NCBI GenBank assembly: GCA_947170725.1
Contig: CAMVUM010000016.1
Location: 1 to 64,000 of the forward strand
Length of the DNA stretch: 64,000 nt
DNA from: an uncultured Prevotella sp.
Lineage (GTDB): Bacteria > Bacteroidota > Bacteroidia > Bacteroidales > Bacteroidaceae
Direction: 5' to 3'
In this document: positions 1-64,000 of the stretch, in pieces
How positions within the stretch are numbered: position 1 is the first letter of the stretch
Layout of the letters: every line of letters begins with the position of its first letter
The notes under the pieces: model-generated
Told to the model about the DNA's origin: nothing
Databases searched by the model: none
What the model saw: the letters and a program-made list of their open reading frames with translations, nothing else
Made by a program: the position numbers and the translations under genes

Positions 1-57
1 CCCCCCAAAGCCCCCCAAAAAAGAAACTCCCAAAAAACTACCCAAAAATAAACTCCC

Positions 58-942
58 ATGACCACCGTTGCCAATTTCCTCAGAATCCTCCGCCCCCACC
101 AGTGGGTCAAAAACCTTTTCATCTTCATCCCGATGTTCTTCGGCGGCAGTCTGCTCGACACCTCCGACATCATGGCCTCGTTCATAACCTTCCTCGCTTT
201 CAGCCTCACGGCCTCCTCCGTCTACTGTTTCAACGACATCATTGACGCCGATGCCGACCGCCGCCATCCTGCCAAATGCCATCGCCCGATAGCTTCCGGA
301 GCCGTCTCGCGGACACAAGGCTACATTCTCATGGCTGCGGCACTTGCCGGCGGCATTGCCACGACACAACTGCTGCCGCAATGCCGCATGGAGGTCATGA
401 CCGTCATCGGCTCCTACTATATCATCAACATGGCATACTGTACGTGGCTCAAGCACCACGCCATCATCGACGTCTGCACGATAGCCTTCGGCTTCGTCCT
501 CCGCATCATTGCCGGCGGCGTGGCCACAGAGATTGCCCTGAGCCAATGGATAGTCCTCATGACCTTCCTGCTGACCCTCTTCCTTTCGCTGGCCAAGCGC
601 CGTGACGACGTCCTGCGCATGGAAGCAACCGGTGAGGCTCCGCGCAAGAACACCGGCCGCTACAACCTGACGTTCATCAATCAGGCCATAACCATCACCG
701 CCGCCGTGACCATAGTCTGCTATATCATGTACACCGTCTCACCCGATGTCGTCAGCACCTACCGCACCAACCATCTATATCTGACCAGCATCTTCGTCAT
801 TATCGGCCTCCTCCGCTATCTCCAGATCGCAATGGTGGACCAGAAGTCCGGCGACCCAACAAAAGTCGTACTGCGCGACCACGTCACCCAGCTCATCATC
901 GCCTGTTGGGGACTATCGTTCCTCGTACTCATCTATTTCTAA
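58..942 (+). CDS. UbiA-family prenyltransferase (decaprenyl-phosphate phosphoribosyltransferase-like)
   Basis: ORF MTTVANFLRILRPHQWVKNLFIFIPMFFGG...; RPHQWVKN and NDIIDADADRRHP motifs typical of UbiA/DPPR synthase; multi-TM. Confidence 0.88.
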   Translation: MTTVANFLRILRPHQWVKNLFIFIPMFFGGSLLDTSDIMASFITFLAFSLTASSVYCFNDIIDADADRRHPAKCHRPIASGAVSRTQGYILMAAALAGGIATTQLLPQCRMEVMTVIGSYYIINMAYCTWLKHHAIIDVCTIAFGFVLRIIAGGVATEIALSQWIVLMTFLLTLFLSLAKRRDDVLRMEATGEAPRKNTGRYNLTFINQAITITAAVTIVCYIMYTVSPDVVSTYRTNHLYLTSIFVIIGLLRYLQIAMVDQKSGDPTKVVLRDHVTQLIIACWGLSFLVLIYF

Positions 943-1122
943 TAAAGATGTCGCAACAATCAGTTGATATTTTGAACACGGAGACATCAAGAAGATAATA
1001 TACCCCCGTGTCTCTGCGTTCAAAAAACATACTATATAAAACTTATAATATTAATTAAATTCCCAAGCCCGAACCTCGTAGGCCCCTCCCCTCGTGGAGG
1101 GCCGGGGTGAGGCCCCATCCCT

Positions 1123-1884
1123 ATGAACATCCACGCTTTCGACTTCGACGGAACCCTCACAACCCGCGACACCCTGATAGAGTTCATCCGCCACGCCTGC
1201 GGCACCCGCGCCTTCATCCTCGGCTTCCTGCGCCACGCCCCGCTGCTGGTGCTGATGAAGCTCCACCTCTACCCCAACTACCGCGCCAAGCAGCGCGTCT
1301 TCGCCCATTTCTTCCGCGGCATGTCCATTGACCGCTTCGACGCCCTCTGTGCCGATTTCGCCCGCGCCAACCGCCACCTGCTGCGTCCCGGAGGCATCGA
1401 AGCCCTCCGATCAGCCATCAACCACGGCGACACCGTAGTCATCGTCAGCGCAAGCGTCGACCGTTGGGTCGCCCCCTTCTTTGACAATATAGCCGATATA
1501 ATCCCATCCTACCCATCTCTCCCATCCACCCCATCACTCCCATCCATCCCATCCATCCCATCTTCCCCATCTCTCCCATCCTCCCCATCACTCCCATCCA
1601 TCCCATCTTCCCCATCTCTCCCATCACTCCCATCCTCCCCATCCTCCCCATCACTCCCATCCCGCTTCACCATCCTCGGCACATCCGTCGAGACCTCCGG
1701 CGGCCGTCTGACGGGCCGTTTCTCCACCGCCAACTGCTACGGCGCGGAGAAAGTCCGCCGCCTTCTCGCCCTCTACCCCGACCGCGCCACCTATCGCCTC
1801 ACAGCCTACGGCGACAGCCGTGGCGACCGCGAACTGCTGGCCTTTGCCGACGAGGCCCACTACAAACCGTTCAGGAAAGAATGA
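1123..1884 (+). CDS. HAD-IB family phosphatase with a low-complexity PS-rich insertion
   Basis: DFDGTLT motif I, VIVSASVDRWVAPF motif II, YGDSRGDREL motif III; insertion PSYPSLPSTPSLPSI... between motif II and FTILGTSVE. Confidence 0.88.
   Translation: MNIHAFDFDGTLTTRDTLIEFIRHACGTRAFILGFLRHAPLLVLMKLHLYPNYRAKQRVFAHFFRGMSIDRFDALCADFARANRHLLRPGGIEALRSAINHGDTVVIVSASVDRWVAPFFDNIADIIPSYPSLPSTPSLPSIPSIPSSPSLPSSPSLPSIPSSPSLPSLPSSPSSPSLPSRFTILGTSVETSGGRLTGRFSTANCYGAEKVRRLLALYPDRATYRLTAYGDSRGDRELLAFADEAHYKPFRKE
1503..1664 (+). repeat. 9-bp tandem repeat CCCATCNNN x18, in frame within HAD hydrolase
   Basis: Read directly: cccatccta|cccatctct|cccatccac|cccatcact|...|cccatcccg, 18 units without indels. 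Confidence 0.97.
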
Positions 1885-2302
1885 TGTCTCCAATTGGAAA
1901 GAACGTGTCTCATGATTCAACATATCGCTGTCAGATAAAAGAAATGACATAACGCCATATCTACCACAAATTCTGCGTTCCACTAAAAAAAAACGGTGAT
2001 GAAGACAGAGCGATGTTCCACCACAAGTATGGTTGCGACCGCCTCGTGGTTCATACAACCGTCCATGTATATAACCACCGGGCTATTATTCCGAACGACA
2101 TAATAGATTGGAAATCACATCAATAGACATGAAATAAATTGATGCGTTTTCAGGTGTAGGCTCAAAACGCGCTGAAAACAGAGCGGAATTGTTGTAGAAA
2201 AGGCACACGGTGTGTTAATGATGGTTAAACCGCAATACGAACAGGCTCCCGAATGTGCACCAGGAGGCCTTTACGGCATTCTTCCGGAGAGGAAAGCAGC
2301 AG

Positions 2303-2560
2303 GATAATATAATGATAATATCATGGATTTTAACACTTGGGAATCGTCTAAAAAATCGGCGGGAACGTTGTGATTTTAATATTACCATGCCGTTTTCTGA
2401 CCGAAAAATTTCCGCGTTCTTGCCGTAAGGGCCTTACGGGGTCGCAACAAGCGCGTCGTTGGAAGATGACGGCGGCCCCGTCATGATGCAACGGGGCCGC
2501 CGCCGGAATGTCGTAAGGGCCTTACGGCACTAAAAAATCGGCAAAAAAGTTGCACACTTC
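2303..2560 (-). repeat. Dispersed ~250-bp hairpin-rich element, copy 1
   Basis: Reverse complement matches 55302-55553 at both ends (gtgtgcaactttttt; cccaagtgttaaaatccatgatattat) plus ccgtaagggccttacg cores. Confidence 0.75.
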
Positions 2561-2924
2561 CACCATTCCAGTCGTAACACTCTGATATTCAACCGCCAAG
2601 AGATGCACGCTCATTTTTGAAGAATTTGCGGCTATGAGACTTTTGTTTTCAAATTCTTCAAAACCAGAGAGGTGTTTGTCATGATTATTCCAATTTTTAA
2701 CAATTTGACAGGAAACCGAAGACACTGATACATCGCTCTAAGTTCTTCAACCTTTTCATTCAATTTCCCGAGCCTTATATGCAGAGGAGCACAATCGTGG
2801 TTCGTTGCGGACAAGAACCCGATTGTGCCCCTTTGCCGGTTGGTTACGGACCAACGCTCTGACACTCCGTTTTATTCCCGAAGAAAGGACATAACGCGCA
2901 TCATGTTCGTGGCATGATGTCTTA

Positions 2925-3107
2925 TCAGTAGATGATTTCGTATGGAATGATGATTGACTCTTCCTTTCCGGTCACAGTGTTTTTGGCAACATAACGGATG
3001 TTTTTCTTTCGTCTATACAGTACTTCACACAAACGTTTATAATGTTTCTGCAGTATATCAATGAATTCCGGATCCCCGGCAAACCGTATATAAGATTGCG
3101 GTGACAT
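2925..3107 (-). CDS. Small hypothetical protein (60 aa)
   Basis: ORF MSPQSYIRFAGDPEFIDILQKHYKRLCEVLYRRKKNIRYVAKNTVTGKEESIIIPYEIIY; protein-like composition, no recognised family. Confidence 0.3.
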   Translation of the reverse strand: MSPQSYIRFAGDPEFIDILQKHYKRLCEVLYRRKKNIRYVAKNTVTGKEESIIIPYEIIY

Positions 3108-3120
3108 TGACTTCTTGCTT

Positions 3121-3153
3121 AATAAACGTGAGTTCGATGAACTCACGTTATTT
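3121..3153. repeat. Perfect 15-bp inverted repeat with 3-nt loop
   Basis: aataaacgtgagttc-gat-gaactcacgttattt. Confidence 0.9.
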
Positions 3154-3332
3154 ATTCTTTCTGCTTTCTTTTATATATTTCTCTTACATCTTTTCTGTGG
3201 AGGATGTCGTAACATCGCGGCTGGTGTCGTAACCTATGACGGATATCGGACATCACACAATGACAGATGCAGCGTAGATTTCTTCATAATTTTCCCTGAG
3301 CAACATCTCCTGGGGGGGGGGATTCGCCAACA

Positions 3333-3420
3333 GTAGGGACATCGCTTTGCGATGTTTATTGAATGTCAACTGATTACGTCAACGTGCCAAAGGTACGTCC
3401 CTACAATTCCCTGATTTTGC
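3333..3420 (-). repeat. Structured ~88-bp intergenic element, copy A
   Basis: gtagggacatcgctttgcgatgtttattgaat...gtgccaaaggtacgtccctacaattccctgattttgc; matches 22103-22192 and 29053-29140. Confidence 0.85.
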
Positions 3421-3471
3421 ATCCCTCTCGTGAAGGGCTTTCCCCTCCCCTTGTGGAGGCCGGGTGGGACC

Positions 3472-4716
3472 CTACCTCCTCGGCTTTCCCAATATAATGT
3501 CGTCCTTTCCGTCGTCGGGGAGCGTTTCGACGTGGCCGCCGTCTTCGGGTTGTGACGGAAGCGTGGTGCGGTAGATGTTGAGCTTGCCGGACTTGAAGAC
3601 AACATGTCCGCGGAGATCGGTGCGCACGATGGTAGTATCGGCAAGACCGTCATGACGGCCTTTCAGGGTCATCTCAAATTCTACCGGCAACCGGTCGCTG
3701 AACTCCTGTGGCGTGATGACGGCACAACAAGCTACGTCAACCGTGTCACGGTCGGCCGCTGAAACGCCATGCGTGCGGGCCATCGTAACGGCCGACGGTT
3801 CTGAACGGTGACAGCCGTAGAACGTTCCGCCGCCACCCGACTCGCTGGCGTTCTGAGCCTCGGCTGTCAGCACGGGCAGCAGCGTGTCGGCCGATAAGAC
3901 ATTGCGCATACGGACGATGATGCTGTCGGAACGCATTTCGGGCGTGTTGGCAACGCGGACATACAGCCGGACGTTGGTCATGACGTGGCGGAAACCTATT
4001 GTCATCGGGACATTCTCCGCCTCCCGGGCCGGAATGCCGACCGTGGGGATGCCGAAGAGGATGTCCGTTTGGCGCATGGCCTCGTCGAGGTTCTGGTCGG
4101 GATGGACGGTGACGGGGAGTCCGCTCTTCAGGTTGTCGTATGTCACGTTCTCACGATATGGGGCGTATGCCATGACGGCCACGCGGTCGGCGGTGTGCAG
4201 CGGATAGATAAATCCGAGCCCGTCAACACGGGTGATGGTTCCGTCGGCATTTATCCTGGCACGTATGTTCTCGTAACCGTATGTCCGACCGTCACGATAG
4301 GCGTCGGCGATGAGCTGAGCCTCACGGTCGGTATAGCCGTCCATAACGGCCGGAAGACCGGACGCCACGGCCCCCATATCGGGAGCGGCGATGTCTGTGC
4401 GACCGCCATCACCATACGGCCGGTCTGACGCGGCCAGCCACTCGGCGTATGAGTTTTCCTTTAGTATGAATATGCCTATTTCCGTTCCCTCTGCAAAAGT
4501 ATTGTTCTGAAAATCTGTATCTGTGCTGCGAGTGCCGTCAGTGGCAGGGCCTATGCTTACCCCACCACCAACGGAAAGCCGCAGCTGACGCACCCCTGAC
4601 AACGCCTCTGCATCGTCCGAAGGCAGCTCAATGAATGTGTTGTCAGAGGAGCACGCCGCGAGGGCGAGCGCTACGACAGACACTGCTACGGTTGTTTTAA
4701 AAGTATTTATGTTCAT
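3472..4716 (-). CDS. Fimbrillin family lipoprotein
   Basis: Signal peptide with lipobox-like LAACSSD; FAEGTEIGIFI; shares (I/V)xFxHxxxxxRL-like block with the downstream paralogs. Confidence 0.75.
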   Translation of the reverse strand: MNINTFKTTVAVSVVALALAACSSDNTFIELPSDDAEALSGVRQLRLSVGGGVSIGPATDGTRSTDTDFQNNTFAEGTEIGIFILKENSYAEWLAASDRPYGDGGRTDIAAPDMGAVASGLPAVMDGYTDREAQLIADAYRDGRTYGYENIRARINADGTITRVDGLGFIYPLHTADRVAVMAYAPYRENVTYDNLKSGLPVTVHPDQNLDEAMRQTDILFGIPTVGIPAREAENVPMTIGFRHVMTNVRLYVRVANTPEMRSDSIIVRMRNVLSADTLLPVLTAEAQNASESGGGGTFYGCHRSEPSAVTMARTHGVSAADRDTVDVACCAVITPQEFSDRLPVEFEMTLKGRHDGLADTTIVRTDLRGHVVFKSGKLNIYRTTLPSQPEDGGHVETLPDDGKDDIILGKPRR

Positions 4717-4766
4717 ATTCGGTATGTTCCTTGTGAAGTCAATATCAAAATATCAATATATGAGTG

Positions 4767-6353
4767 TTAACGGATGCCCATTTTACGACGGTAAGAGGGA
4801 TTGTCCATACTCTTATAGAATTTATTGTCCGGATTAACCAGACCTAACATCTTCCAATATTTCCCTACCTTTCTTATCTCTTTATTCAAAAAATAATAGT
4901 AACCCATATATTGCAGGGAGTTTTCCAAACACTGCTTTGGATATTTGGCAAGGTCTGCGCGCTGATATAACAAACTAATTGTCTGTTCGGCATCGGAAAG
5001 ACAAAGTCCGTTTTTGAATTCTTCATCCAAAACTTTTGTCGCAATCATAATGCGTTGCATACGGGCAACCGCATAATTATCCAGCAAGTCTTCCGCCAAA
5101 GCCAGTTTCGCCATCTCGTCGAATGTCTCAAAAGCATTGGTGTAGGCAGAAAGTTTTTCTGTTCCATTCAAGAAATCAGATTGCTCGACATACAACTTTG
5201 CCAATTCGTTCAAGTCCAAAGACTGTAGTTTTCCTGCCGCGTCCATGTAGGCCATATACTTTCTGTACTCCTCAATAGCCTCGTCAATATAGCCCTTAGA
5301 CTTATACGCGTCCACTATTTTCTTCATTGCATTGCCTTTCTGTCTAATCTCCTGACGCTTCATATTCTCATACGACTCATCGGACTTATAGTCAGACCGC
5401 TTTATCTCATAATCAACACACTTCTGATAAATGGCAATGGCATCATCATAACGTTTCAGACCGAGATAAGCATCACCATAATTGAGGAAGTCAGTGAAAT
5501 CTATTTCAAGACTATCGGATTTATTGAACAAAACATCAGCCACATCCAAAGCCTGATCATATTTCTTTATATGCTTATTCACACAGTTTTGCAACATCAG
5601 GCGATTGAGGTCTGCGTTAGAAGGATATTTCAAGAGAGCCAATGACAGAATGGAATCAGAACGGTTATAAGCTCCGACACCGGCACCACCGGCACCAGCT
5701 CCCTGTAACAGTCGAACATAACCTTCTATTTGTTTCGGGGTCATAAGAGATATATCTGCCTTAGAATATGCTTCAATCGCTTGATTAGTGTAATCCAATC
5801 CTGCTTTAAGGTCAATTGCATCTACATACAGACGGCCTATCTCTACATATATATTGGCTTCCGGATTGACATTTGCCAACTCTTCCAATTTCCTCACAGC
5901 CCCTTCAACATCCCGCTGACTGTTTTTCTCATTCGCCATCAACCGGGCGTATGCCAGATAACCTTCCGGATCTTTAGGATTAAACGCTATAGCAAGGTCA
6001 TAATTCGAGTAGGCTTTCAATGTGTCGCCCCACATTCTATAGACCGTACCACGCAAGATATGAGCTGGCACATATTTCGCATCTACAGCCAAAGCCTTGT
6101 CTATATACGCCAGGACAATCGTACTGTCGTTAAAAGCATTATATGCCTTTGCTATGCCTGTCAGCACCTCCGGATTGTTCTTGAATTTCGGATATATCTC
6201 TTTCTGTATAAAATGTTCCGCGTTCTGCTCGTGCTTCCATATCACCTTAGTGATGGCCTTTATCGTCGCGTCCGGGTCCGATTGTGCCTGCGCGCCGATT
6301 GCCGATGTCAGCATCATGACTGCCGTCAGAACATATCTTGCTATCTGTTTCAT
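4767..6353 (-). CDS. TPR-repeat protein of the fimbrial-type operon
   Basis: Signal peptide; helical repeats such as AYSNYDLAIAFNPKDPEGYLAYARLM and GDAYLGLKRYDDAIAIYQKCVDYE. Confidence 0.8.
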   Translation of the reverse strand: MKQIARYVLTAVMMLTSAIGAQAQSDPDATIKAITKVIWKHEQNAEHFIQKEIYPKFKNNPEVLTGIAKAYNAFNDSTIVLAYIDKALAVDAKYVPAHILRGTVYRMWGDTLKAYSNYDLAIAFNPKDPEGYLAYARLMANEKNSQRDVEGAVRKLEELANVNPEANIYVEIGRLYVDAIDLKAGLDYTNQAIEAYSKADISLMTPKQIEGYVRLLQGAGAGGAGVGAYNRSDSILSLALLKYPSNADLNRLMLQNCVNKHIKKYDQALDVADVLFNKSDSLEIDFTDFLNYGDAYLGLKRYDDAIAIYQKCVDYEIKRSDYKSDESYENMKRQEIRQKGNAMKKIVDAYKSKGYIDEAIEEYRKYMAYMDAAGKLQSLDLNELAKLYVEQSDFLNGTEKLSAYTNAFETFDEMAKLALAEDLLDNYAVARMQRIMIATKVLDEEFKNGLCLSDAEQTISLLYQRADLAKYPKQCLENSLQYMGYYYFLNKEIRKVGKYWKMLGLVNPDNKFYKSMDNPSYRRKMGIR

Positions 6354-6387
6354 ATCGTCATGCTTTAAAGATTGGTTCAGAGTTGGT

Positions 6388-8514
6388 TCATAACTTATAC
6401 TGTACGCCGAGGTTGAGCGTTTCGAGGTATCTCAACTTTAAGGACTCCACACAGGGCAACCGGTCGTTTGTCAGAAGATAGATGGTCGGGGTGAAAACGA
6501 CGGCCAGACGCGGCGTGACGCTTGCGGCGAGCTTCACGCCACCATGGAATCCTAAACTCACGCCTGTCTCCAACGGTTCTTTCTTGCGCACCTCGTGGCC
6601 AGCCAATAGGCGTTCGTCCTTCGAGAGTGAAGCATTCTCGCCGAAGATGATAGCGCACGTAGGACCAGCGAAGACGCTGAACTCAAACAGGCGGTTGGGA
6701 CGATAGCCGTCACACAGGGTTATCAGATTGGCCATGTAGCTGGCAGAGAGAAAACCGAGGAAATAGCGGTGGTTCCAAAGACCTTTGCGCGATACGGGAG
6801 TATAGTTGTCGGCGACGTTGGCCATGTTATAGTCAATGAAATTTGTCATGCCGGTAGCGGCGAAAGAAGCGAATTCAAACGCCAGACGCGCAGAGAAGAT
6901 GTCGTTGACACGATATTCGCCATATGCAAGACCGTTGTAGGCTATTGATGATGCCCCTGCGTCGTATCCGCCCTTGGTCTGCATGAGATTCATACCGCCG
7001 CCCAGACCAACCGTCATGCGGCTTTCGGCTGCGACGGCCTTCTCGGTTGCATCGACCTTCTGACGGAAGCGACGACCGCGGGTGAGGACGGTCAGACCCA
7101 TGTTGAGTGTGTAGTTGTCGTCAGAATAGCGCTTGTTCCAATCAACGTTGGAATAAGGAATCTTATATGAGTAATATGTGTAGCACGGCTCGACGAACAG
7201 TTGGAGACCGGGTGTCAGGCTTGTCCACAGATGAAGACCAGCCGAATAGGATTCTGTGCGACAGGCCAATTTGCGGTCGTTTTGATATTTGGACATGCGA
7301 CCGATGCCTACTCCGCCCACGACATAAAATCCGAAACGGCTGTCCCAATCGTAGTTCCTGTTGAATCCGAAGGGATTGAGCAGGGCCTCGGCACGCGCAC
7401 CGAAGTAGAGGCTGTTGTAGTAGCGGTGATACTCGGGATGATATGGCGACGGTTCTTCGGCAATGGTGGTTTTCTGCCATGTGCCGATGGCTGTGGCTGC
7501 TGACAGACGCAAACCTATTACGGGCGAAATCCACTTACCGGCAGCCACCGCGATCTCATGACCCATGGTCTCCGCAAAGGGAAGCCCTACGGAACTAACG
7601 AAAGTAAATCCGTTGGAAACCTCAAAAAACCACGGCTGCCGCCACGATTGGAGCATAGAGTCGGCGGTGAGATAGTTGCGTTCAGACCTGGAGCGGATGA
7701 ACATGTCGCGGGAACGCCGCGAAAGATTGTTATTAAGATAATAAATGAAGTTGATGTTGGCTCCATAGAACATGTCGACACGTCGCCAGTTGCGGTATTC
7801 GCTCAGGTCCATTGCGTCGGTTGCAATACCATAGTAGGGTTCTACGTTTATGTAGCCCTGCGGACCTGTGAAGAAACGAAACTGGAGCCCCAGATGGGCC
7901 TCAAATGCCTTGCCACTGGAACCGGTGAGTCCCAGATGGGCATACTGTGCGCCCACGCCAAGCACGGTCGAGACATCAAGCAGACGGGCGGGATTGTAGC
8001 CGTTGATATAGGACGAAAGGCTGAACAAGTGGTCCAGTTTTGCGTTATATTTATAGAAGAAAATGTCTTTATCCTTCTGATAACCGAAAGCGCCGCCCAG
8101 CGTGAGACGCACCGAATGGAGTCGTGTCAGAGTCTTGCCCACACCGATGTGGGCCGTGGTGAGCGTGTTGAAGTTATAGTCGTGAACGGCAGGCACCATC
8201 TGTTCCAGGCCGATGCCTCCCTCAACAAAGAAATTGTCGTACCACCGACGTCTGATGGAGTCACCATAGTAGAGATGGCGGTGTTCCATCTTGTACTGCA
8301 TGGCGTCAAGACCAGTTGCCAGATTCTTCCTGCTTCTTCCTATAGTGTCGGTACCGACCATCGACTCATCCTCGGGGATTGTATCCTGCACAGCCGCAAT
8401 ATGCTGCTGCCATGAGGCTTCTGCGGTATGGTCCGTCGTATTGCTGGCCGACGTCGTCACAACAAAAGCCAGTCCAAATGTCAATATGAATATGCTATTT
8501 CTCATCGGTTTCAT
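6388..8514 (-). CDS. Large outer-membrane beta-barrel protein (708 aa)
   Basis: Signal peptide; alternating amphipathic strands with aromatic/Gly-rich segments; ends ...ETLNLGVQYKL. Confidence 0.7.
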   Translation of the reverse strand: MKPMRNSIFILTFGLAFVVTTSASNTTDHTAEASWQQHIAAVQDTIPEDESMVGTDTIGRSRKNLATGLDAMQYKMEHRHLYYGDSIRRRWYDNFFVEGGIGLEQMVPAVHDYNFNTLTTAHIGVGKTLTRLHSVRLTLGGAFGYQKDKDIFFYKYNAKLDHLFSLSSYINGYNPARLLDVSTVLGVGAQYAHLGLTGSSGKAFEAHLGLQFRFFTGPQGYINVEPYYGIATDAMDLSEYRNWRRVDMFYGANINFIYYLNNNLSRRSRDMFIRSRSERNYLTADSMLQSWRQPWFFEVSNGFTFVSSVGLPFAETMGHEIAVAAGKWISPVIGLRLSAATAIGTWQKTTIAEEPSPYHPEYHRYYNSLYFGARAEALLNPFGFNRNYDWDSRFGFYVVGGVGIGRMSKYQNDRKLACRTESYSAGLHLWTSLTPGLQLFVEPCYTYYSYKIPYSNVDWNKRYSDDNYTLNMGLTVLTRGRRFRQKVDATEKAVAAESRMTVGLGGGMNLMQTKGGYDAGASSIAYNGLAYGEYRVNDIFSARLAFEFASFAATGMTNFIDYNMANVADNYTPVSRKGLWNHRYFLGFLSASYMANLITLCDGYRPNRLFEFSVFAGPTCAIIFGENASLSKDERLLAGHEVRKKEPLETGVSLGFHGGVKLAASVTPRLAVVFTPTIYLLTNDRLPCVESLKLRYLETLNLGVQYKL

Positions 8515-8556
8515 CTTTTCTTCTTAATTCTCTTGTTTCAGTGCTACTGTATCAGC

Positions 8557-11247
8557 TTATGCCCCGGCTTCCGTAGATGCTGCGGCTGACGGTGTCTCTG
8601 CGGTCTGACCAGCGGTATTTTCCGTTCCATCTGCGGAATTTCCGTCGTCTCCGCCCGTTCTTTCAGATTCGCCATACTCTTCCGGCATTATTTCCTTGCG
8701 ACGGGCGTCGTCACGGCGCTTCAGCCATTTGAAGACTTCCTCATAGGCGGCAAAATCCTTTTTGAGGTACTTCTGCTTCTTGCGCATTTCGTCATCCACA
8801 TGTCCCTCACTATAATAATAACGCTTGTATGTAGGTTCGAGCTGGAAACTATGATGAAAATAAGCCAAGTAATGCTTTATCCCGTCTGTGTTGACAGGTT
8901 CCTTCTCCTCAACTTCCACAACCGGCTCATTGGCATGAGTCTTCTCATACTCTTCCAAATCAAGACGGTATTTTGCGTATGCCGCCGGGTCTTTCATCAT
9001 CAGGGCGTCTTCTTCATCCATGGACAACTTCCGGAAGCCGTCCTCCGTCTCATCCTGCATATATGCACTCATATCCGGCTGGGTCTCAGCCTTCGTTGAC
9101 CAAAGGATGCCTTTGAGATACCATTTCTTCGGGTTGCTGTCATCCATACATGTGACCAAATCGTCGGCCTCTTCGAACGACAGACGCCAATCCGGAACTT
9201 CTGTATATAATATGGCTTTGTTTTCCGTGCCGGAATTAAGAATATAATTCTTCGCCTCAATGAACTTAGGATTTTCTTCATCCTTGCCGAAATAGCTCTT
9301 GAGGTTCATGAACATCTCCAACTTGTCAAGGCCGGCGGGAGACGCACCATATTCCTTCAACCAGTTGATATATTCCTGCGCCTTACCGAACTTCTGCATC
9401 TGATAGTAGTTGAGAGCCTGAGCGACATAGATGTCGGCACGGTTCATCTTTACGATGACACCGTCCTTATTAACAGGGACGCCAATACCTAACGAGTCAT
9501 CAATGAACGGAGCCAGCAACAATGTATCGGGAGTTCCGTGACGTTGCATGAGACGTGCCATGCGATAATAGACATACGGCGCAATCTTCTTGGTATGCAT
9601 ATCCGCTTCCGGCATTTTCCTCAACCAGTTGTATGCCAGCATAGTGATTGTGTCCAGCTCTACCGTATCATTGGCCAGCCCCATGTAAAGGTTATAATAG
9701 TCTCCGCTCGACAAAGGTTTTCTTTTTCCGGAAAGAAAATCGTGTTTATCACGATAATAAACATTCACAACCTCGTCCTGTGTATAGACGTGCTGGCTGA
9801 TATACGAGTATGTACATTTCATGGCACGCATATCCTCCAATATCGGCATAACAGACGATTCATAGAATGGGAGACCACGCACAGCAGCATAAACAGCCGT
9901 ATTGTTATTGCCTTTCGCTGCAATGATTTCACGCACAGCCTTGGCCTCTTCCACTCTACGAAGCTTGTCCAGCTCAACCGCAACTTCTTCCCACGTATAG
10001 ACATACGATTTTACTGAAAGAGACAATCTGGAAGGAAGATACTGGCTGATAAATGCCCGCGCCTTGTTTGCACGTCTCAACGCAAGGTCACGATTGAATT
10101 TCTCTCCGCCATCCGGCGATGCTGTTCCGACAATAGCCGGAGCAACCAATGTATTTCCGAAAGACTTCAGTTCTTCCGTGATCTGTATTCGTGTTACTTC
10201 GTTTATGGAGTCTTGAGTCAATTCATCCTTACCTGTTAAAAACTTCAGTTTTAAGGCTTGTGCGACATTATCCACCTGGTCTTCCGCCATATCATAATAC
10301 TCTTCCGTCAGTTCCATCTCAGGTATGGCAACCGAGAAGTCGAGGAATTTGAACGGACGTATTCTCAGACATGAGCCTCCGACCATGTTTTCATAATAAA
10401 CCCGGTGATAGTCTTCAATGGCATATCTGGTCGGACCTTTATAGTCACGCTTGGGATCTTTCTTTGTATATACTATGGTAGTGTCTATTAACGTAGGGAT
10501 TCCACCGGAAGCATATCCTGAAGCAAGTTTGTCATTCTTGTGGAAATCAAAGCTCATACGCTTGTCTTGCAGACCATGATATTCTGATTCATCATAAACT
10601 ATAGGTGTACAATAGGCAACAGTATCATCCGTCATACAATCCACGGCATACGTCTGCAAAATCAGGCGCGACGATTCCTTAATCAAGTTTTGGTCAATAG
10701 GTATCCGTATATTAAACCGCTCGTCACCATCACCTGTGTCAATGATGACAGTCCGTGGTTTCAGCTGTCGCTTTCCTAACTTCCGGACTTCATCCTTTCT
10801 ACTTATTTCTATAGGAGGAACCGTATAGTCAGTCACCCCTTCCTTCACTTCAAACGTCACGATTTTACCGTCTTCCTCAACCAACAGAAGAATTGCCATT
10901 CCCGGAAAAACGTTCACGCCACTGGCTCTACCGTTGCCGGCTGTCTTTTTGCTGATGGTGTTTTTCCTCTTGTACTCAGCCAAATTGTTATACATACGAA
11001 GCGGGTCGGAACTGGCATATATCTTTGTGAGCTCCGCCTCCATTCTCTTTGCCTCCTGTATATTGGCACACATTTTATATAATACAGGTTCTGTGGACTC
11101 TTTTTTGCTGTCCTTATTATAAAGTTTCACTCTAAAACTTATCTGCATAGCTTCCTGCGCCTCTGCCTCCACCGTTCCGAGGCTGAGCATGACGACAAGC
11201 AGCAGGAGGGTTGTTGCCGCTGAATATATCTTGTTTCCTGACTTCAT
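8557..11247 (-). CDS. Large OmpA-like domain protein (896 aa) with acidic low-complexity C-terminus
   Basis: Signal peptide; OmpA-like segment GTASPDGGEKFNRDLALRRANKARAFISQYL; C-terminus GDDGNSADGTENTAGQTAETPSAAASTEAGA. Confidence 0.7.
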   Translation of the reverse strand: MKSGNKIYSAATTLLLLVVMLSLGTVEAEAQEAMQISFRVKLYNKDSKKESTEPVLYKMCANIQEAKRMEAELTKIYASSDPLRMYNNLAEYKRKNTISKKTAGNGRASGVNVFPGMAILLLVEEDGKIVTFEVKEGVTDYTVPPIEISRKDEVRKLGKRQLKPRTVIIDTGDGDERFNIRIPIDQNLIKESSRLILQTYAVDCMTDDTVAYCTPIVYDESEYHGLQDKRMSFDFHKNDKLASGYASGGIPTLIDTTIVYTKKDPKRDYKGPTRYAIEDYHRVYYENMVGGSCLRIRPFKFLDFSVAIPEMELTEEYYDMAEDQVDNVAQALKLKFLTGKDELTQDSINEVTRIQITEELKSFGNTLVAPAIVGTASPDGGEKFNRDLALRRANKARAFISQYLPSRLSLSVKSYVYTWEEVAVELDKLRRVEEAKAVREIIAAKGNNNTAVYAAVRGLPFYESSVMPILEDMRAMKCTYSYISQHVYTQDEVVNVYYRDKHDFLSGKRKPLSSGDYYNLYMGLANDTVELDTITMLAYNWLRKMPEADMHTKKIAPYVYYRMARLMQRHGTPDTLLLAPFIDDSLGIGVPVNKDGVIVKMNRADIYVAQALNYYQMQKFGKAQEYINWLKEYGASPAGLDKLEMFMNLKSYFGKDEENPKFIEAKNYILNSGTENKAILYTEVPDWRLSFEEADDLVTCMDDSNPKKWYLKGILWSTKAETQPDMSAYMQDETEDGFRKLSMDEEDALMMKDPAAYAKYRLDLEEYEKTHANEPVVEVEEKEPVNTDGIKHYLAYFHHSFQLEPTYKRYYYSEGHVDDEMRKKQKYLKKDFAAYEEVFKWLKRRDDARRKEIMPEEYGESERTGGDDGNSADGTENTAGQTAETPSAAASTEAGA

Positions 11248-11334
11248 AGATACTTTTATCTTTACTTACAGAGTTTCTTGTATGTCGACCTGAATGTTTA
11301 TGACGTTATTCCTTTATATACAATATCTGCGAAC

Positions 11335-11892
11335 CTATTTTAGTATATAAGAGACTGACACGCCGATGCGTGTCGGTAAAAAAACATAACCCTTAGCATT
11401 AGCGCGTTCAATACCGCCGATGGAGTAGTCGGTGTCGTATTTATCATTTTCAAAATATTCCTTATGTCGGTATACTATCGCGCCGAAACCGGCATGGCAG
11501 TCGATGTTCAGCCGATGTGTGATACTGAATACATAGCCGAATGTCAGTCCCACGCCAAGGGCCAGACCGTCGTAAACTTTTCCTTTCCATGTGATGTCAT
11601 ACGAGGCACCGATGCCTCCGATTCCCACAAACTCACGGTGCATGGGACGGCCGGAAAAGAAATATCTGTATTCCGGCTGTACGCCAATGAACCTGATATC
11701 CTTTCCCCACGGCTTGCTACAGCCCAATACGTTGAAGCCCAATGTCGAGCGTTCGCCCGTCACAAGTTCAAATCCCAAACTCGGGGTCATAAGCAGGTCC
11801 GTGGCCACATCCGTGTTCACGGCCAACATCTGAGCGTCAGCGTTGCGGCACCCCATTGCGATGAGGAATATCAAGAGTAGTTTTTTCATCAC
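11335..11892 (-). CDS. DUF3575-like protein
   Basis: 185 aa; AVNTDVATDLLMTPSLGFELVTGERSTLGFNVLG...VQPEYRYFFSGRPMHREFVGIGG pattern of DUF3575 in fimbrial loci. Confidence 0.8.
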   Translation of the reverse strand: MMKKLLLIFLIAMGCRNADAQMLAVNTDVATDLLMTPSLGFELVTGERSTLGFNVLGCSKPWGKDIRFIGVQPEYRYFFSGRPMHREFVGIGGIGASYDITWKGKVYDGLALGVGLTFGYVFSITHRLNIDCHAGFGAIVYRHKEYFENDKYDTDYSIGGIERANAKGYVFLPTRIGVSVSYILK

Positions 11893-12170
11893 TTTTTCAT
11901 TATGCAGCCTGCTGCGGTCGCCGCTGCGTATGTCATGGCGACCCTGCTGCCTGATTTCTGTCCCGCCATTTGGTGGCGGTAAATAGTCATTTTTTTGTTA
12001 TCTATAACCAACCGCGAACCGCACAGACTGTCCTCTATCTTGTGGAGACAGCCTCTTTTGAAAGACATTCACTTTTTATGGAGACAGCTCCCTGCTAAAA
12101 AGGAGACCGTCTGTGCGTTATCGCAGTCCTTTCGGTGTTTCCACCATAATGCAGTCGTTCTCTCCGTGGA

Positions 12171-13340
12171 TCAGAGAGTCACGCCGCCGATGTTGTCGTC
12201 GTCGATTTCCCACGGTGCCAGCGTCGCATTGAGATAAATCTCCTGCGGCCCATGGACGGTGAGTTTGACGTTATAAGACTTTCCTGCCTGATAGGAGGCC
12301 GAGTTCTGCAGTTCAATCGGATGTTCCGACCGGAATACGTTTCCGTCACGGTCCATCAGCGTGATTTCCACGAGATAGCGGAAGCCGGCTGCGGCCATCT
12401 TCACGTCAGGAACGGGCAACAGGATGCCCTGTCCGAGCGTAATCTCGTTATCCTGAACCCAGTGGTCTTCGCGGAAGTTGGCGTCAAGACTGTCTTTCAG
12501 CAGGAAATCGTCCACGTTGTTGTTCCAGTCATAAAGAATAGTTCCCTCATTGGCCGCATTGTCCAAGTCGGCAACAATCAGATTGGCTACCGTCGGCACG
12601 GACTTGATGGCGACGCTCTTGACGCCCATCTTCTTGGCCGATTCTTTGGAGCCCTTAACGTCCTCACCCGGAACGCAGCTGAACGTGAGACGCATCAGCA
12701 TGTGCTTGAAGGCTATCGAAGGAATTTTATTCTCATTACCTGCATGATGGAAATATTTAGCGCAATAGGCCTGCGGGTCTGTTGACGTCGTGCGTCCCCA
12801 GATGACATCCTGCGTTCCATCAATAGGAATGGAGGCTATACGCTGACGCGCTCCAACTGTAATCAGGTGGTCAGCGACACGGGGATAGTAACCGTAGAAA
12901 TGATAGCTATACCAGTTTCCAACAGGATACCAGCGCGTCAGGCCGTCCGTCCACACGATATTCGTGGCCACGGCTACGCCCTCTGCGGTCTTTTCGTAAA
13001 CGGCGTTTGACTCCACATTGTCCATCCATGCCGAATAGTTGGGTTCGCTTCCATAAGCATACGACCAATCTATCGGTAGCTCGTTGGGATTGACGCTCAG
13101 CGTTCCATTGGCCAAACAGAAGATACCCAGACCCTCGGCCTCGAAGAGACCGGCGTCGTCCGGCTCCAAGCTGGCACGTGTGCCGGCTGCGCCCGACGAC
13201 AGGCGTATCTCTACAGGAGTTCCCACGCCCACACCACCATCGGCAGCTTCGCTGTCAGGCGACAACGTTTCGTCGTTGCCCGAACAACCGGCCAGAACAT
13301 ATACGGCAGCAAAGCCGAATATCCACAAGTGTTTGTTCAT
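12171..13340 (-). CDS. Fimbrillin family protein
   Basis: Start taken at MNKHLWIFGFAAVYVLAGCSGND (ORF track extends further upstream, overlapping the next gene); IDGTQDVIWGR...IAFKHMLMRLTF. Confidence 0.82.
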   Translation of the reverse strand: MNKHLWIFGFAAVYVLAGCSGNDETLSPDSEAADGGVGVGTPVEIRLSSGAAGTRASLEPDDAGLFEAEGLGIFCLANGTLSVNPNELPIDWSYAYGSEPNYSAWMDNVESNAVYEKTAEGVAVATNIVWTDGLTRWYPVGNWYSYHFYGYYPRVADHLITVGARQRIASIPIDGTQDVIWGRTTSTDPQAYCAKYFHHAGNENKIPSIAFKHMLMRLTFSCVPGEDVKGSKESAKKMGVKSVAIKSVPTVANLIVADLDNAANEGTILYDWNNNVDDFLLKDSLDANFREDHWVQDNEITLGQGILLPVPDVKMAAAGFRYLVEITLMDRDGNVFRSEHPIELQNSASYQAGKSYNVKLTVHGPQEIYLNATLAPWEIDDDNIGGVTL

Positions 13341-13350
13341 AATACAATGT

Positions 13351-14565
13351 TTATACCTCCGGATCGATTTCAACATCATCCGCTTCGTCAGATAGCCACG
13401 AATCAAGAGTTGTTGTAATCTTGATTTCTTCAAGGCCATATACCTTTATGCTAACCTTATATGAATGTCCTGCCTCAAATTTGTCTTTTCCCTCATTGGG
13501 CTTTATCAACAAGGCATTCTGGCCATTGTCAACATCTCCATAAGAATAGTAAACGACATCTGTTCCGTTTCCGGTTTCTACTTCCTGGGAAAGTTCAATC
13601 AACAGATTATACTCTGACTCCGGAGATACCAACAAAGCCTCACCTACATCAGAACCTTTCTCATCAAGAACAAATTCCTTCAAAGGAATCAAAGCGCTTT
13701 TCTTATCTGCATCGTTAGAACGCTGCTTCAGACTTACATAGCTCAGTTCCTGCTCGGGAGTCCATACAAGCTGCTCAAGTTCTTCACCTGTATATGCCAC
13801 GATAAGCTGACCTGTTGTCTTAGACTTAACTGCAATTCTCTTAATTGTAATATTGTCACTGTTCGGAGTTACATTGAACTGCAAACGTGTAAGCAAGTGC
13901 TTAAACACAAGATTAGGTTGAACTTCATTGCGAGTTGCGTAAGCAGAGAATACTCTGTCAGGAGATATTCCTTTTTCGTTTGCTTCATCAGCCTTAGCAA
14001 CCATAACATCCTGTGAGCCGTCTATTTCAATATTGAAATAAATCTTACCGTTTTCATTTATATAGTCTCCCTTGATGGCACTGTTCTCTGTTCCACGCTC
14101 CTCATCAGCTGCATCTATATGATAGGCAAAGAAACTATAAACGCCGTCAGTCGGATAATATCTTATGGTAGATCCAACGCCTTCCGCATCCCCGGGAATT
14201 GTAGCGACAGCGCTGGTTACACCGTTAGGAGCATACATCAACTGATCGTTGAAAAGGAATTTCTTTAGTTCCGGCCTTATAGGATCCAAAGCCAGTTTCA
14301 ATTTTCCATTCTCATCAAGATTTAACTTATCAATCATAAACACACGGATAGGCTGACCATTCCAGACATTACTTACGTCGTCTGTTCCACCGACAGTACC
14401 GCTACCACGAGTAATGACAGAGTTAGACATGCCAAGCTTAACCGGCACGAGTTCTGAGTTGTTACTGCCATCATTAGCAGTTACACCTGCCCCGATAGAC
14501 TCTTCCTGTGAGCAACTGCAGAGTAAACCTGCTACTGCAAATGCGAAAAACAAAGATTTCTTCAT
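13351..14565 (-). CDS. Fimbrillin family protein
   Basis: Lipoprotein signal GLLCSCSQEE; IDGSQDVMVAKA...LVFKHLLTRLQFNVTPNSDNITIKRIAVKS. Confidence 0.85.
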   Translation of the reverse strand: MKKSLFFAFAVAGLLCSCSQEESIGAGVTANDGSNNSELVPVKLGMSNSVITRGSGTVGGTDDVSNVWNGQPIRVFMIDKLNLDENGKLKLALDPIRPELKKFLFNDQLMYAPNGVTSAVATIPGDAEGVGSTIRYYPTDGVYSFFAYHIDAADEERGTENSAIKGDYINENGKIYFNIEIDGSQDVMVAKADEANEKGISPDRVFSAYATRNEVQPNLVFKHLLTRLQFNVTPNSDNITIKRIAVKSKTTGQLIVAYTGEELEQLVWTPEQELSYVSLKQRSNDADKKSALIPLKEFVLDEKGSDVGEALLVSPESEYNLLIELSQEVETGNGTDVVYYSYGDVDNGQNALLIKPNEGKDKFEAGHSYKVSIKVYGLEEIKITTTLDSWLSDEADDVEIDPEV

Positions 14566-14633
14566 GTTTTTAGTTTTTTTATTAATACTAAAGTCTCTTA
14601 TTTATTATAGTTGTCTGTATCTCTTGTAATACC

Positions 14634-16067
14634 TCAGTCATTTCTTATATCAACATCAGTAGGATCTTTATCCCCATTCACAGGAATATCATCTTCCTCT
14701 TCAATCCAATTCATTATATTAGCAGTTACGGCTATTGGCTTAAGACCATACACCACAATACTGATAGTATAGTAATGTCCTTTCAAGAATCCGCCATTAG
14801 ACAATTTCACATTATAATTTGCATAGTACTCTTTTCCGAGGTCATTACCTTTATCATCTTTCTGTCTGAAATAAAGTTTTATATTATATGTTTCCTGTTC
14901 CGGAATCATGATAGATCCACCCACTTTTTTGCTATCTCTTTCATAATAGTTCGTACCTTTGTACGCATCTTTCCACCAACCGATACCGTCTACATTTTTA
15001 AATTCACCACATTCTCCACCATTAACAGCTTCACCTTTCAGCGGTATATAAGTCTTTGAATCCAGATCCGGATGATAACCGATGGGACGATAATTCTGAC
15101 TCGCCACATGAGGATTGGCATTAGCCACAACCAACGTTCCTTTATTTGGCGCTTCCACCTCTACACCAGTGATGGTTATTCTTTCAACTTCCTCGTCGCC
15201 AGGATAAGCCTTAAAGTCGAGTCTCACGAGCTGGTGGGTCAAATCAACCGTAGGATTGACGCCACGATGAGCTGCGAACGTACTATAAAGACCTAAATTC
15301 AATATTTTCTGACGCTCTTCCTCGGTCATATTGGATATATTTTGCTGTTTTTCAAGAACCTCTGACGTCAGCCACGGTGCATATCCGCACATTATATCCT
15401 GCGTACCATCTATTGTCAGATCATACGAGATTTCCTGAGTATTCTGTACTCCTCTATGAGGAAATGCCGTTTCAACCAGATTATCTATATGATAAGCAAA
15501 GAAATTATATCCTACATCTTGATGGGCTGTACTATAATAAACTTGTTCTGACAATATTTTACCTTCTTCATCTTCCGAAGGATCTTTTTTAATTGAGATA
15601 AAGTCAAATGCTCCAGGATAATCATTGGTCAATTTCGCCATAAACCCATAGTTGTAGTCTTCTTTGCCATCAACAAGACAATCGTCAGCATCTTCATCAT
15701 GCGTAAATTCCGGAGCAAAGCGCGTCTTGCTTAAATCGGGAGCGTATGCCAAAGAACCTTGGCCTGGTTTATCTTCAGTACCTCTGAACGCAAAGACATA
15801 AAACTTCGATTTCTCATACTTCTTGTTAGACAAATCCGTGAACGGTCCTGTTCCACCGCTTTTCGTTGCAGCAATGGAAAAGAAGTTCTGCGGATTGATG
15901 AACACCATTATCGGCGTCTTGTCGTATGACTCCTCATTCGGTATCATGCTATTGTTGCCACTATATTCCAGTCCGGGATAAGATTCGGAACATGATGCCA
16001 CGCTCACAGCCGCTACCGCAGCCATGGCACATTTCGCTATATTCTGTATGTACGTCTTCTTTATCAT
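14634..16067 (-). CDS. Fimbrillin family protein
   Basis: Signal VSVASCSES; IDGTQDIMCGYAPW...VDLTHQLVRLDFKAYPGDEEVERITITGVEV. Confidence 0.85.
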   Translation of the reverse strand: MIKKTYIQNIAKCAMAAVAAVSVASCSESYPGLEYSGNNSMIPNEESYDKTPIMVFINPQNFFSIAATKSGGTGPFTDLSNKKYEKSKFYVFAFRGTEDKPGQGSLAYAPDLSKTRFAPEFTHDEDADDCLVDGKEDYNYGFMAKLTNDYPGAFDFISIKKDPSEDEEGKILSEQVYYSTAHQDVGYNFFAYHIDNLVETAFPHRGVQNTQEISYDLTIDGTQDIMCGYAPWLTSEVLEKQQNISNMTEEERQKILNLGLYSTFAAHRGVNPTVDLTHQLVRLDFKAYPGDEEVERITITGVEVEAPNKGTLVVANANPHVASQNYRPIGYHPDLDSKTYIPLKGEAVNGGECGEFKNVDGIGWWKDAYKGTNYYERDSKKVGGSIMIPEQETYNIKLYFRQKDDKGNDLGKEYYANYNVKLSNGGFLKGHYYTISIVVYGLKPIAVTANIMNWIEEEDDIPVNGDKDPTDVDIRND

Positions 16068-16151
16068 CTCGATTGTTTATATCTTGTATCGTTGTCTTCT
16101 TTTCTCTATAATTCTATATACGTTGGTCGTAATGGTAAGGCCACAACGGAA

Positions 16152-17417
16152 TCAAATGTCAACGATGATTCTGTCCGTGCAATCTTTCCACGGGTCTATA
16201 CCACCGGTATTATCGTCATTTTCAAGAATATTTTTACCATCTATGACGATATCCGCCACGATGTTCAACACACCTTTTGCTCCATTGCGGATTGCATGAC
16301 GGCCGTCGCTCGTCACCGTCATCAGGTTGGCGTGGCGCAGGGTGTTATAGAGGTTTATCTTTCCCTGTATCTTCTTTTTCTTCTTCGCAATACCGTCACT
16401 TTCCGATGGGTTGGACACAACATTTCCTTTCTCGTCATAGACTACGGAATGTGTGAAAATAATGACCTGCAATATGCCTGGGCCGGTACTTACATCCGAC
16501 GTATTGTTCTGGACAATGCTTGGAACATCTATTGATCCACACACCTTTATGAAAGTGGAGGTTTCGCTGTCCTTGATTTCGTCTGCTTTTGTCATGACCT
16601 TGCACGTGCGGTCTATCTTCAGATAGCCGTTGGCCAGATTTATCTCTCGCGGAACACCTGACATCTCAATCCAAACCGAATCAACAAAGAATCGGACATC
16701 GTTCTCCTTTCCCTTACCGACAAGATTTAGCTTCTTCTTGATTGCGAAGTTGATGTCTATGTGCTGTGTTACGGGCCTCGGCGAGAACCTGCACTTCACG
16801 GTCGCTCCGTTTCCTATGCGGCGTGCAGTCAGAGTGTCATAGAATACCGGGCAAATGTCCGGCTGAATGTATTGGGCGTATGGATTGTAGTCCTGCCAGT
16901 CTACAAGTGTCTTGCGTAAACCTTCCTCACCTTTGGAATAAACTTTGTATTCCCCATAAATATCCTGCAGATTCATCATACCCGTCTCATCCATCAGATA
17001 TTTATCGACATCGGAATATATCATTTCCTCGTCGTTCACTCTGAATGCGATGAGCTTGTAGTCACCGGGGCGTATCTGAAATTCCGTAAGTGTGCCAGTC
17101 TGTGAAACAGCCGGTTTGGCGTCGGGGGGCGTCTCCGGACCGTTGAACATAAAGCGGCCGCGGACGGGATTTTGGGGACTGACTTTCATTGCCGCTTTCC
17201 AGTGGTTGATGACCCTGTCGGCTATTACATACATGGAGTCATCGGCTGCGATGTCTTTCTCGTATGCACCCCAGTTGAATTCATATTTGACTTTAGCCAG
17301 ATGCGGGTGTTGGGGGGTGTCGCACAGTTCAACGTCAGTGGTGCACGACGAAAGTGACACTACGGCGAGCATAACGGCCATAACTGTCTTTATCATCATC
17401 ATCTTTTTTGTCTTCAT
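16152..17417 (-). CDS. DUF5119/FimB-like lipoprotein
   Basis: Signal SLSSCTTDVELCDTPQHPHLAKVKYEFNWGAY; operon position next to DUF3575. Confidence 0.75.
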   Translation of the reverse strand: MKTKKMMMIKTVMAVMLAVVSLSSCTTDVELCDTPQHPHLAKVKYEFNWGAYEKDIAADDSMYVIADRVINHWKAAMKVSPQNPVRGRFMFNGPETPPDAKPAVSQTGTLTEFQIRPGDYKLIAFRVNDEEMIYSDVDKYLMDETGMMNLQDIYGEYKVYSKGEEGLRKTLVDWQDYNPYAQYIQPDICPVFYDTLTARRIGNGATVKCRFSPRPVTQHIDINFAIKKKLNLVGKGKENDVRFFVDSVWIEMSGVPREINLANGYLKIDRTCKVMTKADEIKDSETSTFIKVCGSIDVPSIVQNNTSDVSTGPGILQVIIFTHSVVYDEKGNVVSNPSESDGIAKKKKKIQGKINLYNTLRHANLMTVTSDGRHAIRNGAKGVLNIVADIVIDGKNILENDDNTGGIDPWKDCTDRIIVDI

Positions 17418-18820
17418 TCAGCGTCCTCCTTTCCTTGATTGGTTTCAGAAGTCTGTTCCAGAGGAGTCTCTGACGGAGCCCCTTCGCTTGTTGCGGGAGA
17501 TTCCCCGGCTTCGGGGGCTGGTGCTACTTCCGTGGATTCGGTTTCAGCGTCAGCCATAGGCGTAGATTCTTCCGAAGCGGCATCTTCCGCAGGTTCGGAT
17601 TCTGAAGAATCGGCCGTAGGGGTAGCGGTGATATCGGCGGGAGCAGTCATGCTGCTGTCCGACGGAACAGCCGTGCTGCCGGAAAGGACAGCGGCTTCGC
17701 CCGACGGCGCCGTAATGGACAGGCTGTCAGAAGTGACGATACCGGATGACAGGCTGTCTGTGGTCAGAACCGTGCTTTCGGCCCGTGTCTTTGCTGCGGC
17801 CTTGGCTGCTTTGGCGTCGAGGCGGGCCTGACGTTTGCGCTCTTTCTCGGCCTGACGGGCCTGTGCTACTGCGGCGGCCTTGACACGATTGAGAGAGTCT
17901 GTCTCTATCTTCTTTATGCCCATGATTGAGTCATAGTGATGCCAGAAGTCCTTGCTGACAACAGCTGTAAGACTGTCGCTGTAACGCTTATCGGCAGCGG
18001 CTCTTTCTTTTGCGGCATAGATACTGTCAATGCGGTCTCTATATACTTGGTCGCAGTCATAGCGCCAACGATACTTCTTTGTGACAGGATAGCTTCCGAG
18101 ACGGTAAACGAATCCAACGTGGAGATCGCTTACTACGGGATGGACACCGCTCTGGGAGCGTTTCGTCACAGGATAGCAGTCGCTCTCACGGTCGTGGCGA
18201 TACTTGTCGTATGACGCAAAAGCCAGACCGGCGCTGACGCCGAGGTCGAAGTCGAGACTGTTGCCGTTCTTGAAAACGTATAAAGGTTTCACTATACCAT
18301 AAGTAAAACCGGCTGTGACGGCCGAGCCTTGATAGCCCTCCGAACCGAGGAGTTTGATTGAGTATTTGTTGTATGACAGATATGCGCCGCGATAGAAGAG
18401 CAGCCCGGGATGCTTCACACGGGTGCGGCGACACGAGAAAACACGGTCGATGAATCGTGTGTGTCTACTGACACCTTCGTCTCCTATCTGACGCGGCCGC
18501 CAGTAGTTCCGGAAATAGAGGCGGGCGCCCATAATGTTGTAGACAAGTCCGGATTTAAAGGTATTTTTGGTCTGCCAGTTATAGCGCAGATCCATACCTA
18601 CGGCCCAGCGGTTCCAGTTGGTGGAACGAACGTCAAACTCAACGCCGACATTTGGCGTTAGCAGAGTCCAATCAACCATATTGGTGTGAAACGAAAGCCG
18701 TTCGGCCAGAGACAGCGTATCTACCCGCATACTTTTATCTACACCCTGAGCCGAAACGGGAAGGGAGAAGGATAAATATATATACAGGCAAATTATGCCT
18801 TTCAAGTAACACAATCTCAC
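17414..18820 (-). CDS. DUF3575 protein with long Ser/Thr/Ala/Glu-rich C-terminal tail
   Basis: SFHTNMVDWTLLTPNVGVEFDVRSTNWNRWAVGMDLRYNW; tail ...APADITATPTADSSESEPAEDAASEESTPMADAETESTEVAPAPEAGESPATSEG. Confidence 0.82.
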   Translation of the reverse strand: MRLCYLKGIICLYIYLSFSLPVSAQGVDKSMRVDTLSLAERLSFHTNMVDWTLLTPNVGVEFDVRSTNWNRWAVGMDLRYNWQTKNTFKSGLVYNIMGARLYFRNYWRPRQIGDEGVSRHTRFIDRVFSCRRTRVKHPGLLFYRGAYLSYNKYSIKLLGSEGYQGSAVTAGFTYGIVKPLYVFKNGNSLDFDLGVSAGLAFASYDKYRHDRESDCYPVTKRSQSGVHPVVSDLHVGFVYRLGSYPVTKKYRWRYDCDQVYRDRIDSIYAAKERAAADKRYSDSLTAVVSKDFWHHYDSIMGIKKIETDSLNRVKAAAVAQARQAEKERKRQARLDAKAAKAAAKTRAESTVLTTDSLSSGIVTSDSLSITAPSGEAAVLSGSTAVPSDSSMTAPADITATPTADSSESEPAEDAASEESTPMADAETESTEVAPAPEAGESPATSEGAPSETPLEQTSETNQGKEDAE

Positions 18821-18952
18821 AGTTTACACATTAAAATTATACATATAGAGCAGGTATTAACACAACACACATTAACCGTTAGATTATCATTATGGTGGTG
18901 TCCAACCGCAATTTTTCAATTCTTATACTTGTCATTTTTTCAAATTACGCAG

Positions 18953-18960
18953 CAAAAGTA
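18953..18960 (-). promoter_or_regulatory. Candidate -7 element (TACTTTTG) upstream of fimbrial-type operon
   Basis: Matches Bacteroidota TAnnTTTG; -33 TTTG not found at canonical spacing. Confidence 0.35.
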
Positions 18961-19299
18961 ATTAAAAAATCTTTCATTTACCCCCCTAAATAGTTATTAT
19001 ATGTTAATATGATAAGAATATGGGTTTTTTGCTAATATCAAGGATTAAATGTTATTGTGTGTTGCAGCCGGAAAGTCCCACCCGATCTACCCAAACGGGA
19101 TGAGCCAGCATATTTTCCAGAAAGAGAAGTTCTACACGGCGTGTATAGAAATACAAATGAAGCACACTGCAACGAGAAATATATCCCTACAGTAGCCTCA
19201 TTCGTATTTTAGTTCACCAACAGCATGAACTCCCTTCATCCACTCAGCCACTCCTCTTTGGGAAGACATGGTGGGCATTCGGGAATTTCACACCCCCTC

Positions 19300-20664
19300 T
19301 CAGAACACTTTAAACCAGCGCAGAATATCGTTGAGATTGGCTACGACCATGAGCAGAATCAGGATGGCGAAACCAACATATTCGGCCCGCAACATGAAAT
19401 TCTCACTCGGTTTGCGACGCGTAATGACCTCGTAGAGCAGGAAGAGGACATGGCCGCCGTCGAGCGCCGGGATAGGCAGGATGTTCATGAAGGCGAGAAT
19501 GATGCTCAGGAATGCTGTCATTTTCCAGAACTGATACCAGTCCCACGTACCGGGGAACAGGCTTCCTATTGTTCCGAATCCGCCTATCGACTTGGCACCG
19601 TCAGACGTAAACACGTACTTCATGTCGTCAACATAGCCGGCCAACACGCCGAGGCCATAGCTGACACCGGCCGGGAAACTCTCAAAGAAACCGTATTCTC
19701 GCGTGACGGAAGTATAGTTAGGGAACTTGGGGACAAAGCCGAGCTTCAACTCCGGCGATAGCACGACAGTGGCAGTGTCTCTCACTCCGGCACGCTCTGT
19801 TATGACAACAGAAGTACGCACGCGGAGGCTGTCAGCCGGTGTCGTGACCGTAGCCAGAACGTCGGAGAGGCATCCTATTTCGTTCTTCACATCATTGTAA
19901 GAATCAATAAGTTTTCCATTGAAAGCGACAATACGGTCGCCCTTCAACGCTCCCGTCACGTCCAGCGCACCTCCGGGAATGATGCTGTCAATCTCTGACG
20001 AAATAAATTTCTCAACAAACATCGGTTTGCTTCTCAGCATGTCAAGCATATTGATTTCACCGGGCAGGGTGATAGTCATTGGCTTTCCGTCACGGATGAT
20101 GTCTGCACGTGTGGCCTTTGACAGGTCACGGAACATGTCAACACCAAACTCCTTGAACTCTCCATTTTCAGTTCCTACGAGGATGTCGCCGTCACGGAAA
20201 CCGAGGGCCTTCGCCTCGCTGTTGAACTTCATTCCACCGGTCATGTTCTTCGTGGGAACATAGGTGTCGCCCCATGTAAAGAGCAACATGGAATAGATGA
20301 ACAGGGCAAGCAGGAAATTGACAAGCACACCGCCTATCATGACCAGCAGGCGCTGCCATGCGGGCTTGGCCCGGAATTCCCACGGCTGGACGGGCTGTTT
20401 CATCTGATCGGTGTCAAACGATTCGTCAATCATGCCGGCAATCTTGCAATAGCCGCCCAATGGCAGCCAGCCCATGCCATAGGTTGTGTCGCTCTTCTTC
20501 GGCTTGAACTCGAAGAGATGGAACCAAGGGTCGAAGAACAGGTAGAACTTCTCCACACGGATGCCGAAAAGACGGGCAAAGAGGAAATGGCCGCCTTCGT
20601 GCAACAGCACCAGAATGGATATTGCAAGCATGAACTGCAGTGTCTTTATGAGAAAGATTTCCAT
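19300..20664 (-). CDS. rseP: RIP metalloprotease RseP (site-2 protease)
   Basis: HEGGHFLFARLFGIRVEKF, central PDZ-like region, NILPIPALDGGH. Confidence 0.96.
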   Translation of the reverse strand: MEIFLIKTLQFMLAISILVLLHEGGHFLFARLFGIRVEKFYLFFDPWFHLFEFKPKKSDTTYGMGWLPLGGYCKIAGMIDESFDTDQMKQPVQPWEFRAKPAWQRLLVMIGGVLVNFLLALFIYSMLLFTWGDTYVPTKNMTGGMKFNSEAKALGFRDGDILVGTENGEFKEFGVDMFRDLSKATRADIIRDGKPMTITLPGEINMLDMLRSKPMFVEKFISSEIDSIIPGGALDVTGALKGDRIVAFNGKLIDSYNDVKNEIGCLSDVLATVTTPADSLRVRTSVVITERAGVRDTATVVLSPELKLGFVPKFPNYTSVTREYGFFESFPAGVSYGLGVLAGYVDDMKYVFTSDGAKSIGGFGTIGSLFPGTWDWYQFWKMTAFLSIILAFMNILPIPALDGGHVLFLLYEVITRRKPSENFMLRAEYVGFAILILLMVVANLNDILRWFKVF

Positions 20665-20812
20665 ATTTTGAATTATGAGTTTTGAATTACGAGTTAAGAG
20701 TTGTCGGCCTCAGGCCGATGTTGAATTATTTGATTGTGAATTGCCGGGGAGTAACACATAAATCACGAATTTTGAGTTTGAACTATAAGTTGCGGACCGA
20801 GGGTCCACAACT

Positions 20813-22000
20813 TTATAATTCATAATTCATAATTTGCGTCGCAACCTTTCTCGCTTCGTGGTCGGTGGCAACGTAGGTGTCGTATGTCGGGGCGGCGGCG
20901 AAGGATACGCGCGACATTGTCTTCTCTATGATTTCGCTCATCTGGAGGAAGCTGCAACGATCTTCGAGGAAACCGCGGTTGACAACCTCGTTGGCGGCGT
21001 TGACAATGCATGGCATGTTGCCGCCACGGCGGATGGCTTCAAAGGCCAGGGCCAGACAGCGGAACTTCTCCAGGTCGGGACGGAAAAACTCCAACGGCCG
21101 GGAGAAAAGGTCGAGACGCTCTGACGAAAGGCTTAGACGATTGGGATAGGAAAAGGCATACTGGATTGGAAGCCGCATGTCGGGCACTCCGAGTTGGGCC
21201 TTGACGGCTCCGTCGCGGAACTGGACGGCACTGTGTACGATGGACTGGGGATGTACAAGAACCTCGATGCGGTCGGCCTCAACACCGAAGAGCCATTTGG
21301 CCTCTATAACCTCGAAGCCTTTGTTCATCATCGTAGCACTGTCTATGGTAATCTTCGCTCCCATGTCCCACGTGGGATGACGGAGGGCATCGGCCTTGGT
21401 GACGGTAGCCAGCTGATCTATGGTGTAGTTGCGGAACGGTCCGCCCGAAGCTGTGAGGAGGATTTTCTCTATCTCGTTGTCACCCTCACCGGCAAGGCAC
21501 TGGAAAATAGCCGAATGCTCGCTGTCAACGGGAAGGATGGGGGTACGGTAACGCGACGCCAGCTCACAGATCAGTTCTCCTGCCACGACGAGCGTTTCCT
21601 TGTTCGCCAGACAGATGGTCTTGCGAGCCTTGATGGCATGGATGGTCGGCGAAAGGCCGGCAAAGCCCACCATGGCCGTAAGCACCATGTCAATCGGGCC
21701 TGCCTCAACAATCTCGTCTATGGCCTTGGCACCGGCATAGACTTTTATGTCCGGCTCGCTATCTAACAATGCTTTCAACTCGTCATAGCGGTCTTCATTG
21801 GCTATGACAACGGCGGCAGGCTTGAACCGGCGGGCCTGCTCTGCGAGCAATTCCACACGGTTGTTGGCCGTGAGACAGTAGACTTCATACATGTCCGGAT
21901 GCTCCGCGATGACCTGCAGGGCCTGCGTACCGATGGAACCTGTAGAGCCGAGTATGGCGATCTGCTTCCTTGGAGCTTCGGATGGTTGTTGATGTGTCAT
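20813..22000 (-). CDS. dxr: 1-deoxy-D-xylulose-5-phosphate reductoisomerase
   Basis: ILGSTGSIGTQALQVI; LPVDSEHSAIFQCL; SATMMNKGFEVIEA. Confidence 0.98.
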   Translation of the reverse strand: MTHQQPSEAPRKQIAILGSTGSIGTQALQVIAEHPDMYEVYCLTANNRVELLAEQARRFKPAAVVIANEDRYDELKALLDSEPDIKVYAGAKAIDEIVEAGPIDMVLTAMVGFAGLSPTIHAIKARKTICLANKETLVVAGELICELASRYRTPILPVDSEHSAIFQCLAGEGDNEIEKILLTASGGPFRNYTIDQLATVTKADALRHPTWDMGAKITIDSATMMNKGFEVIEAKWLFGVEADRIEVLVHPQSIVHSAVQFRDGAVKAQLGVPDMRLPIQYAFSYPNRLSLSSERLDLFSRPLEFFRPDLEKFRCLALAFEAIRRGGNMPCIVNAANEVVNRGFLEDRCSFLQMSEIIEKTMSRVSFAAAPTYDTYVATDHEARKVATQIMNYEL

Positions 22001-22102
22001 ATATCGTTTTTTATCAGGAATGGTTCAAGGAGAAGGAGGAGCGTGTAGGGAGGAAGGAGAAATGCTTTCGCGAATGATTGGGTCGCAAACCATATAATTC
22101 TT

Positions 22103-22192
22103 GTGGGGACATAGCTTTGCGATGTTTATTGAATATCAATTCCATTTACATCAGCGTGCCAAAGGCACATACCTACAATTTCATGATTTTGC
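22103..22192 (-). repeat. Structured ~88-bp intergenic element, copy B
   Basis: gtggggacatagctttgcgatgtttattgaatatc...cgtgccaaaggcacatacctacaatttcatgattttgc. Confidence 0.85.
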
Positions 22193-22338
22193 TACACTAT
22201 CCGACATCAGCTTTCAACCTTCAATCGTCCACTTTCATCTTAAGAAGGAACGGCGGCGGCCAATTATCCGCTTCGCTCATAAACACGTCTTCAGTCTTCA
22301 TTCCTTATTCTTCATTTTCATTCTTCACTATTCATTTT

Positions 22339-22839
22339 CTACAGTCCTTCCGGGAGGCGCATCACAATCTTCCTGGCGGACGTATCGACATCCTCAATGA
22401 GTTCGGCGGCGGCTGGAATCAGCCGGCCGTCTTCCATCTCAAACAGCGTGTTGATGGTAGAGTCGTCCACGGAAGCTATGCGCCCGACGTCGCGGCCGGT
22501 TGCGGAATCAACGATTTCGAATCCGGCGATGGCGGCGTAGGACAGCGTTCCGGCGTCGCTCTCCGCCAAGTCGCGCGGGAAGTAGACTTCACATCCAGTC
22601 AGTTCGGCGGCACGCTCCTGCGTGTCGATGTCGCAGAACTTGATCAGCGCCGTCTCTTCACTGCGGAAACGATATTCCTCCATGAAAAACGGCACCATGA
22701 TGCCATCTATCCGCAGGATAAGATAATCGCAGTCCGTTCGGTCGAAGATGTCGTCGGTGAAGTGCATCGACACCTCGCCCTTAACACCGTGGGGCTTGCC
22801 CAGCTTTCCTATTTTATATATATCCTCTTCCCGTATCAT
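22339..22839 (-). CDS. rimM: 16S rRNA processing protein RimM
   Basis: YKIGKLGKPHGVKGEVSMHFTDD; LIPAAAELIEDVD. Confidence 0.95.
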   Translation of the reverse strand: MIREEDIYKIGKLGKPHGVKGEVSMHFTDDIFDRTDCDYLILRIDGIMVPFFMEEYRFRSEETALIKFCDIDTQERAAELTGCEVYFPRDLAESDAGTLSYAAIAGFEIVDSATGRDVGRIASVDDSTINTLFEMEDGRLIPAAAELIEDVDTSARKIVMRLPEGL

Positions 22840-24142
22840 AACTCCCTCATTATGCTTGCTCCGAGTTGTCCCAGACGCGCCTCAATGTCCTCATATCCGC
22901 GGTCAATCTGCTCGATGTTTTCTATCCGGCTCGTACCTTCCGCGCTCATTGCTGCTATCAGCAGGGCTATTCCGGCACGGATGTCGGGGCTCGCCATGCG
23001 TCCCGCACGGAGGCGAATATTTCGGTCGTGGCCCACGACGACGGCACGGTGGGGGTCACAGAGGATTATCTGTGCTCCCATGTCTATCAGCTTGTCCACA
23101 AAGAACAGGCGGCTCTCGAACATTTTCTGATGGAACAGAACGCTGCCGCGAGCCTGCGTGGCAACGACGATGAGCACCGAAAGTAGGTCGGGCGTCAGCC
23201 CGGGCCAAGGTGCGTCGGCCAGTGTCATGATGGTGCCGTCGATGAAAGAATCAATCTGGTAGTGGTCCTGACGCGGGATGATGAGGTCGTCGCCCTCCAC
23301 GTCAATCTTCACGCCAAGGCGGCGGAAAGCGTCGGGGATGATTCCGAGGTTGCGCAGCGACACGTCCTTTATGCGTATGCCGTCGCCCACCATGGCGGCC
23401 ATGCCGATGAACGAGCCGACCTCAATCATATCGGGCAGGATATGGTGGGCCGTTCCGTGAAGAGCTGTGACGCCGACGATGGTCAACAGATTTGAGCCGA
23501 TTCCGCTGATCTGCGCTCCCATGCGGTTGAGCATGTGGCATAGCTGCTGGATATATGGCTCGCAGGCGGCGTTATATATGGTAGTGGTTCCCTCGGCCAT
23601 GACGGCTGCCATGATGATATTGGCCGTTCCGGTCACTGACGCCTCGTCCAGCAGCATGTAGCAGCCGCGCAGCCGTTCGGCTCCGATTTCGTAGACGTCG
23701 CGTCCGCTGACATGGCGGAAGTCCGCACCGAGATAGCGGAAGCCGAGGAAATGGGTGTCCAGACGGCGGCGACCGATCTTGTCACCGCCAGGTTTGGTGA
23801 TGACGGCCTTGCCGAAGCGGGCCAACAGTGGACCTATCATGAGCACCGAGCCGCGAAGCGAAGCACACTTACGGACAAACTCATCGCTTTCAAGATAGTC
23901 AAGGTTTATGTCGCCGGCACGGAACATATATTCACCGTGACCGCGATGATCAACCGTGACGCCGATGTCGCTGAGCAGTCTTATCAGATTATGGACGTCA
24001 AGAATTTCAGGGATGTTAGATATCGTCACCTCGTCTGCCGTGAGCAGCGAGGCACATATCACTTCCAGAGCCTCGTTCTTGGCGCCTTGCGGCTTTATCG
24101 TTCCGCTCAGCGGATGTCCGCCTTCTATTATGAATGAAGCCA
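22836..24142 (-). CDS. murA: UDP-N-acetylglucosamine 1-carboxyvinyltransferase
   Basis: MASFIIEGGHPLSGTIKPQGAKNEALEVICASLL; start set at 24142 because the upstream part of the ORF runs into repeats. Confidence 0.96.
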
Positions 24143-24243
24143 TTTTTTCTTTTTTTATGATAGCCGTTGTAGCTGTAATAGCTATAACAGGAACTATGGG
24201 AGGTATTGGAATAATGAGAGGTTTGAGAGATACGGAGAACTGA

Positions 24244-24507
24244 GAGCTATCGGAGAACTGAGAACTGCCGTTACAGCAACAAGAGTAATCACACCTCTTC
24301 ACTCATCACTCTTAACTCTTACTTCAAATCGGAGCTATCGGAGAACTGAGAACTGCTGTTCCAACAACAAGAGTAATCACACCTCTTCACTCATCACTCT
24401 TAACTCTTACTTCAAATCGGAGCTATCGGAGAACTGAGAACTACTGTTCCAGCAACAAGAGTAATCACACCTCTTCACTCATCACTCTTAACTCTTACTT
24501 CAAGAGC
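24244..24507. repeat. 88-bp direct tandem repeat, 3 copies
   Basis: gagctatcggagaactgagaact... starts at 24244, 24332 and 24420; each ends in cactcttaactcttacttcaa. Confidence 0.95.
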
Positions 24508-24537
24508 CTCATCACTCTTACTTCAAGAGCCTCTTCC

Positions 24538-25146
24538 TTATTTCCTCCGTCTCCGTTTCTGGATGTCATTTCCGTCCATCGTCGGGATTTTATCAAACCT
24601 GAATGTGTTCAGGTCCAAACGGATCCGTCCTCCGGTGAGACGTTCCAGGTCTGCCGCCACACGTTCGTCATCTGCCGAGCCGTGTCCCCACGTGCTGAGG
24701 TCGCGCTTCATCTGGTTTGCCGTCATACGCGCCAATTCGTCGCGCTCCGGTCCTTCGGGCATCTCCATGAGCTTGGCGAACAGTCCTTCCATCAGTCGGC
24801 CGTAGTGGCGCAGATGGACACGTCCGTCCTGCGAAGGCAACTTCATAGGCTGCGGCTTGTTCAGGATTTTCTCCGCTTCGGCAACGTCGTAGGGCCATTG
24901 TATGTCGAGCTGCTTATGGCTCATTAGATAGAGGTGGTCCCACAACGTGCGCTCATAGTCGGAATTATCGCGTAGCTGCGGTACCTTCGTCCCCATAAGC
25001 CTCACTATGGTCTCGGCACACTGCTGACGCGCCTGTCTGTCCGACAGACTCACGGCATGGTCGACCATCTTCTGTATCTCTCTGCCGTATTCTGGCATCA
25101 TCAGCGGTTCACGCTGAGTGTTATAATCTAATCCGTTGATTTCCAT
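24538..25146 (-). CDS. DUF4290 family protein
   Basis: MEINGLDYNTQREPLMMPEYGREIQKMVDHAV...; conserved Bacteroidota protein. Confidence 0.85.
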   Translation of the reverse strand: MEINGLDYNTQREPLMMPEYGREIQKMVDHAVSLSDRQARQQCAETIVRLMGTKVPQLRDNSDYERTLWDHLYLMSHKQLDIQWPYDVAEAEKILNKPQPMKLPSQDGRVHLRHYGRLMEGLFAKLMEMPEGPERDELARMTANQMKRDLSTWGHGSADDERVAADLERLTGGRIRLDLNTFRFDKIPTMDGNDIQKRRRRK

Positions 25147-25166
25147 TTCTTGTTCTTTAAAGGGAT

Positions 25167-25859
25167 TCAGAGGAGTTTCCGCGGCGTCTTTGCCACAAAG
25201 TCCTTCAGATAGAAGGGAACGAAATAGGCCACATCCTCTGTCTTGCCTGCGGCCATGCGCTTTTCGGCCAGCGGCTGCATCCAGCGGGCCAGCGGTTCGA
25301 TGCCCTCTATCAGACGGGCGTTGGGATGGGCAATAACGTCCATACATTTTGCCGCACCGTTGCCAAAGAAATAGACGGGATGGCTATCCAGCAGGCTGCG
25401 GTAGGTATCACCGTCGACAACATCGGCACTAATCTCACGCACAGGTCGCAACGCCCGGTCGTAGACTCCGGCGTAGACCTCCATGCGGCGGGCGTCAAGC
25501 ATAGGGCACAGCAGTGCGTCCTCCTCCAGCTCATCGTGGCCGAGAAGAACCGGAACGCAGAGCAGTTCGTGGGTGGGAACGGCTATCAGACTCACACCAC
25601 GGCCGTAGCAGATGCCTTTGGCCATGGACACGCCTATACGCAGACCCGTGTAAGACCCGGGGCCGCTGCTGACGGCCACGGCGTCAAGCGTCAGACCGCT
25701 GCTGTCGATAAATGTCAGCGCCTCGTCAACAAACACTCCAAGTTGCACCGAATGATTTGGACCACTGTGGTCCTCACGGTTCATCAGACATCCGCCGTCA
25801 TGACTCACAGCCACCGAACAGACGTCGGTGCTGGTCTCGATATGTAAGATACACGACAT
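25167..25859 (-). CDS. tsaB: tRNA threonylcarbamoyladenosine biosynthesis protein TsaB
   Basis: ILHIETSTDVCSVAVSHDG; VSSGPGSYTGLRIGVSMAKGI. Confidence 0.93.
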   Translation of the reverse strand: MSCILHIETSTDVCSVAVSHDGGCLMNREDHSGPNHSVQLGVFVDEALTFIDSSGLTLDAVAVSSGPGSYTGLRIGVSMAKGICYGRGVSLIAVPTHELLCVPVLLGHDELEEDALLCPMLDARRMEVYAGVYDRALRPVREISADVVDGDTYRSLLDSHPVYFFGNGAAKCMDVIAHPNARLIEGIEPLARWMQPLAEKRMAAGKTEDVAYFVPFYLKDFVAKTPRKLL

Positions 25860-26014
25860 ACAGATATATTATATATAATGTGCGGTATTATTGGTTTTAA
25901 GTTGCAAAAATACTTAATTTTTCCGTCACTACGCACTATTTAACAGGAATTATAATAAAAATCGCCATCATGGAGCTGGCATGGAAACTGTCGTGAAGTT
26001 TATTACACGGCCCG

Positions 26015-26073
26015 TGTAACGTTGTGACACTGCCTGTGTAACACTGTTACGCAGCCCGTGTCACAACGTTACA
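26015..26073. repeat. Perfect 16-bp inverted repeat with 27-nt loop in divergent intergenic region
   Basis: tgtaacgttgtgacac (26015-26030) / gtgtcacaacgttaca (26058-26073). Confidence 0.92.
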
Positions 26074-26244
26074 TGAGCCATATAATATTTCCGGGAACAG
26101 ATGTCTGTACTGTCAGGAGAAGAGTTCCACTGTAGCTCTGTCAAGCCAAATAAAAGAAACCTGACGGTTTTTGCGCAAAGGAAGTAAGATTGTCGGAGTT
26201 TTTGCGTAACTTTGCCATGTTCACTAAAACAATAATAACCGGTT

Positions 26245-27192
26245 ATGGAGAAATACATCGCAGACGGACACCGCTACGACAGCGGCATGAAATACAAGAG
26301 ATGCGGCCGCAGCGGAGTGCTGCTGCCCGAGGTGAGCCTCGGCTTCTGGCACAACTTCGGCGGCGTGGACGACTACACGCGCTGCCGCGAAATAACACGA
26401 TATGCTTTCGACCACGGCATCACACACTTTGACCTCGCCAACAACTACGGCCCTCCCTACGGCAGTGCCGAGGAAACAATGGGCCGGCTGATGGACGACG
26501 ACTTCCGCCCCTACCGCGACGAACTGTTCATAAGTACGAAGGCGGGATATGACATGTGGGACGGTCCTTATGGCAACTGGGGCTCACGGAAATATCTCAT
26601 GGCGAGCCTCGACCAAAGCCTGCGCCGAATGCACCTCGACTATGTGGACCTCTTCTACAGCCACCGCTACGACCCGGAGACGCCGCTCGAAGAGACGCTT
26701 CAGGCGCTGGTGGACGTCGTGCGTGCCGGCAAAGCTCTATATGTCGGCATCTCGCGGTGGCCGCTCGCGGCCCTGAAGACGGCAATCAGATATCTGCGCG
26801 AGCGCGACGTGCCGCTGCTGATATATCAGGGACGCATCAACATGATTGACCGCGCCCCCATCGAGGAAGGCATCACCGATCTGTGTGAGCGTGAAGGCGT
26901 AGGATTCATCTCGTTCTCGCCATTGGCACAGGGACTGTTGACGGACCGCTATCTCAACGGCATTCCTGAGGACAGCCGAATGTCACGCGGCAAGTTCCTA
27001 AAACAGGATGTTCTCACACCCGAACTGCTCGCCTATCTGCGCGAACTCAACGCCGAGGCGCAGCAGCAGGGAAAAACGCTGGCCGAAATGGCGCTGTCGT
27101 GGGTGCTCGAACAGAAGGCCGTCACCTCTGTGCTCATCGGAGCGAGCAGCACAACACAGCTGGAAAGAAACCTGAAGTGCGTGAATAAGTGA
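26245..27192 (+). CDS. Aldo/keto reductase
   Basis: KYKRCGRSGVLLPEVSLGFWHNFGG; HFDLANNYGPPYGSAEE; YVDLFYSHRYDPETPLEET. Confidence 0.93.
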   Translation: MEKYIADGHRYDSGMKYKRCGRSGVLLPEVSLGFWHNFGGVDDYTRCREITRYAFDHGITHFDLANNYGPPYGSAEETMGRLMDDDFRPYRDELFISTKAGYDMWDGPYGNWGSRKYLMASLDQSLRRMHLDYVDLFYSHRYDPETPLEETLQALVDVVRAGKALYVGISRWPLAALKTAIRYLRERDVPLLIYQGRINMIDRAPIEEGITDLCEREGVGFISFSPLAQGLLTDRYLNGIPEDSRMSRGKFLKQDVLTPELLAYLRELNAEAQQQGKTLAEMALSWVLEQKAVTSVLIGASSTTQLERNLKCVNK

Positions 27193-27198
27193 AGAGGG

Positions 27199-27493
27199 CA
27201 GAGTGATGAGTGAAGAGGTATGATTACTCTTTAGTTATGAGCTTTGTGCTGGAGACCGAAGCGTCTGGTTTCCCACAATATAACAGAACATAAGTAGAAT
27301 ATAAGAATTAGTTTATGTATTGAACACAGAGACACGGAGACACCGAGGGTAATACTACTCGGTGTCTCCGTGTCTCTGTGTTCAGAAGTATTATAAGGTA
27401 TTTATGAAAACCTACTTATCCTACACTCCGTTCTCTTTACTCAGCCCTTTGCTTTGGATAAAGAGTAATCATACCTCTTCACTCATCACTCTG
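27199..27493. repeat. Nested inverted repeats (34-bp perfect outer, 27-bp perfect inner) between convergent genes
   Basis: Outer arms 27199-27232 / 27460-27493; inner arms 27321-27347 / 27358-27384. Confidence 0.93.
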
Positions 27494-27548
27494 AACTCTG
27501 ACTTCAAGAGAGTCTCATCACTCTGAACTCTTCACTTAAAGAGCCTCA

Positions 27549-28883
27549 TCACTTAAAATACCTGTCCACATCCTCTGCGGCCTTGCGGCCTCCGGCCATG
27601 GCGCGGACAACGAGCGAGGCGCCTGTGGCGGCGTCGCCGGCGGTGAAGACATTGAGAGCGAACTGCGGCATCTGGGGTTTGAGGAAACCCATGGCGAGCA
27701 GCGCCAGCTCACACTTGATGACCTCGGGCTTGCCCACAGGCTCCATAATAGGGCGTCCGCCGTCGGGATTGGGTTTCCACTCAATCTCCTGGACGCGCAC
27801 ACCAGTGAGGCGACCGTCCTTGCCAAGAAATTCGAGCGTATTGATGTTCCAGCGGCGGGTGCAGCCCTCCTCATGGCTTGACGTCGTCTTGAATGTGCGC
27901 GGGAAATTCGGCCACGGATTGTTCGGGTCGTCCGGTCCCACGGGCGGCTTCGGCATGATTTCTATCTGCGTCACACTGCGGCAGCCCTGACGATGGGCCG
28001 TACCGATGCAGTCACTGCCGGTATCGCCGCCGCCGATGACGAGGACGTCCTTGCCGCGGGCATTGACCAGTTCGTCCTTCTTGAATTCAACGCCGGCGAG
28101 AATGCGGTTCTGCTGTGCGAGCATGTCCAGAGCGAGGTGGACGCCGCGGAGCTCACGCCCGGGGATGGTCAGGTCGCGTGCCGTCGGTGTGCCCGTCGCC
28201 ACGACATAGGCGTCATAGCCTTCGGGCAAAGAGTCGAGGTCTACCTCCTGACCGTAGCGGAACTCTATGCCCTCCTGCTCCAGCAGATGCAGGCGCCGGT
28301 CGATGATGGCCTTATTGAGCTTGAAGTTGGGAATCCCGTAGCGGAGCAGCCCGCCGGCGTTCTCGTTGCGCTCGAAAACCGTCACGCTGTAGCCACGGCG
28401 GTTCAGTCTGTTGGCGGCCACAAGTCCGGCCGGCCCGGCACCGATGACGGCCACACGACGGCCGTTGCGCACGGGGTTGACCACGTGTATGTAATTCTCC
28501 TGGAAAGCCATCTCGGTGACGGCAGCCTCATTCTCGCGGTTCGTCGTCGGCTCATGGGCCATGAGATTGAGCACGCACGCCTTTTCACAGAGTGCCGGGC
28601 ATATGCGTCCGGTGAACTCGGGAAAATCGTTCGTAGCGTTGAGCAACCGGTAGGCCATCTCATAGTCGCCCTTGCTCAAGGCGTCGTTCCACTCTGGCGG
28701 TTTGTTCCCCAACGGGCATGCCCAGTGACAGAACGGCACACCGCAGTCCATACAGCGCGATGCCTGTGTCCGCCGGTCCTTACTGTTGAGCGTCTGCTCC
28801 ACTTCGCCGAAATCATGAATCCTGTCGTGTATCGGTCTATATCCCGCCTCCTGGCGGTGGATTGTCAGAAAATTGTTACTCAT
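27549..28883 (-). CDS. gltD: Glutamate synthase small subunit
   Basis: RIHDFGEVEQTLNSKDRRTQASRCMDCGVPFCHWACPLGN; VAVIGAGPAGLVAANRL. Confidence 0.95.
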   Translation of the reverse strand: MSNNFLTIHRQEAGYRPIHDRIHDFGEVEQTLNSKDRRTQASRCMDCGVPFCHWACPLGNKPPEWNDALSKGDYEMAYRLLNATNDFPEFTGRICPALCEKACVLNLMAHEPTTNRENEAAVTEMAFQENYIHVVNPVRNGRRVAVIGAGPAGLVAANRLNRRGYSVTVFERNENAGGLLRYGIPNFKLNKAIIDRRLHLLEQEGIEFRYGQEVDLDSLPEGYDAYVVATGTPTARDLTIPGRELRGVHLALDMLAQQNRILAGVEFKKDELVNARGKDVLVIGGGDTGSDCIGTAHRQGCRSVTQIEIMPKPPVGPDDPNNPWPNFPRTFKTTSSHEEGCTRRWNINTLEFLGKDGRLTGVRVQEIEWKPNPDGGRPIMEPVGKPEVIKCELALLAMGFLKPQMPQFALNVFTAGDAATGASLVVRAMAGGRKAAEDVDRYFK

Positions 28884-29052
28884 ATATGAAGCCCCCTCCC
28901 GGTCTCCCCAAAAGGGAGATGAAGGGATCGTTTTGTTGATTACTGTTCTTTTGTTCTCTCGTTTTTTTATATCTTCCTATCAGACTCCCGCTCTGCCTCA
29001 CCGTCAGCCACGGCCCGAAGGCATTGCAAATCACATGTAATATGCCCTATAT

Positions 29053-29140
29053 GCAGGAACATCGCTTTACGCTGTTTTCTGGATATCAACCGATTACGAC
29101 AATGTGCCAAAGGCACGTCCCTACAATTTCACGGTTTTGC
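29053..29140 (-). repeat. Structured ~88-bp intergenic element, copy C
   Basis: gcaggaacatcgctttacgctgttttctggatatc...tgtgccaaaggcacgtccctacaatttcacggttttgc. Confidence 0.82.
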
Positions 29141-29162
29141 AATACCCACATCGGGAGGGGTC

Positions 29163-32100
29163 TTAATAGTCTCTCTGCATGTCCGCAATCTTCTGTTTCA
29201 GCTTGTTCATCTGTTCCTCCTGCAGCACACGCTTATATTCTATCGGCACGACCTGGATGAAGTCGCCGACGTAGCGGTTCCAGTCGTCGAGCATCGTACG
29301 GGCCAGTTTCGAACCCGTGTAGAGATAGTGTTGGCGGATGAGTTCATGAAGTTCCTTGCGGTAGCTGCTGTCCTCAACGAGGTTGATTTCAACCATATCC
29401 ATGTTGCAGAAGTAGTCGAAGTTGTGGTTCTTGTCCCACACGTAGGCCACACCGCCGCTCATTCCGGCGGCGAAGTTGCGGCCCGTCTCGCCGAGCACGA
29501 CCACGCGGCCGCCCGTCATATACTCGCAGCAATGGTCGCCGGCACCCTCGATGACAGCTATCGCGCCGGAGTTGCGCACGCCGAAACGCTCGCCAACCTT
29601 TCCGTTGACATAGAGTTCGCCGCTTGTCGCGCCGTAGAGACCGGTATTGCCGGCAATGATGTTGTCCTCGGCGCAAAAATTGCTGCGCACCGGCGGCAGG
29701 ATTGCTATGCGGCCGCCGCTGAGTCCCTTGCCGAAGTAGTCGTTGGCCTCACCTTCGAGCTTGAAGCTGACACCCTTGACGAGGAACGCTCCGAAGCTCT
29801 GACCGGCCGAACCCTTGAACTTGACGTTGACGGTGCTGTCGGGCAGTCCGTCGCCACCATAGCGGCGTGCAATGAGTCCGCTGAGCATGACGCCCGCAGC
29901 GCGGTCGGTGTTTCTGATGGCATAGTCGAGGTTCACCTCCTCCTGCATTTCGATGGCACGCTGTGCCGAATGGATTATGCGGCGGTCAAGCACGTCGTCG
30001 AGATCGTCGGGGATGTCGGCCACATGGCGGATGGCATTGCCGTTGTCGACACGGTGCAATAGCCTGCCAAAATCGAGACCACGAAGGGCCCCACGGCCCC
30101 CCTCAATCAACTCTGTCCGGCCCACGATGTCCTCCAGCCGGGCGTATCCCATCTCGGCCAGATACTCGCGCACTTCCTGAGCGAGGAACGTGAAATAGTT
30201 GACAAGATATTCATAACGGCCCATGAAATGCTTGCGCAGTTCTGGGTTCTGCGTCGCCACGCCCATCGGGCAGGTGTTGAGATTGCACTTCCGCATCATG
30301 ACGCAGCCGAGCACGATGAGCGCCAGCGTACCGAAACTGAACTCCTCGGCACCGAGCAACGCCATCAACACGACGTCGCGTCCGGTCTTCAACTGGCCGT
30401 CGACTTGCAGGCGGACCTGTCCACGCAGTCCGTTCATGACGAGCGTCTGCTGCGTCTCGCTCAGTCCGATTTCCGGCGAGATGCCCGCAAAGCGCATGCT
30501 CGACGCCGGACTGGCTCCCGTTCCGCCTTCGGCACCGGAAATGACGATGAGGTCGGCCTTGGCCTTGGCTACACCGGCGGCAATCGTTCCCACGCCGCTC
30601 TCGGCAACGAGCTTAACACTGACGGCCGCAGTCGGATTGACGTTCTTCAGGTCGAAGATGAGCTGGGCGAGGTCCTCAATGGAGTAGATATCGTGATGCG
30701 GCGGTGGCGAGATGAGCGATATGCCGGGTATGGAGTGGCGTGTGCGGGCGATGACCTCGTTGACCTTGAAGCCCGGCAGCTGTCCGCCTTCGCCCGGCTT
30801 GGCTCCCTGGGCGACCTTTATCTGAATCTCTTCGGCGTTGACAAGATATTCGGTCGTCACGCCGAAACGTCCCGAAGCTATCTGCTTTGTCTTCGACGAC
30901 AACGGGATGCCGTCGCGCGTCGCAGTGAAACGCTCGCTGTCTTCACCGCCCTCGCCTGTGTTGGAGCGTCCGCCGATTTTGTTCATGGCCAGCGCGATGG
31001 CCTCGTGGGCCTCCTTGCTGAGCGCTCCGAAACTCATTGCGCCAACGACGAAGTGCTTCATAATGGCCTCAACCGGCTCCACCTTGTCGATGTCGATGGG
31101 GTTGCGTCGGAAACCGAAGAAATCGCGGATGAAGATGGGCTTGTCCTTTCCGTCGACAAGCCGAGTGAACTCTTTGTATTTCTCGTAGTTTCCCGTACGT
31201 GTGGCGAGCTGAAGCGTCGCAATCGTCTCGGGATTCCAGGCGTGACGGATGCCGTCGCGACGCCAGTGGAACTGACCGTGGTTGGGAAGGAAATTCAGGT
31301 CAGAAGTATGAGTTCTGAAGTCAGAGGTATGAGTGAGGAGTTCAGAGGTATGATTACCATTTGTTGGCGTACCACCGTTCTCCGAACCATGTATGCCGCC
31401 ATTCGGCCGGCTTGCATCAGTAATCATACCTCTGACCTCCTCACTCATACCTCTGAACTCCGAACTCAAACCTCCGAACCGTACTCGCGCTATCGCATCC
31501 CTCGCTATCGTCTCCAGCCCGATGCCGCCGATGGTCGACATCTCCGTACCGAAATAAGTCTTCAGGAGGCTTTCGGAGAGACCGATGCTCTCGAATATCT
31601 TCGCACCGCGGTAGCTGCGGATGGTCGAGATACCCATCTTCGCCATGATTTTCAGCAGTGCTTTCTTCAACGCCTTTATATAGTTGGCCTCAGCCATCTC
31701 GTAGTTTTCCTGTATCTTGCCGCGCCGGACGAGATCGTCAAGGATGGCAAACGCCATGTATGGACATAGCGCCGAAGCACCGTAGCCGAGCAGCAGGGCG
31801 GCATGCATGGTCTCACGGATTTCACCGCTCTCGACAATAAGTGCCGTCTGGACGCGCTTTCCGACGGAGATGAGATAGTGGTGGACGGCGCTCACGGCCA
31901 GCAACGAGGGGATGGCGGCTTGATTGCAATTGATATCGCGGTCGGTCAGGATTATATAGTTGTAGCCCGCATCGACGCTCCGCTCCGCCTCCTTGCACAG
32001 CGCGTCGAGTGCATCGCGCAGACCGTCGGCACCTTTCACACATTCAAAAAGTATTGGGAGCTTGACGGTGTTGAAGCCCTTGTAGCGTATGTTGCAGAGT

Positions 32101-33812
32101 ATGTCAAGCTGTGTGTTGTTCAGTATCGGATGGGGCAGGCGCACCATCTTGCAGTTTGATTCGTCCGGATTGAGGATTCCCGAGCCCACGCGTCCTATAT
32201 ATTCGGTCAGCGACATGACGAGATTTTCGCGTATGGAGTCGATGGCGGGATTGGTCACTTGGGCGAACTGCTGGCGGAAATAGTTGAATAGCAGCTGCGG
32301 ACGGTCGGACAGGACGGCCAGCGGAGTGTCGTTGCCCATGGCCGCCGTGGGTTCCTGACCGCTGACACACATCGGGACTATAGTGCTGTCGATGTCCTCG
32401 GCACCATAGCCGAACATGAGTTCGTGCTCCAGAAGATTGTCGACACCGTTGCGCACCTTGCGTCCGCTGCGGAGTTTCTCCAGCTGTATGCGGTTTGTGG
32501 ACAGCCACTGGCGGTAAGGATGTTCGGCGGCCAGCCGCTCCTTGATTTCGCCGTCGTAGTAGATGCGGCCCTCCTGGGTGTCGATGAGCAGTATCTTGCC
32601 CGGCTGCAGGCGCCCCTTCTCGGCTATTTCGCTCGGGTCGAAGTCCATCACGCCGACCTCCGACGCCACTACCATCATGTCCTTCTTGGTGATGGTGTAA
32701 CGCGCCGGACGCAGGCCGTTGCGGTCAAGCATACCGCCGGCATAGCGGCCGTCGCTGAAGAGCAGTGCCGCCGGTCCGTCCCACGGCTCCATCAGGATGG
32801 AGTGGTATTCGAAGAAGGCCTTCAGATCTTCGGAGATGGGGTTCTTGTCGTTGAAGCTCTCGGGCACGAGCACGCTCATGGCGTGTGGCAGCGAGAGGCC
32901 GCTCATGACGAAAAACTCCAGCACGTTGTCCAGACTGGCCGAGTCGCTCATGTCGGGCTGGACAATGGGTGATATGTCGCGGATGTCGCCGAGCGCCTCG
33001 GAACTGAGCACGCTCTCACGCGCCTTCATCCAGCCGCGGTTTCCACGGATGGTGTTTATCTCGCCGTTGTGGGCCAGAAGGCGGAACGGCTGGGCAAGGC
33101 TCCACGTGGGGAATGTGTTGGTAGAGAATCGGGAATGGACGAGGGCGAGACCGCTGGTGAAATAGCTGTTGGTCAGGTCGGGAAAATACTGCCTCACCTG
33201 CATGCTCGAAAGCATGCCCTTGTAGACAATGCTGCGGCTGGAAAGCGAGCAGACGTAGAAATCGCGGTGATGGACGCGGCGCTCGATGCGCTTGCGTATT
33301 ATATATAATGTGCGTTCGAAGATGGGCACCCGGTCGTCGGTTACGCCCGTGATGAACACCTGACGGATGGCAGGCTCGCTGTCGAGCGCCGACTGTCCGA
33401 GACATTCGGGATTGGTAGGAACCGTGCGCAGATGCATCAGCGAGAGGCCTTCGCGCTCGATTTCCTCTATCATAATCGAGAGAATTTTCTGCTGTTCGGC
33501 CTCGTCTTTAGGGAGGAAGACGAGTCCGGTTCCGTACTTTCCTTTCTCCGGAACGGGAATGCCCTGGAGCAGGATGAACTCATGAGGAATCTGGAGCATG
33601 ATGCCCGCTCCGTCGCCGGTCTTATTGTCGGCGCCCTCTGCACCACGATGGCGCATGTTCTCCAACACCTTCAGGGCGTTGTCAACAAGTTCGTGGCTCT
33701 TGTTGCCATGAATGTTGACCACCATACCGACGCCGCACGCATCGTGCTCATAGTCGGCATTATACAATCCATTTACCATATTTAGTTGCATTAAGTTTGT
33801 CTTAATCATCAA
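29163..33812 (-). CDS. gltB: Glutamate synthase large subunit
   Basis: NADYEHDACGVGMVVNIHG; HRGAEGADNKTGDGAGIM; GEGGQLPGFKVNEVIARTRHSIPGISLISPPPHHDIYSIEDLAQLIFDLK; possible alternative start at 33779. Confidence 0.96.
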   Translation of the reverse strand: MMIKTNLMQLNMVNGLYNADYEHDACGVGMVVNIHGNKSHELVDNALKVLENMRHRGAEGADNKTGDGAGIMLQIPHEFILLQGIPVPEKGKYGTGLVFLPKDEAEQQKILSIMIEEIEREGLSLMHLRTVPTNPECLGQSALDSEPAIRQVFITGVTDDRVPIFERTLYIIRKRIERRVHHRDFYVCSLSSRSIVYKGMLSSMQVRQYFPDLTNSYFTSGLALVHSRFSTNTFPTWSLAQPFRLLAHNGEINTIRGNRGWMKARESVLSSEALGDIRDISPIVQPDMSDSASLDNVLEFFVMSGLSLPHAMSVLVPESFNDKNPISEDLKAFFEYHSILMEPWDGPAALLFSDGRYAGGMLDRNGLRPARYTITKKDMMVVASEVGVMDFDPSEIAEKGRLQPGKILLIDTQEGRIYYDGEIKERLAAEHPYRQWLSTNRIQLEKLRSGRKVRNGVDNLLEHELMFGYGAEDIDSTIVPMCVSGQEPTAAMGNDTPLAVLSDRPQLLFNYFRQQFAQVTNPAIDSIRENLVMSLTEYIGRVGSGILNPDESNCKMVRLPHPILNNTQLDILCNIRYKGFNTVKLPILFECVKGADGLRDALDALCKEAERSVDAGYNYIILTDRDINCNQAAIPSLLAVSAVHHYLISVGKRVQTALIVESGEIRETMHAALLLGYGASALCPYMAFAILDDLVRRGKIQENYEMAEANYIKALKKALLKIMAKMGISTIRSYRGAKIFESIGLSESLLKTYFGTEMSTIGGIGLETIARDAIARVRFGGLSSEFRGMSEEVRGMITDASRPNGGIHGSENGGTPTNGNHTSELLTHTSDFRTHTSDLNFLPNHGQFHWRRDGIRHAWNPETIATLQLATRTGNYEKYKEFTRLVDGKDKPIFIRDFFGFRRNPIDIDKVEPVEAIMKHFVVGAMSFGALSKEAHEAIALAMNKIGGRSNTGEGGEDSERFTATRDGIPLSSKTKQIASGRFGVTTEYLVNAEEIQIKVAQGAKPGEGGQLPGFKVNEVIARTRHSIPGISLISPPPHHDIYSIEDLAQLIFDLKNVNPTAAVSVKLVAESGVGTIAAGVAKAKADLIVISGAEGGTGASPASSMRFAGISPEIGLSETQQTLVMNGLRGQVRLQVDGQLKTGRDVVLMALLGAEEFSFGTLALIVLGCVMMRKCNLNTCPMGVATQNPELRKHFMGRYEYLVNYFTFLAQEVREYLAEMGYARLEDIVGRTELIEGGRGALRGLDFGRLLHRVDNGNAIRHVADIPDDLDDVLDRRIIHSAQRAIEMQEEVNLDYAIRNTDRAAGVMLSGLIARRYGGDGLPDSTVNVKFKGSAGQSFGAFLVKGVSFKLEGEANDYFGKGLSGGRIAILPPVRSNFCAEDNIIAGNTGLYGATSGELYVNGKVGERFGVRNSGAIAVIEGAGDHCCEYMTGGRVVVLGETGRNFAAGMSGGVAYVWDKNHNFDYFCNMDMVEINLVEDSSYRKELHELIRQHYLYTGSKLARTMLDDWNRYVGDFIQVVPIEYKRVLQEEQMNKLKQKIADMQRDY
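31297..31480. repeat. Inverted-repeat insertion inside gltB CDS (in frame)
   Basis: 36-bp arms 31322-31357 and 31420-31455 with one mismatch; weaker extension to ~60 bp. Confidence 0.92.
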
Positions 33813-34328
33813 ACTGCTTACATATTGTGCGCAAAATTAATAATAAATGTTACAATACGGCACCACAGAGCATTAATAATATAACAGCCCGGGGTCATAG
33901 TTACTATTCGACGGAAAACACATTGTTAATGTTTCTATTTGAAAGCAAATTTCCGCGATACGCTTTCAAATTACAAATCAAAGTCAAAAACAAGATTCAC
34001 TCTATCGCTGTCAAGCCAGTAGGACATCCCCACGGGCATGTATTTATTTTTTTATACTTGAACCATGCGAAAACAAGTAGAGACAAGATCGTGCCCTAAC
34101 CTTTCGCACCGCATGAAAGGCCTTCCGCAACAACTTCCGGAGGCAGACCTCACCAATGCTGAAAAATTATCAGTCAAGCCTTCAATATTACGGATTTTTT
34201 TTCTTACTTTTGTAGTCGTGAAAAACGTAGACGGCCGCGACTCCCCCGCCGCCACGCAACACTTTCAACGCCTGCAAATGCAGAAAACGGGAAAATATCA
34301 GAAATACATTATTTTATAAAAAACTACT

Positions 34329-35339
34329 ATGGATTTAGTACAACAAATCATTGAACGCGCTAAAAACAACAAACAGCGCATCGTGCTCCCCGAGGCAGAG
34401 GAGGAGCGCACACTCAAGGCAGCCGACATGGTGCTGCGTGACGGTATTGCAGATCTAATCCTCATCGGAAATCCGGCAAAGGTGGAGGCCATGTGCAAGG
34501 AATACGGTCTGGAACACATCGGCAAAGCCACTCTCATCGACCCCGAAAACAATCCCAAAAGCGAGGAATACGCACAGCTGCTTGCCGAACTTCGCGCAAA
34601 GAAGGGCATGACCATAGAGAAAGCCCGCGAGCTGGTGAAGAATCCGCTCTACCTGGGATGTATGATAATCAAGACGGAAGGAGCTGACGGACAGATCAGC
34701 GGCGCGCTGAGCACTACCGGCGACACACTCCGTCCTGCACTCCAAATAATCAAGTGCGCCCCGGGAATCAGCTGCGTGAGCGGTGCAATGCTGCTCATCA
34801 CGAAGCAGCCGCAATATGGCGAAAACGGCGTTCTTGTGGTCGGCGACGTGGCCGTGACACCTATGCCCGACGCCGGCCAGCTGGCACAGATTGCCGTCTG
34901 CACGGCACAGACAGCCAAGAGCGTGGCAGGATTTGCCGACCCGCGCGTGGCCATGCTGAGTTTCTCGACCAAAGGCAGCGCAAGCCACGAGGTTGTAGAC
35001 AAGGTGGTGGAAGCCACACGCTTGGCAAAGGAGCTTGCCCCTGAGCTGAAAATCGACGGCGAGCTGCAGGCTGACGCCGCCCTCGTGCCCTCTGTAGGCG
35101 AGAAAAAGGCTCCCGGCAGCGATATCGCCGGCCACGCCAACGTTCTCGTTTTCCCGAACCTCGAAGTCGGCAACATCGGATATAAGCTCGTTCAGCGCCT
35201 CGGCGACGCCGTGGCCATCGGTCCCATCCTTCAGGGTATCGCCCGTCCTGTGAACGACCTGAGCCGCGGATGCTCCGTCGAAGATATCTACTATCTCGTC
35301 GCCATCACCGCTTGTCAGGCCATGGACGCGAAGAAATAA
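34329..35339 (+). CDS. pta: Phosphate acetyltransferase
   Basis: MDLVQQIIERAKNNKQRIVLPEAEEERTLKAADMVL; VLVFPNLEVGNIGYKLVQRL. Confidence 0.97.
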   Translation: MDLVQQIIERAKNNKQRIVLPEAEEERTLKAADMVLRDGIADLILIGNPAKVEAMCKEYGLEHIGKATLIDPENNPKSEEYAQLLAELRAKKGMTIEKARELVKNPLYLGCMIIKTEGADGQISGALSTTGDTLRPALQIIKCAPGISCVSGAMLLITKQPQYGENGVLVVGDVAVTPMPDAGQLAQIAVCTAQTAKSVAGFADPRVAMLSFSTKGSASHEVVDKVVEATRLAKELAPELKIDGELQADAALVPSVGEKKAPGSDIAGHANVLVFPNLEVGNIGYKLVQRLGDAVAIGPILQGIARPVNDLSRGCSVEDIYYLVAITACQAMDAKK

Positions 35340-35359
35340 GAATCACGGAATCTGGAATT

Positions 35360-35412
35360 ATGAATTACGAGCTGTCGTCCGATGGTCGACAACTCGTAAT
35401 TCGTAGTTCATA
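35360..35412. repeat. Intergenic hairpin between pta and ackA
   Basis: gaattacgagctgtcg-tccgatgg-tcgacaactcgtaattc. Confidence 0.85.
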
Positions 35413-35428
35413 ACTCAAAATTAAAATT

Positions 35429-36622
35429 ATGAAAATACTTGTATTGAATTGTGGCTCTTCGTCTATTAAATACGCTTTGTATAACATGGACGACCGTTCG
35501 GTGATGACATCCGGCGGTGCAGAACGCGTGGGACTTGACGGCGCGTTCGTAAAAGTTAAGCTCGCTAACGGCGAGAAGAAACAGATCATGCACGACATCC
35601 CGGAGCACACCGAGGGCGTGAAGTTCATCTTCAGCCTGCTCACCGACCCCGAGATTGGCGTGATCAAAGACCTCAAGGAGATTGACGCCGTAGGCCACCG
35701 TATGGTCCACGGCGGTGAGAAATTCAACCAGAGTGTCGTCCTCAACGATGAGGTGCTCAAGGTTTTTGAGGAATGCAGCGACCTCGCTCCGCTCCACAAC
35801 CCCGCCAACCTGAAGGGTGTGAAGGCCGTTTCAGAGCTTATGCCCGGACTGCCGCAGGTGGGAGTGTTCGACACGGCATTCCATCAGACCATGCCGAAGA
35901 AGGCATACATGTACGCCATTCCCTACGAACTGTATGACAAGTATGCCATCCGCCGCTATGGCTTCCACGGAACGAGCCACCGCTACGTGTCAAAGCGCGT
36001 CTGCGATTTTCTCGGCGTGAAGCCCGAAGAGAAGAAAGTCATCACCTGCCACATAGGCAACGGAGGCTCTGTTGCAGCCGTTGACGGAGGCAAGTGTGTC
36101 GACACGTCAATGGGTCTGACCCCGCTGGAGGGTGTCATGATGGGCACACGCTCAGGCGACATCGACGGCGGCGCCGTTTCTTTCATACAGAAGAAGCTCT
36201 CGCTCGATGCCGACGGCATTTCAAATCTGCTCAACAAGAAGAGCGGTTTGCTCGGAATCACCGGCATTTCAAGCGATATGCGCGAGATTGACGCAGCCGC
36301 AAAGAGCGGCGACGAGAAGGCTGTTTTGGCTCTCGACATGTATAACTACCGCATAAAGAAGTATGTAGGCGCATACGCAGCAGCCATGGGAGGCGTAGAC
36401 ATCATCGTCTTCACAGCCGGAGTCGGCGAGAATCAGGCCAACATGCGCGAATATGTATGCAAGAGCATGGAATGGATGGGCGTCAAGCTCGATGTGGAGA
36501 AGAACGCCACTATCCACGGCGAGGAGGCCGTTATCTCGGCTCCGGATTCAAAGGTGACGGTAGTTGTCGTTCCCACGGACGAGGAACTGATGATCGCCAC
36601 AGACACAATGAACCTACTCTGA
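35429..36622 (+). CDS. ackA: Acetate kinase
   Basis: MKILVLNCGSSSIKYALYNM; GHRMVHGGEKF; FHGTSHRYVSKRV. Confidence 0.98.
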   Translation: MKILVLNCGSSSIKYALYNMDDRSVMTSGGAERVGLDGAFVKVKLANGEKKQIMHDIPEHTEGVKFIFSLLTDPEIGVIKDLKEIDAVGHRMVHGGEKFNQSVVLNDEVLKVFEECSDLAPLHNPANLKGVKAVSELMPGLPQVGVFDTAFHQTMPKKAYMYAIPYELYDKYAIRRYGFHGTSHRYVSKRVCDFLGVKPEEKKVITCHIGNGGSVAAVDGGKCVDTSMGLTPLEGVMMGTRSGDIDGGAVSFIQKKLSLDADGISNLLNKKSGLLGITGISSDMREIDAAAKSGDEKAVLALDMYNYRIKKYVGAYAAAMGGVDIIVFTAGVGENQANMREYVCKSMEWMGVKLDVEKNATIHGEEAVISAPDSKVTVVVVPTDEELMIATDTMNLL

Positions 36623-36649
36623 TAAGCCTACGGGCATATCCCTACAGAC

Positions 36650-36707
36650 AAAAAGCACAGACTTGCGGCCACCGGGATTGAATCCCAACCGCAAGTCTGT
36701 GCTTTTT
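36650..36707. terminator. Intrinsic, possibly bidirectional, terminator
   Basis: aaaaagcacagacttgcgg ... ccgcaagtctgtgcttttt, 19-bp perfect stem between convergent ackA and the lipoprotein gene. Confidence 0.92.
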
Positions 36708-36724
36708 TTTGTTTCCAATCAAAA

Positions 36725-37390
36725 TTATCTGACGGCCATGACACGCTCGATTCCGCCGTCGTAAGTGTTTATGAGAAGCCTGACAGAATCGGCGTCAATG
36801 GTCTTGCAGGGTATGCTGACGTAGTAACGGGAGGAATAATACTCCGGCACGCCACCCTGATCGTGATACATCCGGTAGACGGCCGTGTGGGTTCCATCGG
36901 CATTTTCGACCGTCCCTTCGTCGGCAACGCCTATCGTATGGATTGCTTGAGAGCCTTCGGCTGTTCCGTTTTTGAGGTAGAAACCGATGTTGATGTAGCG
37001 TCTGTTTGCACTCATCCACAGGCTCTCGAACTTCACCGGATCCGTGATGACACCTTCCTCGAACTCCTCACACGGCTTGGCATACAACACGGGGATGGCC
37101 GCAAGACTCACGACCTCGGTACGACCGTCCTCCTTCTGATTGTAGTACATGACGGCACGGTAGAGCGTATCGGCCTTTTCCATCCAGTCGGCATACTTCG
37201 GAGTTGTCAGAACGAGACGTGAGCCGTCGTCAGTTATGGCATAGTCAGCGATGCGGGGAGCAACCGAATGAACCTCGACAAAGTCCGCCCGAGTGAGCGA
37301 ATAGGTTCCCGTACCGCTCTTGTAGCTGTCCGACGAGCATGCCGAAACCACAGCTACGGCTGCCGCTACAACCGGACAGAGACTCTTCAT
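36725..37390 (-). CDS. Lipoprotein, possibly NigD-like
   Basis: MKSLCPVVAAAVAVVSACSSDSYKSGTGTYSLTRADFVEVHSVAPRIADYAITDDGSRLVLT. Confidence 0.6.
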   Translation of the reverse strand: MKSLCPVVAAAVAVVSACSSDSYKSGTGTYSLTRADFVEVHSVAPRIADYAITDDGSRLVLTTPKYADWMEKADTLYRAVMYYNQKEDGRTEVVSLAAIPVLYAKPCEEFEEGVITDPVKFESLWMSANRRYINIGFYLKNGTAEGSQAIHTIGVADEGTVENADGTHTAVYRMYHDQGGVPEYYSSRYYVSIPCKTIDADSVRLLINTYDGGIERVMAVR

Positions 37391-37425
37391 ACTCCGAAAG
37401 AGATTCGGCACGGCTTCTGCTGCAT

Positions 37426-38586
37426 TCATACGGTCTCCTCCTGAGCCGCCTGGCGGTTGATGGCAGGATTGGCATACATTGTCAGCAGTCTTTCACGAAG
37501 ATAGTCCGTATCCTTTTCCGGCAGTTCTATCATGGCTATACGACTATCCAGATATTCCTCGAAAGCGGCGCGGTCGGCCTGAGTGTAACGGTCACTGAAG
37601 TCTTTGTTTCCACGCAACAGGTCGGCAGCGGCATAGTTGTTGGGATAGAGGCGATAGCCAAGATGAATCTCACGGTCAATGTGGCTGGCTATGGCAGCGA
37701 AAAGCTCGCCTTTAGGAAGATCAGCCGGCAACGTTGCAAGCCATCCGTCAATACATGGCGCACAATGGTAGTGGATGCGTCCTTTGCGCCCCATAATACC
37801 TGTCTGCATGCTCATGACATCGTCAGCTTTGGTTTTCTTCCATCCTTCCACGTCACGTTTGAGCTGGTATTCGCGTGCCTTGAGATAGTCGCAGGGATCG
37901 TATTCGTATGATATGGCCAGCGGAACGATGTGAAGCTGTGCCAGTCTTTCGGGCACACTGCCTTCCCCTCCCATGGCCATCATCTTCAGCAGAGACTGCT
38001 GGGTGCGGTCGTTGCTGTCCTTGGCACGCCCTTCGCGCTGTGCAATCCAGATGTTGTCGTGTTTCTCCTGAATGACATAGTGCATGTATTCGGCCATCAG
38101 CCGGCTGTTGGCCAGCATCTCCTTTATGGCGGCACCACGGCGGACAATGAACGATTTGTTGACTCTGACGAGGTCTTCAATCCACGGAGCGGCCAGCAGG
38201 TTGTCGCCTATGGCAATCTCGCAGGTTGTCCCGAAACTTGCGTCGAAAAGCATTTTGTCGAGGAAAGCCGAATCGAGCACGATGTCGCGATGATTGCTGA
38301 CGAAAGTGTAGCGGCCGTCAGTGGCCACCTGCGACGAGTCCATCGTGCACCCGTCTGAGGTCTGCGCAAGCAGCGAGACAAGGAAACCGTAGCACAATTT
38401 CTCCTGAAACTCAAGATTGTCGCGGCATGAGCGTATCTTCGCGGCGAGCGCTTCGAATGGCACTCCGCGGAATACATATTCCATGACGTTACGGAACTGC
38501 GGGTCGGCAATCAGCCTCTCGTAGACCGCGGGCAGCTCTTCGGGGTCATACGGGCGTATGGGGTCAAACTTTGAAGGTGTGTTCAT
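37426..38586 (-). CDS. PlsC-like acyltransferase
   Basis: YTFVSNHRDIVLDSAFLDKMLF; later VPLAISYEYDPCDYLKAREY. Confidence 0.75.
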   Translation of the reverse strand: MNTPSKFDPIRPYDPEELPAVYERLIADPQFRNVMEYVFRGVPFEALAAKIRSCRDNLEFQEKLCYGFLVSLLAQTSDGCTMDSSQVATDGRYTFVSNHRDIVLDSAFLDKMLFDASFGTTCEIAIGDNLLAAPWIEDLVRVNKSFIVRRGAAIKEMLANSRLMAEYMHYVIQEKHDNIWIAQREGRAKDSNDRTQQSLLKMMAMGGEGSVPERLAQLHIVPLAISYEYDPCDYLKAREYQLKRDVEGWKKTKADDVMSMQTGIMGRKGRIHYHCAPCIDGWLATLPADLPKGELFAAIASHIDREIHLGYRLYPNNYAAADLLRGNKDFSDRYTQADRAAFEEYLDSRIAMIELPEKDTDYLRERLLTMYANPAINRQAAQEETV

Positions 38587-38659
38587 TGTGGTCCGTAGCT
38601 TTTTTATTATCTATTGAATAAAGGTTATCCGACAATGCCGATACCGTCTTCCGACAGGT

Positions 38660-39664
38660 TCAGAACTGGTTCTCAACGATGTCCGTCAGCACATCTTTCA
38701 TATCCAAACCGGCCGCACGGACCTGCTGGGGAATGAAGCTGGTGGATGTCATGCCGGGCGTGGTGTTGACTTCGAGCATGAATATGCGTTCCTTCTCCAC
38801 GCCGTCGGCGTCTTTTTGGCGGCTGATGATGTAGTCGATGCGGATTATTCCGTTACATCCGAGAATATCGTAGATGTGGCTTGTTATCTCGCTGACGCGC
38901 CTGGCGGTATCCTCACATAGACGAGCGGGCGTGATTTCCTTCACCTGCCCGTTGTATTTTGCGTCATAATCAAAGAACTCATTTGACGTAACAACCTCCG
39001 TGGCGGGCAGGACGACAGTCTTTTCGCGCGTCTTGTAGCATCCGATGGAGATTTCCGTTCCCTCGATGTACTGCTCCACCATGACCTCGGGGCTTTCCAT
39101 GACAGCCTTTCTGATGGCCGGGGCAAGCTGGTCCTTGTTCTTCACCTTTGATACTCCGAAGCTGCTGCCGTCGGCCGCCGGCTTGACGAAGCATGGCATA
39201 CCGATGCGCTGTTCCACCTCGTCGTCACTGACCATCTCTTCGTATCCTTTGCGGATGAGCAGCGAATCGGCCACGAGAACGCCATAGCCGCGCAGATATT
39301 GGTTGAGAACGAACTTATCGAACGTAAGTGCCTCAACGAGCACGCCGCTTGTGGAATAGGGCATTCCGATCAGTTCAAAATATCCCTGAAGCAGTCCGTT
39401 CTCTCCGGGAGTTCCGTGAATGGTTATGTAGGCATAGTCGAAGCAAACCTTCCGGCCGTTCTCCACGAAGGAGAAGTCGTTGCGGTCGATGCGCGCCGTA
39501 GTACCGTCGGCCAGTTCAACGTGCCAGTCGTGGGCTTTGATGTCGACTATGTATATGTTGTACAGCTCTTTGTCGAAGAAAGAGTAAAGGCTGCGCGCTG
39601 AGCGCAGCGAAATGTCGTGTTCGGAGGAGTCGCCTCCGCAGACAATGGCTATTGTTCTTTTCAT
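38660..39664 (-). CDS. ddl: D-alanine--D-alanine ligase
   Basis: IAIVCGGDSSEHDISLRSA; CFVKPAADGSSFGVSKV; FMLEVNTTPGMTSTSFIPQQ. Confidence 0.96.
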   Translation of the reverse strand: MKRTIAIVCGGDSSEHDISLRSARSLYSFFDKELYNIYIVDIKAHDWHVELADGTTARIDRNDFSFVENGRKVCFDYAYITIHGTPGENGLLQGYFELIGMPYSTSGVLVEALTFDKFVLNQYLRGYGVLVADSLLIRKGYEEMVSDDEVEQRIGMPCFVKPAADGSSFGVSKVKNKDQLAPAIRKAVMESPEVMVEQYIEGTEISIGCYKTREKTVVLPATEVVTSNEFFDYDAKYNGQVKEITPARLCEDTARRVSEITSHIYDILGCNGIIRIDYIISRQKDADGVEKERIFMLEVNTTPGMTSTSFIPQQVRAAGLDMKDVLTDIVENQF

Positions 39665-39799
39665 AGTTCAAATTAAATCTTTTAGCCCCCGGCTACCCCC
39701 TCCGAGGGGGCCTTGCGCAAGGCTGGAATTATATTAATAATGTTATTTTGTCTCTAAAACATTCTCTGTCCTCCCCTTTGGAGAGGCCTGGGGAACTCG

Positions 39800-40885
39800 T
39801 CATGCACGTATCTTCGCTCCCATATATTTCCTCCACTTCTCTATCAGCGCCCACATGTCGATGGGCAGCTCGCTGGTGAAGTCCATCTGTTCACGAGTCA
39901 CGGGGTGGACAAAGCCAAGCGTGCGGGCATGGAGGGCCTGTCGCGGACAGAAGCTGATACAGTTTGTCACGAACGTACGGTAGCTTCCTGTGCGCTCGCC
40001 ACGCAGGATTTCCGTTCCACCGTAGCGTTCGTCACCGAAGAGCGGATGGCCGATGTGGCGCATGTGGGCACGTATCTGGTGGGTTCGTCCCGTCTCGAGG
40101 ATGCACTCCACGAGAGTGACATATCCGAACCTCTCTATCACGCGATAGTGGGTCACGGCGCTCTTGCCTATCTCCGAGCCGGGCGGGAAAACAGCCATTC
40201 GCAGGCGGTCTTTCGGGTCGCGTCCGATGTTTCCCTCTATGGTCCCGCAGTCCTCGGTCATGTTTCCCCAAACCAGAGCATTGTAGCTGCGATGGGTGGT
40301 CTTGTTGAAGAACTGCGCGCCCAGCTCCATTTTGGCTTCGGGCGTCTTGGCGACCACGAGCAGACCGCTGGTATCCTTGTCTATACGGTGGACGAGGCCC
40401 ACCTGCGGGTCATTGGGGTCGTAGGTCGGAAGATTGCGCAGATGCCATGCGACGGCGTTGACCAACGTTCCGTTGAAATTTCCGCAGCCCGGATGAACCA
40501 CCAGTCCGGCCGGTTTGTTGATGACCATCAGACTGTCGTCCTCATAGACGATGTCGAGCGGAATGTCCTCCGGTTCTATCCGTGTGTCATAATGCGGACG
40601 GTCGAGCATGAGTGTCACAACATCGCCCGGTCTGACCTTATAGTTGCTCTTCACCGGCCGTTCGTTGACATGAACGAAACCGGCCTCCGCCGCCTTCTGG
40701 ATGCGGTTGCGACTGGAGTGCTGCATTTTTTCAAACATATACTTGTCAACACGCACGGCCTCTTGACCTGCGTCAACGTCAAACCGGTAGTGCTCATAGA
40801 ACTGTCTGTCCTGGGCATCGTCTCCGCCCAAGTCTTCCATGTCTGTTTGCTCCAAATCGTAAATATCTTCTGTGTCTTCTGTCAT
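39800..40885 (-). CDS. rluD: RluA-family pseudouridine synthase (RluD-like)
   Basis: S4-like N-terminus; GLVHRIDKDTSGLLVVAKT; ETGRTHQIRAHMRHIGHPLFGDERYGG. Confidence 0.94.
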   Translation of the reverse strand: MTEDTEDIYDLEQTDMEDLGGDDAQDRQFYEHYRFDVDAGQEAVRVDKYMFEKMQHSSRNRIQKAAEAGFVHVNERPVKSNYKVRPGDVVTLMLDRPHYDTRIEPEDIPLDIVYEDDSLMVINKPAGLVVHPGCGNFNGTLVNAVAWHLRNLPTYDPNDPQVGLVHRIDKDTSGLLVVAKTPEAKMELGAQFFNKTTHRSYNALVWGNMTEDCGTIEGNIGRDPKDRLRMAVFPPGSEIGKSAVTHYRVIERFGYVTLVECILETGRTHQIRAHMRHIGHPLFGDERYGGTEILRGERTGSYRTFVTNCISFCPRQALHARTLGFVHPVTREQMDFTSELPIDMWALIEKWRKYMGAKIRA

Positions 40886-41150
40886 CTTTGTCTCTTAGTA
40901 AGAAAGTCTGTGGCCGTCCGCCCCACCCTACTGTCCATCCGCAACTTGTTGGCCGAGCCACATTGGCTGCGACCGGCAGGATGGGGTTATCCAACAATCC
41001 TTGAAATCCACTCTTCGTTTTCCTGCCACGCCTAAGGCCCTGACCGGCCTGTTTCTCATCCGGCATGACGAAAACGACTCCGTCATTCGTTTCTTTTACC
41101 TTTTTTTCTAAATATTCTCTCTATAAATATAGAAATGGCGCTTCCGCACG

Positions 41151-41831
41151 TCATTCAGACATATCGACGGGCGGCTCGCTGACTTCTTCAAACTCGTCTA
41201 TCTCGGCCGGCTCGCCAGTGTCATATTCCGGTTCTGTATAGCTGATGGCCTCGTCTTCATCGTCGTATGTCCCGCTGCCAATGACAAGCCTCAGCGGCGT
41301 GTCTATAGAAACACGGTCGCCCGCCCCTACGCGCCGTCCGCGACTCTCTATGGCGTAGACCCAATCCTTTTCTCCCGGCACATGTTTTGGCTCAAGCAGG
41401 CGGAATCCCATTGCTGTCAGTTTCGCCTCGGCCTCGCGGGCACTGCTGTTTTCCGCCAGATCCGGTATTGCGTATGACGGCGACGCGGGCGAATTGACCA
41501 TCACATAGATTATGTGGCCCGACTTGACCTTGCTTCCGCTGCCGGGCGTCTGTGCAAGAACACAGTCGGCAGGAAGCCGCTTGTTATATCCTGAGTCACT
41601 CACAACAATCCGCAGCCCGTTCTGCTCCAAAAGCAGCCGCGCCTTAGCATACGTCATGTTACGCAGTTCGGGCACAGGAATGCCCTCTCCATGATGGGTA
41701 TATGCCTCCAGTCCGAATTTTACTCCCATGCAGACCAACACCACCACGATTACCATCGCGAGGATATTGCCCCAGAGAATACGACTGGCAAATTTTCCGA
41801 AGAAATCCTTTATCTTCATCCTTTCGTTCAT
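41151..41831 (-). CDS. PASTA domain membrane protein
   Basis: Single TM, then VPELRNMTYAKARLLLEQNGLRIVVSDSGYNKRLPADCVLAQTPGSGSKVKSG. Confidence 0.9.
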   Translation of the reverse strand: MNERMKIKDFFGKFASRILWGNILAMVIVVVLVCMGVKFGLEAYTHHGEGIPVPELRNMTYAKARLLLEQNGLRIVVSDSGYNKRLPADCVLAQTPGSGSKVKSGHIIYVMVNSPASPSYAIPDLAENSSAREAEAKLTAMGFRLLEPKHVPGEKDWVYAIESRGRRVGAGDRVSIDTPLRLVIGSGTYDDEDEAISYTEPEYDTGEPAEIDEFEEVSEPPVDMSE

Positions 41832-41866
41832 ATTGCTGCAAACGCAAGCCTTATGTCACAAGCGCC

Positions 41867-41968
41867 CCGAGTGCAGCCTATTTTCTGCAAAGATAGTGCA
41901 AACAAGCGCAATGTGAACTTGTTCACGGATTGCCGAGTGCAGCCTATTTTCTGCAAAGATAGTGCAAA
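41867..41968. repeat. 36-bp direct repeat (41867-41902 and 41933-41968) in operon leader
   Basis: ccgagtgcagcctattttctgcaaagatagtgcaaa twice, 30-nt spacer. Confidence 0.96.
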
Positions 41969-41984
41969 TCACGGGAAGAGCAAA
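41954..41984 (-). promoter_or_regulatory. Bacteroidota sigma-ABfr promoter for PASTA-rluD-ddl operon
   Basis: On minus strand TTTG-N19-TATCTTTG, matching TTTG/TAnnTTTG consensus. Confidence 0.7.
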
Positions 41985-42089
41985 ACAAAATCCATTTCTT
42001 TTGACTTAAGAAAGAAAAATAACCGAAAAAAACATTCTGCGACAGCAACGGCGGCAAGAAAGCAAAGAGAGGTTAAAAAGTCCTTATAA

Positions 42090-42305
42090 TTATGCGAATT
42101 TAACATTCTTTTTTTCTCAAACCAGAGCGGCCGTCCCGCCGTTTTCCGTCCGTTTTTCACCCGAAAAACCATCGCCGCCATGCCGTAAGACCCTCCCGGG
42201 GTTGCAACGGGGCCACCGTCGTCGTGCAACGGCGGCCCCGTTGCGTTCCCGTAAGAGCCCCGCCGCAAGCCCGTAAGGGCCTCCCGGCTTTGTCATAAAA
42301 CAGTC
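42090..42305 (+). repeat. Dispersed hairpin-rich element, diverged copy 3
   Basis: gccgttttccg...cccgaaaaa...gccgtaag...gcaacggggcc...ggccccgttgc...cccgtaagggcc. Confidence 0.55.
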
Positions 42306-42572
42306 ATAACCGTAACCTCCTGATTATCAGCGCTCCCTGTTTGAACGAAAAATGAGCTATTTTGAGTCGTAGCCCACAAATCGAGGTTTGCCCGGCGTTT
42401 AACCATTGTTAAAGTAAAGATTGTTCGGAATTGCAAACAAATCACAAAAAGGACGGCTTTGTGTCTTATGAATCACAAAACCATCCCTGTTACTTTAAAA
42501 TCATGAATAAGCCACACAACTGCTCTGTCAAAGTCATTCATTGGTGCAGAAGGCGACAATGGCACGACACCG

Positions 42573-44291
42573 TCAGTCCTTGACGAACGTCACATCGTCA
42601 ACGAGGCACTGCGCTCCGGCTTCTCCCTCGGCTATGAAACCGACCTCTGCACGACCGCCACTGACACGTATGCCGCGGACGGTGATGTCGGTCCACTCTA
42701 CGGCCGACGGCTTTATGTCGCACTTCTTGCGGCGGCCGGCACTCTCGGCATACATCTCCAAGCGGCCGAAACTACCGGTGCGGCGGGCACGGGCGCGGAG
42801 AGTGTATCGGCCGTCAGGCAGGGGAACGGACGGCGTGGACGCAACAGTCTGGAATATACGGCGGACGAACGGCTCGCTATCGCTTATACGAAGGCTCTTT
42901 TCGCCGATGACATGGCGGCGGTCGTCGCGCGTATTCATATAGTTGAGACGCGGCGAAAGACTGTCGTCCACAGAAACATGACGACCGCGGAGAATCTCGG
43001 TTGTCCAGCCAAGCAGATGTTCCTGACGCGGTTTGACGGGATTGGGAATGCTGCGACGGTCGGCCTCGAAACTGCCGTTCAGCACGTAGTTGTTGTCATG
43101 GCCGACGCGCCACTCGCCTGTGACGGCATTTAACGTCCACGAGGAAAGCGAATTGAAGACGGGACTGCCGTCGGCCGTAAACGACAGTGGAATCCACTGG
43201 TTGTAGCCGAGACCATTGCCGGCGAAATCAGACCAGCGGTCACCGCAGTAGACAACTGTCTCTTCGCGGCTGCCGCGAAGCGTGACGAAAAAGCCGGTTT
43301 GGGAAACATGGGCATAGTCGGACTCACATCCGGCCATGACTTGCATGTCGTTCGCGGGCAGATAGGGACCGCGGATGTCGTCAGCTACGAGCCAATAGGC
43401 GTAGGAGCCATCCCAGCCGTAGATATTGGAAGCACACATATAGTATCTGTTCTTATACTTGAACATGCAGTTGCCCTCACGGCTCGCACCACGGAAAATC
43501 TGAGTACAGTCAAGAAGGTCGATACTGTCGCCGCGCATGCCGATTTCAGAAACGTAGATGCGGCTGCGCCCACGGCCGTAGGAATAAACGAGATAGGAAC
43601 GGTCCGTGTCAGGATCGGTGAATACGGTCTGGTCGCCTGTGTTAGGAGTGCCGATGACGGTTGTCATGTCCTTGCGGCGATGCCAGCGGAAACGGCCTGT
43701 TGGTGTTTCGGAAGTGGCAATCAGCACCCCGGCACCGTCACGGTTGCCATGCTGTATGAAAAGGGCATAGCAGCCGCGCTCACGGACGTAGGCCACTCCC
43801 ATGCGGCCAACCCAGTTGGCACGGCCGTGACTGTCGGCCTCTGCCCGGGTGAGAACATCACCTTCATAACGCCAGTCAACGAGGTTGTCGGAGCTGTAGC
43901 AGGTGACGGCGTCAAAAACGGAGTGCTCTACCGTCACAGTCGGGTCGTTGCGATATTCAACCGCTCCACGATAGCGGACGCCATACCAATAGTAGCGCTC
44001 ACGACCGGTCTGCGGGTCGGCAAAACGGAATATTCCACCACCCTGACTGTAGAGAGGCTGCCCGTCGGCCGTATTCCAAAAAACATCGTTATGAATCGGA
44101 CGGAAAACATCGGAATCACCGGGCACGGCTGTGCCGTTACCGACATTTATATGACCACTGACAGCAGCAGCGATATTACGACCGTCCGTAATATTACAAC
44201 CGTCCGCAATAGTAGTGTGGCCGCCAGCCGACATTGCGACAGCGGTCACGGCAAGAATCAGGACTGACCTGACAAAACTGTTATTCTTCAT
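42573..44291 (-). CDS. Glycoside hydrolase family 43-like secreted protein with C-terminal carbohydrate-binding-like domain
   Basis: Signal peptide; FRPIHNDVFWNTADGQPLYSQGGGIFRF; SYLVYSYGRGRSRIYVSEIG; VMAGCESDYAHVSQTGFFVTLRGSREETVVYCGDRW. Confidence 0.75.
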   Translation of the reverse strand: MKNNSFVRSVLILAVTAVAMSAGGHTTIADGCNITDGRNIAAAVSGHINVGNGTAVPGDSDVFRPIHNDVFWNTADGQPLYSQGGGIFRFADPQTGRERYYWYGVRYRGAVEYRNDPTVTVEHSVFDAVTCYSSDNLVDWRYEGDVLTRAEADSHGRANWVGRMGVAYVRERGCYALFIQHGNRDGAGVLIATSETPTGRFRWHRRKDMTTVIGTPNTGDQTVFTDPDTDRSYLVYSYGRGRSRIYVSEIGMRGDSIDLLDCTQIFRGASREGNCMFKYKNRYYMCASNIYGWDGSYAYWLVADDIRGPYLPANDMQVMAGCESDYAHVSQTGFFVTLRGSREETVVYCGDRWSDFAGNGLGYNQWIPLSFTADGSPVFNSLSSWTLNAVTGEWRVGHDNNYVLNGSFEADRRSIPNPVKPRQEHLLGWTTEILRGRHVSVDDSLSPRLNYMNTRDDRRHVIGEKSLRISDSEPFVRRIFQTVASTPSVPLPDGRYTLRARARRTGSFGRLEMYAESAGRRKKCDIKPSAVEWTDITVRGIRVSGGRAEVGFIAEGEAGAQCLVDDVTFVKD

Positions 44292-44555
44292 AAACCATTG
44301 TTTGTTTCCGGCAAAGTTATGAAAATCAGACGTCATTTAAAAGTAATATCGTACGTTCTTCGGTATTCATGTCCGCAAAGAAAGGACATGGGAAGGCTAA
44401 GGAGATGTAAAGAAGGGATGTGGGAAACCACCGCCGGAAAAATAAGGTTCATCCGGCATTTGGCGTGATATGCCGGATGAACCGAAAATAAGTAGGCTTT
44501 TGTTTCGTTTCCTCGTTTTTTTGCAGTACCTTTGCAACGCTGAAATTTCAATTTA

Positions 44556-44627
44556 GCCCTGATAGTTCAATGGATAGAATAGCTCTCTCCTAAAGAGTAG
44601 ATCCGAGTTCGATTCTCGGTCGGGGTA
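44556..44627 (+). tRNA. tRNA-Arg (anticodon CCT)
   Basis: GCCCTGA acceptor, anticodon stem GCTCT/AGAGT with loop CTCCTAA, T-arm CCGAGTTCGATTCTCGG; CCA not encoded; upstream TACCTTTG. Confidence 0.93.
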
Positions 44628-44814
44628 CGAAAGCCGGAGTCTTTATGATGAAGATTCCGGCTTTTGTATTATTCCCCGACTTCTCCGATATATCTCCCAC
44701 CAACCCGGCTTGCATAAACGTCAGACGGCGGCACCCCGATTGAGATGCCGCCGTCTGACGTTTGTAGTAAGTGATTGTCTATATACCTTTAATATATATA
44801 TAGGCTGTCGTGCC

Positions 44815-47800
44815 TTAGGCTTCTGCCGTCACTTTTTTGGCAGCGCGCTTGCCCATAACGAGATAAGCAATCGGGGCTGCAATGAAGATTGAGGACAACG
44901 TACCGAACACAACACCGAGTATCATCGCGAACGAGAAACTGCGGATACTGTCACCACCGAAGATGAAGATACACAGCAAGACAAGCAATGTTGAGAATGA
45001 TGTGTTGATGGTACGGGCCAGAGTCTGATTGAGCGAATCGTTGAACAGAACCTGACGGTCGCGCTTGCCGAAGAGCTGGAAGTTCTCACGGACACGGTCG
45101 AATACAACCACCTTGTCGTTGATAGAGTAACCGATAACGGTCAGGATGGCACCAATGAACGTCTGGTCTATCTCCAATGACCATGGCACGATACCCCACA
45201 ACAGAGAGTAGAAACCTATAACGATGAGCGTGTCAAGAGCAAGAGCTACGACTGAGCCGACCGAGTAGGCCACGTTGTGGAAGCGGATGAGGATGTAGAG
45301 GAAGATGGCGACAAGGGCGAAAATGACGCTGACAATGGCACCGTAAGTGATATCCTTTGCCACTGACGGACCAACCTTGGCGCTGCTGATGATTGAACCA
45401 CCGGCACGGACGTCAGGATTCTTGAACGCCTCGACGCTCTTCTGCGTAACCAATCCGGCCTTAGAGAGAGCCTGGAAGAGGATGTTCTCAGCCTCGTCGT
45501 CTACAGTAGGATTGTTGGACTCTATCTTATAGTTCGTTGAGATACGGATGCACTGACCGTCCATGACGCTCTGTGTGGCGATGACACTGACGTTGGCATC
45601 ACCAAACGCGCCCTGCAGAGCTTCGCGAACCTGCTCTGGCTCAACATTGCTCTCCAGCTTGACAACATAGTTGCGGCCACCGGTGAAGTCGATGCTCTGG
45701 CTCAGTCCGCGGACAGCGAGACAAGCCACGAAAACAACAGCGGCAACGCCCCAGATTGTGAACGACCTCTTGGACAGACCCATGAAGTTGATGCTGGTGT
45801 CGCGGAACAGCTTCTTTGAGAAGCCGGTAGAGAACGTGAGGTTCAGCCACTTGTCGCGGCTCATCTGATGGTCGAACACAAGGCGGGTCATGTAGACTGC
45901 GGTGAAGAACGAGCAGCAGATACCGATGATAAGAGTGGTGGCGAAACCACGGATAGGACCGGTTCCGAAGACATAGAGGATGAGACCTGTTATGATTGAA
46001 GTCAGGTTCGAGTCAAAGATGGCCGAGAAGGCGTTGGCATATCCCTTCTTCATCGCCTCACGGGCATTGAGACCGAGACGAAGCTCTTCCTTGGTACGCT
46101 CATAGATGAGCACGTTGGCGTCAACAGCCATACCGAGCGAAAGGACGATACCGGCAATACCCGGCATGGTCAGCGCGGCTTGGAACGATGTCAGGATTCC
46201 GAGCGTGAAGAAAAGGTTGAAGAGCAGAGCAATATTGGCCAACATACCGGGGATGACGTTGTAGAGCACCACCATGTAGACCATCAGCAGTACGAAAGCC
46301 GCAACGAACGAGATGAATCCCTGCTGGATTGACTGTGCACCGAGTGACGGGCCGACCACCTCTTCCTGAACGATGCGCGTCGGAGCAGGCATCTTACCGG
46401 AGTTGAGCGTGTTGGCAAGGTCTTTGGTGTCCTCAATGGTGAAGTTACCGGTGATCTGCGAACTTCCTCCTGAAATCTCGGAATTGACGCGCGGTGCGCT
46501 GTAAACAGTGTTGTCGAGCACGATAGCCACGGCCTTGCCGATGTTCATCTTTGTGAGCTGAGCCCAACGGCGGGCGCCGTCTGAGTTCATTTCCATGGTC
46601 ACACAGGGTGAGCCCATCTGATCGAATCCGTCCTTGGCATTGACAATCACGTCACCCTCCAGCGGTGCACGGCCTGAAGGCTCGGTCACCTTGATGGCAT
46701 AAAGCTCATATATTTGGCCCTTTGTGTCGAACTCGGCGGGCTTTGCACCCCAAAGGAGTTTCAGATCGGAAGGCAGTACCTGAGCGGCAATGTCAGAATA
46801 TATAATCTTGTTGACCTCGGCCGTATCACGAGCCATGGCATATCCGACAACGCTGAGTCCCTGTCCCTGAACGGGCTGAAACACGGTGAACAGCGGGTTC
46901 TGCTTCTTCAGCAGCTCCATCTGCTTGCTGTCGTCAGCTTTGGCGTCCTTCTTGTTGCCGAGAACGGCGCCGAGGCCGCTCTTCGCTGCGGATGTGTCGA
47001 CGGCTGTCGTATCGGCTGCGGGAGCAGCGACAGCAGTATCGGCTGCTTCTTCTGCTACCTCGGCCTCAACATCACCGCCGAGAGCGGCATATTTCTGATT
47101 GAGCTGAGAGAGCAGCGGGACTATTTCCTGTGTGTTGAATGTCTCCCAGAATTCCAGATTGGCACTTCCCTGAAGGAGCTTGCGGACACGCTCCGGCTCC
47201 TTGATGCCCGGCATCTCGACCATGATACGGCCGGACTGTCCCTCCAACTTCTGAATGTTGGGCTGGACAACGCCGAACTTATCAATACGGTTGCGAACTA
47301 CATTGAATGAGTTATCCACAGCCGACTGCACCTCTTCACGTAGCGCACGCTCCACTTCGGCGTCGCTGCTCTGCGTGCTGACTTTGCCCTTCATCTGCTG
47401 TGTGGCAAAGATTTCTGCCAGACGGTGACCGGGAGCATTCTGCTTGTAGCGCTTGATGAAGAGCGAGATGAAGTCATCCTGACTTGTTTCTTCGTCCTTC
47501 TTGGCTTCCTGCATTGACTTCACGAAAGCATAGTCAGTCTTGTGATCAGCCAGAACGGCCACTACGTCAGGCACGGAAACCTCAAGAATGACGTTCATAC
47601 CGCCCTTCAAGTCCAGTCCGAGACCGATTTCCATCTCGCGACACTGCTTGAACGAATAGATGTTGAAGAACCACACCTTCTCGTTCATGATGGAGTCGAG
47701 ATACTCCTGACCTGCCTTTTCGCCCATTGCCACCGCCTTGTTTTCATAATGGCGTGTTACAAAAGAGAAAGAAAGGTAGAAGATACACACCAGCATGAGT

Positions 47801-47838
47801 GCGGCTGCGATAAACTTTACAATTCCTTTGTTTTGCAT
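44815..47838 (-). CDS. secDF: Protein translocase subunit SecDF (fused)
   Basis: GLDLKGGMNVILEV; NRIDKFGVVQPNIQ; GMAVDANVLIYERTKEELR; YSINDKVVVFDRVREN. Confidence 0.97.
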   Translation of the reverse strand: MQNKGIVKFIAAALMLVCIFYLSFSFVTRHYENKAVAMGEKAGQEYLDSIMNEKVWFFNIYSFKQCREMEIGLGLDLKGGMNVILEVSVPDVVAVLADHKTDYAFVKSMQEAKKDEETSQDDFISLFIKRYKQNAPGHRLAEIFATQQMKGKVSTQSSDAEVERALREEVQSAVDNSFNVVRNRIDKFGVVQPNIQKLEGQSGRIMVEMPGIKEPERVRKLLQGSANLEFWETFNTQEIVPLLSQLNQKYAALGGDVEAEVAEEAADTAVAAPAADTTAVDTSAAKSGLGAVLGNKKDAKADDSKQMELLKKQNPLFTVFQPVQGQGLSVVGYAMARDTAEVNKIIYSDIAAQVLPSDLKLLWGAKPAEFDTKGQIYELYAIKVTEPSGRAPLEGDVIVNAKDGFDQMGSPCVTMEMNSDGARRWAQLTKMNIGKAVAIVLDNTVYSAPRVNSEISGGSSQITGNFTIEDTKDLANTLNSGKMPAPTRIVQEEVVGPSLGAQSIQQGFISFVAAFVLLMVYMVVLYNVIPGMLANIALLFNLFFTLGILTSFQAALTMPGIAGIVLSLGMAVDANVLIYERTKEELRLGLNAREAMKKGYANAFSAIFDSNLTSIITGLILYVFGTGPIRGFATTLIIGICCSFFTAVYMTRLVFDHQMSRDKWLNLTFSTGFSKKLFRDTSINFMGLSKRSFTIWGVAAVVFVACLAVRGLSQSIDFTGGRNYVVKLESNVEPEQVREALQGAFGDANVSVIATQSVMDGQCIRISTNYKIESNNPTVDDEAENILFQALSKAGLVTQKSVEAFKNPDVRAGGSIISSAKVGPSVAKDITYGAIVSVIFALVAIFLYILIRFHNVAYSVGSVVALALDTLIVIGFYSLLWGIVPWSLEIDQTFIGAILTVIGYSINDKVVVFDRVRENFQLFGKRDRQVLFNDSLNQTLARTINTSFSTLLVLLCIFIFGGDSIRSFSFAMILGVVFGTLSSIFIAAPIAYLVMGKRAAKKVTAEA

Positions 47839-47948
47839 TTTATTATTATGTTATTTTAATTATTATTTCCTATATTAGGCAATTTAGCTTGCAAATATAG
47901 CTATTTTTTTACACTGTGGAAAATTTATTGCCGTTTTTCATTCATTTT

Positions 47949-49034
47949 TTAAGGTTTATCCTGCTTTTTGAGCCAACAATATATGGGATAATGGTCCGAC
48001 GCATCTATTTTGTTGTCTACCTTACAGTTATATGGTTTAAAATCCCCGGAGCACATTATATTGTCTATTCTGACAAAGAAGCCTTTCTGATTATACGATA
48101 CGCCGATGCCACGGCCTGTAGCCACATAGCAGTCCGTAAGCCCGCCGGCAACGGTCCGCCGGGCATACGAAATGGGATTGTCATTGAAGTCTCCGCACAA
48201 TATGATGGGATAGCCGGCTTTTTCCTCAATGTATTTATGCACGGAATCGGCCTGCGGAGCCCTGATTGCAGCGGACTCGCCAAGTTTGTGGATGAGTCTT
48301 TTCGACTCCGCGCGCACCGTATCTCCCTCGACTTCACCCTTGAGTATGTCTTTATACATACGGCGATCGTTCGGAGAGAGATGTGTAGCCTCAAGATGGT
48401 TGTTGATGACAATGACCGTGTCGCCATCCACATCAAGGAAAAAGGCCACACTGCCGTTGCCGTCAGATTCATAGGGGATGTGCTCTTTGCGAAGAATCGG
48501 GAAACGGGTGTATATGCCTATGGCATTCTTGTTCTTGTTCCCCACATGGACGGTATCCGTATAGGCAAAAATGCTATCCATAGCATCCCGCACGCTTTTG
48601 TTCGGCGGGAGATCCTCCTGAAGACAGACTATGTCGGCTTCGCTGCTGCGGATATAGTCGATAATCATGTCGGAAGAGCCATCATAGCGCGGCTTTCCGT
48701 GATACCCCTGAACATTATAAGAAAGGACTTTTATAACGCCGTCCGGCATATCCTCCGGCAGATTTACAGGCATATAGATACGTATGGGCACGTATGCGAG
48801 CGCGTAGCCGATAACCGGAATCACCGCCATGCGCTTCCTGAACACAAGCCAGAAAAAGAGGAAGAGCATGTTGATGAGCAGAAAGACCGGAAACGCCATG
48901 CCAAGACACGCCAAAACCGGATAAACTTCAGGATTGACATAGTCAGCAAAGCCCACCAGAAGCATTATCATGACCGTAGCGACATTGGCTCCGGCCACCA
49001 TCTTGACGGTTATCGTCTTGAGCGTGCCGATCAT
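47949..49034 (-). CDS. Endonuclease/exonuclease/phosphatase family protein
   Basis: N-terminal TM helices; VLSYNVQGYHG; CGDFNDNPISYA; ASDHYPIYCWL. Confidence 0.92.
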   Translation of the reverse strand: MIGTLKTITVKMVAGANVATVMIMLLVGFADYVNPEVYPVLACLGMAFPVFLLINMLFLFFWLVFRKRMAVIPVIGYALAYVPIRIYMPVNLPEDMPDGVIKVLSYNVQGYHGKPRYDGSSDMIIDYIRSSEADIVCLQEDLPPNKSVRDAMDSIFAYTDTVHVGNKNKNAIGIYTRFPILRKEHIPYESDGNGSVAFFLDVDGDTVIVINNHLEATHLSPNDRRMYKDILKGEVEGDTVRAESKRLIHKLGESAAIRAPQADSVHKYIEEKAGYPIILCGDFNDNPISYARRTVAGGLTDCYVATGRGIGVSYNQKGFFVRIDNIMCSGDFKPYNCKVDNKIDASDHYPIYCWLKKQDKP

Positions 49035-49039
49035 GACGC

Positions 49040-49972
49040 CTAATCATTGTTGCTACTGTCAAAGAGCTGTTTCTTCTCTTCTTTCGTCAGACTGTCATAT
49101 CCGCTCTTTCGTATCTTATCCAGAATACGGTCCACTTCCTCCTGATTGGCTTTCTTGCGGGCATTGTATTCCCAATCTGACTCGCGCGACCCGCCCCGTT
49201 CAACGTGCATATTGCTGTTATGTCCGGAACCGTAGGATCTGTCACGCCCGAACATGCGGCGTATCGAATCAAACATCGAGCTACCGCCGGAACGGTCATT
49301 GCCGCCATAGCTGCCTGCCTGCCTGCGCCAATTGCGTATCATCAGGAAGCCGAACAGCATGCCGCCGAGATGGGCCGTATGGGCCACGCCGTCACCCGGG
49401 GAGCTGAGCGTGTAGAACAGTTCTATAAGGACATAGAACGTCACAAACCACTTTGCCTTTATCGGAACGGGCAGAGGAAAGATGAATATGCGCTCTTCGG
49501 GAAACGTCATTCCGAAAGCCAGCAGTATGGCATAAACGGCTCCAGAGGCCCCGACCGTAGTCCAGCCGTTCAACTGCATTGAGACTGTTTCAGGCATACT
49601 GAACAGATCAAACATCCCAACCGATGCGTCTATACCGTTGACAACGGTATAGAACTGAATCAGCTGGGCCGCTTCCTGCATCAGACCGGCACCAATGCCG
49701 CACGACAGATAGTAGAACAGGAAACGCTGCGGTCCCCACACGCTCTCAATCACGCGTCCGAACATCCAAAGGGCAAACATATTGAACAATATATGGGTGA
49801 AGCCGGCATGCAGGAACATGTAGGTCACGAACTGATAGAGATGGAAGTCTCCGGCCAGAAAAAAGTGGAGACCGCCCAGAGAAGAAAGTCCCGGTATCAC
49901 CAACGTGGCAAGATATGCGATAACGTTGATGAGCAAAAGGTTTCGGGTCACTGTCGGTATGTTGTTGAACAT
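49040..49972 (-). CDS. Rhomboid family intramembrane serine protease
   Basis: MFNNIPTVTRNLLLINVIAYLATL; VTYMFLHAGFTHILFNMFALWMFG; GASGAVYAIL; VAHTAHLGGMLFG. Confidence 0.94.
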   Translation of the reverse strand: MFNNIPTVTRNLLLINVIAYLATLVIPGLSSLGGLHFFLAGDFHLYQFVTYMFLHAGFTHILFNMFALWMFGRVIESVWGPQRFLFYYLSCGIGAGLMQEAAQLIQFYTVVNGIDASVGMFDLFSMPETVSMQLNGWTTVGASGAVYAILLAFGMTFPEERIFIFPLPVPIKAKWFVTFYVLIELFYTLSSPGDGVAHTAHLGGMLFGFLMIRNWRRQAGSYGGNDRSGGSSMFDSIRRMFGRDRSYGSGHNSNMHVERGGSRESDWEYNARKKANQEEVDRILDKIRKSGYDSLTKEEKKQLFDSSNND

Positions 49973-50112
49973 AATGGTTATACGTCTTTTAAACTTCGTG
50001 AATATATGCTTGTTTTCGGCCGCAAAATTACGAAAAATATCCTTCAAAAGACATAAAAGAGTCCCTGTACAGACTATTTTTCCACAAAAATATCACTTTT
50101 TTTATGTTTTTG

Positions 50113-50143
50113 TTTGTTTTTTGGTTTGTTTGCCCTATATTTG
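50113..50143 (+). promoter_or_regulatory. Bacteroidota promoter for HU gene
   Basis: TTTG (50113-50116)-N19-TATATTTG (50136-50143). Confidence 0.78.
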
Positions 50144-50199
50144 CGAGAAGATTAGGACAAATAGTATTTCAATATTAATATCAAACAAAAAACAAGATT

Positions 50200-50472
50200 A
50201 TGAACAAGACAGAATTAATCGAGAAGATTGCAGCCGGTTCAGGTCTGGCTAAGACCGACGCCAAGAAGGCTCTCGATGCTACGGTAGCCGCCCTGAAAGA
50301 GGCTCTCATTGCCGGTGACAAGGTAGCTCTGGTAGGCTTCGGAACATTCAGCGTCAGCGAGCGTCCGGCCCGCGAGGGTATCAATCCGGCTACAAAGGAG
50401 AAGATACAGATTGCTGCCAAGAAAGTTGCCAAATTTAAAGCCGGTGCCGAACTGGCTGACGCAATCAACTAA
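50200..50472 (+). CDS. HU family DNA-binding protein
   Basis: MNKTELIEKIAAGSGLAKTDAKKALDATVAALKEALIAGDKVALVGFGTFSVSERPAREGINPATKEKI. Confidence 0.97.
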   Translation: MNKTELIEKIAAGSGLAKTDAKKALDATVAALKEALIAGDKVALVGFGTFSVSERPAREGINPATKEKIQIAAKKVAKFKAGAELADAIN

Positions 50473-50610
50473 GATAAGCAGAAAACTCTCTTCCAAACCA
50501 AACGGAGAAGAACCAGAGTGAGGTCCCGCCACAGTGCGGAGCCCCACTTTTTTTGTTGCGAAGAATTTTGTTGCGAAGAAAACAGATGTGGCGACAGAAT
50601 GACAAAAGGA

Positions 50611-50650
50611 GAGCGGAAAATCCATTGCACGGGATTTTCCGCTCTTGCTT
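50611..50650. terminator. Hairpin terminator downstream of HU
   Basis: gagcggaaaatcc...ggattttccgctcttgctttt. Confidence 0.75.
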
Positions 50651-50777
50651 TTCTGTCATTTCCTGTTCAGCCTGTTGTGTCGGACCGGCTTTTGAATAAA
50701 GCTCGAACGCATTGTTTTAAAGTTATCCTGTTACCTATATTACAATCTCTATGAATGCCAGGCCCATGGGCGGGTCT

Positions 50778-51869
50778 TTATTTCACAATCATTTTCTGAC
50801 CGTTGACAATATATACTCCGGCCGTGAGCGAGTCGATGGCCGTTGCCATAGAAAATACCCGCTTGCCGTCTACGGTATATACATTATATACCGGTGTCCC
50901 CTTGTCGCTGACAGTTCTGTCTATGGATGTCTGATTGTCAATATCAATGAGGTTGTAGGCCTGTGTTCCCAGCCCTATCTGCTCACTATATTCCACCGTC
51001 CACGTGCCGTGCAGGTCGTTGATGCGCTTCTGGAGCGGTACGGCGGTGTCGCCGGTAGTGTTGTCATGACTGAAGACGAGGTCGAGACATGCCTTGTCGA
51101 GCGCAACGGGATCTGTCGAGGCAAGGATGCCGATGTCGGCCATCTGCGGCTTCGACGGGTTGCCGTCACAGTCACAGTCAACGGACAGGTTGTTCATGAC
51201 GTTGATGTAGAGCACCTTTCCGCCGAAATAGTCGTGGACGGCCTGCGCTGCGGCAGCCATGCTCTCAAGGAACGGGTCCTGCTCTCCGCCCCACGGATTT
51301 GTTGTGGAACGGCCTCCGGAATGAATATAGCTCTTTCCGCTTTTCGACGCCACACCGATAGAGGCGTTCTTAAGGACACCGCCGAAACCGCCCATGGCGT
51401 GACCCTTGAAGTGGGCGAGATTGATCATGAAATCGTAGTTGGCCAAGTGGCTTCCGACGATGTCATATTTTATGTGCTTCGTGTCCTTCACGGGGATGTT
51501 CATCGTCCCCTCCTCGTCCATAATGTCGACAGTGGCAATACGGTCGTAACCGCGCTCGCTGATTGCACGGCGGTGGGCCTCAGTGGTCGAACGGTTGCCG
51601 CCGTAGGCCGTGTTACACTCCACGATGGCGGCCTTCGTTTCGTCAACCAGCGGCTTGATGAACGCCGGCCGCAGATGGTTTGACCGCTCGCTCTCGCCCG
51701 TACTGATTTTCAGAGCCACGCGCCCCGTAGCCTCAACGCCCAGCGCGCGGTAGATGCCGACGAGCGATTCGGGCGTGATATTCTTCGTGAACAGCACCGT
51801 GGCCCGCTCCTGCGCCACTGCCGGCACGGCCAGCAGGACGACAGCTGCTATGACAAGTCGTATTTTCAT
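50778..51869 (-). CDS. DUF362-domain secreted protein with putative type IX sorting domain
   Basis: Signal peptide; NLAHFKGHAMGGFGGVLKNASIGVASKSGKSYIHSGG; C-terminus VYNVYTVDGKRVFSMATAIDSLTAGVYIVNGQKMIVK. Confidence 0.8.
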   Translation of the reverse strand: MKIRLVIAAVVLLAVPAVAQERATVLFTKNITPESLVGIYRALGVEATGRVALKISTGESERSNHLRPAFIKPLVDETKAAIVECNTAYGGNRSTTEAHRRAISERGYDRIATVDIMDEEGTMNIPVKDTKHIKYDIVGSHLANYDFMINLAHFKGHAMGGFGGVLKNASIGVASKSGKSYIHSGGRSTTNPWGGEQDPFLESMAAAAQAVHDYFGGKVLYINVMNNLSVDCDCDGNPSKPQMADIGILASTDPVALDKACLDLVFSHDNTTGDTAVPLQKRINDLHGTWTVEYSEQIGLGTQAYNLIDIDNQTSIDRTVSDKGTPVYNVYTVDGKRVFSMATAIDSLTAGVYIVNGQKMIVK

Positions 51870-51883
51870 ATTTCCGTTCCTCC

Positions 51884-52456
51884 CTATTTAATTGTCATTT
51901 TGTCTCTCAACTTCTTCGCCTCCTCGCGGTTCGTAGCCATGCCTTCATAGATGAAGCCGTACATTCCGGCGAAACGGCTCATGCTGTATTCGCCGTCGTC
52001 AATCATCATCTTGGTCGGCGCGGCACCCTGATAGATGAAGAAAAGGCGCTTGCCGTTGAACTCTCCCTCGGGTATGGTGCCGTAGAAGCGCTCCATAAGC
52101 GTGCGCACCGAAGCGCAGATGTTGTGCCAATAGACTGGCGAACCCACCACTACGATGTCGGCCTGACGCATCTTTGCGACGACATCGTCAAACCGGTCGC
52201 CGTCAAGCGTCTGTCCGTAGAAGTTGATACGGTAGTCGTTGAGATTGAGTGTCTCAAACTCACGTCCTTCAAGCAGCACGCCCGCCATCTCCGCCGTGTT
52301 TCCGCCGCGGTCGGGACTGCCGTTGATGAAGAGGATTTTCTCTGTTTTTGTTGTCTCTTTCATTGTTTTCTCATTTTTGTTTTCGCTCTTGCAGTTGGCT
52401 CCGAACAGCATGCAGAGCAGCACGACAAGAGCCACTGACAATCTTCCGATATTCAT
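51884..52456 (-). CDS. Flavodoxin/NADPH-dependent FMN reductase-like protein with N-terminal export signal
   Basis: ILFINGSPDRGGNTAEMAGVL; DIVVVGSPVYWHNICASVRTLMERF; preceded by MNIGRLSVALVVLLCMLFGANCKSE. Confidence 0.78.
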   Translation of the reverse strand: MNIGRLSVALVVLLCMLFGANCKSENKNEKTMKETTKTEKILFINGSPDRGGNTAEMAGVLLEGREFETLNLNDYRINFYGQTLDGDRFDDVVAKMRQADIVVVGSPVYWHNICASVRTLMERFYGTIPEGEFNGKRLFFIYQGAAPTKMMIDDGEYSMSRFAGMYGFIYEGMATNREEAKKLRDKMTIK

Positions 52457-52969
52457 AAAAGCCAATATTTTCCTTGTTTCAAAACCGTTAATAGTCCTCA
52501 CTTCAAATCCGTCCCGTGACACCGCCACACCTGCTCCGCAGCGTCATCCTATACGTTCCGTGACTTCAACACAGCAAGCCATTTGTTTCCATCACGCCAC
52601 GAGGCAACATCCTGACAGCCTGCGGTCTCCCACCATATCACCGGGCACGCTGCAAAATAACAACAAATCCCCGGAACTGCCGTTATACAGATTTCGGGGA
52701 TTATTACCAATAATACGTTTTAAGACTGTCGCCAGATGATATCGGTAAGGGTTGTTCTATCTCTGTTTTATGATTCAATGGGTTTTTTAATTTAAAGATT
52801 GACGGAAAATCACTTTAAAGATTTACGAAACGTCCCGCTTCAGGTGCGTTATCTATCTGTAAGAAGAGAGTCGTCAGGCTATTGTTCCGCTAAAACACAC
52901 CTCATCAGGCGTTCCACAGAAGACAATGGCAATGAAGAAGTTGCCCCACAGCGCCATATCGTAAACACA

Positions 52970-53015
52970 AAAAAAGATTGGAGCGAGAGCCGTTGGGCCT
53001 CGCTCCAATCCTTTT
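52970..53015. terminator. Intrinsic terminator hairpin
   Basis: aaaaaagattggagcgag-agccgttgggc-ctcgctccaatccttttatt. Confidence 0.85.
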
Positions 53016-53040
53016 ATTAATCATCAGTTATTGATTATGA

Positions 53041-53841
53041 TCAGGGCTGCTTGCCGATATAGGCGAGAATACCGCCATCGACATAGAGAACGTGACCGTT
53101 GACTGCGTCCGAAGCCTTTGAGGCAAGGAACACGGCGGGTCCGCCCAGCTCCTCGGGGTCGAGCCAGCGGCCGGCAGGAGTCTTGGCGCAGATGAATGAG
53201 TCGAACGGATGGCGGCTGCCGTCAGGCTGCTTCTCGCGGAGCGGAGCTGTCTGAGGAGTGGCGATATAGCCCGGGCCGATGCCGTTGCACTGGATGTTGT
53301 ATTCTCCGTATTCAGAGCAGATGTTGCGTGTGAGCATCTTCAGACCGCCCTTTGCTGCGGCGTATGCCGATACTGTCTCGCGACCCAGCTCCGACATCAT
53401 TGAGCAGATGTTGATGATCTTACCCTCGCGACGCTCCATCATTTCGGGCAGAACGGCCGAAGCGACGATGAACGGAGCTACGAGGTCAACGTCGATGACC
53501 TGCTGGAACTCCGAGCGCTTCATCTCGTGCATGGGGATGCGCTTGATGATTCCGGCGTTGTTGACGAGGATGTCAATCTGACCGACCTCGGCGTGGATTT
53601 TCTCAACGAGAGCCTTCACGTCGTCTTCCTTCGTAACGTCACATACATAGCCGTGAACGTTCTCGATGCCGGCCTCCTTGTAATTAGCCAGTCCGCGCTC
53701 AAGGGCAGCTTCGTTGATGTCGTTGAAGATGATGTTCTTGATACCGGCAGCAACAAACGCCTTGGCGATGTTGAATCCGATGCCGTAGGAAGCGCCTGTA
53801 ATCCAGGCGTTCTTTCCTTCAAGTGAAAATGGATTGTTCAT
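53041..53841 (-). CDS. kduD: 2-deoxy-D-gluconate 3-dehydrogenase/gluconate 5-dehydrogenase (SDR family)
   Basis: NPFSLEGKNAWITGASYGIGFNIAKAF; NNAGIIKRIPMHEM; YAAAKGGLKMLTRN. Confidence 0.9.
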   Translation of the reverse strand: MNNPFSLEGKNAWITGASYGIGFNIAKAFVAAGIKNIIFNDINEAALERGLANYKEAGIENVHGYVCDVTKEDDVKALVEKIHAEVGQIDILVNNAGIIKRIPMHEMKRSEFQQVIDVDLVAPFIVASAVLPEMMERREGKIINICSMMSELGRETVSAYAAAKGGLKMLTRNICSEYGEYNIQCNGIGPGYIATPQTAPLREKQPDGSRHPFDSFICAKTPAGRWLDPEELGGPAVFLASKASDAVNGHVLYVDGGILAYIGKQP

Positions 53842-53991
53842 TCTGAATGTTATATATTAAATTGTTTTGTTTGCTTTGGGACATTTTTGTTCCGAGACCG
53901 TCCGTACCGCTGTCCATGCGATGCGGAGGCTATGATGGGATTTTTGAATGGCAGTCTTCACCCCGCAAGGCATAACATCTGCCATCCGACA

Positions 53992-54834
53992 TCATTTCAG
54001 GTCCGTGATGAGTGAGAAGTCCTGATCGCCGTAGTCGAGGTTTTCGCCTCCCATACCCCAGATGAAGGTATAGTTGTGAGTTGCGGCGGCAGAGTGGATG
54101 CTCCATTCGGGTGAGAGAACGGCCTGGTCGCCCTTCATCCAGAGATGGCGTGTCTCGTCGATTTCGCCCATGAAGTGGCATACGGCCTGGTCCTCAGGCA
54201 CTTCAAAGTAGAAGTAAGCCTCCATACGGCGGCTGTGGACGTGCGCAGGCATCGTGTTCCAGACGCTTCCGGGAGCCAGTTCCGTCATACCCATCTGCAG
54301 CTGGCATGTGGGCAGCACCTGACTGACGAGCATCTTGTTGATGTCGCGCTCGTTGCTGGTCTCCAGCGCACCCATATGGGCAACAACGGCGTCGGCCTTG
54401 GTCACTTTCTTGCAGGGGTATGCAGTGTGGGCGGTGACGCTGTTGAAGTAGAATTTTGCGGGCTTGCCGCCATCCTTTGACGAGAAGATGACGTCACGGT
54501 CGCCGCGGCCGATATAGAGAGCTTCCTTGAATCCCAGTTCAAAGACCTCGTCGCCGACCTTCACCGTGCCTTCGCCGCCGACATTGAAGATACCGATTTC
54601 GCGGCGTGTCGTGAAATACGGAGCCTTCAGCGGGTCGATGGCCTCAAGCTTCAGTTCCTCTGCCACGGGCATGGCGCCACCGACAACCATACGGTCGTAC
54701 ATGGAGTAAACCATGTTCACCTCGTCTGCGGCAAAGACTTTCTCAATGAGAAAATCGCGGCGTATGCGGGTTGTATCATAACTCTTGGCGTCCTCCGGGT
54801 GGGAGGCATAGCGAATTTCATAATTTGTCTTCAT
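53992..54834 (-). CDS. kduI: 5-dehydro-4-deoxy-D-glucuronate isomerase
   Basis: NYEIRYASHPEDAKSYDTTRIRRDFLIEKVF; WNTMPAHVHSRRMEAYFYFEV. Confidence 0.96.
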   Translation of the reverse strand: MKTNYEIRYASHPEDAKSYDTTRIRRDFLIEKVFAADEVNMVYSMYDRMVVGGAMPVAEELKLEAIDPLKAPYFTTRREIGIFNVGGEGTVKVGDEVFELGFKEALYIGRGDRDVIFSSKDGGKPAKFYFNSVTAHTAYPCKKVTKADAVVAHMGALETSNERDINKMLVSQVLPTCQLQMGMTELAPGSVWNTMPAHVHSRRMEAYFYFEVPEDQAVCHFMGEIDETRHLWMKGDQAVLSPEWSIHSAAATHNYTFIWGMGGENLDYGDQDFSLITDLK

Positions 54835-55301
54835 AAGCTTATATTTCAGTAATCGTTTTTATATAGTCTTTTGCAAAGATACGTTTTTTTATCGAATAAC
54901 ACGTTGTCCGCCGTCCAACTTTTCACAGTATATAACAAAAAAGACGGGTTAAAATCATCGTTCCGCATTCTTCCGGCGAACGTCCGGCATGACGGGGACC
55001 GACAGACGAGCAGACCGCCACGGTTTTTCCCGACTGACGTGGATAACGCCCGATAGGCCGCGACGGAGATTCTTGACATTGGCAACGCTGCGGTTTTCCG
55101 GCTCCGACGGTAGCGCGGAATCTTTGCCTCAATGCGCCTCTATGCCGGGAAAGCCAATTGTTAAAAACTCGGAATTATTCCGACAAATGCTCCAAAATCC
55201 TTGCGATATTCTGAAATAAAAATCCCAAGGCCGCAAATTCGCGAGTTTTGCGCGTGCATCTTTTGTTCATTGACAGCCAGCACATTACAAGATTTACAAC
55301 A

Positions 55302-55553
55302 AAAGTGTGCAACTTTTTGTCAGGTTTTGTCCTGCCGTAAGGGTCTTACGGCTCTGCAACGGCAGCCCCGTTGCAGAGCGACGACGGCTCCGTTGGAACA
55401 CGAAAGCGGCCCCGCCACAGAGCCGGGAGAGCCCCGTTGGTTGGAAATTACCGGAAAACGGAATGGCAGCGGCGACAAAATGTCAATATTTCGGCGGCAA
55501 GGCTCTCCGGAATTGAAATTTCCAAGTGTTAAATTCCGTGATATTATTATGAC
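55302..55553 (+). repeat. Dispersed ~250-bp hairpin-rich element, copy 2
   Basis: See copy 1 at 2303-2560 (opposite orientation); conserved ends and ccgtaagggtcttacgg core. Confidence 0.75.
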
Positions 55554-55657
55554 AGAGCAAGTATCCATCCCCGTGGTTGGAAGAGCTTGCGGCAGGTTTT
55601 TAATTATTTTCTCCCTCTCCGCACAATAAATCCCACATTGCGCGCGTTATTAATAAC

Positions 55658-56596
55658 GTGCTTAAGCATTGTTTCGCGATATTGACATTTATGCTCATGA
55701 CCTCTATAGAGGCCATGGCGCAATATGACCCCTCGTTCGCCCACTATTGGGCAATGGAGCCGTCGTTCAATCCAGCGGCCGTCGGCAAAGAGAACAAGAT
55801 CAACGCCGTCGGCGCATACAACATGACCCTGACCGGATTCGAGAACAACCCGCGGACGATGTATGCCGCAGGCGACTTGCCATTCTATTTCCTACGGTCC
55901 TACCACGGAGTTGGAGCACGGTTCATGAACGACGAACTGGGACTTTTCTCCCACAAGACCTTCGCCCTGCAATACGCTTTCCGCACGAAGCTCTTCGGCG
56001 GACGCATAGCCGCAGGCGTCAACATCGGCCTGCTCAGCGAATCGTTCGATGGAACCAAGGTGGACACGGAAATACCGAACGACCCGGCTTTCCCTACGTC
56101 GGAAGTCAGCGGCACAGGCGTTGATCTCGGTGCCGGACTCTACTACACCCACGGACAATGGTATGTGGGAGCGTCAGCCCTCCATCTCAACGCCCCGGAA
56201 GTGGAACTCGGAGAGAGACAGGAGCTGAAGATTGACCCGACATATTATTTGACGGGAGGATACAATATTCGGCTCAGAAACCCGTTCTTATCAATACATC
56301 CCAGTGTGCTCGCACGCACGGACGCCACGGCATGGCGGGTCGATGTGACCGCACGGGTCAGGTATTCCTACGAGAAACGGGTAATGTATGCCGGCCTGTC
56401 CTACAGCCCCACAAACTCCGTGACAGTGCTCCTCGGCGGCAATTTCCATGGCATCAGTCTCGGCTACAGCTACGAAATCTACACCTCGGCCATCAGCATC
56501 GGTAACGGCAGCCACGAGATCTTCATCGGCTATCAGACGGACATCGACCTACAGAAGAAGGGACGAAACAGACATAAAAGTGTGAGAATACTATAA
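55658..56596 (+). CDS. porP: PorP/SprF family type IX secretion system membrane protein
   Basis: QYDPSFAHYWAMEPSFNPAAVGKENKINAVGAYNMTLTGFENNPRTMYAAGDLP; upstream of gldK; GTG start in track. Confidence 0.88.
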   Translation: MLKHCFAILTFMLMTSIEAMAQYDPSFAHYWAMEPSFNPAAVGKENKINAVGAYNMTLTGFENNPRTMYAAGDLPFYFLRSYHGVGARFMNDELGLFSHKTFALQYAFRTKLFGGRIAAGVNIGLLSESFDGTKVDTEIPNDPAFPTSEVSGTGVDLGAGLYYTHGQWYVGASALHLNAPEVELGERQELKIDPTYYLTGGYNIRLRNPFLSIHPSVLARTDATAWRVDVTARVRYSYEKRVMYAGLSYSPTNSVTVLLGGNFHGISLGYSYEIYTSAISIGNGSHEIFIGYQTDIDLQKKGRNRHKSVRIL

Positions 56597-56685
56597 ACAA
56601 ACAGTATAAAAAACAACAGCGGAGACGGATGCCGCCACGGCGCACGTCCTACAGCTCCCGACATAAATCCTATATATATAATTAT

Positions 56686-58140
56686 ATGTGTAAGAAAAGA
56701 TGTAGCATAGCTCTCTGCCTCATAGGCCTGATTGCGCTGACGGGCTGCTTCGGCGGCCAGTCCACTTCAGCGTCGGGTGGCGAAGTCACGGGAGCAGGCG
56801 GCAGGGCCTTCACAGAACCCACGCCATACGGCATGACCCTCATCAAACGCGGCCACCTGCGAATGGGCATTGAACAGCAGGACAGCCTCTGGGGCAAGCA
56901 GACGCCGGTGAAGGACATATCGGTGGAAGGATTCTGGATGGACGAAACGGAAATAACAAACTCACAGTACCGCCAGTTTGTCAACTACGTGCGCGACTCA
57001 ATCATACGTGAACGCCTCGCCGACCCGGCCTACGGCGGCGACGAGACATACAAGATAGAGGAAGACAAGAACGGGGACCCCGTCAAGCCCTACCTCAACT
57101 GGAAAAAACCGCTGCCGCGCAAACCCAATGAGGACGAGCTGAGGGCCATAGAGAGCGTCTATACCGTAAACCCCGTCACGGGAGAGAAAATGCTCGACGC
57201 CTCGCAGATGAACTTCCGCTACGAGGTCTACGACTATACCACAGCCGCCATGCGCCGCTTCCGCCTCAACCCGCAAGAGCGTAATCTCAACACCGATATC
57301 ACCGTCAATCCCGCCGAAGAAGTGTGGATTTCAAAAGATACGGCCTATATCGACGACGAGGGACGCATAGTCCGCGAGACCATCAACCGCCAGCTGAGCG
57401 GTCCGTGGGACTTCCTCAACACCTACATCGTCAACATCTTCCCCGACACAACGTGCTGGGTCAACGACTTCCCCAACGCCGACAACGAGACCTACATGCG
57501 CCTTTATTTCAGCAACCCGGCCTACAACGACTATCCCGTGGTCGGAGTCACCTGGGAACAGGCCAACGCCTTCTGCGCCTGGCGCACGGAATATCTCCTC
57601 AAAGGCCTCGGCGCCGCCGCACGATATGTCCAGCGCTACCGTCTGCCGACAGAGGCTGAATGGGAATATGCCGCACGCGGAAAGAACCAGAACGAATTTC
57701 CATGGGAACAGGCACAGACGGCCAGCGAGAGCGGCTGCTTCTTCGCCAACTTCAAACCCGACCGCGGAAACTACACCAAGGACGGAAATCTCATAACCAG
57801 CAAGGTAGGAATCTATTCGGCAAACTCAAACGGTCTCTATGACATGGCCGGAAATGTGGCCGAATGGACCAGCACCATCTACACCGAGGCCGGCGTAGAA
57901 GCCATGAACGACATCAACCCGCAGCTGCGCTACAACGCCGCCAAGGAAGACCCCTACCGCCTCAAGCGCAAGAGCGTGCGCGGAGGCTCGTGGAAAGACC
58001 CCGAGTCCTACATACGCTCGGCATGGCGCTCGGCCGAATATCAGAACCAGCCGCGGTCCTACATAGGATTCCGCTGCGTCCGCAGTCTGGCCAACACCAC
58101 AAGCGAGAAGTCAAAGAAAACAAAATCGAAGAAGAAATAA
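56686..58140 (+). CDS. gldK: Gliding motility/T9SS lipoprotein GldK (PorK)
   Basis: Lipobox LTGCFGG; FGE-sulfatase-like fold GFWMDETEITNSQYRQFVNY ... SVRGGSWKDPESYIRSAWR. Confidence 0.94.
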   Translation: MCKKRCSIALCLIGLIALTGCFGGQSTSASGGEVTGAGGRAFTEPTPYGMTLIKRGHLRMGIEQQDSLWGKQTPVKDISVEGFWMDETEITNSQYRQFVNYVRDSIIRERLADPAYGGDETYKIEEDKNGDPVKPYLNWKKPLPRKPNEDELRAIESVYTVNPVTGEKMLDASQMNFRYEVYDYTTAAMRRFRLNPQERNLNTDITVNPAEEVWISKDTAYIDDEGRIVRETINRQLSGPWDFLNTYIVNIFPDTTCWVNDFPNADNETYMRLYFSNPAYNDYPVVGVTWEQANAFCAWRTEYLLKGLGAAARYVQRYRLPTEAEWEYAARGKNQNEFPWEQAQTASESGCFFANFKPDRGNYTKDGNLITSKVGIYSANSNGLYDMAGNVAEWTSTIYTEAGVEAMNDINPQLRYNAAKEDPYRLKRKSVRGGSWKDPESYIRSAWRSAEYQNQPRSYIGFRCVRSLANTTSEKSKKTKSKKK

Positions 58141-58143
58141 GCC

Positions 58144-58974
58144 ATGACAGTCTACAGTAAGTTCAACATAGTATATCAGCTGCAGAAGTGGCTCGACAGC
58201 GTGCCGGGCCAGACGTTCCTCAACTACGCCTACAGCTGGGGAGCATCAATCGTAATCCTCGGAACTCTGTTCAAGCTGACCCACCTCCCCGGAGCCAACA
58301 TCATGCTCTACCTCGGAATGGGCACGGAGGTCATCGTGTTCTTCATATCAGCCTTCGACCGGCCTTTCGACAAGACGGCCATCGGCAAAGACCTGCCCAC
58401 CCATCTGGAGGACGAGAAGAACGGTGAAGAAGCCGAAAGCGGAGCCGACGGCGTCATGGCCGGCAGCCAGCCGGTCATCAGCGGCGGTGTTCCGGGCGGA
58501 ACAATCATAATAGGTGGAGGCAGGCCCTCCCCCGACGCCATCCACCCAGCGGACGGTACTGTGGCGGCAGTCGGTTCTGATGCCACTGTGGCTGCTGCGG
58601 GCGGAACGAACATCGGCGGAAACGCCGTGCCCGGATGGATTCAGGGCCAGCAGCAGGTATCCCCGGAAATGGAAGAGGCCACATCCAACTATGTGGATGA
58701 GCTCAACCGCCTGACCGAGATGCTCGCCAAGGTTGCCGAGCAGAGCCAGAGGCTCACACGCGACTCCGAAGAGATGGAGAACCTCAACCGCACGCTGACC
58801 GGCATCTGTAAGGTCTATGAAATGCAACTCAAAGGCGCAAGCGCCCAAATCGGCACCATCGACCAGATCAACGAGCAGTCACGCCGCATGGCCGAACAGA
58901 TAGCGGAACTGAACCGCATCTACGCCCGGATGATTGAGGCCATGACGGTCAACATGAACAAAGTGCAGAGCTGA
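58144..58974 (+). CDS. gldL: Gliding motility/T9SS protein GldL (PorL)
   Basis: Two N-terminal TMs NYAYSWGASIVILGTLFKLTHLPGANIMLYLGMGTEVIVFFISAFDRP. Confidence 0.94.
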   Translation: MTVYSKFNIVYQLQKWLDSVPGQTFLNYAYSWGASIVILGTLFKLTHLPGANIMLYLGMGTEVIVFFISAFDRPFDKTAIGKDLPTHLEDEKNGEEAESGADGVMAGSQPVISGGVPGGTIIIGGGRPSPDAIHPADGTVAAVGSDATVAAAGGTNIGGNAVPGWIQGQQQVSPEMEEATSNYVDELNRLTEMLAKVAEQSQRLTRDSEEMENLNRTLTGICKVYEMQLKGASAQIGTIDQINEQSRRMAEQIAELNRIYARMIEAMTVNMNKVQS

Positions 58975-58997
58975 CAACATAATTTTTAAACCTTCAG

Positions 58998-59042
58998 GAC
59001 CTTAAAGACTTTAAAGACCTTAAAGACCTTAAAGACTTTAAA
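58998..59042. repeat. 9-bp tandem repeat GACYTTAAA x5 between gldL and gldM
   Basis: gaccttaaagactttaaagaccttaaagaccttaaagactttaaa. Confidence 0.95.
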
Positions 59043-59103
59043 GAGTAAAAAAAAACAGGATTCTGAAAACAGAAAGACTTCGGCCCCATAACAGAAAACA
59101 ACT

Positions 59104-60669
59104 ATGGCAATAAAGAAACGACCGGTATCCCCGCGCCAGAAGATGATCAACCTGATGTATGTCGTCCTCATGGCCATGCTCGCGCTGAACGTCTCCACGG
59201 AGGTGCTCAACGGCTTCTCCATCGTGGAGGAAAGCCTCAACCGCACCACAGCCAGCTCAACGAAAGAGAACCGGGTGATATACGACGACTTCGAGGCACA
59301 GATGAAAGCCAATCCCGCAAAGGTCAAAGCGTGGTTCGAAAAGGCACAGGAGGTCAAGCGGATGAGCGACTCTCTCTACAATTTCGCCGACGAACTGAAG
59401 CTGGCCATCGTCCGCGAAGCCGACGGCAAGAAGGCCGACGTGACAAACATCGTCAACAAGGAGGACCTTGAGGCTGCCACTCAGGTCATGCTCGCACCCG
59501 GACGGGGACGCGGCGAAGCCCTCTATAAGGCCATAAACTCCTTCCGCGAGCACATCCTGACAATGGTTCCGGACAGCACCCGTCAGGCTATCATCGCCGA
59601 CAACCTCTCCACCGCCATACCGCGCAATGCCATGGCAATGGGCAAGAACTGGCAGGAATACATGTTCGAGGGCATGCCCGTGGCCGCAGCCGTGACACTG
59701 CTGTCGAAGCTCCAGAGCGACATCCGCTACGCCGAGGGTGAGGTGCTCCACACGCTGGTGGCAAACATCGACGTCAAGGATATCCGCGTCAATGCCCTCA
59801 ACGCCTTCGTCATACCCAACTCTCAGACCATCGTGCGCGGCGACAAGTTCTCCGCCCACATCGTCATGGCCGCCGTCGACACGACACAGGTGCCCGATAT
59901 ATATATAGGTGAGCGCAAGGTGAATCTCAACAACGGGCTTTACGAGACCGTCTGCGGCACGACCGGCGACTTCACGCTGGCCGGCCACATCGAGATGGTC
60001 AACGGCGGAGGCGAGCGCATACGCCGCGACTTCAGCCAGAAATACACCGTGGTGGACCCCAGTGCCACCGTTTCGGCCGACCTGATGAACGTCCTCTACG
60101 CCGGCTACAGCAACCCGATAAGTGTCAGCGTGCCCGGCGTGCCGCTCAACAAGGTGCAGGCCGTCATGACCGGAGGTGCTCTCCAGCCCGTCGGACCGGG
60201 CCGCTACATAGCCAGGCCGGCCGCCGTGGGCAAGGACGTGACCATCACCGTGACCTCTACAAACACGGGACGGACACAGCAGATGGGCCAATATAAGTTC
60301 CGCGTACGCAAACTCCCCGACCCCGCACCATACATCTCGATGTCTGACGAGCACGGCAATCCGACCCGATATACGGGCGGCGGACTCGCAAAAGCGCAGC
60401 TGCTGGGCTCCGGCGGCATAGGAGCGGCCATCGACGACGGCATACTGGACATCGCGTTCCGCGTCATCAGCTTCGAGACGGTGTTCTTCGACAACATGGG
60501 CAACGCCGTTCCGATGGTCAGCGATGGCGACCGCTTCTCGGCACGCCAGAAGGAAACGTTCCGCAAGCTCACCCGCAACCGCCGCTTCTACATCACCGGC
60601 ATCACGGCCGTAGGGCCTGACGGAGTGCAGCGCAAGCTGAAAGCGACGATGGAGGTGATTGTGAAATAA
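59104..60669 (+). CDS. gldM: Gliding motility/T9SS protein GldM (PorM)
   Basis: MAIKKRPVSPRQKMINLMYVVLMAMLALNVSTEVLNGF. Confidence 0.96.
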   Translation: MAIKKRPVSPRQKMINLMYVVLMAMLALNVSTEVLNGFSIVEESLNRTTASSTKENRVIYDDFEAQMKANPAKVKAWFEKAQEVKRMSDSLYNFADELKLAIVREADGKKADVTNIVNKEDLEAATQVMLAPGRGRGEALYKAINSFREHILTMVPDSTRQAIIADNLSTAIPRNAMAMGKNWQEYMFEGMPVAAAVTLLSKLQSDIRYAEGEVLHTLVANIDVKDIRVNALNAFVIPNSQTIVRGDKFSAHIVMAAVDTTQVPDIYIGERKVNLNNGLYETVCGTTGDFTLAGHIEMVNGGGERIRRDFSQKYTVVDPSATVSADLMNVLYAGYSNPISVSVPGVPLNKVQAVMTGGALQPVGPGRYIARPAAVGKDVTITVTSTNTGRTQQMGQYKFRVRKLPDPAPYISMSDEHGNPTRYTGGGLAKAQLLGSGGIGAAIDDGILDIAFRVISFETVFFDNMGNAVPMVSDGDRFSARQKETFRKLTRNRRFYITGITAVGPDGVQRKLKATMEVIVK

Positions 60670-60758
60670 CGACAATGGGATTGTGAAACGACAATGATGA
60701 CATCGTGGAATAACAACGACGGGATTGTGAAATACAAACGAAAACAAGCATAAGAGAT

Positions 60759-61793
60759 ATGAGAAGACTTTTGTTGATATTGACCATATCGCTCGCCGGC
60801 ATCACGGCCATGGCACAGCCAAAGGCACGCCGTAACGCCGCCGCGCAGAAAACCACGCAGACGGCGGGACAACAGATGACGCGCCGCGCGCAGATAATGT
60901 TCCCAACGGCCATCGACATGCCATCCGACGTGGTGTGGCGGCGGGACATCTACCGCGAGGTTGACCTCACCACTGACGCCAATTCGGGCCTTTACTATCC
61001 CGTTGAGCCAATCGGAAAGCAGCTAAATCTGTTCACATACGTCTTCAAACTGGCTCTGGCGGGATATATTCCGGTCTTTGAGTACCGGTTGGACGGCAAC
61101 GAGGCGTTCACCGACTCGGCACGCGTGAACATGCAGACCATCCTCGACAACTACCACATCTTATATGAGAAGCAGGGCAACAGGCTGCGCGTGGACAACA
61201 GCGACATCCCGTCGGCCGAGGTAAAGCTCTACTATCTGAAGGAGAGCGCCTACTACGACCAGGCCAATTCCTCGTTCCACCGCAAGGTGATAGCCCTCTG
61301 TCCGGTGATGACGAGAGATGACGACTTCGGCGGTGAGACAGCCAAATATCCCCTGTTCTGGGTGCGATACAGCGATCTGGAGCCTTATCTGAGCCGTCAG
61401 ACGGTGATGACGAGCAATCTGAACAATGCTTCCGTCATGACCTTGGACGACTTCTTCACGCTCAACCGCTATGAGGGCAAGATATATAAGACGAACAACA
61501 TGCTCGGCCGGACGCTGGCACAATATTGCACGACCGACTCGGCTCTGACTAAGGAGCAGCGCCGCATTGAGACCGAACTGCAGATGTTCGAGAAAAACAT
61601 CTTCGGTGCACAGGAGAAAAAGGACACCCTCGACAGCATCGCACGCCTCGACCCGAAAGCAGCGAAGGCCGCCGCAAAAGCAGAAAAGCGCAACCGCCGA
61701 GCCACGACAAAGGTGGCAAAAGCGCCGAAATCACGATCTGCGTCAGGTGGAAGCAGCGCCCCGCGCGTCTCGGTAAGACGTCAGAGACACTGA
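60759..61793 (+). CDS. gldN: Gliding motility/T9SS protein GldN (PorN) with basic C-terminal extension
   Basis: DVVWRRDIYREVDLTTDANSGLYYPVEPIGKQLNLFTYVFKLAL; position after gldM; C-terminal KAAAKAEKRNRRATTKVAKAPKSRSASGGSSAPRVSVRRQRH. Confidence 0.92.
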   Translation: MRRLLLILTISLAGITAMAQPKARRNAAAQKTTQTAGQQMTRRAQIMFPTAIDMPSDVVWRRDIYREVDLTTDANSGLYYPVEPIGKQLNLFTYVFKLALAGYIPVFEYRLDGNEAFTDSARVNMQTILDNYHILYEKQGNRLRVDNSDIPSAEVKLYYLKESAYYDQANSSFHRKVIALCPVMTRDDDFGGETAKYPLFWVRYSDLEPYLSRQTVMTSNLNNASVMTLDDFFTLNRYEGKIYKTNNMLGRTLAQYCTTDSALTKEQRRIETELQMFEKNIFGAQEKKDTLDSIARLDPKAAKAAAKAEKRNRRATTKVAKAPKSRSASGGSSAPRVSVRRQRH

Positions 61794-61832
61794 TGGCAGA
61801 CCACCTAATCATTTAATAAATCAATAAAGAAA

Positions 61833-62465
61833 ATGCTTATGAAGAAATTTTTTACAGCATTAATGTTTGCCGTAGCCATGCTTACGGCCGCCCCCTCCCA
61901 GGCACAGGTCAAGTTCGGTCTCAAAGGAGGTCTCAACGTGACTGACATGAGCCTCAGTTCCGAAGTATTTAACGAGTCCAACAAGACCGGTTTCTTTGTA
62001 GGTCCGACCGTCAAGTTCACCCTGCCCATCGTAGGACTGGGCATCGACGCTTCCGCTCTTTACGACCAGCGCGACGCCAAGCTGAAGGGAGATGACAACT
62101 CGGAGAATGTTTCCCTGCGCAGTATCAACATCCCTATCAACGTGCGTTATACGTTCGGTATGAGCAGTCTGGCAGCCATTTATCTGGCTGCAGGTCCGCA
62201 GTTCGGCTACAACATCGGTGACAAGAACGTGTTCAGCTATGTAGACGACGAAGGAGCTGAAGGCTTCTCACTGAAGAAGTCAAACTTCAGCGTCAATGTC
62301 GGCGCAGGCATCACACTGATGAGCAAATTCGAAATCGGTGCGACATACAACATCGCCTGCGGCAAGACAGGTGAGTTCAACGTCATCGACGCAGCCGGCA
62401 AGCAAATTTTTTCAAAGGGCACCCGCATGAACTCATGGCAGGTTTCGGCCGCCTACTACTTCTGA
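61833..62465 (+). CDS. Outer membrane beta-barrel protein (porin family)
   Basis: Signal peptide; QVKFGLKGGLNVTDMSLSS; C-terminal NSWQVSAAYYF. Confidence 0.85.
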   Translation: MLMKKFFTALMFAVAMLTAAPSQAQVKFGLKGGLNVTDMSLSSEVFNESNKTGFFVGPTVKFTLPIVGLGIDASALYDQRDAKLKGDDNSENVSLRSINIPINVRYTFGMSSLAAIYLAAGPQFGYNIGDKNVFSYVDDEGAEGFSLKKSNFSVNVGAGITLMSKFEIGATYNIACGKTGEFNVIDAAGKQIFSKGTRMNSWQVSAAYYF

Positions 62466-62687
62466 TAACAGGCCTGTCATTCATCAGCAGAAAGATGTGT
62501 GACACAGCATAGACACCAAACATCAGGGGCACACCCTTGTATCGGCACCACCGGAAGCCGCTGACCGACAGCCGCCGACGCCCGTGCAGACACAAGGATG
62601 CGCCCCTTTTTCCGTCAAGCCGCGCATATAATAAACAGAAGACATGTGTATAACTAAGGTGAAAGCGCGCCACCGACATAAGAGACT

Positions 62688-63287
62688 ATGGAAATGACAT
62701 ATCATGCAAGCCGCATATATATCTGGCTGACAAGATTCCACCGCTGCAGAGGTTTCGGCGTCCAATCGCCGTCCGACTACAGCTTCATCCGCTATGTCAT
62801 CAACGAACACTATCCCTACTACGCCTACGCCTCACTGCGCCGCGCCATGCCCGACGCCGGTCCCCTCGCCCATCGTCTCGGCCGTCTCTACTTCCGCATA
62901 GCGAACCACCTCCAGCCCGGCGTCATCGTCGACATAAGTCCGACGTCCGACGCCTACGCCGCCTACATGCACGCCGGATGCCACCGCGCCGTCATAACCG
63001 ACGACATAGCCGATATCCACAAGGCCGACATGCTCCGCATCACCATCACAGCAACCACAACACCCCGGTCAGACAACAACACCGCCGTCATCCGGAAAGC
63101 CATCGCCGCAGCCAGGCCAAACTCAATAATCATTCTCGAAGGCATCAACCGCAACCGCAACACACGCGCCTTCTGGCGCAGCATACGGCAGGACGGACAC
63201 GTCAGCATAACCTTCGACCTCCACTACGCCGGAATAATAATCTTACGGCCCGACCGCTATCCGCAACACTATAACGTGTGCTTTTAG
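62688..63287 (+). CDS. Hypothetical protein, putative degenerate SAM-methyltransferase-like
   Basis: HRCRGFGVQSPSDYSFIRYVINEHYPYYAY...GRLYFRIANHLQPGVIVDISP...FDLHYAGIIILRPDRYPQHYNVCF. Confidence 0.5.
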   Translation: MEMTYHASRIYIWLTRFHRCRGFGVQSPSDYSFIRYVINEHYPYYAYASLRRAMPDAGPLAHRLGRLYFRIANHLQPGVIVDISPTSDAYAAYMHAGCHRAVITDDIADIHKADMLRITITATTTPRSDNNTAVIRKAIAAARPNSIIILEGINRNRNTRAFWRSIRQDGHVSITFDLHYAGIIILRPDRYPQHYNVCF

Positions 63288-63377
63288 TATCAGCCCTATA
63301 AAATCCTGTAAATCCGTTACAACGGAACACGCCACAACCCGCTGCCAAAAGAAACAATCAAAAACCACATCGACAAT

Positions 63378-63941
63378 ATGAAGATAACAAAAGTCTACAC
63401 CAAAACCGGCGACAAAGGTACGACAAGCCTTGTCGGCGGAATCCGTATCGGAAAAGCCGGAACACGCATAGAAGCCTACGGCACCGTTGACGAACTAAAC
63501 TCCCAACTCGGCCTCCTCGCCGCCCACATGACCGCAGACGACGACCGCCGTACAGTAGAGCAGATCCAGTCCATACTCTTCAACGTCGGCACCCATCTGG
63601 CCACCGATCTCTCCCAGACGCCCCTCTACCCTTCAGCACGCCTGCCCGAGGACGCGACGAAACAGCTTGAGGAAGAAATCGACCGCACGCTCGCCATCCT
63701 GCCCGAAGCACAGGGCTTCATCCTCCCCGGAGGCACCCCCGCCGCAGCCCAGGCCCACGTCTGCCGAAGCGTCTGCCGGAGAGCCGAACGCCGCGTCGTC
63801 GCCCTCGCTGCCGAAGCCGAAGTGGGGCCGGAGATACAGACATATCTGAACAGACTGTCAGACTATCTATTTGTTTTAGCTAAAAAACTAAATTTTATAG
63901 CCGGGAATAGTGAAAAAATGTGGCATAACCCTTGTGAATAA
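63378..63941 (+). CDS. Cob(I)yrinic acid a,c-diamide adenosyltransferase (PduO type)
   Basis: MKITKVYTKTGDKGTTSLVGGIRIGKAGTRIEAYGTVDELNSQLG; VCRRAERRVVAL. Confidence 0.95.
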   Translation: MKITKVYTKTGDKGTTSLVGGIRIGKAGTRIEAYGTVDELNSQLGLLAAHMTADDDRRTVEQIQSILFNVGTHLATDLSQTPLYPSARLPEDATKQLEEEIDRTLAILPEAQGFILPGGTPAAAQAHVCRSVCRRAERRVVALAAEAEVGPEIQTYLNRLSDYLFVLAKKLNFIAGNSEKMWHNPCE

Positions 63942-64000
63942 AAATTATTTGATTACTTTTGCGCCTACATTGATAACTGATAAAACATAACGACTATGTA

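Follow-up and report, generated by a model that had tools for sequence, protein, structure and literature searches.

The window, by which we mean the whole 64,000-nt stretch analysed (contig CAMVUM010000016.1 of an uncultured Prevotella sp.), carries an operon of ten genes, all on the minus strand. All ten ORFs were verified at the coordinates and in the order given by the original prediction of a co-oriented, fimbrillin-type operon. Gene 1, DUF3575a (17414..18820), encodes a DUF3575-type barrel (PF12099, E 9.8e-13) with a long C-terminal tail rich in Lys, Ala, Ser and Pro. It is followed by lipoprotein genes termed FIMB (16152..17417), FIM1 (14634..16067), FIM2 (13351..14565) and FIM3 (12171..13340). 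A core triad comes after these: DUF3575b (11335..11892), encoding a single DUF3575 outer-membrane protein (PF12099, E 2.2e-32), opens it, and OMPA (8557..11247) and BARREL (6388..8514) complete it. The last two genes encode a secreted protein with Pfam TPRs, TPR (4767..6353), and a further fimbrillin-like lipoprotein, FIM4 (3472..4716). For FIM3 the ORF from 13439 overlaps its neighbour, and Met at 13340, which yields a normal lipoprotein signal with lipobox LAGC, is the likely true start. The sole large gap within the cluster, 278 bp at 11893-12170, is matched by a much shorter one in most relatives with the ordered arrangement. Downstream of the final gene lies a palindromic hairpin (3125..3149; terminator-like, + strand), a weak candidate for a terminator since terminator-like sites were no commoner than in shuffled sequences in a promoter/terminator scan.

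Pfam Mfa_like_1 (PF13149) supports four window proteins as fimbrillin-like: FIM1 (E 1.1e-5), FIM2 (4.6e-9), FIM3 (2e-11) and FIM4 (4.6e-10). These are all four PF13149 fimbrillins detected genome-wide. The FIM1 score falls just below the curated cut-off in the window search and at the cut-off in the genome-level search; the FIM1 profile is clearly homologous to that of FIM2 (E 3.5e-56). R53 of FIM2 is nearly invariant in its family, and the TRG site near the FIM2 N terminus, a candidate for Arg-type processing, is conserved across the FIM1 and FIM2 families, with Lys at that place in the window FIM1. By inspection the fimbrillins have a lipobox Cys, and the locus is predicted to encode the fimbrillin-fold lipoprotein subunits that belong to a type V pilus. 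FIM4 is an accessory; in one relative locus (L031) a gene with strong similarity to it immediately follows the membrane module.

FIMB is a candidate anchor pilin of the DUF5119 family, with lipobox LSSC by inspection. Its own DUF5119 match is marginal (E 0.01, below cut-off); 12 of 23 relatives match, the best at 5.5e-12. It has no match to PF08842, and against the profile of the genome's own Mfa2 its alignment is limited to the signal region and the stretch that follows. A recognised anchor (Mfa2/FimB, PF08842) thus appears to be missing from the locus, which we therefore class as 'pilus-like' rather than as a canonical type V member. Profiles of FIMB, FIM1 and DUF3575b found nothing convincing in the PDB, and neither FIMB nor FIM1 matched a solved pilin. 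Literature searches for DUF3868, and for DUF3575 with fimbrillin, returned little past annotation tables, and one for DUF5119 returned nothing.

BARREL (708 aa) consists of three units of about 190 aa in tandem, typed A, B and C (residues 71-262, 285-476 and 492-708; 7729..8304, 7087..7662 and 6391..7041), with unit-match E values of 1.2e-39, 5.1e-42 and 2.1e-30. Among 109 BARREL proteins the number of units runs from 1 to 13, most commonly 3 (39 proteins) or 5 (31). Arrays grow through duplication of the B-C barrel pair, giving A(BC)n: identity is about 30-80% within a unit type and 12-20% between types. Linkers between units have a median of 16 aa, and inner turns are far more conserved than outer loops. 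At E<1 the unit profile matched solely outer-membrane barrels in the PDB (EstA, TtoA, NspA and a designed barrel), and Pfam OMP_b-brl was matched by 12 of 40 units. A PDB sequence search with the single BARREL protein gave no match. Between the unit and the DUF3575b profile there is weak, partial similarity (14.9% probability), from which we do not claim common descent.

An AlphaFold2 model of unit A, with the window sequences as sole input, has exactly 8 strands (mean pLDDT 67.1, pTM 0.65). Foldseek gave this model 65 matches at E<=0.001, of which the best 50 are all membrane barrels; they include NspA (1.5e-6), Ail, OmpA and OmpW. A single-sequence model of the full 708-aa protein was uninformative (pLDDT 27.5). 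Coevolution shows a beta1-beta8 ladder inside the unit (1.47/1.17 sd), with the residue pair 27-185 at 5.4/6.2 sd, and no coupling of beta8 of one unit with beta1 of the next (-0.01). When beta1 was exchanged among sister units as a control, the beta1-beta8 signal was abolished. Coevolution and modelling together make it a firm prediction that each unit closes on itself as an 8-stranded barrel without pairing to its neighbour, and BARREL would accordingly count as a multi-barrel protein, since its chain would hold at least two outer-membrane barrels that are complete and closed separately.

OMPA, described in the original prediction as an 896-aa OmpA-like protein, does have an OmpA-like domain (about residues 333-402), but as a whole it is a periplasmic multidomain protein, with a CarbopepD_reg/SusC-type N-terminal domain and a TPR-like C-terminal half. 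This layout comes from its profile against the PDB (SusC N-terminal domain 9.3e-7, OmpA-type domain 0.0034, CHIP TPR 0.006) and from Pfam matches among relatives (CarbopepD_reg_2 at 1.2e-9, OmpA and TPR); a PDB sequence search with the single OMPA protein gave no match. The Pfam OmpA match is marginal in the window protein (E 0.04); relatives (best 0.00013) and the profile give better support. Usual peptidoglycan anchors of the OmpA/Pal type bind diaminopimelate through a conserved Asp and Arg. In OMPA the Arg is invariant (R392), but all sequences compared (30 of 30) have Ser, S377 within the motif ASPDG, at the column that we take, by motif comparison, to be that of the Asp, so that OMPA appears to lack the usual pair. 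Because of this Ser, the peptidoglycan platform of the original prediction is unproven; OMPA may bind peptidoglycan in some other way.

DUF3575b occurs in 95 of 106 homologous (OMPA) loci, and the full triad DUF3575-OMPA-BARREL in 90. DUF3575a is present in 51 of the 106 and FIMB in 32; ordered loci place DUF3575a upstream of the fimbrillin block. TPR is found in just eight, all from the same genus as the window, which rules it out as a core component and removes it from the proposed trio of OmpA-like, barrel and TPR proteins. Seven genera of the family and one genus of another share the order DUF3575, anchor-like gene, fimbrillins, DUF3575, OmpA, barrels, which is also present in Bacteroides finegoldii, and an orthologous FIMB-FIM1-FIM2-FIM3 set keeps its order in several genera. 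Conserved neighbourhood, on which the original prediction had staked its case, is therefore upheld in part: gene order is conserved where fimbrillins are present, but the OMPA/barrel core is frequently found by itself, in 61 of 90 triad loci, and so is not fimbrillin-specific.

We favour, with slightly less than even confidence, a reading in which the operon encodes a type V-like pilus of divergent kind, and the conserved module in the outer membrane (DUF3575b, OMPA and BARREL) serves as its raft or footing. The data show that the barrel units each close on their own, that the linkers between them are short and that the three genes occur as a set; the platform role itself would work as follows. 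FIMB, as an anchor-like protein, and FIM1-FIM4, all lipoproteins, would form the pilus. DUF3575b would contribute one barrel; BARREL, whose three 8-stranded barrels are joined covalently, would make up a two-dimensional raft within the outer membrane, with OMPA in the periplasm. Tethering of this raft to the periplasm may fall to the conserved periplasmic edges of the linked barrels, together with the TPR/OmpA portion of OMPA, and the pilus base may be held or clustered by the outer loops, which are variable, and by the DUF3575 proteins. A lipid-anchored fibre would thereby gain a dedicated integral-membrane footing. The most specific form of this reading, a pilus base seated on a linked-barrel raft that is sized by pair duplication and tied to the periplasm by a SusC-type/OmpA-like/TPR protein, we hold to be rather unlikely. 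Against a platform, the triads without fimbrillins imply a module that works without pili, and since in P. gingivalis fimA alone of the fim cluster suffices for FimA pilus assembly (PMC3436787), a platform is not generally needed. The absence of the usual peptidoglycan-binding Asp from OMPA, and of a solved-pilin match for FIMB and FIM1, also weighs against it.

It is quite possible instead that DUF3575b, OMPA and BARREL form an independent adhesive or structural raft of the envelope, and that in some lineages the fimbrillin genes simply share its transcript, so that both are regulated jointly. The stand-alone triad, which is the usual form in other families, speaks for this, as does Bacteroides finegoldii, with one stand-alone and one fimbrillin-coupled copy. 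The fixed gene order and the orthologous pilin set in several genera speak against it, and so does the fact that A(BC)n arrays account for nearly all fimbrillin-coupled loci, though such arrays also occur with DUF3575a alone.

It is improbable that the module is an usher-like pore exporting pilins over the outer membrane. It does adjoin pilin genes, and a periplasmic TPR protein beside barrels occurs in other export systems, to which the neighbouring TPR and BARREL genes bear a likeness. A scaffold is likelier because separate 8-stranded barrels are too narrow for a polypeptide, and no wide barrel was found; moreover type V pilins are lipoproteins on arrival at the cell surface, which is also where they are processed (PMC12632263). 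Equally improbable is an ordinary Mfa/Fim locus with extra genes. A DUF3575 and OmpA/TPR pair does accompany the canonical Mfa locus on contig 17 of the same genome (compare the annotation of BT4227-BT4236, PMC10434189), but none of the ten window proteins matches Mfa2 (PF08842), Fimbrillin_C or DUF3868, and the contig 17 locus is without a tandem barrel array. A single 24-stranded pore, the 'giant barrel' of the original prediction, would fit 708 aa at eight predicted strands per unit, but is highly improbable and is rejected on the coevolution and swap control in favour of three fused small barrels, and a unit count varying from 2 to 13 could hardly be tolerated by one pore.

To our knowledge, most natural examples of one chain carrying many outer-membrane barrels are so far predictions, and we found no description in the literature of a linked-barrel membrane module as candidate raft for surface fibres. 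In the present family, arrays of 2 to 13 small barrels per chain follow a clear A(BC)n rule of growth, the two partner genes are constant and a link to pilins recurs; B. finegoldii, which carries the tandem-barrel protein WP_237924796.1, is a named species amenable to deletion and microscopy. Two questions become testable: the role of natural multi-barrel proteins, and whether any type V pilus has an integral membrane platform.

Like the canonical Mfa/Fim locus of contig 17, the window operon combines DUF3575, an OmpA/TPR protein and fimbrillin-type lipoproteins. The canonical locus has a DUF3868 N-terminal domain, a Fimbrillin_C shaft, an Mfa2 anchor and a DUF4906 protein, whereas the window operon has a DUF5119-family anchor-like protein, several Mfa_like_1 pilins, a CarbopepD_reg N-terminal domain and tandem barrels. 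This recurrent ordered operon bears out the claim of a distinct architecture. The OMPA N-terminal domain matches the SusC-type extension (CarbopepD_reg_2), which here leads into an OmpA-like domain and TPRs rather than into a TonB-dependent barrel. Each BARREL unit shares the 8-stranded fold of OmpA, NspA, Ail and OmpW, which are single small barrels, whereas BARREL units are linked in one chain. Several complete outer-membrane barrels per chain were predicted by Solan et al. 2021 (PNAS, doi 10.1073/pnas.2104059118, cited through PMC8592465), for example in GfcD/YjbH. GfcD comprises a middle domain and two barrels, each with 12-13 strands; the BARREL family differs in having 2 to 13 eight-stranded units, in growing by B-C pair duplication and in its fixed place beside DUF3575 and OMPA.

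The operon runs on the minus strand from 18820 down to 3472, and ORF calling returned the ten co-oriented genes of the original prediction: DUF3575a, FIMB (a DUF5119-family anchor-like lipoprotein), the fimbrillin-like lipoproteins FIM1, FIM2 and FIM3, DUF3575b, OMPA (8557-11247), BARREL (6388-8514), TPR and a further fimbrillin-like lipoprotein, FIM4. Among the predicted labels, Pfam supports DUF3575 (twice), Mfa_like_1 (four times) and TPRs, whereas DUF5119 and OmpA are marginal in single window sequences and firmer across protein families. The start of FIM3 should move from the annotated 13439 to 13340. Intergenic gaps are mostly short, except for 278 bp ahead of DUF3575b and ∼480 bp ahead of the first gene; dxr adjoins the operon, and among plasmid-collection records its protein comes nearest to that of Prevotella sp. 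oral taxon 299 (75.5%), followed by Phocaeicola (69.7%) and Parabacteroides (66.7%), so the host is probably Prevotella-like. The genome's four PF13149 proteins are all encoded in the operon. Since contig 17 of the same genome already carries a canonical Mfa locus (L116, 433-9696; DUF3575, DUF3868/OmpA/TPR, Fimbrillin_C, Mfa2, a lipoprotein without a match and a 960-aa DUF4906 protein), the window operon is a second, divergent pilin locus.

Elsewhere in the window, the palindrome CCGTAAGGGCCTTACGG at 2423-2439, with surroundings to ∼2540, looks like an interspersed REP/BIME-like element: it has 25 copies in the genome versus none for the reversed control, sometimes paired at close spacing, and an imperfect copy lies ∼90 bp from the window copy, as does a GC-rich inverted repeat. 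By eye, five genes at 55658-61793 resemble type IX secretion porP-porK-porL-porM-porN, and 1123-1884 looks like a HAD-like phosphatase ORF with an internal low-complexity Ser/Leu/Pro repeat (SLPSTPSLPSIPS...).

BARREL had been described as a giant barrel of 708 aa; a unit profile of 190 positions instead divides it into three units (residues 71-262, 285-476 and 492-708), each closing singly by the coevolution and swap analyses below. Run on 109 homologous proteins, the profile finds 1-13 tandem units, 39 of the proteins having three, 31 having five and most of the others 4-13; homologues with a single unit are short genes or fragments. At E<1 the profile has four PDB matches, each an outer-membrane barrel, and Pfam OMP_b-brl matches 12 of 40 units. 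Mean-field coevolution over 462 units (effective number 335) gave antiparallel ladders as in an eight-stranded meander, together with a ladder closing beta1 onto beta8. When 336 pairs of neighbouring units were aligned, each of the two units showed its own closing ladder (1.47 and 1.17 sd; pair 27-185 at 5.4 and 6.2 sd), and none ran from beta8 of the first unit to beta1 of the second (−0.01 sd). The closing ladder was lost when beta1 strands were swapped between sister units of one protein (from 1.07 to a mean of −0.29; highest value 0.10 across 20 replicates). The beta4-beta5 ladder is weak at the register used in the adjacent-pair test and present in the 462-unit analysis and the swap control. 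Because the closing ladder is found only within units and is lost on beta1 exchange, each unit is predicted to be a separate eight-stranded barrel. As an independent line, unit A was modelled with AlphaFold2 on window sequences alone; the model has eight strands coinciding in place with those from coevolution (mean pLDDT 67.1, pTM 0.65), and Foldseek matches it to NspA, Ail, OmpA, OmpW, PagL and OmpX.

In most arrays of fimbrillin-linked lineages the units belong to three types, A, B and C, and follow the order A(BC)n, as ABC, ABCBC, ABCBCBC and up to thirteen units; stand-alone arrays (the DUF3575b-OMPA-BARREL triad without fimbrillins) with 4, 5, 6 or 8 units mostly fall outside this rule. 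Within the longest arrays, type B units share ∼30–80% with one another, as do type C units, against only ∼12–20% between B and C, and arrays thus grow by barrel pairs. Per-column conservation is 0.30-0.56 bits in the predicted outer loops versus 0.84-1.49 bits in the inner turns, and the median inter-barrel linker is 16 residues long, a pattern that fits barrels whose two termini are periplasmic.

The OMPA profile, built from 30 members, matches in order a SusC N-terminal domain (9.3e-7), an OmpA-type domain (0.0034) and a CHIP TPR domain (∼0.006), in agreement with Pfam. In the motif ASPDG...N..L...R the S, P, G, N, L and R are invariant, and so a Ser would occupy what we take to be the usual place of the peptidoglycan-binding Asp.

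OMPA is encoded at full length by 80 of 400 genomes in its own family, spread over 18 of 30 genera, by 8 of 9 genomes from a second family and in several other families of the order. Its partners at 106 loci, a count that takes in near-identical species and contig ends, are BARREL (98), DUF3575b (95), DUF3575a (51), FIMB (32), fimbrillins (27) and TPR (8). The strongest rival to a pilus platform is an autonomous envelope module, merely co-regulated with pilins. Co-conservation with the fimbrillins, required by the original prediction, held in part: 61 of the 90 complete triads have neither FIMB nor fimbrillins and 29 have one or both, but nearly all fimbrillin-bearing loci keep the order DUF3575a-FIMB-fimbrillins-DUF3575b-OMPA-BARREL, across seven genera of the family and one genus of another. 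At one locus of the second family (L098), three OMPA-like genes flank a two-unit barrel gene downstream of a fimbrillin block.

Bacteroides finegoldii TSDC17.2-1.1 carries both forms, a coupled operon with five barrel units (NZ_OY725911.1, where the annotation gives no more than DUF3575, fimbrillin family and hypothetical proteins) and a stand-alone triad with four (NZ_OY725958.1); similar copies were found in one genus of the window organism's family (L132-L135). A hybrid histidine kinase gene follows the stand-alone triad (L195, 13185-17261), and L037 and L133 have large genes at the matching position, that of L037 resembling a hybrid sensor kinase at its start (by eye).

Small barrels that close separately, short linkers between them, a core of three genes and an ordered pilin coupling are shown here and are the basis of the platform mechanism, in which the linked barrels would form a membrane raft, tethered by OMPA on the periplasmic side, that may seat the pilus. 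Eight-stranded barrels offer no passage for proteins. Type V pilins travel as lipoproteins with cleavage at the surface (PMC12632263). Both points favour a scaffold over a pore. FimA pili form when fimA is the sole gene of the fim cluster (PMC3436787), and a platform would therefore be an extra, not a necessity. The open-access literature searched contained no mention of A(BC)n arrays, fixed partner genes or pilin coupling. Multi-barrel outer-membrane proteins have already been predicted (Solan et al. 2021, as cited in PMC8592465), and the tandem arrays therefore extend that kind and are not a separate category.
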